DNA of 64,000 bases. Origin: Mytilisepta virgata. Lineage: Eukaryota > Mollusca > Bivalvia > Mytilida > Mytilidae. The notes beneath the pieces were generated by a model, which made no database searches, had not been told where the DNA came from, and was given only the letters and a program-made list of their open reading frames with translations. The number at the start of each line of letters is the position of its first letter. The stretch's first letter is position 1. The stretch lies in the NCBI GenBank assembly GCA_028015205.1, contig CM051513.1, positions 46,814,841 through 46,878,840 of the forward strand. The letters are read 5' to 3'. The position numbers and the translations under genes are program-made. Shown piece after piece: positions 1-64,000 of this stretch.

Positions 1-1076
1 AATGGTAAATAGATAAAGAAACAAACAAAAAATAAATTAAATAAAAGAAGTTAATTTCTCAATAACAAAATTTTGAAAAATTCTAAATGGTCACTCTTCA
101 AAGTGATAACAAAAAAGTATTTCTGAAACAAAATAAATATCATAGAAAACTAGCGTATTTTTACCTCAGAACGTTACAAATTGACGTTACGTTTAGTGAC
201 ACCAACATCTTGCGCGACGTCGTTACATGTCATGTAATGAATGCATCTTGTTACAGAGAATAAGATATATGATTTTAAGCTATGGATTTTAATTGCATAT
301 GGAATTTTTCAAAATTATCGACTTTGGGGGAGGGGATGACCCCTATAGAAGAACAAAGTATATGTCATTTAATAGATGTTGTCACGGTGTATAATAAAAT
401 ATATGATATGAGATGGTTATTAGTCTCTCTCGTAGAAAAAAAATTCCCCATTGGATCCTATAGTAAACCTCTGTCTCTTTGAACTGCTCATTATACATCT
501 CAGTGACCCTCATCAAATAATGAATAGAATTAGGCACATCTAGAAACATTAATCTTTCATGATGGAAAATCTCAGATCCTTATCTCTATCAAAATCTATG
601 TCTCCCACTTCGTTTGGGAGACTTAATTAGCTAACGTAAATTCGTTTTTCGAAAAATAACTGTAAAATATCAATAAAAAATTGAAATAAAGTAGCTCAGT
701 ACTTGTGAAAATTACCCCATCAATTTTATCAAAGATTCATTGATTCTGAAATAAGTACCTAAGCGTCATCTTCCATATCTATTTCCTATACAGCATGAAT
801 TACAATATCATAAAATGGTTTTATAAATTTTTAAAAAGCCAGACCCACTTTAAGCTTTTTTATCCAATCATAGGTACCTTAGGAATTTTTACTCTGAGTT
901 AAATCTATTGTCTAATAAAATGAACCGCTATATATAATTTATGATGTATGATTTGTATTTCTGTATTGGTATTGATAAGAAGCGATCAAATCCTTGGAAA
1001 ACAACACAATCGCAAGTTATATTTATCTAGCAGCAATAAATTAAGCATTGGTTATCAGTATTTTGCAGTCTATAAA
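1..1076. other. AT-rich sequence without recognisable gene
   Basis: No coding exon, RNA gene or repeat family could be supported here. The longest open frames are short and lack protein-like composition. The stretch is the upstream flank of the FReD gene; no promoter motif was convincing. Confidence 0.6.
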
Positions 1077-1408
1077 ATGTGGTCACATTCCTTAAACGTT
1101 TGGTACAAAATCATGTTTCTATCTTTCCGAGTACTATTTCTTGTCAAGGTTATCAGTACAAGTGGAACTGTACCGAAACAAAGCCTTTTCGGTGACAAAT
1201 GATACAAAACTATTGTCTTACGATGGTATTGCAATGGAAAGCGTTCAGTCAGTTTCACAGTGTGCAGCTGCATGCTCTTCGGCTGATATATGCTACGCAG
1301 CGGATTATAACAAAGAGAGTTTGACTTGCCACATAGACGTTTCAACACAGAGCAAACCATCAACACATTCGGCTACTGGTTTTAGTTTTCTGGTGCCCAA
1401 GATGAATG
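1077..1408 (+). pseudogene. FReD gene exon 1: signal peptide and PAN/apple-like module
   Basis: ATGs at 1077 and 1113 start a hydrophobic leader (MFLSFRVLFLVKV). The PAN-like part (VELYRNKAFSVTNDTKLLSY, then QCAAACSS and CYAADYNKE with spaced cysteines) is in another frame, so one base is gained or lost near 1155. The donor is GTATGT after 1408, phase 1. Confidence 0.7.
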
Positions 1409-1932
1409 GTATGTATTATAATAAATCAAAGTTTAGAATCATTTTATGTATTTACTTTTCATCGAATATTAAAACAAAAGTGATGATTTTAAAGTCGGGT
1501 CATATACCTGAATTTTTCGTCATCAGAAGTGAAGAATTCTGACTTCTTTGCAATAGTATTGAACTGTTTAGTCCATCTGTACACATTTTACAAATTTTAA
1601 TTAATTTTGTTTCAAGAACGAATATCTTCTGATCATTCTTCTGACAAAGACAAATTAGAAATAAAGGTCGATCAAACACAAAACAAGCGTAGGGAACACA
1701 GACAATGTCTAGGAAACAAAACGATTAGAGGCAAGGGCAATATCGGGAACACAGGCTGACCATAGACAACAACAGTACCGGGGAAAACGACTGAACTTGG
1801 ACAAACACGGTATCGATATCAAAGACGGCAAAAAAGAAAAAAAAAACATAAAAATTAAAAGAAATGAATATTTTGCAAATATCAATCAAACGAATTGCAA
1901 GTAACCTCTATGAAAGATGTATCTTTTTTCAG

Positions 1933-2064
1933 AAATTTCTAGAATGGACTGTACCGATATTAAAAGTCAAGGCAAAGTCATCTCTGGGGTGTATGAAATT
2001 CATCTATCCGGTTCGATAACAAAAGAAGTTTTGTGACATGACTACGGAGAGTGGTGGTTGGACG
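1933..2064 (+). pseudogene. FReD gene exon 2: start of fibrinogen domain
   Basis: The acceptor is a T-rich tract ending CAG before 1933 (phase 1). It encodes RMDCTDIKSQGKVISGVYEI, then after a two-base frame loss near 2032, CDMTTESGGWT. The donor is ACG|GTGAGT at 2065. The end of this exon plus its donor is tandemly repeated just downstream. Confidence 0.75.
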
Positions 2065-2500
2065 GTGAGTAGTTTGACAGTCTTATGATATATGACTACC
2101 GTGGATTTTGGTTGGACTTTGAGTAGATTGAGTACAAAAGAAGTCTAATGTGACAATACTACGGCTAGTTGTTGTTGCACGGTGAGTAAAAAGGAAGTCC
2201 TGTGTGACATTTCTACGGAGAGTGGTGGTTTGATGGTGAGTACAAAAGTCCTCTGTGATATGACTACGGCTAGTGGTTGTTGCACAATGAGTAAATAAGA
2301 AGTCCTGTATGACATGACTATAGAGTGGTGGTTGAATGGTGAGTACAAAGGAAGTCTTATGTGTCATGACCACGAAAACGGGGTAGGTTGTGAGTATAAA
2401 AGATTTGTTTGTGACATGACTATAGGAAGGGGTATAAGAATGGTGAGTACAAAAGAATGTTTTTGTGACATGACTACGGAGATTGGTGGTTGAGTGGTGA
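2065..2500 (+). repeat. Tandem array of the exon 2 donor region (about 8 degenerate copies)
   Basis: Degenerate units of roughly 55-68 bp each contain an AAAGAAGT-like start, TGTGACATGACTACGG, a GTGGTGGTTG-like stretch and then GGTGAGTAC. These are the last ~40 bases of FReD exon 2 plus its 5' splice site. The best units lie near 2190-2240, 2300-2350 and 2450-2500. The array therefore multiplies the donor on the intron side. Confidence 0.8.
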
Positions 2501-2510
2501 GTTAAAAAGA

Positions 2511-2582
2511 AATCCGGCCCAGTGTGTTGGTCTAGTACAACGCAGGGTCATATTCATATCATATCAACATGTTCTCGTCCAA
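2511..2582 (+). repeat. 3' fragment of the tRNA-headed SINE family
   Basis: Matches the end of the SINE at 20650-20990 (GTCTAGTACAAnGCAGGGTC and the following ATTCATATCATAT...ATGTT stretch). The head is absent. Confidence 0.6.
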
Positions 2583-2735
2583 ATAATTTTCCCGCCAAAT
2601 TTTCAATGGCTTATATCTCGAAAACAAGCACATATTTTTCGCTCTTTTAGTTCCTTTATTAATTTACTATCAATATTTACCAGTTTTATGAAAAGCTTGT
2701 TATTTTGAAATTGGGCAGCGAACATCCTTAACAGC
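2583..2735 (-). repeat. Fragment of the AAGGATGTTCGCT-type MITE
   Basis: Shares the CCCGCCAAATTTTCAATGGC and CTCTTTTAGTTCCTTTATTA segments with the element at 54207-54599 and ends with AGCGAACATCCTTA, that family's terminal inverted repeat. Confidence 0.55.
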
Positions 2736-2958
2736 TATTCAATGAATACGATGATGTTTTAATTGACAATATTTAAGTTTTAACATTTAAAGCGCAATTA
2801 ATGTTTTTCCAAGGCACACTTAAATTGTAAGCATCGGTTAATATTCTGCCCAGAGAGGAAGGAATTGTGCAGCACCATCCTAAAACTGCCTGGGGGAATT
2901 CACTATCTTTACTTTTTCCACCTTTAGTATTATAGCCAGTATTATTAATATTTATTAG

Positions 2959-3055
2959 GTAATACAGAAACGACAAGATGGTTCGGTTGATTTTAATGTA
3001 TACTGGGAGGACTACAAGAATGGTTTTGGTAATCCATATACTGAGTACTGGATAG
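2959..3055 (+). pseudogene. FReD gene exon 3
   Basis: Acceptor TATTAG, phase 0. It encodes [20 protein letters not shown] and then [13 protein letters not shown], the central conserved block of fibrinogen C domains. Donor GTGAGC, phase 1. No frame break is seen in this exon. Confidence 0.85.
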
Positions 3056-3399
3056 GTGAGCAGTCTTAATTAGCTCTGTATGGTATACATATTATGCACC
3101 GTCCACTCTAATTTTGCAGTTCTAGCAAGTGGTTGCCTTTTTTGGTTTTCATACGGGATTTTAGAGTGTGTTTTATACACGAGAGTGGCAGAATATATAA
3201 GGGGGGGGGGGTGTGGTTGGGTGTTTATAAAACCACTGTTCAGTGTCTGTACAAATCCAGACTATGCAGACTCTCTGTTGTGATAGGAAATTCAAAATCT
3301 AGAATAACCAATCTGAGGAAAGTTTCTAAGTAGTAAATAGTATTTGGCCAATGAAATATCTTTTCAGTTTTTGATTTTAATGTATACTGGTATACATAT

Positions 3400-3553
3400 T
3401 ATGCACTTCTTATTTAATATAAGTTTGGTTTTTGGTCTTCCAAATGTTTCGGTTTTAATGCTGCTGATGAGAGGTAACTCCTTGAAATGCTTCGTATACA
3501 GCAAAGTATAAATTTACTATATCTAATATTAGTATCTTTGGATTGTTATTTTG
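3400..3553 (+). repeat. 5'-truncated copy of 378-bp hammerhead-like repeat
   Basis: Repeats the second half of the element that follows it, from the ATATAAGTTTGGTTTTTGG segment to ATCTTTGGATTGTTATTTTG. Its CTGATGA (3464-3470) lies exactly 378 bp before that of the next copy, so the two form a head-to-tail pair. Confidence 0.75.
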
Positions 3554-3554
3554 A

Positions 3555-3925
3555 AACTCTCGGGATGATGCCTCTGCTGGTGGACCCTAGGTCCCCGAGG
3601 GTATTCGCCAACCCAGTGGTCAGACTTGTCTGACATGATTATTCATTGATTTGTTACAGAAATTACCAGTATTTTGCTAAATTCAAAAATAATAGAAATA
3701 CTAAGGGTTCATTCCTTGTATTGCACATGGTAGATTTCCTTAGCTGAAATTTGGCTTCCTATTTCGGCATTTTTGGTTGAGTACTTCTTATGTAATATAA
3801 GTTTGGTTTTTGGTCTTCCAAATGTTTCGGTTTTAATGCTGCTGATGAGAGGTAACTCCTTGAAATGCGTCGTATACAGCAAAGTATAAATTTACTATAT
3901 CTAATATTAGTATCTTTGGATTGTT
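3555..3925 (+). repeat. Full copy of 378-bp dispersed repeat with hammerhead-like core
   Basis: Begins near the GATGCCTCTGCTGG...CCCCGAGGGTATTCGCC region and ends at GGATTGTTATTTTGA. Other copies are at 31848-32192 and 63543-63887. Core at 3842 onward: CTGATGA, GAGG-loop-CCTT, GAAA, then TGCGTC. No open reading frame; non-autonomous. Confidence 0.75.
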
Positions 3926-4960
3926 ATTTTGAGATATCGGATCTCAGATTTCAAATTTTGAATTTCGATCTTTGGATATATTGAATCTCAGATTTAGTAT
4001 TTCGAATGTCGTATGATCCATCTGGGCTTTCGTACACATGTGTATATTAAATCGATTATCGACTCGTCAATTAAATGCTCGGGGGAGGGGGGTATCAATG
4101 ATATTTAGATACGGGACGTGTGGCAAATTCGGGTCAAGATTTTACAAAACTGTCAGAGATTTCTGGTCGGGATATTTTTTTTCACCCTGGAGAATTCCGG
4201 TCAGGATTTTAAAAATTTCTGCAGATTTTCATAAAGCAGTGAGGAGAATTCAGGTTGCCTTTCCACAATGTTAAATTTATAAATATGTCTCATAATGATA
4301 ACTGTCTTTTATATTAATATTGGATAATTTCGGGTAATATGTAATTTTAGCTTTCCTGGATATTTTCGGGTCACAATTCAATATAACGTGGATAATTTCG
4401 GGTAGGGGCTTCGAGTTCACCTACGCATCACCTGTCATAATATGGTCAAGTTACTCCGATTTTCGTGTGCATTTCAGTGATTTTTGCATCGTATATGACG
4501 TCACCACAGACAAACGTGATGTTGCAGAATATGTGCAAGTTATGTCTCCAAAGGTTTGATCGATGTTGACCATTAAGATATACCAAATTGTTATTTTAAA
4601 AGTACAGTCTGGAGTATTTCATGTATAATTTAGTTGCCGAAGTATATATGAGACACACAGTAGTAAAGTAACAAACGGTCATAGGTATTACCTAGTTGAT
4701 CAAACCTTAGATAACATCTTTATTGGTATATTAATTGTTGCCTTGAAATATTTACCAGATAATTCTTTGTCTTTTGGAATTCTTTACAAAAGACTCTTTT
4801 GTTTTTCTTTTCGTTAAAAGTTACACAGTTATTCTTAAAGTCTTGAAATAAAAAGCGCAAACGGTTTTCGGTCAAATGTACCAAAACCGGAGTCAATTTT
4901 CTTAAAACGAAGTAATGACTCAGTTTTTGTCTCAACGAATCTCAAAAGAATGCAAATAGG
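3926..4960. other. Intron 3 of FReD gene, no recognised feature
   Basis: Contains diffuse near-repeats (ATTTCGGGT / GGATAATTTCGGG around 4190-4400) but no element or exon I can define. Confidence 0.4.
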
Positions 4961-4961
4961 G

Positions 4962-5300
4962 CGGCGTGGTGTAGTGGTTAGCGTATCGGACTACGAAGCC
5001 AAAGGTAACTGGTTCGATTCCCGTTCAGCATGAAAATTTCAGGGATCAAATTTGGGACGCCCTATCGACACCATTTGCGAGGATGGTCTCGATAAAGATG
5101 CTAGTCCGTCGGATGGGGACGACAAATGGTTGTCCCATGTTAATGGAGAGCGATACACATGATACACCCTTAGCACGTTAAAGACTCACCTGTAGATTTC
5201 GAAAAAGAGTAGGATAAAATGTCGCTTCAAGGGCCCGCCAAGTGGAGAGGGATCAGCAAAGTTGGAATAACTTGTTTCTCAATCCATTATAAACAAATAA
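4962..5300 (+). mobile_element. tRNA-derived SINE
   Basis: The head GGCGTGGTGTAGTGGTTAGC has A-box character. GGTTCGATTCC about 35 nt later is the B box, followed by an unrelated body and an AAACAAATAAGTTTAAAC tail region. A truncated inverted relative lies at 9210-9325. Not a functional tRNA: no acceptor stem closes and the body runs on. Confidence 0.7.
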
Positions 5301-5960
5301 GTTTAAACTAAAGAATTCACAAAAATTGCCATTTGAAAATTTTCAGCAAAATTCTAGCTATATTGCTCTACTGAAACTTTGAAAATCGAGTTCCCTATCG
5401 AAATAATTCAGCAGATCACTCCTGTGAGATTATTAGTGGAGTTATCGCCTAAAAGGATTGAACAAAATACAAATGACATTAATATGTAGATAGAAATGTA
5501 TGAAAGAAACGAGGTTTATGTATATTGTACAGAAAACAGGTTACTTTTGTTGAATTTCTGACACAATGATTAGAGAACAGCCATTTGATTTTTATAAGGG
5601 GGGGGGGGGGGGGGGTCTAGGATCAAAATTGAAATAAGAAAGCAGTACCAGGAATATGGCAAAATAAAGACAGGTTCATTTTTAGGTGTGAAAATTAATT
5701 GCAGGATCTGTGTCAATTAGGAAATGTTTAGGTTTAAATTAAAATAAAATTTAGGCCACAATAGCGACCGGGAAAAAAAACTAGGTCCACAATTTCGACG
5801 ACAAAAATAGGCTAGGATCAAACATTTGATCCTAGCCCCCCTAAAAATATTTGCTCTCTTATTGTTTCTAGGACTGATTAGTTCTTTGGCTGTGGCGCAG
5901 GGCTCAGTGATCATTGTTTCTGTGAATATTAATTTTTAACAGTTTTAGTAACATAATATC
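5301..5960. other. Intron 3 continuation with a G homopolymer
   Basis: Contains a run of about 18 G at 5599-5616 followed by AT-rich sequence; no exon or element recognised. Confidence 0.4.
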
Positions 5961-5974
5961 ATTTTCAATACAAG

Positions 5975-6138
5975 GTAACAGTGCATTGTATGAACTCACA
6001 AAAGAGGGAAAAAAGAATTATACATTCTAATGGAAAGTTGGGATGGAGTGCAGAAGTTTGCACGATATACACATTTCCAGATCAGTGATGAATCTGATAA
6101 TTATAGACTATCTCTCTCCGGTTACAGTGGTACTGCAG
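5975..6138 (+). pseudogene. FReD gene exon 4
   Basis: The acceptor ends CAAG before 5975, phase 1. It encodes GNSALYELTKEGKK, then after a one-base shift at the A-rich run near 6020, MESWDGVQKFARYTHFQI and SDNYRLSLSGYSGTAG, the classic FReD strand-loop motif. Donor GTAAGA, phase 1. Confidence 0.85.
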
Positions 6139-6652
6139 GTAAGACGGAGTTAAGATATCACTCAATCTTTAAGGAGGTTCGTCGTCCTGCTGTTTCGAAA
6201 CAACATTTTAGATGTTGTAGATTACTATGGAAATAAAACAAAGACGAAATGTTTAAAGAGTGGTATACATGTAATTTGAAACAAACAACAGCAATGGGGA
6301 AAAATGGCCAGATTTTTTCAACGGTTTACTAGTATTTCTCAGTAGTTAGCCTCTTTCGATATTTGTTGCTTTGGGAATAGTGCCCGAAAAGGAAACATAG
6401 ACGGAAATAAAGATTCAAGCTATATATATAGTATTATATACCTTATATTATTAACTATTGCACGTTTTGATCACACATTATTTAACCGATAATAGTACCT
6501 AAGAGTGATGTTTAGGGGTTCGTTATGCTTAAAAAGTTTTTTTTTAAATACCTACCAGCTTACAAATATTTTAAGTACCTTTTTAATAATTATGAATAAG
6601 AGGAAATGTATAAACAATTTCGTAAATGTATTTTGAAAGTTACACAAGCATA

Positions 6653-7013
6653 TAGCAAGCCGTTTTACTATTTATTCTTACTTCAAGATGTCTCATAAAA
6701 TATATAATATATCTTATATAATCTAGTTTTTATAAGATATCTTATATACTTTATGAGATATCTTCTAAAGTATATAAGATATCTTATAAATTTTATAAGA
6801 TATCTTATAAATATTTTTTATATAAGATATCTTATATACTTTACAAGATATCTCATATATTTTATAAGATATAAAGAAAATTATATGAGATATCTTATTA
6901 TAAATTATATGAGATATATTATAAACTATACAAGATATCTTATAAACTATTTGAGATATCTTATAAAGTTTATTAGATATCTTGAAGTTAGAATAAATAG
7001 TAAAACGGCTTGC
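6653..7013. mobile_element. Foldback MITE with GATATC-palindrome interior
   Basis: Outer arms of ~36 bp (AGCAAGCCGTTTTACTATTT at 6653; its reverse complement ends at 7013) enclose ~290 bp made of repeated ATAAGATATCTTATA-type palindromes, so the whole element can fold on itself. It lies in FReD intron 4 just before exon 5. Confidence 0.8.
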
Positions 7014-7145
7014 CATACAAGCACCATAAATAAATATTTACTCGTTAAACTTGGATATGACTCCCTATCATCTATCATAGAATATTGACTTGTAAAAAAA
7101 TAGAAACTTTTTGTACAGTTATGTATTTCGTATCATCTATTTTAG

Positions 7146-7394
7146 GAGACAGTATGACTGCACATATTGATTTGAGTGGTCAACAATTTAGCACACGTGG
7201 TACGGACAATGACGAATGGATAGGATCTTGTAACCCACAATATCATAGAGGTGGATGGTGGTTTAAAAACTGGAGAATGTGATTTAAATGGATTTTATTA
7301 CAATACTCCGTTTATTGATCCAAAGAGCTGTAATTGGAATTCATTCAATGGTCATCGAATGTCACTGAAATCAATCAAAATGATGGTTCGCTAA
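7146..7394 (+). pseudogene. FReD gene exon 5 and stop
   Basis: Acceptor TTTTAG, phase 1. It encodes GDSMTAHIDLSGQQFSTRGT, DNDEWIGSC and GGWWFKN; then, one base out of frame, GECDLNGFYYNTPFIDP, WNSFNGHRMSLKSIKM and MVR with TAA at 7392-7394. The break falls at the Trp-Trp...Cys block (near 7270), where FReD proteins carry a conserved cysteine. Confidence 0.85.
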
Positions 7395-7935
7395 GGGTGA
7401 ACTTGTCCCGGGAGGGTGTGTGTGTTAGGGGGGGTTACTCCGTTAAAAAGAGGGTATATATGTGCCAATTGTGGTGGTCAAATCGGAACCTGTTCATTAA
7501 CCGGAAATTTGGAAAATCATACCGTCAATGACATTTAATGTTGAAGGTAACACTGTTAATGACAACTGCATCACCGATGAGATCTAAGAGTAAATGTGTC
7601 TTACTTACTTAGGCAAGTAATTTCTTTGTGAAAAACTGCAGTTTTTTCCAATTCAGTCCATTTAAATAACAATTAAATATATCCCAAAAAGGCCAGATTT
7701 CAACAATGGGGAAAACTAGATGACTTCATACTTTCGGTAAAATCAATGAAGAGTGAAAAAAATTGATCGTTGATAAAATATTGTAGCAGTCATCAATGGA
7801 AAAGGCAATAATTGCTTACGACTCTTGAAAACAGGTACTGTAATACTTTTTAGTTTCATTTTAAGGAAAAGTTTTACGTTATCGCGAAAAAATCAATTGT
7901 AGTTCGCTAAAAAAACACACACACTCAGTCAATTA

Positions 7936-8107
7936 GGAGATAACTGTATTGTATTTTATTATTTGACAGCGGCATCAATTGAATGATTTGATGTTCGGAA
8001 ATTGAGTTTTCTGGCCACGCGTTAACCAGTACTCTCAATTTCCGATCATCAAATTATTCAATTGATGCTGCCAAATAATAGAATACAATACATAGAATGT
8101 TATCTCC
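7936..8107. mobile_element. Inverted-repeat (foldback) element
   Basis: Arms of ~72 bp, 7936-8008 against 8034-8107 (AGGAGATAACTGTATTGTAT versus its complement ending ATGTTATCTCC), separated by ~25 bp. No coding capacity; MITE-like. Confidence 0.75.
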
Positions 8108-8671
8108 ATTGTAATGTAGATGTAAAAATATTCCTTTTAAACGGAAATTTTCAAAACGTCGGCAGCAATGTCTGCGCTTGCGAAATAATTTCATGGCATC
8201 AATTGTGCAGTAGATGCCATGAGATTTTCAACTTTGTCTAATCAGAATCGACGTTACAATCAGTATTGCATTACAGTAATGCATGAATATTCTTGCTATC
8301 TGGTTAAGATTGATTTATATAATTTATTGCATCAGCATAAACAGCTATAGAATAACATACAATATAAGCAGCAAGATATATAATACAAATACAATATAAC
8401 TATACAGAGAGCAATTCAATAATAAAACAAAAACAGATCTCATGATAAAATAAATGACCTTAATTGACAACTCTCTCTGAATTAAGAAGCTATATTATAA
8501 ACCAAAAAGTTCATCCTTGAATATAACAAATTTGAAAAATTTAAGAACAAGGAACCCTTCAAATTGAAACATTTCAGGAACGGGAACTCTTTCCGGTTCT
8601 CAAATGTTTAAGTTAAACATTTGAGAACCGGAAATTCTTCCGACAGTTTGAAAATTACTTCTTAGTCATGC
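8108..8671. other. Intergenic, short inverted repeat only
   Basis: Between the FReD stop and the CEMIP-like 3' end. A small hairpin (GGTTCTCAAATGTTTAA with its complement) lies at 8596-8630. Nothing else recognised. Confidence 0.4.
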
Positions 8672-8910
8672 AGAATAGAGAATGGAAACGTGGAATGTAT
8701 CGAAGAGACAACAACCCGACCAAAGAGCAGAAAACAGCTCAAGGCTACCAATGGGTCTTCAACGCAGTGAGAAAATCCCGCATCCGGAGGCGGGCTTCAG
8801 CTGGCCCCTAAACAATAATGCATAATTCTGCGAAATGGATGGCACACTCAAACTCCGAAACATACAATGAACCAAAATTTAAAAAAACATACAAGACTAA
8901 CGAAGGGTAG
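8672..8910 (+). repeat. Dispersed repeat family (GAGACAACAACCCGACCAAA type)
   Basis: Shares the segment from AGAATGGAAAC through CAGAAAACAGCTCAAGGCTA and GGCGGGCTTCAGCTGGCCCC with inverted copies at 28178-28450 and 45695-45960 and a partial copy at 63072-63190. Non-coding. Confidence 0.75.
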
Positions 8911-9090
8911 AGGTTCTAGAATTGGGACAGGCTCAAACAAAATTTACTTTATGGAATGACATACATATATACTAATACATTGTATCAAAGCAAAGAAAAT
9001 GTATTGTTATATTTACAAGAAATAAAAAGAAACAAATTCTGATGATTTTTAGAAGCATGGTATAACTTCTTTACAACTGTCCTCAGTTGG

Positions 9091-9117
9091 TTACATGTTC
9101 GGACCTGCACCCCAAGT
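9091..9117 (-). CDS. CEMIP-like terminal exon 24 and stop
   Basis: Acceptor CTTTTTCAG, then TWGAGPNM and TAA at 9093-9091. The protein thus ends soon after the beta-helix and cysteine region. The 3' UTR and poly(A) site could not be fixed by eye. Confidence 0.75.
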   Translation of the reverse strand, partial: TWGAGPNM

Positions 9118-12100
9118 CTGAAAAAGATAAAATATCATTTTGAACATACATTTTTATAATACATCTCGCACACAATTTGATTCTTATTTAGAAATAAATA
9201 TTCTGTAGTTAAGTTTAAACTTATTTTTTTATAGTGGATTGGGAAACAAGTTATACCAACCTACACTGATCCCTATTCACCTGGTGGCTTCGTAGTCTAA
9301 TGCGCTAACCACTACACAACGGATTAAAATTGCGATTTTGTATAGTTCCCGTTATATATAGATGCTGAAGCCAAATAATAATACTTATCGTACTTCCCTG
9401 CGTCTATACCACCCTGTTCAGCCGCTCTGTAATCTCTGTATTTTAAGGCTTTGTGACGTATTAGGAGACATTATCCGCGACAGCAGGACTTATCAGCGAC
9501 GTCACAATATGAGAGCAGGACTTATTAGCGACGTCACAATGTGAGAGCAGACGTTATCAAGTTTACCTCCAGGAGGACAAAAAAGCGTAAAAAATGTCTT
9601 ACAGCGGCGACTAAAATGTACAGAATTTGTACGATAAACACCGCTTGACACAATATGAATCTTTTAGGCTCGTTCGATGCGCTTTTGTACCTCCAGGAGG
9701 ACAAAAAAGCGTAAAAAATGTCTTACAGGGGCGACTAAAATGTACAGAATTTGTACGATAAACAGATTATCGGGTTTTCTGCGTAAATATATTGTAAAAT
9801 ATCAGCCGCTTGACACAATATGAATCTTTTAGGCTCGTTCGATGCGCTCACTCGGCAAAAATCTTCATATTGTGGCTCGCGGCTGATATTTTACGATATC
9901 AATGTGCAGAAAACCCGATAATCTATACAAATTGTCGAGCAGATTTATATCTTAAATACCATTAACATGCATGTCCTTTTTTTATTTCGCTTATTGACCA
10001 TATACTTACGGGTGGTGGATCACGTGACGTGTGAATTAGTTCCCTTGGGTCTACATCATAGTCTGCTACCGGAATTGCCGGTCCATTCTGTTTATTACAA
10101 GAAATAATGAATAAATCATTTAGGATGACTATCATTTGATCAGATATATGTCATTGTATGTAGTGGTTTATGTTTTACACAAACAAGTCTACATTTATTT
10201 TTTACAATTAAATTTGTCGCTTTACCTCCATACTGACCAATACCGTATAAAGGTATATAAATACTGAGAAAATAATTCTCAGTTTTTATATACCTTCCAT
10301 TTTTGGTACATGTGAGTTGTCTCCATTTACAGAGTTACCTGCTCTATGAAAAAGGTGTCTTTTATAGATACAAATGGACAAAATAATTGTTTTGTTATGG
10401 TCAATCAAATATATTTATGTTTCTACTCTCAAAATGGACGAATTACATCAGGTGACCTTAGGTCATTTGGATAACATCACGTGATGAAATAATAAAACGG
10501 ATTACATGTATGGCGTATAAATATTCGGCAAGAAAATTGAATTGTGTGATTATTCCATTGGTTAGATCAAAGGAACTGTTGGTTAAATTAAATAAAGGAA
10601 CAGGTGGGAATTGTCATGTTTAATATAGTGTAAAGTGGACATTTTTTAAAACAATTAACTCAAGAAAATCGCAAATGCATCAAAATTCAACATGACACCA
10701 TATATGGAAAATTAAAATTTTTGCAAACGTCTGCTGATGTTAGAATATTTTTCTGCATAAAATTTTGTTGTTACTCTGCAGTAATTATTTTGATATTCAA
10801 CCACAAAATGCAGATTAATGAAAGACATATGGTTTTTTCCTGCATAAAGCCGATACAGAATGTTGAACTAGAATAGGGAAAGACTGATAGCTAGAGGAAC
10901 GTTATTGACTGTTTAAGAAAAATATTATATGTACAAATACTCTAACATATTGCAGGTTGCACCCCATCAGTGCGACCAATCCACCTGTTAGATATTCTGG
11001 TTACCTGTGGAGTTAGCTCTTCAACTGTGTATTTGCTGTAAAGACGAGAGAAACAGTCGACATCATTTTCATCAGCAAGTAGTAAATCAAGCTCCAGTCT
11101 CACAATGAGACAAGCGTCCTGGGGGCACTCATCGTATGAACCTGGGTCCCGGTTGTTAGTATGTCTGTACATTATTGCTAGATATCTATATAAAAAAAGA
11201 GGAGTAAAGGGAGTCTGGAAGACTAAAACCTTATGTTAAGGATGTTCGCTGGTCATGTTTTTGATTTTTTGTCAGATGTTCAGAATCATCTGGTTTTATC
11301 CATTAAATTTGAATGCCATAAATTATTTTTCCCGCTAACACCCATTTTTCTTTTCATAAATAGTTTGCATGCAGTATAATAAGCTATTTGTAAAATCTTA
11401 TAAAATCCTTGTTATTAATTAATGATTTTTGAGAAATAAAACTTGTCCATGATAAAGCTATGTAAAATCAAGAGAGCATATTTTTCCCGCCAAGTTTTCA
11501 ATGGCTTTTATCTCTAAAACAACCACACAGACCTGTAATTTTTTTCGCTCTTTTAGTTCTTTTATTAATCCACTATCAAGGTAAAATGTATGAATATATG
11601 CAAAATGATCTTATGCTTATTTCTATATCTACCCTAGTAACAGTCCAAGACTTCCATGTCTCCCGCGAGACACCAGCAGAGTGCAGATATGGGTCGAGGG
11701 GTGAATTACATGTACATGTAAGGGCAGGTATTTAAATAGGAATCATCCTGGCATGGGTTCTTGCCTTCAAGTCCGGTTTCATTTAGATATTTTTTTATCA
11801 ATTTTTTGCACTATTTCCACGGCAACGGCATCAATTTTAAAAATTCCAAGGCGAAAGTGCATCTCAAGCTCCATCACCTGGAGCGAAATGTTCAAAGTTA
11901 AGACAAAAATAATAATATATATAAGAAGAAATAATGGGACAAAAATAGTGAACCAAATTTGAGAGTGACAAATCATTTCCTAAAAAATATAGAACATTCA
12001 AAATCAGAACATCTAAAACAAACGCCGAATCATTTCCCTGTTTAACATACATTTGTAAGACTATGATTGAGACTGGTTCCCTGAGGTCAATACAAACTAG

Positions 12101-15100
12101 AGGCTCAGTGGGCTGAGCCTGTATCGCTCACCTGATTGAGACTGGTGCCCTGACGTCAATACAAACTAGAGGCTCAGTTGGCTGAGCCTGTATTGCTCAC
12201 CTGATTGAGACTGGTCCCCTGACGTCAATACAAACTAGAGGCTCAGTGGGCTGAGCCTGTATCGCTCACCTGATTGAGACTGGTGCCCTGACGTCAATAC
12301 AAACTAGAGGCTCAGTGGGCTGAGCCTGTATCGCTCACCTGATTGAGACTGGTGGCCTGACGGCAATACAAAAAAAGTCAATGAAGTCCGGAAATCAAAT
12401 CCCAATTACAACTTATCGTAGATGCACGAATATTTGTGAAACGGATTCAAGTGCAAACTTTCATATAAAATGGACCATGTTGCCGGTAATACGGAAGAGG
12501 AGACTATCATGCTCTGAATGACCATTAATCACAATTCAGATACTCCAGAAAGGGATGTGGGGGCGGGGGGGGAATCTTTGCCATTCTCTGCATGTCAGGT
12601 ATTATAAACTATCGATAAATAGGTCTTGAACACCAGTTGGTTAAACCTTACCCAACTTCTGAGTCAAAGAAGTATTTATCACCGTCGGTATCGCTATCAA
12701 GTTCAGCGAACGAATTAACAGGTGTCCACTCGGCTGTAGATCTCAACTTTGGATAGTTCCTTTTCAAATTAAATGTTGAATCTCTTGGAATGCAAATACC
12801 AACTCTTACATACGCTGAACTAGAAAATGAAAAGAGAAAAGGACCGTGAAGTAGTGCATGAACATGTTGATTTTTCTTCTTTTTATTTTTTCGCTAAAAT
12901 GTCTACAATTCTTGTATATTGTTGTCTTTAATCTACGTTGTAGCCTACAACTAAACAAGAAACAGAATGAAATATTTATTCTGGAGGGTTTATACAAGTT
13001 TGTAAAATAAAGCCTTGTCCTGTGCTTATTTTTATTATATTTATTTTTTTTGTTCTTTTTTTATTTGTTCAATATTTGAACTAAAATCATCGTAGAAAGT
13101 AGATTTCCATTACAACAAGAAGATTTTCCAGATCGGGAAAACCAACGTAAATTCTGCACCGGAAGCCATTTACTTCGTACAAGAAAAAACCGTAATGAAA
13201 ACATCCGGTCTGCAATAAACGATTTTTGTTTAAAAAAAAGCGGGATAAAATATGTACTTACTGTGTTATACCCATTCCAAATATTTTAATTTGCTGATCC
13301 GGCCATGTTTGGGTAAAATGCATTGAGTAGCTATGACTGCCTTGTAGAATGACAACAAATGGTGCCTGGGTACCAATATCATGAACCTGATACGCCACTG
13401 TATGGTCATCATCTCTTGCCATTAATAGATTATTTATAGATGTCTCTACACCCTCTGTGTCGGAATCTATCGAGTCTATATCTTCATCTTTGCCATAATT
13501 TACTCGAATCTGTCATAATAGTACTGTCATAAAACATATATACAATGTTCAAAACAAAACATTCAAACACATAAGCGACCCAGTTTATATTTAGATACTA
13601 ATTACCTCAGATCATTTAAACAAGAGCCCCCCAAGAACCTGAATCGCTCACCTGTTTTTTTTTGCATCAATGATTATTTTTGCTATTTAATGTATAACGT
13701 CGCATTTTTGCCTCGATAATGACTTGTACAGCTCAAATATAGAATCCTGTTCCAATATATATGGTGCTTAGTATTGACTTATTCAATTACCTTCACTGTT
13801 GACCTTTTTTTTGACTTGTAAAGGGAAATTATAGAGTCCTGAATCTAAATATATATGGTTGCTTTGTAATCGGTTGCTTTGGATTTTTTTCAATGACCTT
13901 GATCCTTAAGCCTCTATATTGACTTGCTATATTATAAGGTCCTGAATCTTAATATATATGGTTGCTAGGGACTTTTCATCAGTTGCTATAAACTTTTTAA
14001 TGACCTCGACCTTCCATTTTACTTGTACAGCCACCATTTAATTTATTTTAAATTATACTCTTAACATCTGTGACAATATGTCAGACCATTATTTTTTACT
14101 TATAATTACTGTTTACAGGTAAATAATCGTTCAAGGGCAAAAGCTCCGTTAAGGGTTCAATTGATGATTTTGGTCATGTTGATTTATTTTTATATCTTAC
14201 TTTGCTGAACATTTTTGCTGTTTACTCTCTGTATTTATCTATAATAATATTCAAGCTAATAACCTAAAACGGACGACGGACGCCATCTGATTCTTTTAGG
14301 ACATGTGAGCTAAAAAGAAGCAAATAATTTGGGCTTTTCTAAAAACATTTAAGTCCCCCCTTATGGTCACCTCTAGTTTTATTTTCATTAAATTGGTAGA
14401 ATTCATATACATGTACTTATTTATGGTAAGGTAGGTACCAGTGATTTATGGTAAGGTAGGTACAAGAGATTTATGTAAGGTACGTACGAGAGATTTATGG
14501 TAAGGTAGGTACGAGAGATTTATGGTAAGGGAGGTACGAGAGATTTATGGTAAGGTAGGTATGAGATACCAAAGCAGAACATGTTAACAAAATTATCTAG
14601 ATCTGTCACTGTCATTCGAAAAATACGTAACCACATAATATTTCATTTCATTTCTGATGTACTTTGCAAACATCTTATAGAATTCACTTAAGTCTTTTTC
14701 TGAATGGGACACATAATTTACAAATTACTTATAATCTACAGTTTTGTCAAATTTCTTACAGAATATACATATAATATACATATAATTGAATTTTGTAGAA
14801 TTACAATAAAAACAAGATAATGAATGGTCAGTTCTACAAAAGTTGTCGGAGCTTTAGAGTCCTGTCTGAAATATCCAAGAAAGTAACAACGGTAGTAATT
14901 AACAGGTGCTTTGTACTTTATCAAAATTAGAATTAATACATAAAGTAAAGTCAAGAAATACCAAAGTATATTTACTGATAAACGTAACTGATATGCTTAC
15001 CGTTCCGGAGCACCTGATGTCGCTTGATGTTTTTTTGTGGGAGTTTCTGTGCTGTCTTGATCTATTTGTTTTTCAGTTTATTATATTTTATTTTATTCTG

Positions 15101-18100
15101 TAAGTTATTCATGTATCCTTTTGGCGTTTTGTTGTTGTTCTCCATTCGACTAAATGTTCTTTTTGTTTGAATTTCGAATTGACGGACTTTTCCCACTGTT
15201 TTGTGGCTTCGGTATTCTTTTGTCGATATTTATTAGTGATATAAAGTTTAACAATTTTTAAGTTGCGTTTGTGTTTTCGTCGTAGTTCTTGTCCCTTCTT
15301 TTGTAAATCAGTACTTACGGTACCATACTGATGTTCGCAAAAAGCCATTTCCCAATTCTCACGGTACGTGCACGCAGAAGTCAAATGAAACGAAACCGGA
15401 AGTATAACAGTGACACCTGGATACCCTGTTACAGAACCATCAACGTCAGTAAAACTTTCATTTTCATCACCATCTTCGTCGGTATAAAAAGGATGACCTG
15501 GTGGGTAGTTTATCACTCGATTTCCTTCCTGTGGCTTTAAAAAAAAAGTGTTTAAAATTTTCAAAGTGGTGATTCATTCCGTTTCATTATAAAAACACAT
15601 TATCAAACTTTCATGATTCCTCAAAACTGTTTCTTTTGCAAAAATAAAAAAAACCACTGTGATACAGAATTTATTTAAAATGTAATAACTTTAAAGACAA
15701 ACAATTGATTGCTAAATTCAGGTTGGGCGACCATCAATTAGGTATACAAACTAGAAGATGTAAAAATGCTTTCACTTCGTAAGAATGCAAAGTTCGTGAT
15801 GATGAGAAATATTTTCTTTTTAAATTGTAAGATAAATACCACCCTCTGTGATGATTTTTTAACACATATAAATATTTTGATATTTTGATTATCTGAATAT
15901 TAATCATACAGATAAATATAGATTCTCCTTCTGGTACGAGTAAGTTATGGAATTTCTCCGCCCGAGATAGTTATTTTTTCGATTTTCAACACGCGAGCCT
16001 TTAGCGAGCGTGTTAAAATCTAAAATTTAACTATTGAGGGTGGAGAAATTCCATACCTCACGAGTAAATTGAAGGAGAATCTGTTTCTCCTGTGATTTTC
16101 AACAAAAATCTCAAGGAAATGTCGTTGCTATGTAGTTTGTTTACATAGACGTCATTTCGGGACTTCTCTAGTTTATCGTTCCAATAACTGTAGAACAAAG
16201 GGCGGTAATTCCCATGTAGAAATTCAATCACCGGGAAGTGGTTAAAGATATGTATTTTTATCCCACCGATTAAACACGTCAAGAATAGGAGAAATATAGA
16301 ATAATAGATAGTTTCCTTTTTTATACTGAATATATCGAGCCTGAAGGCGAGTTTAGATATTCCACATGATATAGTCAGTATCAAAAAAGAAACTATCTAT
16401 TATTCTGTTTATCGATAATTCTTTTTTTCTTTCAGAAAAATATCACTTTTTCAACTAATTTTAATGTGCACTATTTTTCATAGCGGAAGAAGTTTTGTAA
16501 TGCGGTTGGAGCGTGATATCATTTTGAAACACATTACTGACAGTGAATTGGACAATATTGACTATTTGCGTGAATTGACGATGTGTCATCGGTAATTTCC
16601 ATAATTCCTTTTCAATGGACGATTAGATAAGTAGATCCTTCCGCATTACGTCACATGCAGTATTGCCTCATATTTTCAGTGATACAGCCTGTATGTGATA
16701 CTCGAAAATATTAGGCAAAACGATCGAAGGAAATATGTACGAATTGCAGATAAGATAAATACATGTGCTAGCAACGGAGCAATTGAGGGCATCAGATCCT
16801 GGTTAGACATGTTCTTTATGTTTATTGTTACTGAACACTTTAATTTTTAATTAATACATATATGTATGCTTTTTCATTGTGTGATTTCATTAGGTGTGTA
16901 ATAATGCAAATAAAGTTATATATATTATTTTTTAGTTTTTTGTTGTTATCTCGGGAAGGCAAAATATAGTAATTATGCATTTCAATAGAAGCAATAGTGT
17001 ACTTTTTTCTGTCTTTTTTTTATTTTACAGATAGTTTGTATGACGTTCATGTGGTTGGTATGGAAACAGATATGTAATTCTGACTCTTTCCCGCTATTTT
17101 TCGGGTCTTATTCGATTGTAATATCAACAAGTCGGAATTTAAGTTTGAATATTAAAAATCCGGCCAAAGGTATTGTTATTAGGATTTTATAACATACGTC
17201 ATTGAAACCGAACTTGATATTTTCTAGCCAATGTTGTGGAGAGGTTCGTAGTCTGCTGTCGATTCTAAATCCAATGGCTCCCATATCGTACTCCTTATCA
17301 CCCGGAAAACCATCAAACCAAACTCCATCAACAACATCCGGTTTCTTCAGAATCTCCCATCCTATCTGTGGATGGTTACTGAAACATTTGTAAAATGATG
17401 TTAACGTAAAGAGAATATATTTGGTATAATCGAAAATCAAGTTTGTTACGCAAAAGAAAAAGAACCAAAGGCTTTTAGCAGGTAGATATAATTTTCCCCA
17501 AACAGAGACACGTTCCTTTGTTTATATACACACATGTAAACAGACTATTCGTAAATACGGAGGTCGATCATTGCATGGAACTACCGGGCAATTTGATTGG
17601 AACGATTCCATGGTCTATATATAAACGTTGGGAATGATGGAATACAAATGTAGTATTTACTTTCTGTTTTGACTCTTTCTTATTTTAGCTTAAATAAGAT
17701 CTACAGGCTCACCTGGCTTTTATTAGGCCATTATAAGTAAAGTCAAGACATACAAAAGGGATATATTCGAAGGAGGGGAAAATAAAATAAAAAAAGACTG
17801 ATGGAGAACAACGAAGACAAGACCTTGAAAACAATACATGCACTACAATTAAAAACTAAAAATATATGAACAACAAGATGTTAGCCCTTTTGTATCCACA
17901 GGGCTTTTAAAGAAACACAAAATGCCAAAGTAACCTTGATTTTTGACCTTTGGATTGCATATGTCCTTCTATACGAGATACATGCATGTTGAATGGATGA
18001 ATCTAAAAAGAAAGTGAAGTTGTAGACGGTATAGTTGTCATCAATCCTGCAAAGTTTCAAAACATTTCATAACGAACTTTCAGAGAAGAAGTTTGAAAAT

Positions 18101-21100
18101 TGGCCAATAAAAATCAAAGATGGCCTCTTTTGCGGCCATGTTGTTGATCCAACCGGAACCAATGGTTGTTCGTTTGTAGATCGTTTGTGGAGAACCTTCC
18201 ATACATCATTCCTACCAAGAACCAAAGGTCGAAAGTTGGTTGAGGTCTTTCCATGCATCATTATTTGGTTACAATCTGCCCATTAGTTCCTTATAAAATG
18301 AAATAAAAGTCCCTTCCATTTGGTTTCAATGGAAACTTTGAGCAACCCCTGCAAAACATTTTAATGTGTTGTTTCAGATAACTGTTTGATGTGGGATCAT
18401 CTACGTATAAATAGCATTACTGCAAGACTTTGTCTAAACAAGATGAGGTTTCACAGAAAAAGGCGCTATGAAGTATATCTTTCACATTCATGTCATATGT
18501 TAGTCTCTGGTTGCCAAGGATAAACATCTAAAAGAAGACTACCTCAAGTTCATTGCTGCCAAGTTAAGGATGTTCTCTCCTGAAGTTCAAAATAACAACG
18601 TTTTCCTAAATTATACATTTTTTACAATTGAATGTGAAATGCTTTAAATCTATAAACAAAAAAGTATATGTTCGTGTACGGACCCAGTCTTGCTCTGGGT
18701 TTCAAAGAGTCAACACCTTTTTATTTTTATTTTTTAGATACTCGTGATCAAGACCATATTGGTTAAAACGTTGAGTATTTTTAACTTTTTAGTTTGTTGT
18801 TTTTTTTCCATTATAATTTGGTTTTGTTCGACTTGTGTATTTCATACATTTTAGTCGTTTTACGCCCCTTTTGACAGCTCACCATTTCCATTTATTTTTC
18901 TTGTTATCTATTGTCGCATGAGCTGTTTCGCAACATACTTAGTTTTATGTTCGTGTACTTGTTTTTGCGATATTATCAACTGAAAAGTTCCAATTTTTGC
19001 CCTGATAATTTCTTTCTCGGGATTTTTCATAAGAAATACATTGGGAAAATAATATTGAAAGACGTTTAAAACGTATGGAAGGACTAACTACATTTTCGAA
19101 ATATTTTACAAACTGAACATTTGAAAGAAGTTCTTTAAGAATATGAAAATAAATATAGGGGTTACTGGGCAAACAAATTCCAATGTACTTTCTTTGAACA
19201 CTCCAGAGGAGCTACACAATTATTATCAAAAGTCAGAAACGTCATAAGTTCCATTTTTCTCTGGGTAGATTTTAAAGTGAATTTTCTAAATGAGTCCTAT
19301 GTTTAAGATAATTCAGATGAGGAAGCCATTTCGGCAGGTGGTTAGTATTATCAGACACAATTATGAATAAAATATACTGTAGTGGTCATCTTGGTCAGCA
19401 TTTCATGTTATCACCTACAGCTCCGAAAGAAAGGCCCCCAATGACCACTGTTGCCATCTTGGTTTTCAGGCAAGATTTTTCAAACGGATTTTCTCGTAGG
19501 GTCCTATGTCAAACTTAGTTTGGATATGGTGGCAGTTGACAGTCCAGGTCATCAGATACAATTCTGAAAGAGGACCATCTAAGGATTGTTGTTGGGTTAA
19601 AATATGCTTGTTTTAACTGTTAAACTAGGTATGCTTAAATAGAAAAATATCCACCTCCATAAACACCAAATAAACATAGAATCTAAATTATATATTATTG
19701 TTATTATATATAAACAGCTCCATACCAATTCCATCAATATTTGGAAAATAGAAAATGTCCTTGCCATAATGTGTATTTAAGTTTCCGCCTATCCTTTTAA
19801 GTTCTCTTTGTACTATACTTGCCACATTATCTTGTATCACCCGATATTACAGAGAGAAAAACTTACCGTTTTGCGAGATTAGGATATGATCTTTCACCGT
19901 AAGCTCCTTTCTTAATTTGTGGTTCTCCTATATTGTCAGTGAGACCTATTACAACACTATCTTCAAAGAATGCTTCAATTGATTTCGTCATCCTATAAAA
20001 ATACAAGAACACCACATCATAAAAACCTGAATTGGTATAGAACATATTACTTTGATACCAATGTTGATGCACAAGTTTTGCATATTTCGTCTACTTACAT
20101 CTCATTAGCTGTGCTCATCAAATAGATGAAGAGCAAATTCAAAAATGTCAAAATGACCAATTGTGGTAAGGCTGCCAAAATGACCAAAAGGGGTAAGTCA
20201 AAACAATTTAAGGACAAACCTATGCACGAGATATGTCACATCAGCAAACAAAGAATACGTCATGGATAATTCGAGGAAACGAGTTATAAAGCAATATTGT
20301 ATGTGTTTAATTATTTTCCGTTTTACAAACTCGGTTGAAAGAGGGTTTATACGTTAATCTTATTTTGATTTGATTAATTCTGAGCTGACTGAATCTTAAT
20401 CGTTTCTACTTGCGATTTTAAAACGAAGCACTGTTAAATGTGTCTGTTAAAAGTCACACTACCTCGTTTTTCTCTTGTGTGTATCGTTTGTCTTTGTTTC
20501 ACCGTGATATGGCTTAAATGTCGCCCACACGGCGTCACACAATATTCAATCAATCTTGTCTTTGTTGTTTCGACATCATTTTTGAAGCACAAGATATGCA
20601 GATTTAATCAATGTATTCCATTTTACTTAAGGCCAAAATGTAGAACATCCTCGGTGGTCTCGTGGTAACGTGTTCGCGGATTGTTGCGGGTTCGATCCCC
20701 GGCTGGGTCAAACCAAAGACATTACATTTGGTATTTGCTGCTTCTCCGCCAAGCACGCGGCATATAGGAGTAAGAGCAAAGGACTGGTCGGCTCGGAGTC
20801 AGTATCATGTGCGAGTGGGGTGATATGTCTTCATGCAGACATTAACCTCGTGAGCTAGCATGTTAAAAATCCGACTCAACGTGTCGGTCTAGTACAAAGC
20901 AGGGATCATATTCATATCATATTAAGATGTTTTCCTGAAATGCACCTTATGGTTCCCACTGGACGTTAAACAGTTTTCTTTTTTTCTGCTTATACTTGCC
21001 TTATAAGAACCGTTCCAGTCAAACTTTCAGCAAACCTAAAATTAAATTGGGCTGTAAATATGTAATAATTATCATTTTTGTATAAGCTAGGATATTAATT

Positions 21101-24100
21101 CCATAGTACATATACTGTAAATATGGAAATTATTGCGATGTTTTTATTATTGCGAAAATTGCGATCGGTTTGGGATCGCAATATTAAAAACTCGCATTTT
21201 TAATGCAAATTTTCTTGTCCGATCTATTCTAGATATATCACCCTTTGTTTAAATTTACACCGATAAGTTTCTGGTCATTGAGTGCCGACATCCGGACACA
21301 GGTTAATTGGTAGATACTTAGTTGTATATTTATTGTTTGGACAGCTATTATATATAAATGACCATTAATTAAAACGATTTCATAAATAAAACTTCCATCT
21401 TCACTTTTTATCCCGATTTTAGTTTTCACGCGGGCAGCGATCGCAATAATTAAACCTCGCAATTTTGCCTGGAGTAGAAGAATCGCAATAATAAGTGCAC
21501 GCGAAAATTTCCGAATTTACAGTACATGATTTATACATTTTATTGATTTAATAGTCTTTGTGAGAAAATTCATATGGCAAAACCACATAGGTGAAACCAA
21601 AACCATCAAAGAAATGGTATATTTCTGATGGAGATCCTCCTTATTGTTTGCAACAGCTGCGATGGGTTAAGCCAAAACCATCAAAGAAAATGGTATATTT
21701 CTGATGGAGATCCTCCTTATATTTTACAACAGCTGCGATGAGTTAAACCAAAACCATCAAAGAAAATGGTATATTTCTGATGGAGATCCTCCTTATATTT
21801 TACAACAGCTGCGATGAGTTAAGCCAAAACCATCAAAGAAAATGGTATATTTCTGATGGAGATCCTCCTTATATTTTACAACAGCTGCGATGAGTTAAGC
21901 CAAAACCATCAAAGAAAATGGTATATTTCTAATGGAGATCCTCCTTATATTTTACAACAGCTGCGATGAGTTAAGCCAAAACCATCAAAGAAAATGGTAT
22001 ATTTCTGATGGAGATCCTCCTTATATTTTACAACAGCTGCGATGAGTTAAGCCAAAACCATCAAAGAAAATGGTATATTTCTGATGGAGATCCTCCTTAT
22101 ATTTTACAACAGCTGCGATGAGTTAAGCCAAAACCATCAAAGAAAATGGTATATTTCTGATGGAGATCCTCCTTATATTTTACAACAGCTGCGATGAGTT
22201 AAGCCAAAACCATCAAAGAAAATGGTATATTTCTGATGGAGATCCTCCTTATATTTTACAACAGCTGCGATGGGTTAAGCCAAAACCATTAAAGAAAAAG
22301 ATATTTTTCTGATGGAGATCCTCCTTATTTTTTACAACAGCTGCGATGGGTTAAGCCAAAACCATTAAAGAAAAAGGTATCTTTCTGATGGAGATCCTCC
22401 TTATTTTTTACAACAGCTGCGATGTGTTAAGCCAAAACAATCAAAGCAATGGTATATTTCTGATGTAGATCCTCTTTTGTTTACAACAGCTGCGATGGGT
22501 TAAGCCAAAACCAACAAAGAAAATGTATATTTCTGATGGAGATCCTCCTTATTTTTTACAACAGCTGCGATGGGTTAAGCCAAAACCATCAAAGAGAAAG
22601 GTTTTTTTTTTAAACAGCTGCGGTAAAGTTGAATGTTGTTTGTGATAAATAACTTACGTTTCTCATCACATATGTTTAATGATAGAAGATACATTCATAA
22701 AGTTTAATTGAGAACCAGAATGTTACTCCCGCAAGCGCCGGGTTTCACACTAATGCAGCACGGCAAAATAAATCAAATACTGTATGGCCTTCCGTGTGGT
22801 ATCCCAACATTTTATTACAATGGGTGCTTGATTTGATAATTTAGACTGTCTGAATATACACACCCCAGGCCTTATGAAATATAACTTTCTCATGTGAAAT
22901 TGCAAGATGGACAAATTGTTGTGGTAGATTGGCCTCTAACATCTTCTACATCTGCCACTGCTTAGTTACCGTGATTTTTACCATATATGATGGGTGTACT
23001 CCGGACCACCAGTTTACTCCATGTTTTCTTCCAGTAGTCTTATTCAGATTTGAAACTCATTCAACTTATATGTGGACTTTGGTGTTTGTAATTGTCTTTA
23101 TATAGCTAGTGACATCTCAGGGATATTTGATAAAAAAGATCTGATTACCAGTCACGATGGACAAATTTCGACAACTATTGAATTTCACTTTTGAGCCGAA
23201 TAGTTTGACTAAAGCAGGGTCACAGGGGCTTGATCCTACCTTTTCAAAAAGTTTATACTGTCCAGCTGCGTTTTTAGAAGAAAGAAAGCTCACTTCTTAC
23301 AAAGGCAAATGGATTGTAAACTTTTTATTGTGGCCCGATGGAGTTTGGAACCCGTCGACCCGACACCTTTTTGAAGGCTTGTTCACTGTGTAACAGGAGG
23401 GTCTGACAACTATCAGTTACCGAGCCCTGCTGTGTGCTAAAATGTCTACCGGAGCGACATTGAGACTGAATTTCTATTCAGATAAACCTCAAATAAAAGT
23501 TCTACAATAAACCACTAATTTACTGACAAACAAATGAATAGACTGACAGACAGCAGCAATTAAGACATGCAGTTCGTTCCAAAGAGACTCCAAGCTGTTT
23601 CATTTGGCAATACGAAATTATTTTAAAAGGTTTTCATATTTTGTTAACAAAAATTCAAACATTTAAATCAAAAATATAAATAGCAATTTCTTACAACAAA
23701 ATCATGGCTCTATATAAAAAATAATCATAATTTAGGAAAAACAACACTGGCAAAGTAAAAATGACACCAGAAATAATATTAAACATACTGTGGTGATAAG
23801 GAAGTTTAGCGAAAAATTCTAACATACATGTAACTTATATTTTAATCAAGAATTCAATTATACTCCAAAAACTAGAAATTGTGTCTGTAATACACGGATG
23901 CCCTGCCTTAAATGTAGGTCATAATGTATGAATGGTCAGTACTATCCAATGTACATCCACTTATAAAGTTTCGTTGATACACTATGCTTAGTTCCAAAGA
24001 AATGATCCTAAAGGCAAAACTTAACCAGAGTCGCTCAGGAATAAAATGTAGGTCATAATGACCCAATTATTGTATAACTGCTCATTACTACCCAAGGCAC

Positions 24101-26128
24101 ATCCACTGATGAAGTTTCATTGATACACTCTGCTTAGTTCCAAAAAAATGAACCTAAACGCAAAACTTAACCACATAGTTCGACCGTACGGACGTACGGA
24201 CGGACAAGGGTTACTCTATATGCCCCATCAGCATTATTATGACGAACCATCAAAATGAGAAGTATGGCTAAGTAAAAACAAGCTCCAAACAAAATGGAGA
24301 ATGGGTGAGGCTCTATACAGATTGAATAATTACTTTCATATTACTGAAGAACCAAATGGAACCGTCTTTAAATCCAATCTACCTGTCTGATTATGGTGTC
24401 ATGTAACTCATTTTTTTTGCAAAATATTAAGTTAAACCAAGTATTTTATCATAATATTTACTTTGTTTATGTAAAATGATTATATCCGTTTCATAGAATG
24501 TCAAATTTTATCAAAATAAATACTATCACAAAAATAACATTAACTTTGGCAAAACTGTTATTTCAAAAGGGGAGATAATAAAATATTAATTTTTATCCAA
24601 TATATTCCTGAACCACTCTCAACTACTAGTAAACAATCAAGAAGATTGCAATATACAAACTACAATAAAAAATCATAGTTATAAAAAGCATTTTATAAAT
24701 AAATATTGTCGCACGACGCGATATTTCGTTGGGAAAATTTGAATGACATGTACACAAAAATGTGTGACGTGACGACATTTTAGGTTAGAAGATTTTTTTT
24801 GGCAAAGTGCATATAATGTGCATTTGAAAATAAACCACAATGAAGATAAGGTTGACAGAAATTCGTTTCAAATGCCATGATATCCTTTACATTTTTAACA
24901 ATATTTTGTTCGCTTTGGTCAAGGCGTTTTCCTAAAAAAAAGCCGACAAATCGTTTTTTTAATAGTATAGATACATACGAGCAGAGTTTCATTTTCAACA
25001 ATCCGCATCTTATCCAGGTATGACGTTCGCTGTTCTTAAAACCTGAAATATCCAAATAATATGGAAAGAATACTTACAGAAAACAAAAAATGAACGATAT
25101 CAAATAGTGAAATACATTTACTTAATATTACATTTGTATATTAGTTTATCATATACTTATAGAAAATAAAGGTAAAATTTTACCTTGTCATAAAATTGAA
25201 AACTGTACATATTTTGGCCAAAATCTTATAAGAATTGGCTTTGCGGGCTGATATGACTTTGTTATCAACTGTTTCCGGTTTATATCAACTGCTTCCGTTT
25301 TATATCAAACCCCTAATCAGTAAATCAGTCGTTTCCATAATCGATTCTAAACGTTACTAGCAAATAGAAACACGACAGACGAAACTGTTATTTATATTAA
25401 TTCGCTCAAAAATGTTAACACAAACAGAAAAATATTAAGTGACAAAACATTTTGACTAAATGGATGAGGGACAATGACGACTTGCAGCGCCTCGAGGATA
25501 TTCGGTAATACGGCAATGAAACTGAAATCATTGAGATAAGAATTTTCATGGAGACTTCTAAAACACACATGTTGAAGTATATGATAAAAATATCATAACA
25601 TGTCATTATTCATATCAGACCCATTATCACCCCATGGTCAAAATCATCCCTCGATCCTGGTGGCTCTCGGGCTGATATCTTGACCTAGGGCTGATAATAG
25701 GTGTGATATGAAAAATGCCATGTTATAATCTATATATATAATACAGTTAGCTGTTATTACTTAAGGTATCCGGACCATAATAGTTCATGATCGAAAATTG
25801 TATCTCGTTTTGAACGTGAATGGGTGAACCAAACAATTTAAAACTGGGATTTTGTATATATATTTTTCTCAACTTGAAACACTTTGTTGCTTATATGCAG
25901 AGTCTGTAAAAATAAGTTTTTCAATTGTGTTGTATGGAACATCCGGGAACTTTTGAATAATCACGTGGTCATTTATGGTCCGGATACCTTAAGAGTTTGA
26001 AAGTCTGTTACATGGAGAATAATACATAACCAGACCTATATCACATGCTATATAATCCCGAGTACCCAATATATCACCCCGAGGACCTTTGGCCCGAGGT
26101 CTGATATTGGTGGAGGGTTGATATAGAA

Positions 26129-26167
<39 letters not shown>

Positions 26168-29100
26168 ATGGATGGATGGATGCATTATTGTTAAACGTCC
26201 AGTGGCAACGAGGTGGATATCGGGACGAGATGTTAATATGGTAATGAAAATGATCCCTCTTTTGTTCTAGACCGACACGCTGAGCACCGGTAACTGTCCG
26301 CAGGAAGACATATCACCACAACCAGACACTACACCGACTCCGAACTGACCAGTCGATGGATCTTTGCTTTTACTCCTAGATGCTACGTGCTTAGCCGAAA
26401 GGCAGCAAATAACAATTTTAATGTCTTTGGTTTGACCCGACCGGGGATGGAACCCGCGACCTTCCGCACTACCTATTTTTTTATTGCTGAAAAACAAATT
26501 ATTTGCAGCCAAATGTCTTTCATTTTAAATAATCTAATGCGATTCTCAATGGTATACCTGCTCATCGATCCTTGAAAAGGTGAGTTCTCCTGCCAAATCA
26601 ATTGGGGCCTCTTGAGGGTAACAATCGTTTTAAATAATGTTGAAATTGGTAGTTATATCAACCAATGTCGCCAAAGATTATATAGGGTAGGTGAACAGGT
26701 ATTGTAAAGTCATGGACAATCCATATTGAAAATGTATGTATTAACTCTAAATTTATGATACAGACGCTTAGCTTAAAACTGTATCGCACACCCTGTATTA
26801 AGTTGACATATAAGATAAACCTAACATTACGTATCACAATATTGCTGATAAAAGTTACTCGTGTTGAAACTATGTATATATATTCTCCATTTTTGGCATA
26901 TTGGAGTTGTCTCCCATTTACAGAGTTATCTGCTCATTGAAGAAGGTGACTTCCATAATTTTAAACGGACAAATTGTCATTTTTTTCTTCGTAACAATAT
27001 TCTCCACACACATTAATAAAATGGTTTTGGTTATATTTTCTAACATTTTTTTATGTCTTGCGAAGGCCTTCCCCGAATAAATTTTCTCGGAAAAAATTAA
27101 AATTAGTTTTTGCCCTTTATGTTAAGTGCAAAGCACCTTCTGTCAGGAAAGATAACTAATAGATATGGGAGACAACTCCTATATTCGCAAATAGGAAATA
27201 GGTTGTAGGTATTGTGATTTACAGACTGGCAATGGGAAAGCAATATTGATTACAATATTTAACCCCAAAAGGACGTAATTTTGTACTCATTAACTATGAA
27301 ATATTTTATTACATTCCCGGACGCAAACATACCAGTGAACTTTTCTATCGTTGTTTCTTTGTTTGTGGAGTTACCATATAAGACATGCATGACCGGATCT
27401 TCTTTACCGACCCAATGATTATAACCGGTAGTTGTTTCGTCAGCATGAAGTCTAAAGTCGATATTCAAACCAAACTATATAAATATGCAAATCAATGGAA
27501 TTAAAAACAGTTATTGATGATATACTAAACCATATGTAGCTTTTTATTATCATAATGGAAGGCTAAAATATGTCAGTTTTATTGTTGTTTTTATTGTTGT
27601 CATTTGTGTGTCCAGTTTATTTACCCTCATCCCATTTGCCAGCTGGCCGACCTTATGTCATACGTGTCTTTGGTGTACAAGCCGTTTCGCAACATTTTCC
27701 ATTTAAATGTCAATTTTGAATTTTTAATAGAATTGGTATCAAATTAAGTTTCAGTTTTCCTCCTTTGGCATCATATCATACGTAAAGTATCCGATCAAAT
27801 GTCAACTGCGAACGGAAATAAATATTGTGTTCTACTGTTTCTTTTAACCGACAGAACAACAACATATCAATAATAAAAATCGTATCGGCAACAGAGTGGG
27901 AGAATTCCGTAAGCTCGAAATCCAAAATGCAAGAAAGACTCGTGAGAATTCAAGAAAGACTTGTGAGAATGCAAGAAAGACTTGTGAGAATTCAAGAAAG
28001 ACTCGTGAGAATTCAAGAAAGACTTGTGAGAATGCAAGAAAGACTCGTGAGAATTCAAGAAAGACTCGTGCGAATGCAAGAAAGACTTGTGAGAATGCAA
28101 CTTAAACGACAAATATCACAAGGGTACAATTTATATCTAACTGAAAAATAAAAATCATATAATAAACTACATTTGTGCGCCCGTCCAAAGTCATGAACCT
28201 CTAGCCTTTGTTAGTTCGTCTTGTGTTTTTTTTAATTTTGGTTCATATATACGTATGTTTCGGAGTTGATTGTGCTGTCCATTTTGCTGAACTAATATAC
28301 ATTATTGTTTAGGGGCCAGCTGAAGCCCGCCTCCGGGTGCGGGATTTTCTGGCTGCGTTGAAGACCCATTGGTAGCCTTGAGCTGTTTTCCGCTTTTTGG
28401 TCGGGTTGTTGTCTCTTTGATACATTCCCCGTTTCAATTCTCTATTCAATAGAAATAAAAGAATACTCAAGCTCTAACCACCTAAACGCTCACTTAAAAC
28501 CGGCAGTGATATCAATTGCCCCGGAAGGGTAAGAATTTCCTGCTCTGTTAACGTCACCCGTCGCATTGAAATTAAACAGCATTCTGTAAAATGTACCGAA
28601 CGATGAGTTGTCATTTTCAAATCCGACTGCAGATATATTGTAATATGTATATCGTCAAATGATATATTACCCCATATATCCACGTTTAGCACATGCGTAT
28701 AGGAGCTTTTATGTAAACACGAATTGGCTTTTTCACACGAAATTGTTTATCTGTACAAAGAAATTACGCGATACAACTACAATAGTTGTGTACAAACAAC
28801 AATTACGAAGATGTTGTACACTAGAATACGCATCTACCTGGGCAGCGCCATCTTTATTTTTGTTCGACATGACGGTTACCGCGGTAAGTCCGTTGAACAT
28901 GTTTTTTCAATTGTTCTTGTGTAAATAAAGGTAATAACTAAATTACAAAACTACAAGGCAGTTGTCAAAAGAAATAGTAAAAAATGGGGTAGTCATGTAT
29001 AACAGGCAAGCACCGGTAAAGTGGAAATGGTCCTGACTTGGTACAGTAGAAATGGTGGGTTAAACATGATTTTACAGCGCGCTAAACCTCCCGCTTCCAT

Positions 29101-32100
29101 TACTCTTAAATGACGAATTACATATTTTTTCTGTGCAAATGGTTATCTTATGAAAAAAGTTTTATTCAACATATGCTCTTTAATCACAAGAGAAATGGAG
29201 CGGCCAAAACAATGTTAGATACACATGAGAAAACTCAAATGAGCAACATTAGCATATTTGTCCTATTAAAATAGAAATAATTTATCGTGGTGATAGAATT
29301 GAAGTCATTTATACATTAGCTGATGTAATTTTATGTTCCCGTCCTTAACTTTTTAGTCCCGGACAGTAAACTAAAAAGCCGAAAACCAGTTTCAAATGCC
29401 AAAATTACCAAACTGGCAAAAACAAGAAACCAGGATTAATCATGAGCCATACAGGAATGTGGTAATTCACATTACTATGTAAATAATTGTTTTTGTCTAA
29501 AATATCCTGTTAAAAGTTTCATCAACCGACAATTGATTCCAGGACTGAGCCATACAGGAAGGTGGTAATTCACATTACTATGTAAATAATTGTTTTTGTC
29601 TAAAATATCCCGTGAAAATTTTCATCAACTGACAGTTGATCTCAGGATTGATCATGAGCTATACAGGAAGGGGGTAATTCACATTACTATGTAAATAATT
29701 GTTTTGTCTAAAATATCCTGTTAAAAGTTTCATCAACCGACATTTGATTTAAGGATTGAGCCATACAGGAAGGTGGTAATTCATATTACTATGTAAATAA
29801 TTGTTTTTGTCTAAAATATCCTGTGAAAAGTTTCAACAACTGACAATTGATTCCAGGATTGAGCTATAGAGGAAGGGAGTAATTCACATTACTATGTAAA
29901 TAATTGTTTTTGTCTAAAATATCCTGTGAAAAGTTTCATCAACTGACAATTGATTGATTTACAATTATGAATATTGTTATGAACGATATCTAGATTTGAC
30001 ATATACCTTTCCATTAGAATGTGCTACATTATTATAGAATTCTGGGATTGGAGTAAAACGTGCCTCCTTATACAACATAAAACCAAGACCAAAGGAAAGA
30101 GCCAAAGGTTCATCTGGATAAACAAACCAAAATCCAGTCCCCTGAAATAGAACATATTACAAATTAAAACCCTGAAATCACCTTATTACAAATTAACCCT
30201 GGACATGAGAATATTTCAAAATATAATCCTGAACATAAGATTATTACAAAATAAAACCCTGAACATGGGCTTATTATAAAGTAAAACCCTGAACATGGGC
30301 TTATTATAAAGTAAAACCCTGAACATGGGCATATTTTAAAGTAAAACCCTGAACATGAGCATATTACCCAAAAAAACCTGAACCTAAGCATATTACAAAT
30401 AAAACCCTGAACATGAATATATTAAAGATAAACCCTGAACATGTGCATAATACAAAATAAAACCATGAAAATAAGAATATTACAAGTAAAACCCTAAACA
30501 TGAGCATATTCCAAAATAAGACCCAGAACATAAGAATATTACAAAAAAATAAAACCCTGAACATGAACATATAAAATAAAACCCCTTTATTAATTAACTG
30601 TGTATTATTGACTTCAATATTACTAAAACTGTCCTTTCAATACAGAATCATCGACTCGGTCTATATCGAAAAACCTTTATTGTCAAAACTAGTTAATTAA
30701 TAAAGATATCATTACATTGTTATTTCTGTATTGGCCTTGTTATTGGTCCTCGACAAGCTGTATTGGACTCCGACTCCGCCTCATGCCAATACAGCAAACC
30801 TCGCACCAATAATAAGGGCAGTACAGAAATAAGCATGTAATAATATCATAGAACATGAGCATATTACAAATAAAACCGTGAACATGAACATATTAAAAAC
30901 TAAAGCCCTGAATTTGAGCATATGACAGGGTTCCCACAGGACCTGGAAAACGGGAAAAGACCTGGAATTCCATTTCGAATTTTCCAGGCCTTGAAAAGTC
31001 CTTGAAATTCGGAAAAATCGCCAAAATCCGGGAAAAAACCTGGATTTTACCGGATTTGTTTTTTCTCGTTAATCATCATTTCGATCCTCTTCGCATTGTT
31101 ACTGTGACCATGCAGAAATCATTATTTTATTGCCTTACTGTTGCTTTATAAAAGGTAACACAAAAGGCAATTTCGCATTGAATTCGGCTACGTCTCCTGT
31201 ATGTAATCTTTTGAGCGTTTTAAGTAACAGTATCTTGTAAGCATGTTTTGTTTTATGTTTAAAACTGACAAAATGACGGGATATTTGACTACAAAAGTGG
31301 CCTTGAAAATCATGAGAAAGCACTGGAAAACACCTTGAAAAGTCCTTGAATTTGACATGATTTTTTTTTGTGGGAACCCTGATATGACAAATAAAAACCT
31401 TGACATGAGCAGATTACAAAATATAAAGATGGTATTTAGAAGCAAACAGGTATGACGTCCGATAACAATTTGGACGGTATTCTTGTTGTAAGGTATGCGG
31501 TTACCGAAACATTTTGCAATTTTTTTTTCACTTTCTAAATTTCCATGGTATATTGTACTTTTTTAATGTATGACAAAGTACACATAAAATTTAAATAGAC
31601 GTGACCAAACTTTACATGCAAAAGAAATCACAGAATAATAAGCCTGATACAAGCCGTTCCGATAAATTGCAGATATGGGTAAATGCCAAAATAAATATTA
31701 ACCATGGAGAAGTTAGCGATATGACATATTGTAAGCTAATAAACAATAACAATATGGTTTATCCTTATGTTAAAACCAAAGAGAACATTTCTAGTACAGC
31801 TATAAATACTACAAAAACAACATAAGAAAATTCATGTATTTTATAAGGTCTAGGTCCCCGAGGGTATTCGCCAACCCAGTCGTCAGACTTGTCTGACATG
31901 ATTATTCATTGATTTGTTACAGAAATTAACAGTATTTTGCAAAATTCAAAAATAATAGAAATACTAAAGGCTCATTCCTTGTATTGCACATGGTAGATCT
32001 CCTTAGCTGAAATTTGGCTTCCTATTTCGGTATTTTTGGTTGAGTACTTATTATTTAATATAAGTTTGGTATTTGGTCTTCCAAATGTTTCGGTTTTAAT

Positions 32101-35100
32101 GCTGCTGATGAGAGGTAACTCCTTGAAATGCGTCGTATACAACATAGGATAAATTTACTATATCTATTATTAGTATCTTTGGATTGTTATTTTATTAAAA
32201 AAAAACAAACTTTTCTGATGTTTTTGGTAAAATTATATATATATATATATTTAAATACCTACTTCACTTCCAGCAGCAACGTTATTTCTCAACCAAGTAT
32301 TAGGGTTCGTTATCCAGAAAGTCGTTGGTTCTCTGAAATACGCAAGTTTGCAATCCTCAATTAGACAAGCCGACATAAAAGATAAGCAAAATTTAATAAT
32401 ATATAATTCTTTGATTTTGATGCACAAGATGTGCACATTTCGTCGATTTACGACTCATCAGTTGTGTTCAAGGCCTAAAATGTTGAAAACCAAAATAACA
32501 ATCCAAAAAGTTGAAGAGCAATTTCAAAAATGCTAAAATGACCAAAAGGGGTAAAAACCAAAACCATCTAAGGACAGAGCTGATAATAAATGATATAATA
32601 GTTATTTGACAAAAGAGAAATCTTTCGTCTTTAATTTATGTTAAAATACGATCATTTGTTTATTCGAGGATTGTAATGCGTGATCTAAGGGTATTATATA
32701 TAGTCTAGACGTGTGATGTGACTGGGGAAACTATTTATATTGTCAAAGATACCGATACTGGATAAAACTGACACTATTTATCCGATTTGAAAAAAAAATA
32801 TAGAAACGCCTTATTTATTACAAAATCAATCATATAAAACATACATTTATATATGAAAATCCACCAAAATTTGAAAGTTCTAAATATTCTTAACTCACTC
32901 TGTATCACTTAAAATCAAAGTTCCGTATTGTGTTCCTAGTCCAAGGTTACCGTCAAATATAGTACCACGTTCGCCACCATCTTCTAAGAAATAACTATGC
33001 CCTTTTGTTAAATAGACTACATTGTTCTCTACCTAAATTTAAAAGAAAAATCGCAGTTCTTTATTATCAAGATAAAGTGTATAAAACATTATCTCTAATA
33101 GTCTATGACAAAGTAATTACAAAACAAAAACAGCACAAAGACAGATTTCGAATCAAACAAGAACTATAGCAATTACAATGAACACATTTTGTGTGAAATC
33201 AAGGATGATCGCTGGTCTAATAGGAAATAAATAGGATTTGAAATAGGTGTTTCAGTTTGAGAGAACATATGAATAGTAAACAAGAACAAAATATAGGTTC
33301 ATGTGCTCATTTTAAAGCAATAAAGCCTTGAAAATTTGCATGAAATAGGTTTTCTCTGGATTTTTCATTATCTTTGCATTGGCAAATTCAGTCTCTCAAA
33401 AATGTATGAAAAAATAAAAAGGATTTCATAAATTTTTTTCAAATACCATTTTAATATATATATGATTGAATTATAAAAGAAAAAGTTTGGTTTCATGTGC
33501 AAAAAATTTAATGTCTAAGAAATGAATAAAACCCGAGGATTCCAAAAATCTGACAAAAAGACCAAAACATCGCCAGCGAGCATACTTAATATAGGAAATG
33601 TTTCTTATAAAAGTGGAATCATATTCTAAAGATACTAAAGATGAACTTTGTTAATTTTAAAAGAAATTTAAAAGAAAACGTCGTTTAATGAAACATAAGT
33701 AAATTACAAGGCAACCCTACCAACGCATTATGTGTTCCATGGACCGTTATCCCTCTTGTAAAAGAATGGTGAATTGAATTTTTTCTTAAGAATTGTCTCT
33801 CTTTAACGTCTCTACACATGTGGAAATGGAGAGGATATCGACCTGTAAAAATATTACCATATATGTACATTTGAAAATGAAGAGGAAGTTGACCTGTAAA
33901 ATATTACCATATATGTACATGTGGAAATGAAGAGGAAGTTGACCAAAAATGTTTCTAAACATGTAAAATGAGACATTAACTAGTTAAAAATTTACATCAG
34001 CTCAAGTTTGAACAACACCTTAAAATAACTTTTTTAATTTCTTTTTTAAATTGCACCATGCTACAGTTTTCAATTGGTACCTATATCTTAGTAACAATAA
34101 AGGACACGGTAGGATAAGGTCCTTTTTCTGCCCCCTCGTCAAATATCTTAATATTGGTATGTATATTAAGATATGTCTCGAAGATTATCAAAATGCGAAA
34201 AAAATGTGACCTGCCCTTTTTTGGTTGCCTAGCAACCAATTTGGAATATTGTTAGAAAAATGAGTCTTTGACGCCAATAAATGAAATTATAAGTAGATTT
34301 ATTTAAAATAGATCTACTGGATCATATATATTTGACACCAAGATGAAAATGCACGACATTTCCTACCCTGAAGAGATTGCAAGAACTGCCCTGGCAACAC
34401 ATTTATTGCCTTGGTACTAAGAGACTCTCTTGTCTAAATATGTACGTGGTTCACGTGCTCGCTCATAGTAAAGCATCCGTCAACGCATGCAGAAAATCAT
34501 CGTTTTTCTTGAAAATGCCGAATCTGCTCAATAGACGAACCTAGATTCATTTCAGAACAGATCCTAGCAGGATATTTTTGTTCATTTTCTGTAAGGGCAA
34601 GTACTTATCTACCAAAATAATGACAAAAGTTCTATATTATTCCAACTTTATTTTCGACTAAATTTGGAGGCAATTTACAACAGCTTATCATATCTTGTCC
34701 TTTTAGTATTTGTTGAAAATGTTTAAGAATAAGAAAGAAGAAAACTTACCAAGTACTTGCGGTGCACCAAGATAAGCGAGTTCAGCACCTTCAACATGCA
34801 CAGATCTGAATCCCTCTAGAAACTGTTATACAAAAATCAGTGAAATCATATAATATTGTTATAGTAAAGATACCAATAAAATCAATAGTTTTTAGCCAAG
34901 TTTGATATGACTGTGTATCGTCTATATTTGCGGGACGTCACTTGCAAGTGGTCTACAGAATTTTGTTTTGGTGCAAATGTCCCTTTCAGCTCGTGGTGAG
35001 GTGCGTTTGAATCCTATCTATTTTATCAACCAAGGTTGACTGTTATATGTACCAAGGCGGTGCATGGAATTTTCCCAAAATTCACACTGACAACAAAACT

Positions 35101-38100
35101 ATAGCGACTTACTCTGAATGTGCCTTTAATCCAAAACCTACCTATATTGTACATTTTATCCTCAACGACATCAAACGGGAACAAAAGAAAGCGGAGTCTC
35201 TCTTTTCCTGTCAACACGTTGCATATCGTTTGTTTGGCCAATTAAATGGAACGATAAAAGTGAGCAATGAGGTCAAGTAAATGTGACAATACAAGTCAAT
35301 GACGATAACAAAGCCGATATGTGATTAATTTGTATGTATGCGATCTCTGTGAATAATACTCTTGAATTCTTAAAAATAATGTATAAATACTCGTTGAATA
35401 TCTGAGGAAAACATTTGTATTGTGTGTGAAATAACATGAATACCCTTAAATGTCCGCCATAATTATCACCATCTGACGCAGGCTCAGAGTAGAACTTTAG
35501 ATTCCTGGTTAAAAGTCCCACTTCCGCTCTCATGTCCACATTCTTGTAAATATTTCCATAATGAGTAAATTCAAGTGTTTCTTAAAATTAAGAAAAAAGA
35601 AACATGCAAAGACTGTGATATACATGTTATAAGTATAAACTTGACAATTCTGCCGCACTCAAATATAAATGTATACGTGTTACAGTGTTAGAGAAATCGG
35701 ATCTGAATTGATATTCAATTCTATATATTCTATACTTAAATTGATTATGGCCACACTTGTAGTTTAATCTGTCCAACAAGGTGGTTTTTACTTATTTCAA
35801 ATATCCAACTTTCCGGTCTTGGGCACTACAGATAAATATAACATGTTTAATGTACTGTATGATATTTTATCCTATTCGTGACGTGTTTAATCGGTGGGAT
35901 AAAAATACATATTTTTAACCACCTCTTGGGTGATTAAATTTCTGCATTCCCGCCATTTATTTTACCTTTATTGGAAAGATAAACTAGAGAAGTTCCGAAA
36001 TGGCGTTCATGTAAACAAAATACGTAGAAACGACATTTTCTTGAGGTTTTTGTTGAAAATCATAGGAGAAACAGATTCTCTTTCAATTTAATCGTGAGTT
36101 ATGGAATTTCTCCACCCTCGATAGTTTAATTTTAGACATTAACACGCACGCTAAAAGCTCGCGTGTTGAACATCAAAATTTAACTATCTCGGATGGAGAG
36201 ATTCTATAACTCGCTCGTACCTGAAGGAGAATCTATATATTCTGCTTTAACAACGAAACATACTTAATGAGTATAATACAAAATGCTGGTATTTCTACAG
36301 TTAAACGTTTAAATAAAAATAATTCCAATACGATTTGTATTTTTTTAATTTTGATTGGACGACAACGTGACGTCTGAGATCTTTTTTTCCAGATAAATGA
36401 AGTTATGCGTTTGATTATGTGAACCAGTATAAAAATCCATTTTTAAAACGCTCATATTTTTTTTATTTTGCCGGAAAGTGGAATTATAATTAATAAGAGT
36501 TGTTTTCCGCAATTTATCGTTGTATAAACTCGACCAGGTCACTTACAAACGGAATAAAGTCCGGAGGACTCCGACGGACTTAATGTTGATGTTATATTTA
36601 TTTCACGCGAAAAAAATCACGTTAGATTTACGTAAACTACAAAAAAATAAAATCATTATGGCATATTGAATTGTCAAAATAATGCATAAAAGAGTGTTTT
36701 GATTTTTGTTTTTACTAAAATCAATTCGTGATTTAGTTAAAATTTTATTAATTAAGGTTTATTTCACGTGAGTGTGGGGACCTCGGTGGCTGAGTTATCT
36801 AGGTACTTCGTCATGACTACTAATGATCACTAGCCCGTAAACGCTGAGGTTGCGAGTTCGACTCTCATCTGTGGCGGAGTGTGTTCGTCTCTGATCTTAA
36901 TTGACAAGGATTGCCAATTTTTCTACCGAAGGTCGGTGGTTCTCTCTGGGTACTCCGGCTTCCTCCACCAATAAAAACTGGCCGCCGCGAAATAGCCAAA
37001 TGTGCTGAAAACGGCGTAAAACCCCAACTAAACAAACAAACAAAGCGTGAGTGTGAGATTATATTAACGTGAATACCACATAAACACATTTTTCCCGCGT
37101 CATCAGTTATAGTTTTGCGTTGAAACTGGTACTCATTTTGAGAATTGTGGTATAATGTTTATAACTTTCTGTCTTACCGTTAATTCTTATTTCATTGTTG
37201 GTACAGTCGTTACACTGAATTATCTTTCTGACCTCAGCTTGTTTCCAATCAAAGTCAGTAGATGTTATAACAATGTCGTCACCTAAAACAGAGATCATAC
37301 TTTCTGACCTCAGCTTTTTTCCAATCAAAGTCAGTAGATAATATAACAATGTCATTACCTAAAACAGAGATCATTCTTTCTGACCTCAGCTTTTTTCCAA
37401 TCAAAGTCAGTGATGTTATAACAATGTCGTCAACTAAAACAGAGATCATACTTTCTGATGTCAGCTTGTTTCGAATCAAAGTCAGTAGATGTTATAACAA
37501 TGTCGTCAGCTAAAACAGAGATCATACGTTCTGAATTCAGCTTGTTTCCAATCAAAGTCAGTAGATGTTATAACAATGTCGTCACCTAAAACAGAGATCA
37601 TACTTTTTGAATTCAGCTTGTTTCCAATCAAAGTCAGTAGATGTTATAACAATGTCGTCACCTAAAACAGAGATCATACTTTCTCACGTCAGCTTGTTTC
37701 CAATCAAAGTCAGTGATGTTATAACAATGTCGTCACCTAAAACAGAGGTCATACTTTCTGACGTCAGTTCGTTTCCAATCAAAGTCAGTAGATGTTATAA
37801 CAATGTCGTCACCAAACCAGAGATCATACTTTTTGAATTCAGCTTGTTTCCAATCAAAGTCAGTAGATGTTATAACAATGTCGTCAGCTAAAACAGAGAT
37901 CATACTTTTTGACGTCAGCTTGTTTCGAATCAAAGTCAGTAGATGTTATAACAATGTCGTCACCTAAAACAGAGATCATACTTTCTGACGTCAGCTTGTT
38001 TCCAATCAAAGTCAGTGATGTTATAACAATGTCGTCACCTAAAACAGAGGTCATACTTTCTGACGTCAGTTTGTTTCCAATCAAAGTCAGTAGATGTTAT

Positions 38101-41100
38101 AACAATGTCGTCACCTAAAACAGAGATCATACTTTTTGAATTCAGCTTGTTTCCAATCAAAGTCAGTAGATGTTATAACAATGTCGTCACCTAAAACAGA
38201 GATCATACGTTTTAACGTCAGCTTGTTTCCAATCAAAGTCAGTAGATGTTATAACAATGTCGTCACCTAAAACAGAGATCATACTTTTTGAATTCAGCTT
38301 GTTTCCAATCAAAGTCAGTAGATGTTATAACAATGTCGTCACCTAAAACAGAGATCATACTTTTTAACGTCAGCTTGTTTCCAATCAAAGTCAGTAGATG
38401 TTATAACAATGTCGTCACCTAAAACAGAGATCATACTTTTTGACGTCAGCTTGTTTCCAATCAAAGTCAGTAGATGTTATAACAATGTCGTCACCTAAAA
38501 CATAGATCATACGTTCTGTCTTCAGCCTGATTCAATCAAAGTCAGCAGATGTTATAACAATGTCGTCACCTAAAACAGAGATCATACTTTTTGACTTCAG
38601 CTCGTTTCCAATCAAAGTCAGTAGATGTTATAACAATGTCGTCACCTAAAACAGAGATCTTACGTTCTGACTTCAGCTTGTTTCCAATCAAAGTCAGTAG
38701 ATGTTATAACAATGTCGTCACCTAAAACAGAGATCATACTTTCTGACGTCAGCTTGTTTCCAATCAAAGTCAGTAGATGTTATAACAATGGTGTCACCTA
38801 AAACAGAGATCATACTTTCTGACGTCAGCTTGTTTCCAATCAAAGTCAGTGATGTTATAACAATGTCGTCACCTAAAACAGAGATCATACTTTCTGACGT
38901 CAGCTTGTTTCCAATCAAAGTCAGTGATGTTATAACAATGTCGTCACCTAAAACAGAGATCATACTTTCTGACGTCAGCTTGTTTCCAATCAAAGTCAGT
39001 GATGTTATAACAATGTCGTCACCTAAAACAGAGATCATACTTTCTGACGTCAGCTTGTTTCCAATCAAAGTCAGTGATGTTATAACAATGTCGTCATCTA
39101 AAACAGAGATCATACTTTTTGACGTCAGCTTGTTTCCAATAAAAGTCAGTGATGTTATAACAATGTCGTCACCTAAAACAGAGATCATACTTTCTGACGT
39201 CAGCTTGTTTCCAATCAAAGTCAGTAGATGTTATAACAATGTCGTCACCTAAAACAGAGATCATACTTTCTGACGTCAGCCTGTTTCCAATCAAAGTCAG
39301 TAGATGTTATAACAATGTCGTCACCTAAAACAGAGATCATACTTTCTGAAGTCAGCTTGTTTCCAATCAAAGTCAGTAGATGTTATAACAATGTCGTCAC
39401 CTAAAACAGAGATCATACTTTCTGACGTCAGCTTGTTTCCAATCAAAGTCAGTAGATGTTATAACAATGTCCTCACCTAAAACAGAGATCATACTTTCTG
39501 ACCTCAGCCTGTTTTCAATCAAAAGTCAGTAGATGTTAAACAATGTCGTCACCTTATTTCGTCAACTTAATAATTCTTTAAAACCAGTTTTGATGCACAC
39601 GTGTGCATATTTCGTCAATTTACGATTCATCAGTTGTGCTAGGACTAAAAAGTTGAAATAAAAAACAACAATACAAAAGGCTGAAGAACAAATTCAGAAA
39701 TACAAAAATGACCAAAAGAGGTATGCCAAAACAGTCTAAGGACAGAGCTATTATTACTACTTAGTTTTAAAAAATGTTCAAATTTTGTTAAAGTAAATTT
39801 CAAGTATCAATTTCGGGCTAGTATCGAAATAATAGCAACTGAGCTTGGGATACTCCCGGGGATTTGGAGTCTACCAGCAGTGGCATCGACTCAGTGGTAA
39901 AAATAATTCTTTGTTACCAATTTTGATGCAGAAGATAATAAAACAGAGATCATAATTTCTATAACAATGTGGTCACCTAAAATAGAGATATTATTCTATG
40001 AACACTTTTAAAAAGTCTTAATCAGTAAGTTAATTTTTCATGTTAGGTGTACGTTTAATAAAGAGGAAACGTTCAGATCAAATGATGATTTCTTGAAGAA
40101 AAAAAATGACTGCTCTTAATTCTAAATGTTAAAATTTATCCAATGTCAAGAACGTCAATTTAACATTTAAATAAAAATGAAAAATTTAAGATTTGCTTAC
40201 CATCTTTCCATGACGTGATGTCATCTAAAAGTGTTAATTTCGGATGAAGATTGTCTTCTCCTTGTAATACCACTAGCTTAACATAATTATTTTCTTGATT
40301 GATTCCATCCACGTGACTTTTTATTATTACTCCTATATCACCAAATATGTTGGTTGCTGTTCCATCCGATACCATTACCCCGTCTATCCTTTGGTAGGTC
40401 TCTGCGGTTGAGCTAGAATCTCCTGTAAATATTATGCCAAAGTCAATAGGAGAAATTTTGGCACTACACGGGGTAAAAAACTTTGAGGTGAAAGCAATGC
40501 AGAGTCCTCGGGTTTTATCATTGACTTCCATTATATAAGTGAAGCATTTTATTGCCAATTTAATCAAAATCTATATCATTGTTATAAACAAAACTTTAAA
40601 TGTACATTTCTGGCATATATAAATGACTTTATATTTTGTCAGGACAAAGTTTTATTACTTGGTTGGATAACAAACTTTAAATTAAATGTTAAGTTATTCC
40701 TAGAGATATGATTTGTTTTCACCTCAATAATGGTTTATTAAACATTCCACCACTGCAAATTGTGGCATCTGATTGGTTACTTGTGTATGATGATGCTTCC
40801 AAAATAACCCCTATATTTCATCATTCATATGTACACTCCCGAATCTAAAACAAAAATGACATATACTTGGAATAGCGGCACATGGCGAGCAGTACCGCCT
40901 ATTTCTACGTTAGTAATCATTGTGATCGTCCTGACAGTTTGAATGTTAAGCTCATTGATTATTATAGAATATTATATGACCATTTCCATACTGAGATGTT
41001 TGTTACGGTCCAATAAGCATGCAATATCCCCTGTATTACATGACGTATCCATATCATCCTTAGACTCCCATACCGGGCCGAGGGCTTGCCCGATATTCGA

Positions 41101-44100
41101 AAAATGTCCAAGTATGATATCCTGTCCGATATAGTCTACGTCGTGTATTAATCTGTTATGACGTACTAAGTACGTATTTCCATACGCATCCAGTTTGATA
41201 TGGCCACATCAACCTAACCACGTGACACATCCACACTGATAGAGTTATTGTTGGATATAGCCTGGAGTTTGCAAATATTGATACATGTAGTTTATTTCAG
41301 GTCGTTACACATGCAAAAACCACCATATTTAGCTCAAAGCATATGATAGATAAATATATTACCTTTCTTTGTTACAAAAGCGTAGGCACCAGGATATGTT
41401 ACACCCCTAACAAGAGCTGATGCTGTTGGGTCCCCATATCCAAGCTGTGCTACGTAATTTTCAAATTCCGACAAATCCAAGCGTTCACTTTTGTCTATTT
41501 TTCTCAAAACAGCAAACGCCACAATATCGCCATCTGGAATTACTGCAATAATATATATGTATCTTGGTATATTCTATAAGTACGAATAAACCGACTTCAA
41601 ATTGTCTGTTCGGTAGATTGAAAAATAATATTTGAACAAAACCCCTAGAGTATTGTTGGAAAAACTGTCCTTATGAGCAATCAAAGACGTATATACGTAA
41701 GCAGTTAAAGAGACTGTTTGTAATTTTCGCGTCAGTGTCGCAGTGGAAATTTCGTATATTTTTAAAGGACAAATTTCCAACGATTGTCAGTTAATTTTAC
41801 GAGTATTTCGTTCGTTAATCTTTGTTTTGTCTTTTTCCGGATGTTTTTAAAGATTAGATAATAAACGTTTTTTATCACATTTATATACTTATCTACTAAT
41901 GGGAATTAAGCTTACGTTGATTCAAATTACAATGTACATTAAGTTTAATCCTCCGACTTGTTTAAAAAGAGAGACTGTGTCTTAATTTGGTAGAATCGGA
42001 TACCGATTAATGAAGTAAACGGACAATGTTTGACGACCGGAATCCAGATTAAATGTTTTCATTTGTCAAATTGCCCCATGTCGCGAGTAAGATGACTCAA
42101 ATTTGGTTTTAAATTTAGTTTAATGTTAATGGTTTTGAGCAGTCATTTAAGCGAATGTTACAAAAAGTAACAAAAACACCAATATAGAAGCCTGCTTGAT
42201 ACTTATATAACAGCTTAAATCACGGCATTATTCTATGGTATATTGTTCAGGACTGGCTCAATTTGAACGCGAGGCTGACAGAAAGCTGACGACAACAACT
42301 AGCTAGTGTTCAAATTGACAGCCCGTTTTGTAAGCTCGCAAAATGGTTTAAAAATCAAAAGTTTTCAAGGAAGCCTTGATCGGATTAAGATGCCCATTAA
42401 TATGTTAAACTGAATTAACACACGACTCTTCATATAAAAAATAGAAAACTGATTTATGTACTAGTATGTTATTATGTACACACGTTAGTTAAATTTATTA
42501 TTTTTTAATGATTAGGAGACGGATTGATAAAATCAGGCTTGTTAATGATTAGGAGACGGATTGATAAAACCAGGCTTGTTAATGATTAGGAGACGGATTG
42601 ATAAAACCAGGCTTGTTTATGATTAGGAGACGGATTGATAAAACCAGGCTTGTTAATGATTAGGAAACGGATTCATAAAACCAGGCTTGTTAATGATTAG
42701 GAGACGGATTGATAAAACCAGGCTTGTTTATGCAACCTTTTAGCAAATTTGGTATTATAGTTTTATAATTCCAATTCATTGGCTCAATAAATATTGTTTA
42801 ATCCCAATATTTCCAAACTTTGGAATGCCGTATAAATAACTTGCATGCATTCAAGTCGCATGCAAAATGTTTTTCAGTCTGGATGGATGGATGGATGGAT
42901 CAGTTGTTGTTTAACGTCCAGAGGCAGCCAGGTGCATATCAGGATGAGAACATGTTGATATGATAATGAATATGATCCATGCTTTGTACTAGACCCACAC
43001 GCTGAGTCGGATTTTTAATGTGCTAGCTCACGAGGTAACTGTCCGCAGGAAGACATATCACCTCACTCGGACATCTTACTCCTAGATGCCCCGTGCTTGG
43101 TGGAGAAGCAGCAAATACCTATTTTAATGTCTTTGGTTTGACCCGGCCGGGAATCGAACCCGCGACCTTCCGCACTCGAGGCAAGCACGCTACAACGAGA
43201 CCACCGACGCTGTTGTTTCAATCTGTAGAAAGACACATCTTCAATATGAATGTTTTAAACTGTTAGTTCAAATCGTTTTACATATAAAAAAAGTAGTTCC
43301 TGTTTTAATTATCTGTGATCCTTAAAACACATGTAAATAATAATGATTTGCTTAAATTTAAACTGATGAAAGTGTGATAATTTAACTCATATTACAACAT
43401 ACAGTCAACGAAATCTTTGAAGTCTTGGATATTACTCATAGCTTCGTTTTTGGTTGTAGAGAAAACAAAATAATCTTCTGTTATGAGTTGCCCTGTAGTC
43501 GGATGGATATGGTATACCAACAGAGCCTTCTCGTCCCATGGTACATCTGCAGTATTCTGAAATTGTTATAACAACAATCAGATTTCAGAAATAGATGAAT
43601 GGATGAATGAATTATTATTTAACGTCCAGAGGCAATAATTATATGCATATCAAGACCAGAACATATTGATATGATATAAATATGAACCCTACTTTGAACT
43701 AGACCGAGACGTTGAGCCGGATTTTTAACGTGCTAACTCACAAGGAAACAGTCTGCAGGAATACATACTACCGAGCCCGGAAAAATTATAATGACTCCGA
43801 GCCGACTAATTCGTTGCTCTTACTCCTAGATGTCAAGTGCTGCGTGGAGAAGCAGCAAATACCGATTTTAATAACCTTGGTTTGACCCGGCAGGGGATCG
43901 AACCCGCGACCTTCCGCACTCGGGGCGAGCACGCTACAACAAGTCTACCAAGACTGACCATAATTCAGAGAAATTCAAAATTAGAAATACCATTAAATTT
44001 TGACTTTCCAAAAATGGGAGAGATAGTAAGTAGAGTCAAGATCACAATTAAGTATCGTCATAGGCAGAAGTTCATCAATCAATTATTACCTAAACTTGTT

Positions 44101-47100
44101 TCTCCGTCAATGTTGTTATATCATCTGGATTGGCAGAATTTTTACTGGTATTAGACGGTGTATCAAACGGTTTTATCTGTTGTTTTGTTCTACTGATAAA
44201 GGACGTCAGAAATTTAGTAAACATAACCATATTCTAAAGTTGATGTTACTTTTTTTAGTTTATTATGGAAACAACAACTCATTGGATTTACTATGGAAAA
44301 AGGCTTCACCAGGAGACACTATATTAATAGATTATATGACCTGTATGACGGAAAGATATGAGATATGCCGTAGACACCATATCTTTTTTATTAACCAAAA
44401 TGAAAAGGCTGATTATAACTGAGTGTCACTGTAATTTCTTCATTTAAGAATTGAATGCTTCATCTTTGTAGTAAAGTCAATCAATACCAAAGGGATATTC
44501 CAAGGAGGGAAAAATCGAAACAACTGACAAATTCTGGAGAACAACGAAGACAACACCAAAACAATACATGCACTACAATTAAAAACTAAAAAACATATGA
44601 ACAACATGGACCCCACAAAAAACCGGGGGTAGAATCTGGTGCTCCGTAAGAGTAAGCAGTCTCTGCTTCCTATAGGTCACTCGCCATCTTGCCCATGTCA
44701 AATCCGGTATGAGGAAGGGATAACATCAATGGAACAGGTCCATATTCATTTGGGAAACGGTAAAAGTTTTATCGGGGTGTAAACACCTTGACCGAAGCAC
44801 ATTTTGTATGAAGCGCGGGAGCTATGGTATATCACAAGTCCACAATAAAAAATGTAGTACATATGATCGATTCAGTTCAAATTTTATGACATCCCCTTAT
44901 TTTGAATTTATATTATTGGGTTTATCGGTAATGTGTTTCAGTATCATGTTGTTTATCAATACAATAGACAAGATTAACTGGTCATCCGTATATTATCGCC
45001 CAGAGGCGTAAGGGCATTCTTTCATGTATAAATACATGTACTGAAGCTATACAGGAGTAATATTACATTGTTTTATATTACAGTCAAACCTGTCTATAAA
45101 GGACATCGAAGGGACCTAAAAAAAGTGCCCTTTATAAGCAGGTGCCCTTTATAGAGAGGTTAATTGCTCATAAATGAGACTTTTTCACTGTATCCTTTAC
45201 AGGTGCCCTTTAGAGCAGGTTTGACTTTACATTATAAGGTGACAGAAACGTAAACAAACTTAGTTACGATACTGTTGTCAAGTTATTACAGATCGCTTTT
45301 TTTGGAATCAATATTGATTCACCCATAGTGTCTTTGCATCGGAAATAAACACATTTATTCTAAAGCCAGTTGTTGGCATAATACGGGTTATGTTCTTCTT
45401 GTATAATTTATGATGGCATTTGATACTAAACCCCTACCGGGAGGGATTGTGGATGATTTTCTAAATGATAGACATAATCTTTCGATCAGTTTAACCGAGG
45501 TGTGGAGCTGGCATGCCAGTAACTGTTAGTAGTCCTTTGTTAATATATATTGATCATCGTTATTTTGCTTAGTTTCTTCTGTTACCTTTTTTTAACATCG
45601 AACTCGGACATCTTTTGAACTGAGTTTTACTGTGTGTATTCCATGGCTAGAGGTATTGGTGGAGGGTTGAGATCTCACAAAACATGTTTAACCCCGCCGC
45701 ATTTTTGCGCCTGTCCCAAGTCAGGAACCTCTAGCCTTTGTTAGTCTTGTGTGTTTGTTTTTAATTTTTGGTTCATTTTTATGTTTCGGAGTTTAGTGTG
45801 CCGTTCATTTTGCTGAACTAGTATACATTATTGTTAAGGGCTCCGGTGCGGGATTTTCTCGCTGCGTTGAAGACCTATTGGTAGCATTGAGCTGTTTTCT
45901 GCTCTTTGGTCGGGTTGTTGTCTCTTTGATAAATTCCCCGTTTCCATTCTTTATTCTATCAGATATTATCATGTGCCAGGGGTAGTTCAGCAAAGAATAC
46001 AATCGGCACGTAACAAAACTGGGATCGTATCGAGGTTAATTCACCGAGTTTAGGAGCCTTGTCAGGTTTACAAATCAAACAACAGACAAATCTAAAATTC
46101 CCTCAAATAAGATCCCTATCAAATACCTGTCCGAGTACGACCAACGCCAATGCCCCGGTAGTATGCAGGTGTACTGATACCAAGTCTCAACTTCCTTATT
46201 AATTAAACGGTGGATTGGTCACGATATCGAACTGATAATTCCCCAATATACAACGTTTTACAATGTCCTAGTTACAAGGTTTGTATACAATGTCCTTGCT
46301 ACAATTCACGTATATTGCCTTATAACATTATCCTACTTACAATTTCCCTGTATGTTGCCTTATTTAGGTTTACATACAATTTCCCAGTTGCCACTCCCCG
46401 TATATTGCCTTATTCAGGCATAAATACGCTAACAATCCTTGTTCATGTTTTTTTATACCCATATTTATCTATCGTATCCTATCCTTACTTACCAATGAAG
46501 TATTCACTTTACATGCCAAGACAAACTGATCAAGAAATGAAATTCACCGCCTTTTATAGCCAAAAATATAGTCCCAAAACCAATATAATCTCTGATCAAA
46601 GTGAATCATCAAAGCATTTGAAATAACCGATTCAATATTTGCAATGAATTCCGAATTGACAAACTAACTCATACCGTTATTTATTCCCGTATTTCATTTA
46701 CTATCAAATTATTGAAAATAAAAATAAAATGAGAGTTCGTTACAATTTATTATTAAATACTGAGGTATCCAGACCATAAAAGATCATGGCCAACAATTAT
46801 ATTTACTAATGAAGGAAAATGAATTAAACCAAAAACTCTAAAACGGGCATTGCATAGACTTACTTTTTCTATCTCGTTGTTTTATAAGGCTTCTATGAAA
46901 GTAATTTGGGTATGCATTATACCATTTCCGAAATTTGCCGAAAATTACAGAAGTCATTGTCATTACAATGTACGGAACATGCGATACAGTTGCAATAGTC
47001 ACGTGTTTCAGTATGTTCCGGATAATTTAGTCATTAACACTCACCAACTGCGCTACCAATGCAGAACCATCTTCTACTGTTGGTTTGTAAGCTGTTTTAG

Positions 47101-50100
47101 TTAGTTTTGTCCATGAAAGTTTTTCCTCTCCATGGATTTCTAAAACACCCCCACTCTGCACATACAGTCCTTTATCAAAACCAAAGTCGTCGATATCAGC
47201 GATATCACCTATCAATAAGAAATCAGCTATCAATAAGTTACTACTTTCGCCGATTAAAATCCTAAGATAAATGGAATTTTATGTGCCTGTCCGAATTCAG
47301 GAAAGTATGATCATGAATGTCTTTGTCTCGGTTAATTTTAGTTTATCTATTGATAATTTAATATTGGATATAACGCGTCATATCATTGGTGAAACTTATT
47401 CGTCTATCATATCATAGACTATATTTTCGTTTTCACTATAACGTCATTAAATGGAATCCCAGCGTTTTAGACGTCAAAACATCCGTTGGAATTAAATTAT
47501 AAGGATTGACTGTAATTTTGTTTTCAGTCTATTCGAAATAACCTCAATGCACATGGTGCACACTTTCAAATAAGCCGCTACGCGGGTTATTTAGTGTGCA
47601 CCACGTGATTGAGGTTATTTCTTCATAGACTGAAAACAAAGTACGGTCAATTCTTAAATATTCTGACATCATATTGTACCGCTGGACATAACGACATACC
47701 AATCAATCAAAGCAAACCAACTGACAGAAAGCTAAGTATGTTGCGAAACAGCTCATGCGACAATAGATAACAAGAAAAATAACTGGAAATGGTGAGCTGT
47801 CAGAAAGGGCGTAAAACGACTAAAATGTATGAAATACACAAGTCGAACAAAACCAAATATAAAATGGTAAAAAAAACAATAACAAACTAAAAAGTTAAAA
47901 AAACCTCAACGTTTCGACCAATATGGTCTTGATCACGAGTATGTAAAAAATAAAAACAAGCAACTGACAGAACGCCAGATAAAAAAAAAAGAACATAAAA
48001 GAGTACAAAACACAAACATGAACACAACAGAGAGTCAGGGTAGTCTGACTTGGTACAGACACTGAATATTAAGTTCAAATTATCTCCGTTGAACTATTTC
48101 GGACCTGGATTAGTTATATTTATAGCACGACTTTCCAAGTGAGACAAATAAACTTTCGAACGCGAAGCGTGAGAAAAATTTTTTCGTCTAGCGAGGAAGG
48201 CGGTGCTATTCATGATTTGTAACAGGAATTTACACATGTGTCTGCCCACATAATTATGGTATGACCAATCGGATGATTGAAAATAACTGCGTTAACCATG
48301 TCAATCATGCAACGCTCGTGGACCTCGATAGGGTAGGAAAATTTAGTACGCGACAGTTTATTTCAGTTCTGTTACGCGATACTTACAGGGAAGATTTTAT
48401 CGCAATTTTGAAAATCTTGAAGAGATCGGATCTGTTGGAAAAAGGCCAATTTTTTTTTCTTCGGATGGAATTTTTTAAAGTTTTTTTATGTTGAAAATAT
48501 CAAGACTTAATTGAAATATACTGAACTACATTGGAAATTGTATTGTATTTAATACATACATGGTAAAAATTTGTTCTGATTAAAAGTTTGTCCAAATACA
48601 ATTTTCATTTTTAGGGTGTTGCTATTTTCTGTTAGAGGCGGAGCTTAGCTATGCATTATCAGATTTAGGCCATTAGATATTGCACGGTCTGTTTTCAGTT
48701 GAAATTACATGAACATTTGATGGGTTTATGAACTATATCCTGATTTTGGTTTTTATCGCACAGGTTCTAGTTGATGCTTGCTTTCTTGAATATATTCCAT
48801 AAAAAGATCAAAGGAAAAAAGGGAATTCATGTTACAATCCTCCTTCGTCCACATCCTCAGATCGTGCAACTGTGTAAAATTTCATCAATATCGATCCAGC
48901 TGTTTCAGATAATTTGCATACTTCCTGTCTTAAATTTTTGTTTTAAGTTATTTTTGGTAAAAAAAATGAAATATAATTTACAATTACGATCAATTATGGT
49001 TCAGATGTTAATTTCCTGACTATTTGTTTTATTAAAATGCATTACCAATGAAGGTGATTTTGTGATCTTTGATTAGACGACAATCTTCTCCTCCCATGTG
49101 CATTTCTCCTTCAATGTTTATCCAATGAACTTTAACCTCCTTTGGAAAAAGATCCCATATCAGGTAACCTTCGGGCTTTATCGTTAAACTTTGTAGTGGT
49201 GGTGGTTCAACATCCAGAAGGACAGGACTGTCAATAATAACATCAGCATTTTCTTCTGGAAGCTATAAGTAGAACGAAGAGTATATGATAATAATTTAAT
49301 ATTGGATGTAACGCATCATTTGATTGGTCGAATTTTTCGTCTATCATGTCATAGACACAATTTTCTTTCCTACTATGACGTCATTAAAAGGAATCCCGAT
49401 GTTTTAGACATCAAAACAACCGTTGGAATTAAATTATAAGGATTGACAGTAATTTTGTTTTCAGTCTATTCGAAATAACCTCAATGCACATGGTGCACAC
49501 TTTCAAACAACCCACTACTCTGATTATTTAGTGTGCACCACGTGATTGAGGTTATTTCTTCATAGACTGGGAAAAAATACAGTTAATCCGTAATCAAATT
49601 TTATGAAGAGTTTTGGTAATGACTGCATTACAACTGCGGACATTTGTAATTAAGGACTGTTACATATGCGCACCTTTTAATATAATTACAAACTGCGCAC
49701 TTTTTTTTTCTTAGATCTGCTTAAAAATTCGAGAGGTGAATCACATAGAGAACACTACGTGAAAGCTTTGGGATTCAAGTTTCAAGATTGTACTCATATT
49801 TGGGTTCTACTGGAATTCATTTATATGTACAGACATTACAATTTTTAAAGTGTATTACATGTACATATAGATACGTTGGACTCTTAGAATTACTTTAAGG
49901 TATCCGGACCATAAATTACCATGTGATTATTCAAAAGTTCCCGGATGTTCCATACAACGCAATGATATGATCTCGGTAATTATCGGCAAACTTCGGAAAT
50001 GCCAATATAACTAACTTATTTTTACAGACTCTGCATATTAGAACAAAGTGTTTTTTCAACTTGAGAAAAATATATATATAAAATTCCAGCTTTAAATTGT

Positions 50101-50859
50101 TTGGTTCAGCCATTCACGGCCAAAAAGAGATACAACTTTCATGATCTATTATGGTCCGGATATCTTAAACTTATTTCCTACTTCCATCCTCTCGTTGGTG
50201 AGCAGGGGGCAACGGACATCGGGTTCGATTAACGGAAGAGCTACTTAAAAGAAATATGAAATTTGATAAAAGTCCTAAGAAAACTAAATGCAGTGTACAG
50301 TTGCATTTAAAAAGTTTGCAGTTGGAAAGAAAAACGTGCGAAGATGTAATGCACCGTTGGTACGGTTGTTATCATAAGAACAAGCCTCTTAACATGAATC
50401 TCTATGGCAATATTGTCTGTTTTCCTATTGCAAACCGTTGTTCTCTTCTAGTTCTCTGGCAAATTCGACCATAAAAAATGGCTTCCATAACATCACTGCT
50501 TTTTGTGAGAGTTGCTTAAAGGTCATATCTTTTAGATTAGAAAATAAATAAGAAAGCGAAAACTTTCAACATGTAAAAACCAAAATTCCATCTAAAGAAA
50601 TAGTGACAAATTCAGAAAAAAATTAATACATATTTAAATATTAATAAACAAAAATAATGCACACAATTTGTCTTTGGGATCTCACTTTAAAAAGTCGAAA
50701 CTTCATAAACAATACTTGCCTTTCCATTTTGCCAGATTGTTGTGTTGCTCCATTTCAGTAGACCAAGAGACCTCTCTGGGCATCGCCTGACATGAATACT
50801 GCGAACAGCAATCGGTACGAGCAGAAACAATATCATCTTCACCATGTTACCGCTCATTT
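9091..50859 (-). CDS. CEMIP/CEMIP2-like hyaluronan-binding protein, 24 traced exons
   Basis: Vertebrate CEMIP and CEMIP2 bind and depolymerise hyaluronan outside or at the surface of the cell. Twenty-four minus-strand exons, about 1,160 codons in all, read in the family's order. A leader and CPERS are followed by a G8 domain (exons 2-4: VLEIHGEEKLSWTKL), an ILEI/FAM3-like domain (exons 4-5: KALLVYHIHPTTGQ, GAYAFVTKKG), SWKDG...STDFDWKQAEVRK, VDMRAEVGLLTRN, RYPLHFHMC, GHSYFLEDGG, TTFWITNPNTW, NNVAHSNGK and DVDGSVTGYPG. Except at the three points below, junctions are GT/AG with matching phases. It stops before the C-terminal ILEI-like domain I recall from vertebrate members. No transmembrane segment other than the leader was seen. 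Frame problems exist at exon 1, exon 11 (GGGG run) and the exon 13/14 join, so a decayed gene or assembly indels cannot be separated. Introns hold most of the repeats of this window. Confidence 0.88.
9210..9325 (-). mobile_element. Internally deleted tRNA-SINE fragment
   Basis: Reverse complement of the head (AGTGGTTAGCGCATTAGACT) and of the AAACTTATT...GGATTGGGAAACAAGTTAT tail of the 4962-5300 SINE; the middle is missing. Confidence 0.65.
9565..9935. repeat. Compound tandem and inverted repeat (CTCCAGGAGG block)
   Basis: The ~115-bp block CCTCCAGGAGGACAAAAAAG...TTTGTACGATAAACA occurs at 9565 and 9687. The second copy continues into GATTATCGGGTTTTCTGC...ATATCAGCCGC (9763-9810), mirrored at 9868-9930. 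The shared inner segment GACACAATATGAATCTTTTA occurs twice. It looks like a foldback element with an internal duplication. Lies in intron 23. Confidence 0.75.
10010..10087 (-). CDS. CEMIP-like exon 23
   Basis: Encodes NGPAIPVADYDVDPRELIHT and SRDPPP, 78 nt, phase 0 in and out, acceptor AAACAG, donor GTAAGT. Confidence 0.82.
11005..11185 (-). CDS. CEMIP-like exon 22
   Basis: Encodes YLAIMYRHTNNRDPGSYDEC, PQDACLIVRLELDLLLADEN, DVDCFSRLYSKYTVEELTPQ. The C....C spacing matches the FCSMKGC-type pair of the family. Acceptor TATATAG, donor GTAACC, phases 2 and 0. Confidence 0.88.
11236..11590 (+). mobile_element. MITE, TAAGGATGTTCGCT family (one end)
   Basis: Starts TAAGGATGTTCGCTGGTCAT and matches the reverse complement of 54207-54599 over most of its length. 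The far terminus is missing. Confidence 0.7.
12064..12372. repeat. 69-bp tandem repeat, about 4.5 units
   Basis: Unit TGATTGAGACTGGTGCCCTG...AAACTAGAGGCTCAGTGGGC...CTGTATCGCTCACC, each with an AGGCTCAGTGGGCTGAGCCT hairpin. The GAGCCTGTATCGCTCACCTG segment resembles the end of the element starting at 13622. Confidence 0.85.
12652..12814 (-). CDS. CEMIP-like exon 21
   Basis: Encodes AYVRVGICIPRDSTFNLKRN, then NSFAELDSDTDGDKYFFDSE. WIRVGLCYPRGTTF is the vertebrate counterpart. The in-phase acceptor is TAGTTCAG (before 12814), not the TAG five bases upstream. 163 nt, donor GTAAGG. Confidence 0.88.
13272..13509 (-). CDS. CEMIP-like exon 20
   Basis: Encodes IRVNYGKDEDIDSIDSDTEG, NNLLMARDDDHTVAYQVHDI, PFVVILQGSHSYSMHFTQTW and PDQQIKIFGM. 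238 nt, acceptor TATGACAG, donor GTATAA, phases 0 and 1. Confidence 0.88.
13622..14345. repeat. Bivalve-type interspersed repeat with GAATCGCTCACCTG end
   Basis: Opens with AAGAACCTGAATCGCTCACC and closes with GGACGCCATCTGATTCTTTT and ACATGTGAGCTAAAAA. The inside has three internal repeats of TATATATGGTTGCTT-like segments. No coding capacity. Confidence 0.5.
14419..14566. repeat. 25-bp tandem repeat, 6 units
   Basis: Unit GTACGAGAGATTTATGGTAA plus GGTAG, with single-base variation and one unit lacking a base; intron 19. Confidence 0.85.
15008..15150 (-). repeat. Degraded copy of the GTAAAGTCAAGAAATACC repeat family
   Basis: Contains the reverse complement of the GGAGCACC...AAAACTAAAAAC...GAACAACAACAAAACGCC order seen in the copies at 44469 and 62835; poorly conserved. 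Confidence 0.4.
15319..15534 (-). CDS. CEMIP-like exon 19 (DVDGSVTGYPG)
   Basis: Encodes NRVINYPPGHPFYTDEDGDE, then SFTDVDGSVTGYPGVTVILP, and ENWEMAFCEHQYGT. DVDGSV..YPG is one of the most recognisable CEMIP motifs. 216 nt, phase 0 in and out. An alternative CAG lies 6 nt inside. Confidence 0.92.
15905..16291 (+). mobile_element. MITE-like repeat (AGATTCTCCTTC family), copy 1
   Basis: Starts ATATAGATTCTCCTTCTGGT, contains a foldback around TTCAACACGCGAGCC...GAGCGTGTTAAAATC, and ends at CACGTCAAGAATAGG. Other copies: 35868-36236 (inverted) and 62224-62538 (truncated). Confidence 0.75.
16292..16404. mobile_element. Small foldback element
   Basis: Arms AGAATAATAGATAGTTTCCT (16292) and its complement ending near 16404, ~33 bp each, separated by ~45 bp; inserted at the end of the preceding MITE. 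Confidence 0.65.
16405..17190. other. Intron 18, nothing recognised
   Basis: AT-rich, no repeat shared with the rest of the window and no protein-like frame. Confidence 0.4.
17198..17378 (-). CDS. CEMIP-like exon 18
   Basis: Encodes NHPQIGWEILKKPDVVDGVW, FDGFPGDKEYDMGAIGFRID, then LENIKFGFND. It aligns with the IRGIQLYDGP...AFRLNN...FEDV region of the family. 181 nt, acceptor GTTTCAG, donor GTATGT. Confidence 0.88.
17737..17880 (+). repeat. GTAAAGTCAAGAAATACC repeat, partial copy
   Basis: Shares AGTAAAGTCAAGACATAC...GAGAACAACGAAGACAAGAC...CTACAATTAAAAACTAAAAA with copies at 44469, 51354, 52773 and 62835. Confidence 0.65.
17900..18655. other. Intron 17, nothing recognised apart from a MITE scrap
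   Basis: TTAAGGATGTTCTCTCCTGA at 18565 resembles the end of the TAAGGATGTTCGCT MITE; otherwise no feature. Confidence 0.35.
18660..18925 (+). repeat. Dispersed repeat (CTCGTGATCAAGACCATATTGG)
   Basis: Inverted copy at 47740-48060 shares the CGTGATCAAGACCATATTGG, TTCGACTTGTGTATTTCATA and TGAGCTGTTTCGCAACATAC segments; a scrap is at 27655-27700. Confidence 0.7.
19867..19992 (-). CDS. CEMIP-like exon 17
   Basis: Encodes MTKSIEAFFEDSVVIGLTDN, IGEPQIKKGAYGERSYPN and LAKR, corresponding to the family's IKNSLFVGESGN region. Acceptor TTTTTATAG, donor GTAAGT, phase 2 in and out. Confidence 0.85.
20035..20225 (-). repeat. Hammerhead-bearing repeat, copy 1, core mutated
   Basis: Same order as the 32405-32578 element. 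The ribozyme region (20053-20110) reads CTAATGA instead of CTGATGA on the minus strand, with weaker stem II, so cleavage should be lost. It lies just upstream of exon 17, again sense to the gene. Confidence 0.7.
20497..20562 (+). repeat. 3' tail of a non-LTR retrotransposon
   Basis: CACCGTGATATGGCTTAAAT, CGCCCACACGGCGT and ATATTCAATCAATC match the last ~65 bp of the element ending at 62208. The hairpin GCCGTG...CACGGC is shared. Confidence 0.75.
20650..20990 (+). mobile_element. tRNA-derived SINE (GGTGGTCTCGTGGTAACG head), copy 1
   Basis: TCGGTGGTCTCGTGGTAACG is an A-box-like head, GGGTTCGATCCCCGGC the B box. The body ends with GTCTAGTACAAAGCAGGGAT and CCACTGGACGTTAAACAG. Inverted copies: 26172-26480, 42888-43212 and 43596-43960; tail only at 2511-2582. 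Confidence 0.85.
21590..22620. repeat. 76-bp tandem repeat, about 13 units
   Basis: Unit AAGCCAAAACCATCAAAGAA, TGGTATATTTCTGATGGAGATCC-type middle, and TTTACAACAGCTGCGATG. The central eight are near identical, the ends diverged. Contains GGAGATCCTCC and CAGCTG palindromes. Lies in the 5-kb intron between exons 16 and 17. Confidence 0.9.
22640..23915. other. Intron between exons 16 and 17, nothing recognised
   Basis: Includes a plus-strand open frame at 23157-23393 without family resemblance. A small missing CEMIP exon might lie here but was not found. Confidence 0.35.
23916..24205. repeat. ~130-bp direct duplication
   Basis: The order AATGTAGGTCATAATG...CATCCACT...AAGTTTC.TTGATACACT...GCTTAGTTCCAAA...GCAAAACTTAACCA occurs twice, followed by a GTACGGACGTACGGACGGAC end typical of bivalve repeats. 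Confidence 0.7.
24979..25042 (-). CDS. CEMIP-like exon 16 (short)
   Basis: 64 nt encoding FKNSERHTWIRCGLLKMKLC, equivalent to the family's YKN...W.RGG segment. Acceptor TATTTCAG, donor GTATGT, phases 1 and 2. Compared with vertebrate members, a ~25-residue stretch after it is absent, so one more exon may hide in the 5-kb intron that follows. Confidence 0.75.
25764..25993. mobile_element. MITE with GGTATCCGGACCATAA termini, copy 1
   Basis: Perfect ~19-bp inverted ends (TTAAGGTATCCGGACCATAA at both sides). Copies at 49893-50169 (nearly complete) and 46762-47030 (degraded). Confidence 0.85.
26134..26164. repeat. (TA)n microsatellite
   Basis: Simple dinucleotide run followed by GGATGGATGGATG at the tail of the adjacent SINE. 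Confidence 0.9.
26172..26480 (-). mobile_element. tRNA-derived SINE, copy 2 (inverted)
   Basis: Reverse complement of the 20650 family: ends GTTAAACGTCCAGTGGCAAC and TTTGACCCGACCGGG...GAACCCGCGACC. The tail GGATGGATGGATG is a simple repeat. The A-box end is lost. Confidence 0.8.
27333..27451 (-). CDS. CEMIP-like exon 15
   Basis: Encodes LHADETTTGYNHWVGKEDPV, then LYGNSTNKETTIEKFTG. Acceptor GACTTTAG at 27452, phase 2 in; donor GTATGT, phase 1 out. Confidence 0.8.
27928..28105. repeat. 21-bp tandem repeat, about 8 units
   Basis: Unit AAGAAAGACTTGTGAGAATTC, all multiples of 21, hence open in several frames (a seven-residue repeat, RMQERLV). Lies in intron 14 without an exon link. Confidence 0.9.
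28178..28450 (-). repeat. GAGACAACAACCCGACCAAA repeat, inverted copy
   Basis: Contains the reverse complement of the 8672-8910 repeat, including GGGGCCAGCTGAAGCCCGCC and GGTCGGGTTGTTGTCTCTTT. Confidence 0.8.
28494..28626 (-). CDS. CEMIP-like exon 14
   Basis: Encodes GFENDNSSFGTFYRMLFNFN and then GDVNRAGNSYPSGAIDITAG. Acceptor ATCTGCAG, donor GTGAGC, phase 2 out. The frame needs phase 1 in, one base off exon 13; AHSNGK-V-GFENDN would match the family spacing. Confidence 0.75.
28700..29440. other. Intron 13, nothing recognised
   Basis: No exon, element or repeat shared with the window could be supported. Confidence 0.35.
29444..29955. repeat. ~103-bp tandem repeat, 5 units
   Basis: Unit GAGCCATACAGGAAGGTGG, TAATTCACATTACTATGTAA, ATAATTGTTTTTGTCTAAAA, ...GTTTCATCAAC.GACA.TTGAT. 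It sits just beyond the exon 13 donor in intron 13 but does not contain the donor. Confidence 0.85.
30007..30141 (-). CDS. CEMIP-like exon 13
   Basis: Encodes GTGFWFVYPDEPLALS, then ARFTPIPEFYNNVAHSNGK. GFWF.. and FYNN.AHSN are family landmarks. 135 nt, phase 0 in and out. Acceptor TATTTCAG is the last unit of a 29-bp minisatellite. The next exon needs phase 1, so one base is missing at this junction. Confidence 0.9.
30590..30844. mobile_element. Short inverted-repeat element inside the minisatellite
   Basis: A TTATTAATTAACTG-type segment near 30590 is mirrored by TAGTTAATTAATAAAG near 30690, and a second pair (TTATTTCTGTATTGG / CAGTACAGAAATAAG) spans 30719-30832. Array units resume at 30845. 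Confidence 0.5.
30927..31381. mobile_element. hAT-like MITE (CAGGGTTCCCACA termini)
   Basis: Ends CAGGGTTCCCACAGG and TGTGGGAACCCTG are inverted repeats. The interior contains CCTGGAAAA / CCTTGAAAAGTCCTTGAA blocks typical of this widespread animal MITE type. The flanks read ATATGA on both sides (or 7 of 8 bases if the ends are taken one base inward), consistent with a target duplication inside the 29-bp array. Confidence 0.8.
31848..32192 (+). repeat. 378-bp-type repeat, second locus
   Basis: Full-length copy from CTAGGTCCCCGAGGGTATTC to GGATTGTTATTTTATT, antisense to the CEMIP-like gene, in intron 12. Hammerhead-like core at 32104 onward is intact (CTGATGA, GAAA, GTC). Confidence 0.8.
32263..32332 (-). 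CDS. CEMIP-like exon 12
   Basis: Encodes EPTTFWITNPNTWLRNNVAA and GSE, matching the family's STFWMANPNN...AAAGSE. Acceptor CGTATTTCAG, donor GTAGGT, 70 nt, phases 2 and 0. Confidence 0.9.
32405..32578 (-). repeat. Hammerhead-bearing dispersed repeat (copy 2)
   Basis: On the minus strand a T-rich lead (CCCCTTTTGGTCATTTTAGC, ...TTTTGGTTTTCAACATTTTA) precedes the hammerhead, which is followed by GCATCAAAATC. Related copies: 20035-20225 and 39570-39745 (minus), 53685-53808 and 63190-63365 (plus), and a stub at 39905-39930. Confidence 0.8.
32423..32466 (-). ncRNA. Hammerhead ribozyme motif, complete core, in intron 11
   Basis: Minus strand 5' to 3': stem I CACAA; CTGATGA; stem II GTCG-TAAAT-CGAC; GAAA; palindromic stem III TGTGCACA; cleavage triplet ATC; stem I partner TTGTG. 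Every invariant hammerhead position is present. The self-complementary stem III has no loop, as in the dimer-forming hammerheads of newt and schistosome repeats. It lies sense to the CEMIP-like transcript, about 90 nt upstream of exon 12, within a dispersed repeat (32405-32578). Confidence 0.85.
32899..33033 (-). CDS. CEMIP-like exon 11, with one-base frame break
   Basis: Encodes VENNVVYLTKG, then in the next frame HSYFLEDGGERGTIFDGNL and GLGTQYGTLILSDTE. The break sits in a GGGG run (CCCC at 32999-33003 on the plus strand); three G would keep the frame. Donor GTGAGT. In the corrected frame it ends in phase 2, matching exon 12. Confidence 0.85.
33204..33590. mobile_element. MITE, AAGGATGTTCGCT family, diverged
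   Basis: Ends AAGGATGATCGCTGGTC and GCCAGCGAGCATACTT are imperfect inverted repeats; the interior resembles 54207-54599. Confidence 0.6.
33721..33842 (-). CDS. CEMIP-like exon 10 (RYPLHFHM motif)
   Basis: Encodes GRYPLHFHMCRDVKERQFL, then SIHHSFTRGITVHGTHNAL. RYP-HFH and SIHH.F.R..TVHG are strongly conserved in CEMIP proteins and lie in the beta-helix. Acceptor TTTACAG, phases 1 and 0. Its acceptor region is duplicated upstream. Confidence 0.93.
33843..33950 (-). repeat. Two tandem copies of the exon 10 acceptor region
   Basis: Units of ~50 bp repeat TGGTAATATTTTACAG followed by GTCAACTTCCTCTTCATTTC, i.e. the acceptor plus the first ~25 nt of exon 10. The nearer copy keeps AG (at 33892); the farther one has lost it. 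Confidence 0.85.
34000..34740. other. Intron 9, nothing recognised
   Basis: No element or frame could be supported. Confidence 0.35.
34750..34822 (-). CDS. CEMIP-like exon 9
   Basis: Encodes FLEGFRSVHVEGAELAYLG and APQVL (73 nt), matching the family's AHLEGTEL...G segment before the RYP-HFH motif. Acceptor TAACAG, donor GTAAGT, phases 0 and 1. Confidence 0.88.
35444..35580 (-). CDS. CEMIP-like exon 8
   Basis: Encodes ETLEFTHYGNIYKN, VDMRAEVGLLTRN and LKFYSEPASDGDNYGGHLR. VDMRAEVGLL.RN is a hallmark of the family. Acceptor TTTTAAG, donor GTATTC, 137 nt, phases 1 and 0. Confidence 0.92.
35868..36236 (-). mobile_element. AGATTCTCCTTC MITE family, copy 2 (inverted)
   Basis: Reverse complement of 15905-16291, from TTCGTGACGTGTTTAATCGG to ACCTGAAGGAGAATCTATAT. 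Confidence 0.75.
36776..37056 (+). mobile_element. tRNA-derived SINE with long variable arm
   Basis: GACCTCGGTGGCTGAGTTAT begins a Ser/Leu-like head, and GAGGTTGCGAGTTCGACTCT contains the B box. The body ends AAAACGGCGTAAAACCCCAA and an (ACAA)n tail at 37038-37052. Lies in intron 7. Confidence 0.75.
37178..37282 (-). CDS. CEMIP-like exon 7, parent of the 75/76-bp array
   Basis: Encodes GDDIVITSTDFDWKQAEVRK and then IIQCNDCTNNEIRIN, 105 nt, phase 1 in and out. Acceptor CTCTGTTTTAG, donor GTAAGA. The ...STDFD...QAE...C..C..N.....G pattern is the CEMIP signature of this region as I remember it. The 5' 58 nt of this exon with its acceptor form the repeat unit of the adjacent array, so this is the only copy with the 3' half and a normal donor. 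Confidence 0.9.
37283..39556 (-). repeat. ~30-copy tandem array of the exon 7 acceptor and exon 5' part
   Basis: Unit 75 or 76 bp. In gene orientation: TATGATCTCTGTTTTAG, then GTGACGACATTG...ACTGACTTTGATTGG...AAACAAGCTGACGTCAGAAAG. Each unit keeps an AG acceptor and the codons for STDFDWKQAD; the 75-bp units lack one base in ACATCTACTGAC. Many units contain the full palindrome TGACGTCA (a CRE/ATF-type site), which exon 7 itself lacks. Long open frames on both strands here are by-products of the 75-bp period. Confidence 0.93.
39570..39745 (-). repeat. Hammerhead-bearing repeat, copy 3, cleavage triplet lost
   Basis: CTGATGA and GAAA remain on the minus strand (39590-39638), but stem II has a mismatch at its base and the ATC triplet region is altered to ACACGTGTGC. 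It lies in intron 6 immediately before the exon 7 array. Confidence 0.7.
40201..40524 (-). CDS. CEMIP-like exon 6
   Basis: The largest exon, 324 nt. Encodes NDKTRGLCIAFTSKFF, then GVMVSDGTATNIFGDIGV, VKLVVLQGEDNLHPKLTLLD and DITSWKDG. The SWKDG end leads directly into the exon 7 GDDIVITSTDFD block. Donor GTAAGC, phase 1. The acceptor (GGAAG) has a weak pyrimidine tract. Confidence 0.85.
40580..41340. other. Intron 5, nothing recognised
   Basis: No repeat family of this window and no protein-like frame. Confidence 0.35.
41363..41542 (-). CDS. CEMIP-like exon 5
   Basis: Encodes IPDGDIVAFAVLRKIDK, then YVAQLGYGDPTASALVRG and GAYAFVTKKG, the core of the ILEI-like domain. 180 nt, phase 1 in and out, acceptor TTGCAG, donor GTAATA. 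Confidence 0.9.
41560..42510. other. Intron 4 (part), nothing recognised
   Basis: AT-rich; no supported feature before the 37-bp array. Confidence 0.35.
42515..42732. repeat. 37-bp tandem repeat, 6 units
   Basis: Unit TAATGATTAGGAGACGGATT, GATAAAACCAGGCTTGT; almost identical copies, suggesting recent expansion. Confidence 0.9.
42888..43212 (-). mobile_element. tRNA-derived SINE, copy 3 (inverted)
   Basis: Complete inverted copy of the 20650 family: GTTTAACGTCCAGAGGCAGC, ...GGCCGGGAATCGAACCCGCG, ...ACGCTACAACGAGACCACCG, with a (GGAT)n tail at 42888. Confidence 0.85.
43403..43556 (-). CDS. CEMIP-like exon 4
   Basis: Encodes NTADVPWDEKALLVYHIHPT and then TGQLITEDYFVFSTTKNEA, the first strands of the ILEI/FAM3-like domain. 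Acceptor TTTCAG, donor GTATGT, 154 nt, phases 0 and 1. Confidence 0.88.
43596..43960 (-). mobile_element. tRNA-derived SINE, copy 4 (inverted)
   Basis: More diverged copy: TTTAACGTCCAGAGGCAATA, GGCAGGGGATCGAACCCGCG, ACGCTACAACAAGTCTACCA. Lies upstream of exon 4 in intron 3. Confidence 0.8.
44469..44665 (+). repeat. GTAAAGTCAAGAAATACC repeat, full-looking copy
   Basis: Runs from GTAAAGTCAATCAATACC through GAGAACAACGAAGACAACAC to ATGGACCCCACAAAAAACCG and GGTGCTCCGTAAGAGTAAGC. Confidence 0.75.
45081..45228. mobile_element. MITE with CAGTCAAACCTGTCTATAA termini
   Basis: CAGTCAAACCTGTCTATAAA at the left is mirrored by TTTAGAGCAGGTTTGACTTT at the right; the interior has the repeated GTGCCCTTTATA motif common to this animal MITE type. 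Confidence 0.8.
45695..45960 (-). repeat. GAGACAACAACCCGACCAAA repeat, inverted copy
   Basis: Same segments as 28178-28450 (GGAACCTCTAGCCTTTGTTA, GGTCGGGTTGTTGTCTCTTT), with a small deletion in the middle. Confidence 0.8.
45975..46760. other. Intron 3, imprecise internal repetition
   Basis: ACAATTCACGTATATTGCCT / ACTCCCCGTATATTGCCTTA recur at ~60-bp spacing in 46250-46430; no element definable. Confidence 0.35.
46762..47030. mobile_element. GGTATCCGGACCATAA MITE, degraded copy
   Basis: Starts GAGGTATCCAGACCATAAAA and keeps CCGAAATTTGCCGAAAATTA; the right end (TTCCGGATAATTTAG) is diverged. It abuts exon 3. Confidence 0.6.
47045..47208 (-). CDS. CEMIP-like exon 3 (G8 domain, second part)
   Basis: Encodes GDIADIDDFGFDKGLYVQSG and GVLEIHGEEKLSWTKL. 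Acceptor TTGATAG before 47208; an equally in-phase acceptor 18 bp upstream (47226) arises from a duplication of TTATTGATAG. Donor GTGAGT, phase 0. Confidence 0.88.
47345..47640. mobile_element. Foldback MITE, copy 1 (ATTTAATATTGGATATAACG)
   Basis: Left half ends with a hairpin: AAATAACCTCAATGCACATG faces CACGTGATTGAGGTTATTTC around a short loop. Copy 2 at 49289-49572 lies in the next intron, same orientation. Confidence 0.75.
47740..48060 (-). repeat. Inverted copy of the 18660-18925 repeat
   Basis: AAGTATGTTGCGAAACAGCT, AAACGACTAAAATGTATGAA and CCAATATGGTCTTGATCACG are reverse complements of that repeat. Confidence 0.75.
48065..49040. other. Intron 2, nothing recognised
   Basis: No supported feature. 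Confidence 0.35.
49046..49255 (-). CDS. CEMIP-like exon 2 (G8 domain, first part)
   Basis: Encodes NADVIIDSPVLLDVEPPPLQ, then IKPEGYLIWD and GEMHMGGEDC. It is 210 nt, phase 1 in and out. The GEMHMGG...C stretch corresponds to the GGELHAG...C region of G8 domains. Confidence 0.85.
49289..49572. mobile_element. Foldback MITE, copy 2
   Basis: Same family as 47345-47640, ~85-90% alike by eye, including the GTGTGCACCACGTGATTGAG segment. Confidence 0.75.
49893..50169. mobile_element. GGTATCCGGACCATAA MITE, copy 3
   Basis: Left end TAAGGTATCCGGACCATAAA, right end TTATGGTCCGGATATCTTAA. Interior opposite in orientation to 25764-25993. Confidence 0.85.
50716..50859 (-). CDS. CEMIP-like exon 1 (leader, CPERS...)
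   Basis: ATG at 50859 opens a signal-peptide-like leader (MVKMILFLLSYRLLFAVF), but the family-like continuation CPERSLGLLKWSNTTIW is one frame over. Either an indel lies near 50790, or the leader is in an unseen upstream exon and this exon starts at a CAG near 50795. Donor GTATTG, phase 1. Confidence 0.6.
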
Positions 50860-50869
50860 CTAGGTTAGT

Positions 50870-51350
50870 AGTTAATGTATGTATTCTTAAATGGCATGTT
50901 TGTTATTTTACATTTAACTAAAATTAAATTGTTATGATAGGTGAACTTTAGTCTTTAGTTGTTTTTATACTAAACTCTCGTTGTTAAGCACGAGACCTGG
51001 ACATGTTCAATTACGTTAGTCAAAAATCCTCTTTTCCGTTTGAGTTAATTCCTGACTGTGCAGGATTGTTTAAATCAAATTAATTCTATGATATTAATTT
51101 TAATGCTCAGCATGACTCGTTAGTTGTTCTCTATGCAATGCTCGTTGATAGCTAAAAATAAGTAGATCTACATGCAGAGAGAAGCAATGGGGGCTAAAAC
51201 CTTCATTTTTCAGATTTTTTTCATAATGACATTGAAGAAATTTAAAACGAAGCAATATTTCCAAGAGTGTTTTATATTTTCTAATAAAACGTTGTTTACA
51301 AATTGTTTGTACTGCGTATTCAATAGTTCCATATTGCCTTTGGATCATTA
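50870..51350. other. Upstream flank of CEMIP-like gene
   Basis: Expected to hold the 5' UTR and promoter, and perhaps an extra leader exon. No TATA box or other promoter motif could be supported. Confidence 0.35.
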
Positions 51351-51353
51351 CAA

Positions 51354-51480
51354 TTAAAGTCAAGAAATACCAAATGGATGTTCGAAGGAGAGTAAAATCT
51401 AAAACAACTGACAAACTCCAGAAAACAACGAAGACAAGACCAAAACAATACAAACACTACAATTAAAAACTAAAAACAAT
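51354..51480 (+). repeat. GTAAAGTCAAGAAATACC repeat, partial copy
   Basis: AAAGTCAAGAAATACCAAAT...AAAACAACGAAGACAAGACC...CTACAATTAAAAACTAAAAA. Confidence 0.7.
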
Positions 51481-51890
51481 TAAACAACGTTCTATTATGT
51501 ATCTTCAGCAAAAAATAAATTGCTGTTTATATCATACTAAGAATATTTATTGTGTCAAGTGATTTTTTTTTGTCTCTAATAAAGAAAAAAAATAGTTTTA
51601 AAACCGGAATGGAATATTTTTACTCTAATTTTTTTTTGAAATTTATAAAGAAATATACAATTGTATATATATATAGTCATTTCGCAACGATCTCAGTGAT
51701 CAGAAATTTTTACGAAGTTTGAATTAGTGTTATAATTCAAACTTTTATTTGTTTTATTTTGATTTAGATTTGCAAATTTTTAGACGTTTATTTATTTTTT
51801 AGTTTGCATTGTATCGTTAATTTATTATCGGTCCAACATCAAGTCAATTCGAACGTTGGTTATTACTTTAGACGTATATATATTTACATA

Positions 51891-52376
51891 TCTACTCTCC
51901 CAAAAAAGAAACGAACATATGAAAAAAACATATTTTACCTTAAATTTTCAACATAGTTTTAAATACAGAAATTAGCATCATATTACACTGAATTTTGGCA
52001 CACTGGTAAATTGTTCGGACTTTAAAATTTGTAAAAAATTCAAAATTTATCACATTAAAGTACATAGCGTTCAGACAAAGTCACTTCATATTCAATATCT
52101 GTTGTGTCCACCATTAGCCTGTAACACAGCACGGACCCTTCTCGGTATAGACTCGATCAACCGACGAATAAGGTCTAGCAGAAATGTCACACATAATTGC
52201 TCAAGAGCCTGGTGCAATTCTGACAGAGTTTTCGGCAAAACATGGTAAGATAAACCGATTATCTTAATACGCCCCCCCCCACCCCCCGGGATCATATCGA
52301 AGACACCCTTGTATACATAAAATGTTATATAACAAAACATATACTCACTATAGTGTGTTCTATCGGCCAGAAACAT
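51891..52376 (-). mobile_element. Tc1/mariner-type transposase C-terminal remnant
   Basis: The minus-strand frame 52376-52092 ends LPKTLSELHQALEQL...LIRRLIESIPRRVRAVLQAN and GGHNRY*. This is the ...L...L...W..I.....RLV.SMPRR..AVI...GG.T.Y C-terminus of Tc1-like transposases. The catalytic DDE part is missing. The CTACTCTCCCAAAAAAGAAA at 51890 may be an element end. The G/C run at 52271-52288 interrupts the frame context. Confidence 0.7.
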
Positions 52377-52772
52377 ATTTATAATGGATTATTAGCTTTA
52401 TATAGTATTTTCTTAATGCAATTTTTCAAATTAAAGTTATAAAATCATAATTGTCCTCCATTATAATATAATTTTAAAAGGACTTGCAGTTATCTTCATC
52501 ATTTTTGTCAATTTCTTCTTTAATCACAAGAAAATCTACTGTCAATGATCTCTATCTAATAACCTGGCAGGTTCCGAATGGACAAACTGGTAAAATTAAA
52601 ACAGTTATATGGGAAAACGTTATTAAACAAGATATTATCAATAAAACGAAATATATGTCTATCTGATATGATCAATAAAAAAACGATAAAAAAATATTAT
52701 CATTTCTCCATCTTTTATTTACAAAATAAAATTAATTCGGTTTAGCAGATTTACCGTCTGGGGTGACAGATA

Positions 52773-52935
52773 AGTAAAGTCAAGAAATACCAAAGGGATA
52801 TTCGAAGGAGAGAAAAATCGTAACAACTGAAAACTCCTGAGAACAACGAAGACAAGACCAAAACAATACATGACTACAATTAAAAACTAAAAACATATGA
52901 ACAACATGGACCCCACCAAAAAACCGGGGGTAGAC
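52773..52935 (+). repeat. GTAAAGTCAAGAAATACC repeat, partial copy
   Basis: AAAGTCAAGAAATACCAAAG, AGAACAACGAAGACAAGACC, ACATGGACCCCACCAAAAAA. Confidence 0.75.
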
Positions 52936-52989
52936 TCAGGTTCTGCTTCCATGCTGCCCATGTCAAATCCGGTATGAAGGGTGAATTGC

Positions 52990-53680
52990 TTAGCCCAGTA
53001 CATTGCGAAGAGAAGGGTTTCTTGTTCGATCCACGTATGGCGATGAAAATTTCATTGACCAAATTATTCCCCTGGTGTCAGACTGTCCGTTTTAAGACTA
53101 GCTATATAAAACAGTTCTCTCGACTTCAGAAGAACCCTGGATTAGGATCCAATTTTCAACACCGCTCTCTCACCAGATATTAGGATAGAACAAGAAAAAT
53201 AATTTTCAAATAGTCACCAACAATTGTAAATCCAGAGACTACGATAAAAACCAAGTTGAGGAACGAATAGAACAAACAAAACACCTATTGACAGTACATG
53301 TCCAATCCGGAATTATTCTGAAATTACACAACTTTTTTATGACGTGACAAACCAGTAGACTGGTGTTACCTGCCCTTGATTTCTCCCGCCATTCGAAATC
53401 TTTGAATAAAACAAACTCTTAAGTAAAGTAGCCAAATCGACACTTCTACCATAAAAGTTCCCTTCGGTCAACATGATGGTTTAAAACTATCATCAACCTA
53501 AAGCATTTTCCTTTGAAAGTTATCCTAGCCTCGGCTCTTTATTGTGGCCTATAATTCTAACTCCACTTGATCCCAAGTAGAAGTTGTTTAATATCCGGAC
53601 AAATCCGGATTGGACATTACTGACAATAGGTATATAACAGATGCAGGGACTGAAACCAGGTATTCCAGAGGGGAAATCAA
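52990..53680. other. Intergenic, nothing recognised
   Basis: No repeat family of this window and no protein-like frame. Confidence 0.35.
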
Positions 53681-53684
53681 TTTG

Positions 53685-53808
53685 CTCTTCATCTTTTTGG
53701 ATTTTGTTTTGGTTAACCACATTTGAGACATTGAGCACAACAGTCGAATCGTAAATCGACGAAATGTGCACATCTTGCATATCAAAATTGGTATCAAAGA
53801 ATTTAATT
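53685..53808 (+). repeat. Hammerhead-bearing repeat, copy 4, 5' core destroyed
   Basis: Stem II (ATCG-TAAAT-CGAC), GAAA, TGTGCACA and ATC are intact on the plus strand (53735-53775), but CTGATGA has become CAGTCGA, so no activity is expected. Confidence 0.7.
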
Positions 53809-53917
53809 TAACCACTGAGGCAATGCCGCTGGTGGTGGATCCAAAGCCTGAAATTGATAAATAAAATTTACTATTACAAAATTGTAAAATTTGTGAAAAT
53901 TAAGGAGAATGAAAGAA

Positions 53918-54070
53918 TGAGAAACCAGAGTGAGTTATCTTTTCCTAACCAATGTAGGTAAGGGAGACAATTAAATGCTCTCCCTTTTGTCCTGAGGCTA
54001 AAAGGGAGACAATTTTATTATCTCCCTTACCTACATTGGTTGGGAAAATATAACTCACTCTGGTTTCTCA
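53918..54070. mobile_element. Foldback MITE (TGAGAAACCAGAGTGAGTTAT)
   Basis: Arms of ~60 bp: TGAGAAACCAGAGTGAGTTA at the left, its complement TAACTCACTCTGGTTTCTCA at the right, short AT/GC loop between the AGGGAGACAATT motifs. Confidence 0.85.
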
Positions 54071-54206
54071 TTGTATTCGTACCATACACATACAATAAAA
54101 CTATAACAAATGGATGAGTTATAAGTTGGTATTATTATTTATAAATCAGTAATAAACAAATAAGTTAACACCAACCAAACTGATAAGCATTGACAAATTT
54201 TGAAGG

Positions 54207-54599
54207 TAAGGATGTTCGCTACTCAGTTTCAAAATAACAAGCTTTTCATAACACTGTTAAATATTAGTAGTGGATTAATGAAGGAACTAAAAGAGGGAAA
54301 AAACCTTGGTCCGTGTGCTTGTTTTCGAGATATAAGCCATTGAAAATTTGGCGGGAAAAATACAATCTCTTGATTTTACATAGCTTTATCATTGACAAGT
54401 TTTATTTCTCAAAAACCATTAAATAATAACACGGATTTAATAAGATTTTTACAAATGGGCTTATTACTCTGCATGCAAAAGATTTAAGAAAAGAAAAATG
54501 TGTTAGCGCGAAAAATAATTCATAGCATAAAAATGGATAAAACCAGATGATTCTGAACATCTGACAAAAAAATCAAAAACATGACCAGCGAACATCCTT
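54207..54599. mobile_element. MITE, TAAGGATGTTCGCT family, full-length
   Basis: Termini TAAGGATGTTCGCT and AGCGAACATCCTTA are perfect inverted repeats. This is the best copy of a family also at 2583, 11236, 18565 and 33204. Confidence 0.85.
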
Positions 54600-54894
54600 A
54601 AATAAAGCAGCTAAAACTATTTTTTAGTAAAAGTAAGATTTATCTGACAAAAAATAATAGTTATTACTTGTACAGTAGAGTTTATATCATAAGTATAGTA
54701 TTATTATTGGATGATATTGGTTGGTTACGTATGGGCTGGTAAAAATAAGGTCAAGTTGTCGTATATCTTGTTTGGCTAGTTTGTTGAGTTTGTTGAGCAT
54801 AGCAAGACAATTTAGAAAAGCTGTATTTACTTTATATAAGACCATTATTTGAATATGCAAACGAGGTTTGAAATAATTGTGGGGTCATAAATGC

Positions 54895-55611
54895 AACAAA
54901 ATTGGAGGGTTTCCAACTTGAAGCAGCACGAATAATAACTGGCTTGCCGTCATTCACGAAGTCCGAAATTATTTTTCAAGAAATTTGTTGGGAAAACGAA
55001 ACGAAACAGAAAAAAGTTAAAATGTTTCATACGATAAAAAATAATTCTGCTCCTGATTACCTTTGTAAACTTATTCCTCCAATAATTCAGAGCACAACTA
55101 CATATCCCCTCCGTAACAGAGAAGATATCATTGTACCTTTATGTAGGCTCTCTCTTACTAGCGGTTCATATATCTCTGCACCTATAAGGCAATGGAATAA
55201 TTTGGATCTAAAAATTAGAAATATCAATTCTATATCAGAATTTAAGAGAAAACTGAAAACCGTTAATCAGGCTAATCCAATACCATCCTACTTCGCATTT
55301 GGACCTAGAAAACTAAAGATATCATTGTACCTTTATGTAGGCACTCTCTTACTAGCGGTTCATATATCTCTGCACCTATAAGGCAATGGAATAATTTGGA
55401 TCTAAACATTAGGAATATCAATTCTATATCAGAATTTAAGAGAAAACTGAAAACCGTTAATCAGGCTAATCCAATACCATCCTACTTTGCATTTGGACCT
55501 AGAAAACTGACTGTTATTTTAACTCAAATAAAGTGTTCTGCTTCTTTTCTATATCACGATCTTTTTAGAGTAAACATTGAAACCAGTTCTTCCTGTGCAG
55601 AACAGTATTGA
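54895..55611 (+). mobile_element. Non-LTR retrotransposon, end of reverse transcriptase ORF, with internal duplication
   Basis: The frame 54902-55381 reads LEAARIITGLPSFTKSEIIF, NNSAPDYLCKLIPPIIQSTT, YPLRNREDIIVPLCRLSLTS, PIRQWNNLDLKIRNINSISE. It matches the C-terminal tail that follows the RT domain in CR1/Jockey-type elements. A 194-bp segment (55124-55317) is repeated at 55318-55510. 5'-truncated, no RT catalytic motif. Confidence 0.8.
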
Positions 55612-55857
55612 TTATTAATCTGAGCTGCCCATGTATAAATATTGATCCTTTAACCAGAGGCAGTAATTAAAATTATTTTTAAAAATGTGTATGCTTATAT
55701 TAGAAAATCAAACAGATTCCTGTTTGCCTAATTAACATCTGATTCTCTGATTCCACACTCGTCTCCCCCTTTCTCTCCCGCTGCTTTCTCTATACCTCTC
55801 CTCCTCATCCCGTCCAACCATGTAAGCCATTGTAATTTTGTTATAATGAACAGATTG

Positions 55858-55859
55858 TA

Positions 55860-55919
<60 letters not shown>
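55858..55919. repeat. (TA)n microsatellite, left of palindrome
   Basis: About 30 TA units. Confidence 0.95.
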
Positions 55920-55921
<2 letters not shown>

Positions 55922-55946
55922 CATGTCGATTCAGTGTTAATATAAA

Positions 55947-56074
55947 TAAAAACTATAAATCGTAATTCCGGACGTTTCAGCCGGTCGCCGGCTTTCCTCA
56001 GCGGAATATCTCTCAATAAATTCCGCTGAGGAAAGCCGGCGACCGACTGAAACGTCCGGAATTACGATTTATAG

Positions 56075-56080
<6 letters not shown>
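55947..56080. mobile_element. Near-perfect 60-bp-arm palindrome with hammerhead-like core in each arm
   Basis: Arms 55947-56007 and 56020-56080 differ at one base (CCGGCT versus CCGACT), loop 12 nt. Plus strand 56019-56063: AATTCCG, CTGAGGA, (A)AGCCGG-CGA-CCGACT, GAAA, CGTC, CGGAATT. The minus strand of the left arm reads the same with a fully paired stem II. TA microsatellites flank both sides. Confidence 0.75.

Positions 56081-56144
<64 letters not shown>
56078..56144. repeat. (TA)n then (TG)n microsatellite, right of palindrome
   Basis: TA run followed by TGTGTGTGTGTG to 56160. Confidence 0.95.
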
Positions 56145-56161
<17 letters not shown>

Positions 56162-56164
56162 ACG

Positions 56165-57135
56165 TATGTAATGCATGCTCTACTATTGTTATGAATGTTA
56201 ATATATTAGGAGAAGACTTCATAAGTATGATTTACTTGTGTCTGATCCTTTTGCTGTTTTTCTATAGCAATAAAATATGTTTAAACTATAGCAATACCAC
56301 GAAAAGACGTAAGGGGAGATCACTAGTATTACATGTATTAGTTGTTCCGGTTTGTCATCTGTTGTACTGTTTTTACTGCATTATTGCTGCGAAATATTTA
56401 CAAATTTCGACTTAAGTTGTACCCTAAGCATGATGTTTTGTATTAAAACAGGGAAAACTTTTTATTTATTTTTTTGTGACTTTGAAAATAATAAAATTTA
56501 AATGATTATTCCTTGCGATCCAGTCTTAGCATCGTAATAGAGTACTCAGACCACCCTTGGGACTGAGTAAAAAGTACAGAAAATGTAAATTCTTAATCTT
56601 TCTTATGTAGCAATTGCAGTAGCCACGTTTTGTCTGATCCAGCCTCACAATATATTTTAATGGTCCTTTTAGCCATTCGGAGGCTTTAAGTTGATACTAT
56701 AATTGAAGGCGAATCTACTGATATAATCACAACATCAGTGAAGAAGATGGGTGAGACTAAATAATTACATGGTACAGTAAACATGGTAAAAGGGAATATT
56801 ATGTATTTGAGCAATATAACACAATATATGTTAAATCAAACATAATTTGCTTCATAAATAGTTTTATCTTTGACACATTCTGATTCTGTTCCTGATAATA
56901 TAACTAGAGTGGGATAAAAGTTACAAAAATGTAGGATGTTGAACTAAAAATATGACTATTTATAGCTGGTGTTATTTACTTTGAGTTTCTTCGTAACATG
57001 AAGCCTCTATATTATTTGAACCTGCTTAGTCCTCTCTAAAACCTTTTTTGACCAAATGCTAGCTATCGTTCAAAGCTTGACTGTCAAAATCATTTCAATG
57101 ACTTTCGCCTGCCTAGAATAAATTTACCAGCAATT
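56165..57135. other. Intergenic, nothing recognised
   Basis: No supported feature. Confidence 0.35.
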
Positions 57136-57143
57136 ATAACTAG

Positions 57144-57620
57144 CAATTGCTGATTGATTGATTGATTGATTGTTGCTTAAGGTCCAGTGGAAAATATTTC
57201 ATGCTTCTTCAGGACGAGAACCAGTTCAATTTATCAAACAATTCAACTAGGGGTGGGATGGGACACAAAGGGAACCAATTTTGGCTGCCACTGTAAAAGG
57301 AGGATGGTTGGGTGGGGTCGGATAATTTAGCCTTCTGCAGCGGCCATCAACCTACTCTTTTTCGAATACTACAGAAGGGATCTTTAGCGTGCAGGGAGTG
57401 TGGTATTATCTAAACACGTTACCCATTATGGTCCGCGGACAGGCTTTCCGTATAATGACCCGACAACCAGCCACCCCACCCCTCCCCCCCCCCCCCCCAA
57501 TCAGAGGGTCTCCCCTATCCGTCACATGAGGACCCGCTAGGCAGCTCTATGGGTTGATCCCCCGTGATCCATCACAAGTGCATGGAGCAATTGTTGAACA
57601 ATATTAGCTTTCTTTGAACA
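57144..57620 (-). mobile_element. SINE-like or retroelement 3' fragment with (GATT)n tail
   Basis: Begins with TTGATTGATTGATTGATTG (the tail in inverted orientation), then TTAAGGTCCAGTGGAAAATA, GATCTTTAGCGTGCAGGGAG and ACCCGCTAGGCAGCTCTATG. The (CAATC)n tail style equals that of the element at 59162-62208. Contains a C run at 57484-57498. Confidence 0.5.
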
Positions 57621-57624
57621 CTGT

Positions 57625-58450
57625 AAAGTGTTTCAACAGCCTAATATTTGCCAGCTTTGTCGTGAAGTAGTACGAGATAACTATATCAGGTGCTGTCCAA
57701 AAAGAAATATTCAATCCCCCTCTTGCCGCGGTTTTATCATAAAGATACAACAGAATTGGACTTTTGCGCACGGGTATATCCCTCCAAAGTTATACTTATA
57801 AATCTTCAAACTTGAACACATTCCGTAAGTAAACAAAATGTAAGTTATTTAACAAAAAGAGAAAGAGATAAAGAAAATAAAGAAACCAAAATTTGTTTTA
57901 AAAAACTGGAAATTTTTTTTTAATTTATTTATTAATTTACTTATTTATTTGACATAAGTACAGGTATATATTTGCATGGATGACAGAGGAAGTGTTTTTG
58001 ACTATGCAGGTTGCAAATTTTAATTTCTTCGAACTTTAAGCAACGTTATTGTCCATACAACCTTTCACAAACTAAAACATAAGCTGAGATTTTAATGATT
58101 ACTCTTAGAAAGTAAGCTGCTTAGAGCAGCAAAGTATCATCGGAATCCATGATACATAGAAAGTAAGGACTTAAACCTTACCGACAGAATACTGATAGAT
58201 TTTTAAAAGTACCAAAAAAGTACAACGATAAAAACATTTATTATACAAGAGGACAAATGTACCTAAGGAGCTAACCAAAAAACGCAATCCATTAGACAGA
58301 CAAACCCAGGAAGACAAATGAACAACACAACAAACACTGAAAACTAAAAAAACAATGGGTGAGATGTTCCTGCTCCGTATTTATTGCAACTACAACTATT
58401 AAAAAAAATATTTTCAGATTTTCAATGATTGATTTTTTTTTGTGTCGCGA
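57625..58450. other. Intergenic, nothing recognised
   Basis: No supported feature. Confidence 0.35.
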
Positions 58451-58460
58451 GTCGTCGATT

Positions 58461-58592
58461 GTAAGTTTGCAACATTGCATGCTAATAGATTCTTCTTGTC
58501 TTGTAATGCGGATGTGTCAATTAATTGTAAGTTTGTAACATTGCATGCTAATAGATTCTTCTTGTCTTGTAATGTGGATGCGTCAATTAACA
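58461..58592. repeat. 66-bp direct duplication
   Basis: GTAAGTTTGCAACATTGCAT...GATTCTTCTTGTCTTGTAAT occurs at 58461 and 58527. Confidence 0.85.
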
Positions 58593-58810
58593 TGAATGAC
58601 TTAAGCATTGAATTATTTAATGTATTTAATGTATTAAATGTGGTGTTGTGTGTCATAATTTTTTCTTATCATACTTTAAGAACAGAAAGACTTTTATAAA
58701 TTTTTAGTTATTGATATTTTCTTCAATTTACCTTTGATTTTTACAACAACAGAGAAAAATCCTATCACTGCTTGTTGATAACTGTTCATGTTATCTCTAA
58801 TTTAAATTCT

Positions 58811-58920
58811 AGGTTTGGAGCATGTTTCATGGCGTCCTAGGTGTGGAGCATGTTTCATGGCGTCTTAGGTGTGGAGCATGTTTCATGGCGTCCTAGGTGT
58901 GGATAATGTTTCATGGCGTT
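58811..58920. repeat. 28-bp tandem repeat, 4 units
   Basis: Unit GTGTGGAGCATGTTTCATGG plus CGTCCTAG. Confidence 0.9.
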
Positions 58921-59146
58921 AATACAGAAAAATAGCAATGTATATACAATATATGTACAGTGTGGGAAAAATATACATTCTATTTAGAAACAGGCACGGG
59001 GTTTTCCGAGCATTTCTCACCTGTTTTGTGGCGAGTAAAAATGAAAAATATATGTACACATATTATTGTTTCCTGCAACAGCAAATTTTATCTTTTATCG
59101 GGAAAAGTCCTGGCATTTACTTTTATTATACGTTATTTTTTTTTAT

Positions 59147-59161
59147 TCTTTTAGTTATATA
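59147..59161. repeat. Target-site duplication, left
   Basis: TCTTTTAGTTATATA, repeated exactly at 62209-62223, bracketing the retrotransposon. Confidence 0.85.
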
Positions 59162-62100
59162 AGTAATCTCCGTATATTCCGTGCGAAAGCACGTCGAACA
59201 TTTAAACAAAAGAGACGAAAATCTTGGCAAAACTTCGTCTCTAAAATAAATTCCCATACACCAATGAACAAAGTTTGGAATTTTATTCAAAAAATTAAAG
59301 GAAAAAACAGGAAAACTAATCTTCACCATCTCAAAGATGGACAAACTCTTTTGACATCTCAAAACGACATCGCTCAAAAACTTGGTGAAACCTTTTCTAA
59401 AAATTCCTCTTCTCAAAATTATCCTCAGGAATTTCAACATATTAAAAACCGAACAGAAAAAACTAAAATCAACTTTCGATCAAAAAATTCTGAAGACTAC
59501 AACCGCCCTTTCTCTTTGGATGAAATAAAAAACTCGCTGGCAAAAGCACATGACACAGCATGTGGTCCTGATGATATTCACTATAAACTTTTGAAACATC
59601 TTCCTGATACTTCTTTAAAAACTCTTTTGGATCTGCTCAATAATGTCTGGGAATCTGGTGACTTGCCTTCCATCTGGAAGCTAGCCACAATTATCCCTAT
59701 TCCAAAACCTGGGAAGGATCATTTTGAACCGTCGAATTATCGGCCAATTGCCCTCACAAGTTGCGTCTGTAAGACAATGGAACGGATGATCAACGACCGC
59801 CTTGTCTGGTTCCTTGAGACGAATGGTCTCCTGTCCAGTATACAGTGCGGATTCCGGCAAGGCAGAAGCACGTTGGATCATCTTGTTCGCTTCGAATCAT
59901 TTATACGCAACGGGTTTGCTAAAGGTGAACATGTGGTGTCCGTCTTTTTCGATCTGGAAAAGGCGTATGACACCACTTGGAAATATGGTATTTTAAAGGA
60001 TTTAAATGATATGGGGTTGAAAGGTAGGTTACCTACATTTATCGACAACTTTTTATCTGACAGGGAGTTCAAAGTCAGGGTCAATACAACATTGTCTGAT
60101 CCGTTTGAACAAGAGATGGGTGTACCCCAGGGAAGCATTATCTCTGTTACTCTCTTTAGTATCAAAATTAACAGTCTTGCAAAAACCTTGCAAAACAATG
60201 TCGAAGGCTCTCTTTATGTTGATGACTTTTTGATTTGTTGCAGAGCCAAAAATATGAACAGCATAGAACGTCAATTGCAGTTATCACTTAATAAAATTGA
60301 AAAATGGGCAACAGAAAATGGATTTAAATTTTCCGCATCAAAAACTCTCTGCATGCATTTCTGTAATAAAAGAAAATTACATCCAGACCCTGAACTCAAA
60401 CTCTACAATGTACCTATCAAAGTAGTTAAAGAAACGAAATTCCTTGGGTTACTTTTTGACAGTAAACTTACCTTTCTACCCCATATCAAAATGCTTAAAG
60501 CTAAATGCTTGAAAGCATTGGATATTTTAAAAGTTGTTTCTAGCACTGACTGGGGTGCTGATAAAAACATTTATACCGATCACTTGTACGATCAAAACTT
60601 GATTATGGTTCCATTATATACGGATCTGCTCGCAAATCCTATATAAAGATTTTAGATACTGTTCACCACCAAGGCCTACGTTTGGCCTTGGGGGCGTTCA
60701 AAACGTCTCCTGTGGAGAGTTTATATATAGAGGCGAACGAGCCGTCTCTTTATAATCGTCGGATAAAACTTGGTTTACAATATTTAACCAAGCTAAAAGC
60801 ATATCCTTCAAATCCTGCCTACGACTGTGTTTTCAATCCTCTCTATGAGAATATATTTGAACAACATGAAAATAAAATTTCTCCGTTTGGTATCCGGATG
60901 AAACCACATATTTCGGGTTCTAACATCAACCTTGATGAAATTGCCCCCATTAATATACCGCAATCACCACCTTGGCTTGTACCCAAACCTATGTTTATTT
61001 TTGACCTTAGGAAACATAAAAAGTCCGAAACAAACCCTATTCTTATTCAGCAACTTTGCTGAAATAAAATCTAAGTTTGAATTTCATGATTCTATTTATA
61101 CTGATGGGTCGAAGGACGGAGACAAAGTAGCTGCCGCTGCTGTCTATGGACAGCAAGCAGCAACTCTCCGTCTTCCATCCTCCAGTTCCATTTTTACTGC
61201 TGAAGCCAGAGCCATAATTCTTGCTTTAAAGTTTGCTAGAACATCTGAAAAACTTAAATTTCTTATTTGTTCAGATTCACTTTCGTGTTTATTGGCTATC
61301 GAAGGTCAGAAATATAAAAACCCTTTAATTGCTGATATTATTGAATTTTATAAAAGACTTGTCCAAATGGGCAAAGAAATCATTTTTCTCTGGGTACCAA
61401 GTCATATTGGTATTAAGGGAAACACAGTCGTAGATAGAATAGCGAAGGATGCTTTAGAAGACCCCATAACTAATATGTCAGTGCCTTACTCTGATTTTAA
61501 ACCTTTAATATACAAATATGTTTTACGTCTGTGGCAGTCCCAGTGGGATCTGCTTACAGACAATAAATTACATTCTATAGAGCCAACTGTTGGCAAGAAT
61601 GTTTGTTTCTTCGGCAAAAGCCGTAGAGACCAAGTTGTTTTAGCTAGATGTCGCATTGGCCACACCAGGACGACTCATTCTTTTATTTTAGAGAATGAGC
61701 CGCCTCCTGAGTGTATTCCCTGCCAGTGTCGACATAGTATTCAGCATCTTTTAATTTACTGTGTAGATAAATCCGACATTATTAGTCGGTACTACACAGT
61801 CAACAATATGAAAGATTTATTTACAAAGGTTGCTGGCAACCGTATTTTACAATATTTGAAAGACGTTGGACTGTATTCAAGAATATAGTCTGCCTGCATT
61901 CCTGAATAGAGTCCAATACCTTTAAATTTGTTCATTTGTTTTGCATGTTATTTAACAGCGTATCTGTGATATTATTTTGAAATTTCGTTTGTTATTTTGC
62001 AAAGTTCGTCTGTGATAATATTTTACATAATGAAAGTTTGTCTCGTATTTGTTTTATTGTTTTATTTTCTCCTTAAATATTATTTGTAGATAGTTCTTTT

Positions 62101-62208
62101 GTTTTAGATAGTATTTGTTTTAATCAAACTTAATATAATTAGTTCTCGCCGTGATATGGCTTAAATGACGCCCACACGGCGTAAAACAATATTCAATCAA
62201 TCAATCAA
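59162..62208 (+). mobile_element. 5'-truncated non-LTR retrotransposon with reverse transcriptase and RNase H (I/Nimb-like)
   Basis: The RT frame runs 59162-60570: SNYRPIALTSCVCKTMERMI, GFRQGRSTLDHLVRF, VSVFFDLEKAYDTTW, MGVPQGSIISVTLF and catalytic YVDD. After a one-base shift near 60570 it continues LDYGSIIYGSARKSYIKILD..., then after another shift near 61060 an RNase H domain: SIYTDGSKDGDKVAAAAVYG, FTAEARAIILALK, ICSDSLSCLLAI, WVPSHIGIKGNTVVDRIAKD, with the D-E-D-D residues visible. The 5' endonuclease half is missing. RNase H after the RT and a (CAAT)n-like tail preceded by a GCCGTG...CACGGC hairpin suit the I/Nimb group. Two frameshifts: not autonomous. Confidence 0.9.
62140..62208 (+). 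other. 3' hairpin and CAATCAATC tail of the retrotransposon
   Basis: CGCCGTGATATGGCTTAAAT, GACGCCCACACGGCG, then ATATTCAATCAATCAATC. Probably the RT recognition end; also found alone at 20497-20562. Confidence 0.7.
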
Positions 62209-62223
62209 TCTTTTAGTTATATA
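62209..62223. repeat. Target-site duplication, right
   Basis: Second copy of TCTTTTAGTTATATA. Confidence 0.85.
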
Positions 62224-62538
62224 TAGATTCTCCTTCAGGTACAAGTGAGTGTTAAAATCTAAAATTTAACTATCGAGGGTGGGGAAATTCCATAACTCAC
62301 GAGTAAATTGAAGGAGAATCTGTTTCTCCTATGATTTTCGACAAAAACCTCAAGAAAATGTCGTTGCTATGTAGTTTGTTTACATAGACGTCATTTCGGG
62401 ACTTCTCTAGTTTATCGTTCCAATAACTGTAAAAAAACGGCGGTGATTCCCACGTAGAAATGTAGAAATTTAATCACCGGGGAGTGGTTAAAAATATCTA
62501 TTTTTATCCCCTCGATTAAACACGTCAAGAATAGGAGA
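62224..62538 (+). mobile_element. AGATTCTCCTTC MITE family, copy 3
   Basis: TAGATTCTCCTTCAGGTACA, deletion of the central foldback, then CTATCGAGGGTGGGGAAATT to CACGTCAAGAATAGG. The retrotransposon inserted exactly at its left edge. Confidence 0.75.
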
Positions 62539-62834
62539 AACATGTATCCCTGTCGCCTTTGTTTGTTGTGTTCCATTCTCCTTGGACTTCGAATTTGTGG
62601 ATTTTCCATGTGTTTTGTTGACTTTTCCCACTGTTTTGTTGACTTTTCCACTGTTTTGTGGACTTTTCCCACTGTTTTTTCGCTTCGGTTTTCTTTTACC
62701 GATATGTATTTACACTCATCTCTGAATGTTTTTATCAGAACTGAAGTGAACCTTTTAATCATCTATAATCTAATTTTAAATCTATCTATAATCATTGGCA
62801 GTTTTCCTGCAGGACGCAGAGACTGCTTACTCTT

Positions 62835-63005
62835 CCGGAACACCTGAGTCTACCCCGGTTTTTAGGTTGGGTCCATGTTGTTCATATGTTTTTAGTTTTT
62901 AATTGTAGTGCATGTATTGTTTTGGTCTTGTCTTCGTTGTTCTCCGGAGTTTGTCAGTTGTTTAGATTGTTCCCTCCTTCGAATATCCCTTTGGTATTTT
63001 TGGCT
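62835..63005 (-). repeat. GTAAAGTCAAGAAATACC repeat, inverted copy
   Basis: GGTCCATGTTGTTCATATGT, TAGTTTTTAATTGTAGTGCA, GGTCTTGTCTTCGTTGTTCT. Confidence 0.75.
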
Positions 63006-63071
63006 TTACTATATTCATCTTATTGTACAATTTGTGCAAACTAAGCCGTATCTCTCTCGTTCTGTTCTTAG

Positions 63072-63190
63072 AATAGAGAATGGAAACTGGGAATGTGTCA
63101 AAGAGACAACAACCCGATCAAAGAGCAGAAAACAGCTCAGGGCTACCAATGGGTCTTCAACGCAGCGAGAAAATCCCGCACCCGGAGATC
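63072..63190 (+). repeat. GAGACAACAACCCGACCAAA repeat, partial copy
   Basis: AGAGAATGGAAACTGGGAAT through AATCCCGCACCCGGAG; truncated where the hammerhead repeat copy 5 begins. Confidence 0.75.
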
Positions 63191-63365
63191 AAGCCTGTTT
63201 TGGCTTTACCATGTTTGGTCATTTTGACATTTTCTAATTTGCTCTTCAGTAAACCTTTATATTTTTGTTTTGGTTTTCAACATTTTAGGAATTCAGCAGA
63301 ACTGATGAGTCGCAAAAGGACGAAATGTGCACATTTTGTGTATTAAAAATGGTATCAAAGATTTG
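63190..63365 (+). repeat. Hammerhead-bearing repeat, copy 5
   Basis: T-rich lead with TTTGGTCATTTTGACATTTT and GGTTTTCAACATTTTAGGAA, then the ribozyme region, then AAAATGGTATCAAAGATTT. Confidence 0.75.
63296..63340 (+). ncRNA. Hammerhead motif, core intact, stem I weakened
   Basis: CAGAA, CTGATGA, GTC-GCAAAAG-GAC, GAAA, TGTGCACA, cleavage triplet ATT (allowed NUH), TTGTG. One G-G mismatch in stem I and a three-pair stem II make it a weaker candidate than the intron 11 copy. Confidence 0.65.
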
Positions 63366-63542
63366 TAATAGTTATCATTACTTGATCATTAAATTTTGTT
63401 ATAATTTCGTTTGCTTTACTTATCACGCCATAAACTACACAGGTATTTCTTTCATACGACATACAGGTGCTAAATAAATGGAAACAAGTCATCATTTTTA
63501 TATCTTATCAATGAAACGAAATAATACGATTCTGATCACTTA

Positions 63543-63887
63543 GGTCACCGAGGGTATTCGCCAACCCAGTGGTCAGACTTGTCTGACATGATTGATTCAT
63601 TGATTTGCTACAGAAATTACCAGTATTTAGCAAAATTCAAAAATAATAGAAATACTAAGGGTTCATTCCTTGTATTGCACATGGTAGATCTCCTTAGCTG
63701 AAATTTGGCTTCCTATTTTGGTATTTTTGGTTGAGTACTTTTTGTTTAATATAAGTTTGGTTTTTGGTCTTCCAAATGTTTCGGTTTTAATGCTGCTGAC
63801 GAGAGGTAACGCCTTGAAATGCGTCGTATACAGCATAGTATAAATTTACTATACCTAATATTAGTATCTTTGGATTGTTATTTTGAA
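63543..63887 (+). repeat. 378-bp-type repeat, third locus
   Basis: Full copy; the core reads CTGACGA (a change at the one position of CTGANGA that is free to vary) and the stem II loop changes TAACT to TAACG while the GAGG/CCTT pairs are kept. Confidence 0.8.
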
Positions 63888-64000
63888 AGCTGCATTAAAG
63901 CTGACGTAGGTTGAAAGGTGAACAAATATAGCTCTTTTGTTTAACAAATATTTATTGAAAAATCATATGCAGTAATAGAACTGCTACTAGGATACAGAAA

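Follow-up and report, generated by a model that had tools for sequence, protein, structure and literature searches.

A tandem array of 29 decoy 3' splice sites upstream of exon 7 in a bivalve-type CEMIP/TMEM2-like gene: a probable intron-exon 'mirage' minisatellite

Within the window (the whole 64,000-nt stretch of DNA analysed here), the intron upstream of exon 7 in a CEMIP/TMEM2-like gene carries 29 decoy units, each a tandem copy of the exon 7 acceptor and coding start, as the initial annotation had claimed in outline. We regard the array as probably a neutral intron-exon 'mirage' minisatellite that is spliced mainly to its last acceptor by exon definition. The 29 near-identical acceptors (AG in 28) precede the real one, which alone can open exon 7 without disrupting the reading frame. 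The array is a natural experiment in 3' splice site choice, with identical sites among which the spliceosome could take the first transcribed, the last, or the one followed by a good exon. The features concerned are the following.

10942..50857, minus strand: CEMIP/TMEM2-like gene, 21 coding exons (start codon 50857, stop 10942)
40201..40422, minus strand: exon 6, ending GATG|GTAAGC, phase 1 (sequence)
39939..39989, minus strand: degenerate unit, ATCTCTATTTTAG|GTGACCACATTGTTATA, an internal deletion, then GAAATTATGATCTCTGTTTTA (sequence; blastn of the stretch to the array)
39553..39938, minus strand: stretch between the degenerate unit and the 5' unit, ends inferred (blastn)
39495..39552, minus strand: 5' unit, 58 nt resembling the beginning of the exon, with acceptor CTCTGTTTTAG replaced by other sequence (alignment)
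37283..39494, minus strand: 29 tandem decoy units, each an acceptor with 58 or 57 nt of exon 7 and, in 28 of 29, a donor-like GT (TRF, sequence)
37178..37282, minus strand: exon 7 (GDDIVITSTDFDWKQAEVRKIIQCNDCTNNEIRIN), which forms the 3' end of the array (alignment to TMEM2 chain 8c6i_A)

Judged from its sequence, the host gene looks bivalve-type, hyaluronidase-like and intact. Eighteen of the 21 exons gave a tblastn match to at least one of three bivalve-type homologues, and for exons 1, 5 and 16 the placement was made by eye on the basis of open frame, splice sites and phase. When joined, the exons form a single open frame of 1079 codons; a pseudogene was rejected, as no sign of one was seen. 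The introns have GT-AG sites, with one GC-AG. In a Pfam scan of ten open-frame pieces, one contained G8 (6.7e-12) and one CEMIP_beta-hel (1.2e-17), a second G8 piece fell just below the cut-off, and the other seven were without an accepted family. A structure match was obtained to PDB 8c6i, a cell surface hyaluronidase. Among the matches listed, the four best full-length ones showed 95-98% coverage at 40-42% identity, and the best named ones were from Mytilus. The gene therefore has the G8 domain, the CEMIP beta-helix and the full-length collinearity by which CEMIP/TMEM2 membership was judged. No protein or transcript of the species itself was among the matches listed (best 120 of 458 and best 120 of 1234), nor did a further protein search yield one, its single match showing 54% over 27%.

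TRF reported the main array at 37224-39554 (period 76, 30.8 copies, 94% match, score 4093), with an additional 303-bp period that corresponds to four-unit blocks. Counting acceptors gave 30 units. One of them is the real exon 7, which leaves 29 decoys, and the 5' unit comes in addition. The unit consists of acceptor CTCTGTTTTAG followed by the opening 58 nt of exon 7; it is 76 bp long in 19 decoys (18 intron and 58 exon nt) and 75 bp in ten. Exon 7 is the sole copy that runs on, first with ATAATTCAG and then to the donor G|GTAAGA, so the earlier statement that only the last unit has the rest of the exon and a donor holds (37282-37178). Lack of homology between the units and exon 7 had been named as grounds for refutation; on alignment the homology was beyond doubt, decoys 1-29 differing from exon 7 at 1 to 7 unit columns and the 5' unit at 14. 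The array was found where it had been placed (37178..39556), but its extent had been underestimated, since the degenerate unit at 39989-39939 lies further upstream. The separator of about 385 bp between the two is read here as a putative inserted interspersed repeat, parts of it between about 39927 and 39569 matching 32403-32581, 63192-63364, 53679-53907 and 20044-20223 (blastn, 70-84%). Exact copies of the unit were absent from viral contigs (0 matches). The copy number comes from one assembled sequence, which would leave room for a misjoined array or an inflated count. Such an artefact is nevertheless very unlikely, given that the units differ mutually and fall into subfamilies that recur every four units, and that the host gene contains two further degenerate arrays of related build.

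The units span the intron/exon boundary, and many of them, but not all, have kept their splice signals, as in the mirage type of array. Of the 29 decoys, 27 match the acceptor 11-mer exactly, 28 have AG, and 24 have acceptor and potential donor juxtaposed (AG|GT). Donor-like GT follows in 28 decoys (27 GTATGA, one GTAAGA) and is lost in one. The initial annotation had given every unit both an acceptor and a donor, which applies to most; decoy 23 has lost AG and decoy 28 the donor. Donors were scored in two ways, with a matrix from the host gene's own sites and with a second matrix. By the former, exon 7 scored 8.6 (leave-one-out) and the decoys 4.9 (24), 5.9 (3) and 6.8 (1); by the latter, exon 7 scored 8.9 and the decoys 5.2, 3.6 and 6.4. 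The commonest decoy donor (4.9) lies within the range of the host gene's own donors (3.5-11.6, leave-one-out). The last acceptor would be favoured because the exon 7 copy alone has a longer exon and a strong donor (ACG|GTAAGA) downstream of it, and the decoys disfavoured because their exons of 57-58 nt fall under the 64-nt minimum of this gene and have weaker donors. Most transcripts would then probably join exon 6 to the last acceptor.

Use of a decoy would mostly yield stop-containing RNA. In conceptual translation, read-through from the upstream acceptors met a premature stop in 29 of 29 decoys, mostly because a 76-bp unit, when entered in this frame, reads ...TTT AGG TGA, and a 76-bp unit comes after every run of 75-bp units; a few decoys reach a stop earlier than this. 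In-frame extension from upstream acceptors was thus rejected, and the expectation that some units would keep the frame and others shift it was not borne out. Inclusion of a unit as a cassette led to a stop in 22 of 28 cases, as in poison exons, while the remaining six stayed open and added 19 residues. In-frame products therefore arise only if one of six particular 75-bp units serves as the cassette or if exon 7 is skipped.

These stops, together with the retention of AG and of donor-like GT in 28 of 29 decoys each, would suit a rheostat in which decoys compete with exon 7, the stop-containing products are degraded and copy number sets protein output. This is a corrected form of the proposal in the initial annotation that protein output might be tuned by mutations in unit length. 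Several observations make such a device rather unlikely. The decoy exons are short and their donors weaker than that of exon 7; retention of decoy acceptors was not significant (two of 32 distinct changes in the 11-nt acceptor, P 0.14), so that no clear selection on them was detected; and similar amphioxus arrays were reported or suggested to be harmless to mRNA (PMC3087553, PMC3902484). Under the favoured mirage interpretation the array would be tolerated noise rather than a device, and the RNA from decoy use would presumably be degraded.

With regard to coding function, the distinct changes in the decoys comprised 21 nonsynonymous and five synonymous ones and gave no sign of constraint (neutral synonymous fraction 0.21, P 0.66). 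In addition, a one-T deletion shifts the frame in eight of 29 decoys. Units as selected alternative coding exons were accordingly unsupported. No tandem exon 7 start was found among 194 homologous proteins. A loose exon-start motif matched once in 179 of them, not at all in 11 and twice in four; the extra match was N-terminal and dissimilar in P0009, P0015 and P0016, and P0036 (Lingula) has a true repeat of the exon-start segment, 290 residues apart.

The array probably arose by tandem duplication across the intron/exon boundary, one breakpoint lying immediately ahead of TATGATCTCTGTTTTAG in the intron and the other behind AGAAAG in exon 7. It would then have grown by repeated local expansion and homogenisation, with exon 7 as the downstream end unit and, we infer, the source of the copies. 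The marker CTGAGGTCA of exon 7 is kept in the 5' unit and in decoys 28 and 29 and altered in decoys 1-27, a pattern expected if the copies derive from exon 7 and those in the interior undergo turnover. Judged from this marker rather than from a tree, the interior is homogenised to the exclusion of the boundary units, as in mirages.

Most units also have the anatomy of a recursive-splicing exon (RS-exon), that is AG|GT and, directly after it, a short cryptic exon that has a donor of its own. That the array functions as a ratchet of this kind is improbable in our view, although AG|GT stands in 24 of 29 decoys, decoy 1, the first transcribed, has a strong GTGAGG (8.6 with the own-gene matrix and 8.7 with the second one after joining to exon 6), RS-exon anatomy and donor competition are described in PMC8605326, and human tandem repeats show over-use of AG|GT sites (PMC10809524). 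On this improbable reading, the junction of exon 6 with a decoy recreates GATG|GTGACG, splicing proceeds onward and mis-choices are erased, so that the number of copies would leave the mRNA unchanged. In most units, however, the donor regenerated in this way, ATG|GTGACG, scored below the decoy exon's own AAA|GTATGA (3.6 versus 4.9 with the own-gene matrix, 4.9 versus 5.2 with the second matrix), and hence inclusion rather than erasure would be expected, by a small margin. Before joining, GTGACG is slightly ahead of the decoy exon donor with the second matrix (5.6 versus 5.2) and well behind with the own-gene matrix (2.0 versus 4.9). Further, the +1 G is altered in four decoys via three distinct changes, and four exons of this gene besides exon 7 also start with GT. 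We doubt that the intron contains a self-erasing ladder of acceptors, on which exon 6 could land on any of the 24 AG|GT decoys and then be spliced on.

Two other acceptors of the host gene are associated with smaller arrays.

33843..33943, minus strand: second acceptor array, two upstream copies (starts 33943 and 33893) of GTCAACTTCCTCTTCATTT...GTAATATTTTACAG before exon 10 (TRF, sequence)
33721..33842, minus strand: exon 10, its first ~27 nt being a third unit copy (76.9% across 52 bp, with the acceptor side counted in)
30140..30584, minus strand: third acceptor array, ~15 degenerate 30-bp units ...ATGTTCAG|GG (TRF, sequence)

TRF reported the second array at 33816-33944 (50 bp x 2.5). The third ends 2 nt within exon 13 (30141-30007) and contains exact TTCAGGG nine times, the real acceptor included. 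Arrays thus occur at three of 20 acceptors (exons 7, 10 and 13) versus none of 20 donors. When 13 arrays, obtained from 36 TRF rows (period at least 12, within the gene, overlapping rows merged), were placed independently, the random mean at acceptors was 0.47 (post hoc P 0.010), with exon overlap limited to at most 60 nt, a limit chosen after a 59-nt overlap with exon 7 had been seen, and with exon 13 counted by its 2-nt overlap. For three or more arrays at either kind of splice site the post hoc P was 0.019. Three arrays on 20 acceptors may reflect something beyond chance. It is conceivable, but not probable, that exon-start minisatellites are tolerated or perhaps favoured where exons begin with GT, introns lengthening while mRNA stays unchanged. 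Similarly, we would put little weight on a reading of the arrays at exons 13, 10 and 7, in order from most to least degenerate, as stages of one such route. Exon 13 begins with GG rather than GT and fits the ladder loosely.

Interior units contain the palindrome TGACGTCA, which has the form of a CRE/ATF site. It occurs 19 times in the window versus 0.66 expected in shuffles, which might suggest that it promotes recombination or that the array serves as a cluster of binding sites within the intron. Fourteen copies lie in the main array, three in an unrelated 69-bp array (12064-12372) and two are single. The 14 array copies probably stem from one change and are not independent, and the motif was spotted after the fact; a regulatory role of the array is thus extremely unlikely.

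The closest known systems are amphioxus boundary arrays in globin, Adh, troponin C and PGBD5 genes, which PMC3087553 and PMC3902484 report or suggest to be without aberrant mRNA. As here, the unit of the BflGb6 mirage consists of the 3' end of an intron and the 5' part of the next exon, AG/GT is present in many but not all units, and the interior is homogenised while boundary units are not; six and three units are given for its two haplotypes, compared with 29 decoys of 75/76 bp here (PMC3087553). Mirages are described there for BflGb6, BflGb9 and Adh3, whereas here three acceptors of one bivalve-type CEMIP-like gene are affected. The tandem repeats of lancelet PGBD5 and troponin C likewise lie over splice sites and are thought not to interfere with splicing; those of PGBD5 differ in being imperfect 60- and 108-bp repeats at both 5' and 3' sites (PMC3902484).

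Other cases share single traits. In potato RdRp, one boundary-crossing tandem duplication generated a new intron, in contrast to the many copies here (PMC4974935). UBC units resemble ours in having AGGT as a potential donor or acceptor, but are coding and spliced in variable number, whereas our units are intronic (PMC10809524). RS-exons share the juxtaposition of acceptor and donor as well as the short cryptic exon, equipped with a separate donor, that comes next; here the ratchet donor is weak in most units and the intron measures only 2.9 kb (PMC8605326). Human internal tandem repeats at exon-intron boundaries show that minisatellite expansion can alter splicing, but have units of 30 bp on average, repeated four times, in segmental duplications (PMC2812944). 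An intronic mollusc minisatellite is known from intron 3 of an abalone TSSK1-like gene; its repeat number varies among individuals, but its unit is 27 bp and, in the passages covered, is not placed at an intron/exon boundary (PMC6905558). Among the matches listed from the open-licence literature, boundary cases came from lancelet, human, potato and yeast (the last via the potato paper) and none from molluscs; the passages covered of the mollusc papers PMC6905558 and PMC3862624 describe only the intronic abalone minisatellite and simple repeats.

Compared with the amphioxus mirages, what is new here is the bivalve-type gene, the unusually long series of 29 decoys and the smaller arrays at exons 10 and 13. 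If correctly interpreted, the array would add a bivalve-type genome to the lancelets in which boundary-spanning mirage minisatellites are known, and would suggest that these are a recurrent route of intron lengthening. Should copy number vary among individuals, a graded allelic series would be available.

Two features of the acceptor side run counter to a simple preference for the last site. The commonest decoy acceptor scored 3.6, equal to that of exon 7 itself, which is weak for this gene (only two of the other 19 scored lower). Finally, 19 of 29 decoys are preceded by the branch-like motif CTGAC, and exon 7 by CTGAG, a difference that might favour the decoys.

In a CEMIP/TMEM2-like gene on the minus strand, the downstream end of intron 6 (40200-37283, 2918 nt) was a tandem array of 29 units, 75 or 76 bp long, that combine the last 18 nt of the intron (GTATGATCTCTGTTTTAG) with the first 57-58 nt of exon 7. 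Exon 7 itself was the thirtieth unit. These 29 units, called decoys here and numbered in the order of their transcription, differed from exon 7 in one to seven unit columns; their number is that of one assembled sequence. Arrays were also found at the acceptors of exons 10 and 13, as listed below.

Elements of and next to the acceptor arrays (window coordinates)
39989-39939, minus strand: degenerate unit, farther upstream than the 5' unit
39553-39938, minus strand: stretch of about 385 bp between the degenerate and 5' units; parts match four other sites in the window
39552-39495, minus strand: 5' unit, a copy resembling the exon 7 start at the upstream end of the array, lacking an acceptor
33816-33944, minus strand: exon 10 acceptor array (TRF: 50 bp x 2.5), acceptor plus first ~27 nt of exon 10
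30140-30584, minus strand: exon 13 acceptor array, about 15 degenerate 30-bp units with ...TTCAG|GG

The host gene looks intact. Of its 21 exons, 18 were matched in order by tblastn with three homologues, two of them from Mytilus, and open frame, splice sites and phase guided the visual placement of exons 1, 5 and 16. When joined, the exons formed one uninterrupted reading frame, 1079 codons long (50857 to 10942). The best full-length match showed 42% identity (98% covered) and the Mytilus proteins 40% (95-98% covered), which makes a bivalve a likely host. In ten scanned pieces of the frame, Pfam domains above cut-off were G8 and the CEMIP beta-helix, in one piece each, and the cell surface hyaluronidase structure 8c6i_A aligned with exons 6-7. 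Splice sites were GT-AG except for one GC-AG at exon 1, which, as placed by eye, apparently has a GC donor (AAAG|GCAAGT, 50714-50723).

In exon 7, the motif CTGAGGTCA lies in the stretch encoding AEVR (part of QAEVRK), and E stands at the corresponding place in the three homologues and in TMEM2. Decoys 28 and 29 had the same motif, as did the 5' unit, and the 27 decoys in between carried altered forms (CTGACGTCA, CTGAATTCA and others). A motif kept at the edges of the array and changed inside is the pattern to be expected were exon 7 the source and the interior turning over by local expansion. An additional TRF period of 303 bp suggests duplication of four-unit blocks. The stretch at 39553-39938, with partial matches near 20044, 32403, 53679 and 63192, was read as a putative interspersed repeat; on the simplest reading, it would have inserted into an array older and longer than the present one.

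Splice sites were scored with matrices built from the gene's own sites, leaving one out for its other acceptors and for its donors. The common decoy acceptor scored 3.6, the same as that of exon 7. The latter is weak by the standard of this gene, since only two of the other 19 acceptors (1.3-10.5) scored lower. CTGAC, which we take to be a branch-like motif, occurred in the unit before 19 of the 29 decoys; exon 7 is preceded by CTGAG instead, which would speak against it. Among the 28 decoys with a donor, 24 had AAA|GTATGA, whose score of 4.9 falls inside the gene's range (3.5-11.6); exon 7's own donor scored 8.6. A metazoan matrix gave 8.9 for exon 7, 5.2 for the common decoy, 3.6 for three others and 6.4 for one. 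Decoy exons measured 57-58 nt versus 64 nt for the gene's shortest exon. Most likely, the array is a neutral boundary minisatellite: because the last acceptor alone starts a well-defined exon, the splicing machinery would mostly pass over the decoys.

Attractive but much less probable is a ratchet in which exon 6 would be joined to an AG|GT decoy, a donor thereby recreated, and the choice of decoy erased by onward splicing. AG|GT was present in 24 of 29 decoys together with a short cryptic exon, nearly always with its own donor, which is the anatomy described for recursive-splicing exons (PMC8605326). However, after joining to exon 6 the usual ratchet donor scored 3.6 against 4.9 for the donor of the cryptic exon (own-gene matrix), or 4.9 against 5.2 (metazoan matrix), and the weaker ratchet donor therefore predicts inclusion, not erasure, under the donor-competition rule as set out in that source. 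The deficit is small, and decoy 1, the first transcribed, is an exception (GTGAGG, 8.6).

Read-through from a decoy to the exon 7 donor met a stop in all 29 cases, 12 to 151 residues past exon 6. Thus the in-frame steps proposed in the initial annotation do not arise by extension from any upstream acceptor. Cassette inclusion led to a stop from 22 of the 28 donor-bearing decoys and added 19 residues from the other six (decoys 5-9 and 20); skipping of exon 7 kept the frame. The 32 distinct substitutions relative to exon 7 gave no sign of selection keeping decoys as exons or splice sites: with distinct changes taken as independent and unit history ignored, two fell inside the 11-nt acceptor (P 0.14) and three in the first two exon bases (P 0.05 for excess), and the exon part had 21 nonsynonymous and five synonymous changes, as under neutrality.

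The array resembles the 'mirage' minisatellite described for the amphioxus globin gene BflGb6 (PMC3087553) in that it spans the boundary, has splice signals in many but not all units and is homogenised in its interior. Three points set it apart: its lineage, its copy number (29 decoys, where BflGb6 haplotypes have 6 and 3 units) and the involvement of three acceptors of one gene. Lancelet PGBD5 and troponin C are reported as further boundary-repeat cases (PMC3902484), and a potato gene is described in which a single duplication of this type was enough to make an intron (PMC4974935). AG|GT sites are described as over-used in human tandem repeats (PMC10809524); for an abalone gene, the pertinent excerpt of PMC6905558 describes a variable-length intronic minisatellite and gives no boundary placement.

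At exon 10, the two upstream copies were more diverged (76.9% over 52 bp), the farther one lacking AG. The exon 13 array terminated at that exon's acceptor; a stray block of its 30-bp unit lay farther upstream (30851-30927). Tandem arrays thus covered three of 20 acceptors and none of 20 donors. Random placement of 13 chosen arrays inside the gene covered 0.47 acceptors on average, with P 0.010 for at least three acceptors and P 0.019 for that many at either kind of site. As this test was post hoc, the pattern having already been seen, and exon 13 was included on a 2-nt overlap, the enrichment is only a hint. Intron 15 held a further 76-bp array (21597-22602; 13.3 copies, 95% match), away from splice sites.

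Elsewhere in the window, translation of 59045-61888 showed long open frames that, on visual inspection, resembled those of a non-LTR retrotransposon, with stretches like reverse transcriptase and RNase H. The palindrome TGACGTCA, resembling a CRE/ATF site, occurred 19 times in the window versus 0.66 expected from shuffles, with 14 copies in the exon 7 array (37759-39430) and three in an unrelated 69-bp array (12151-12296).
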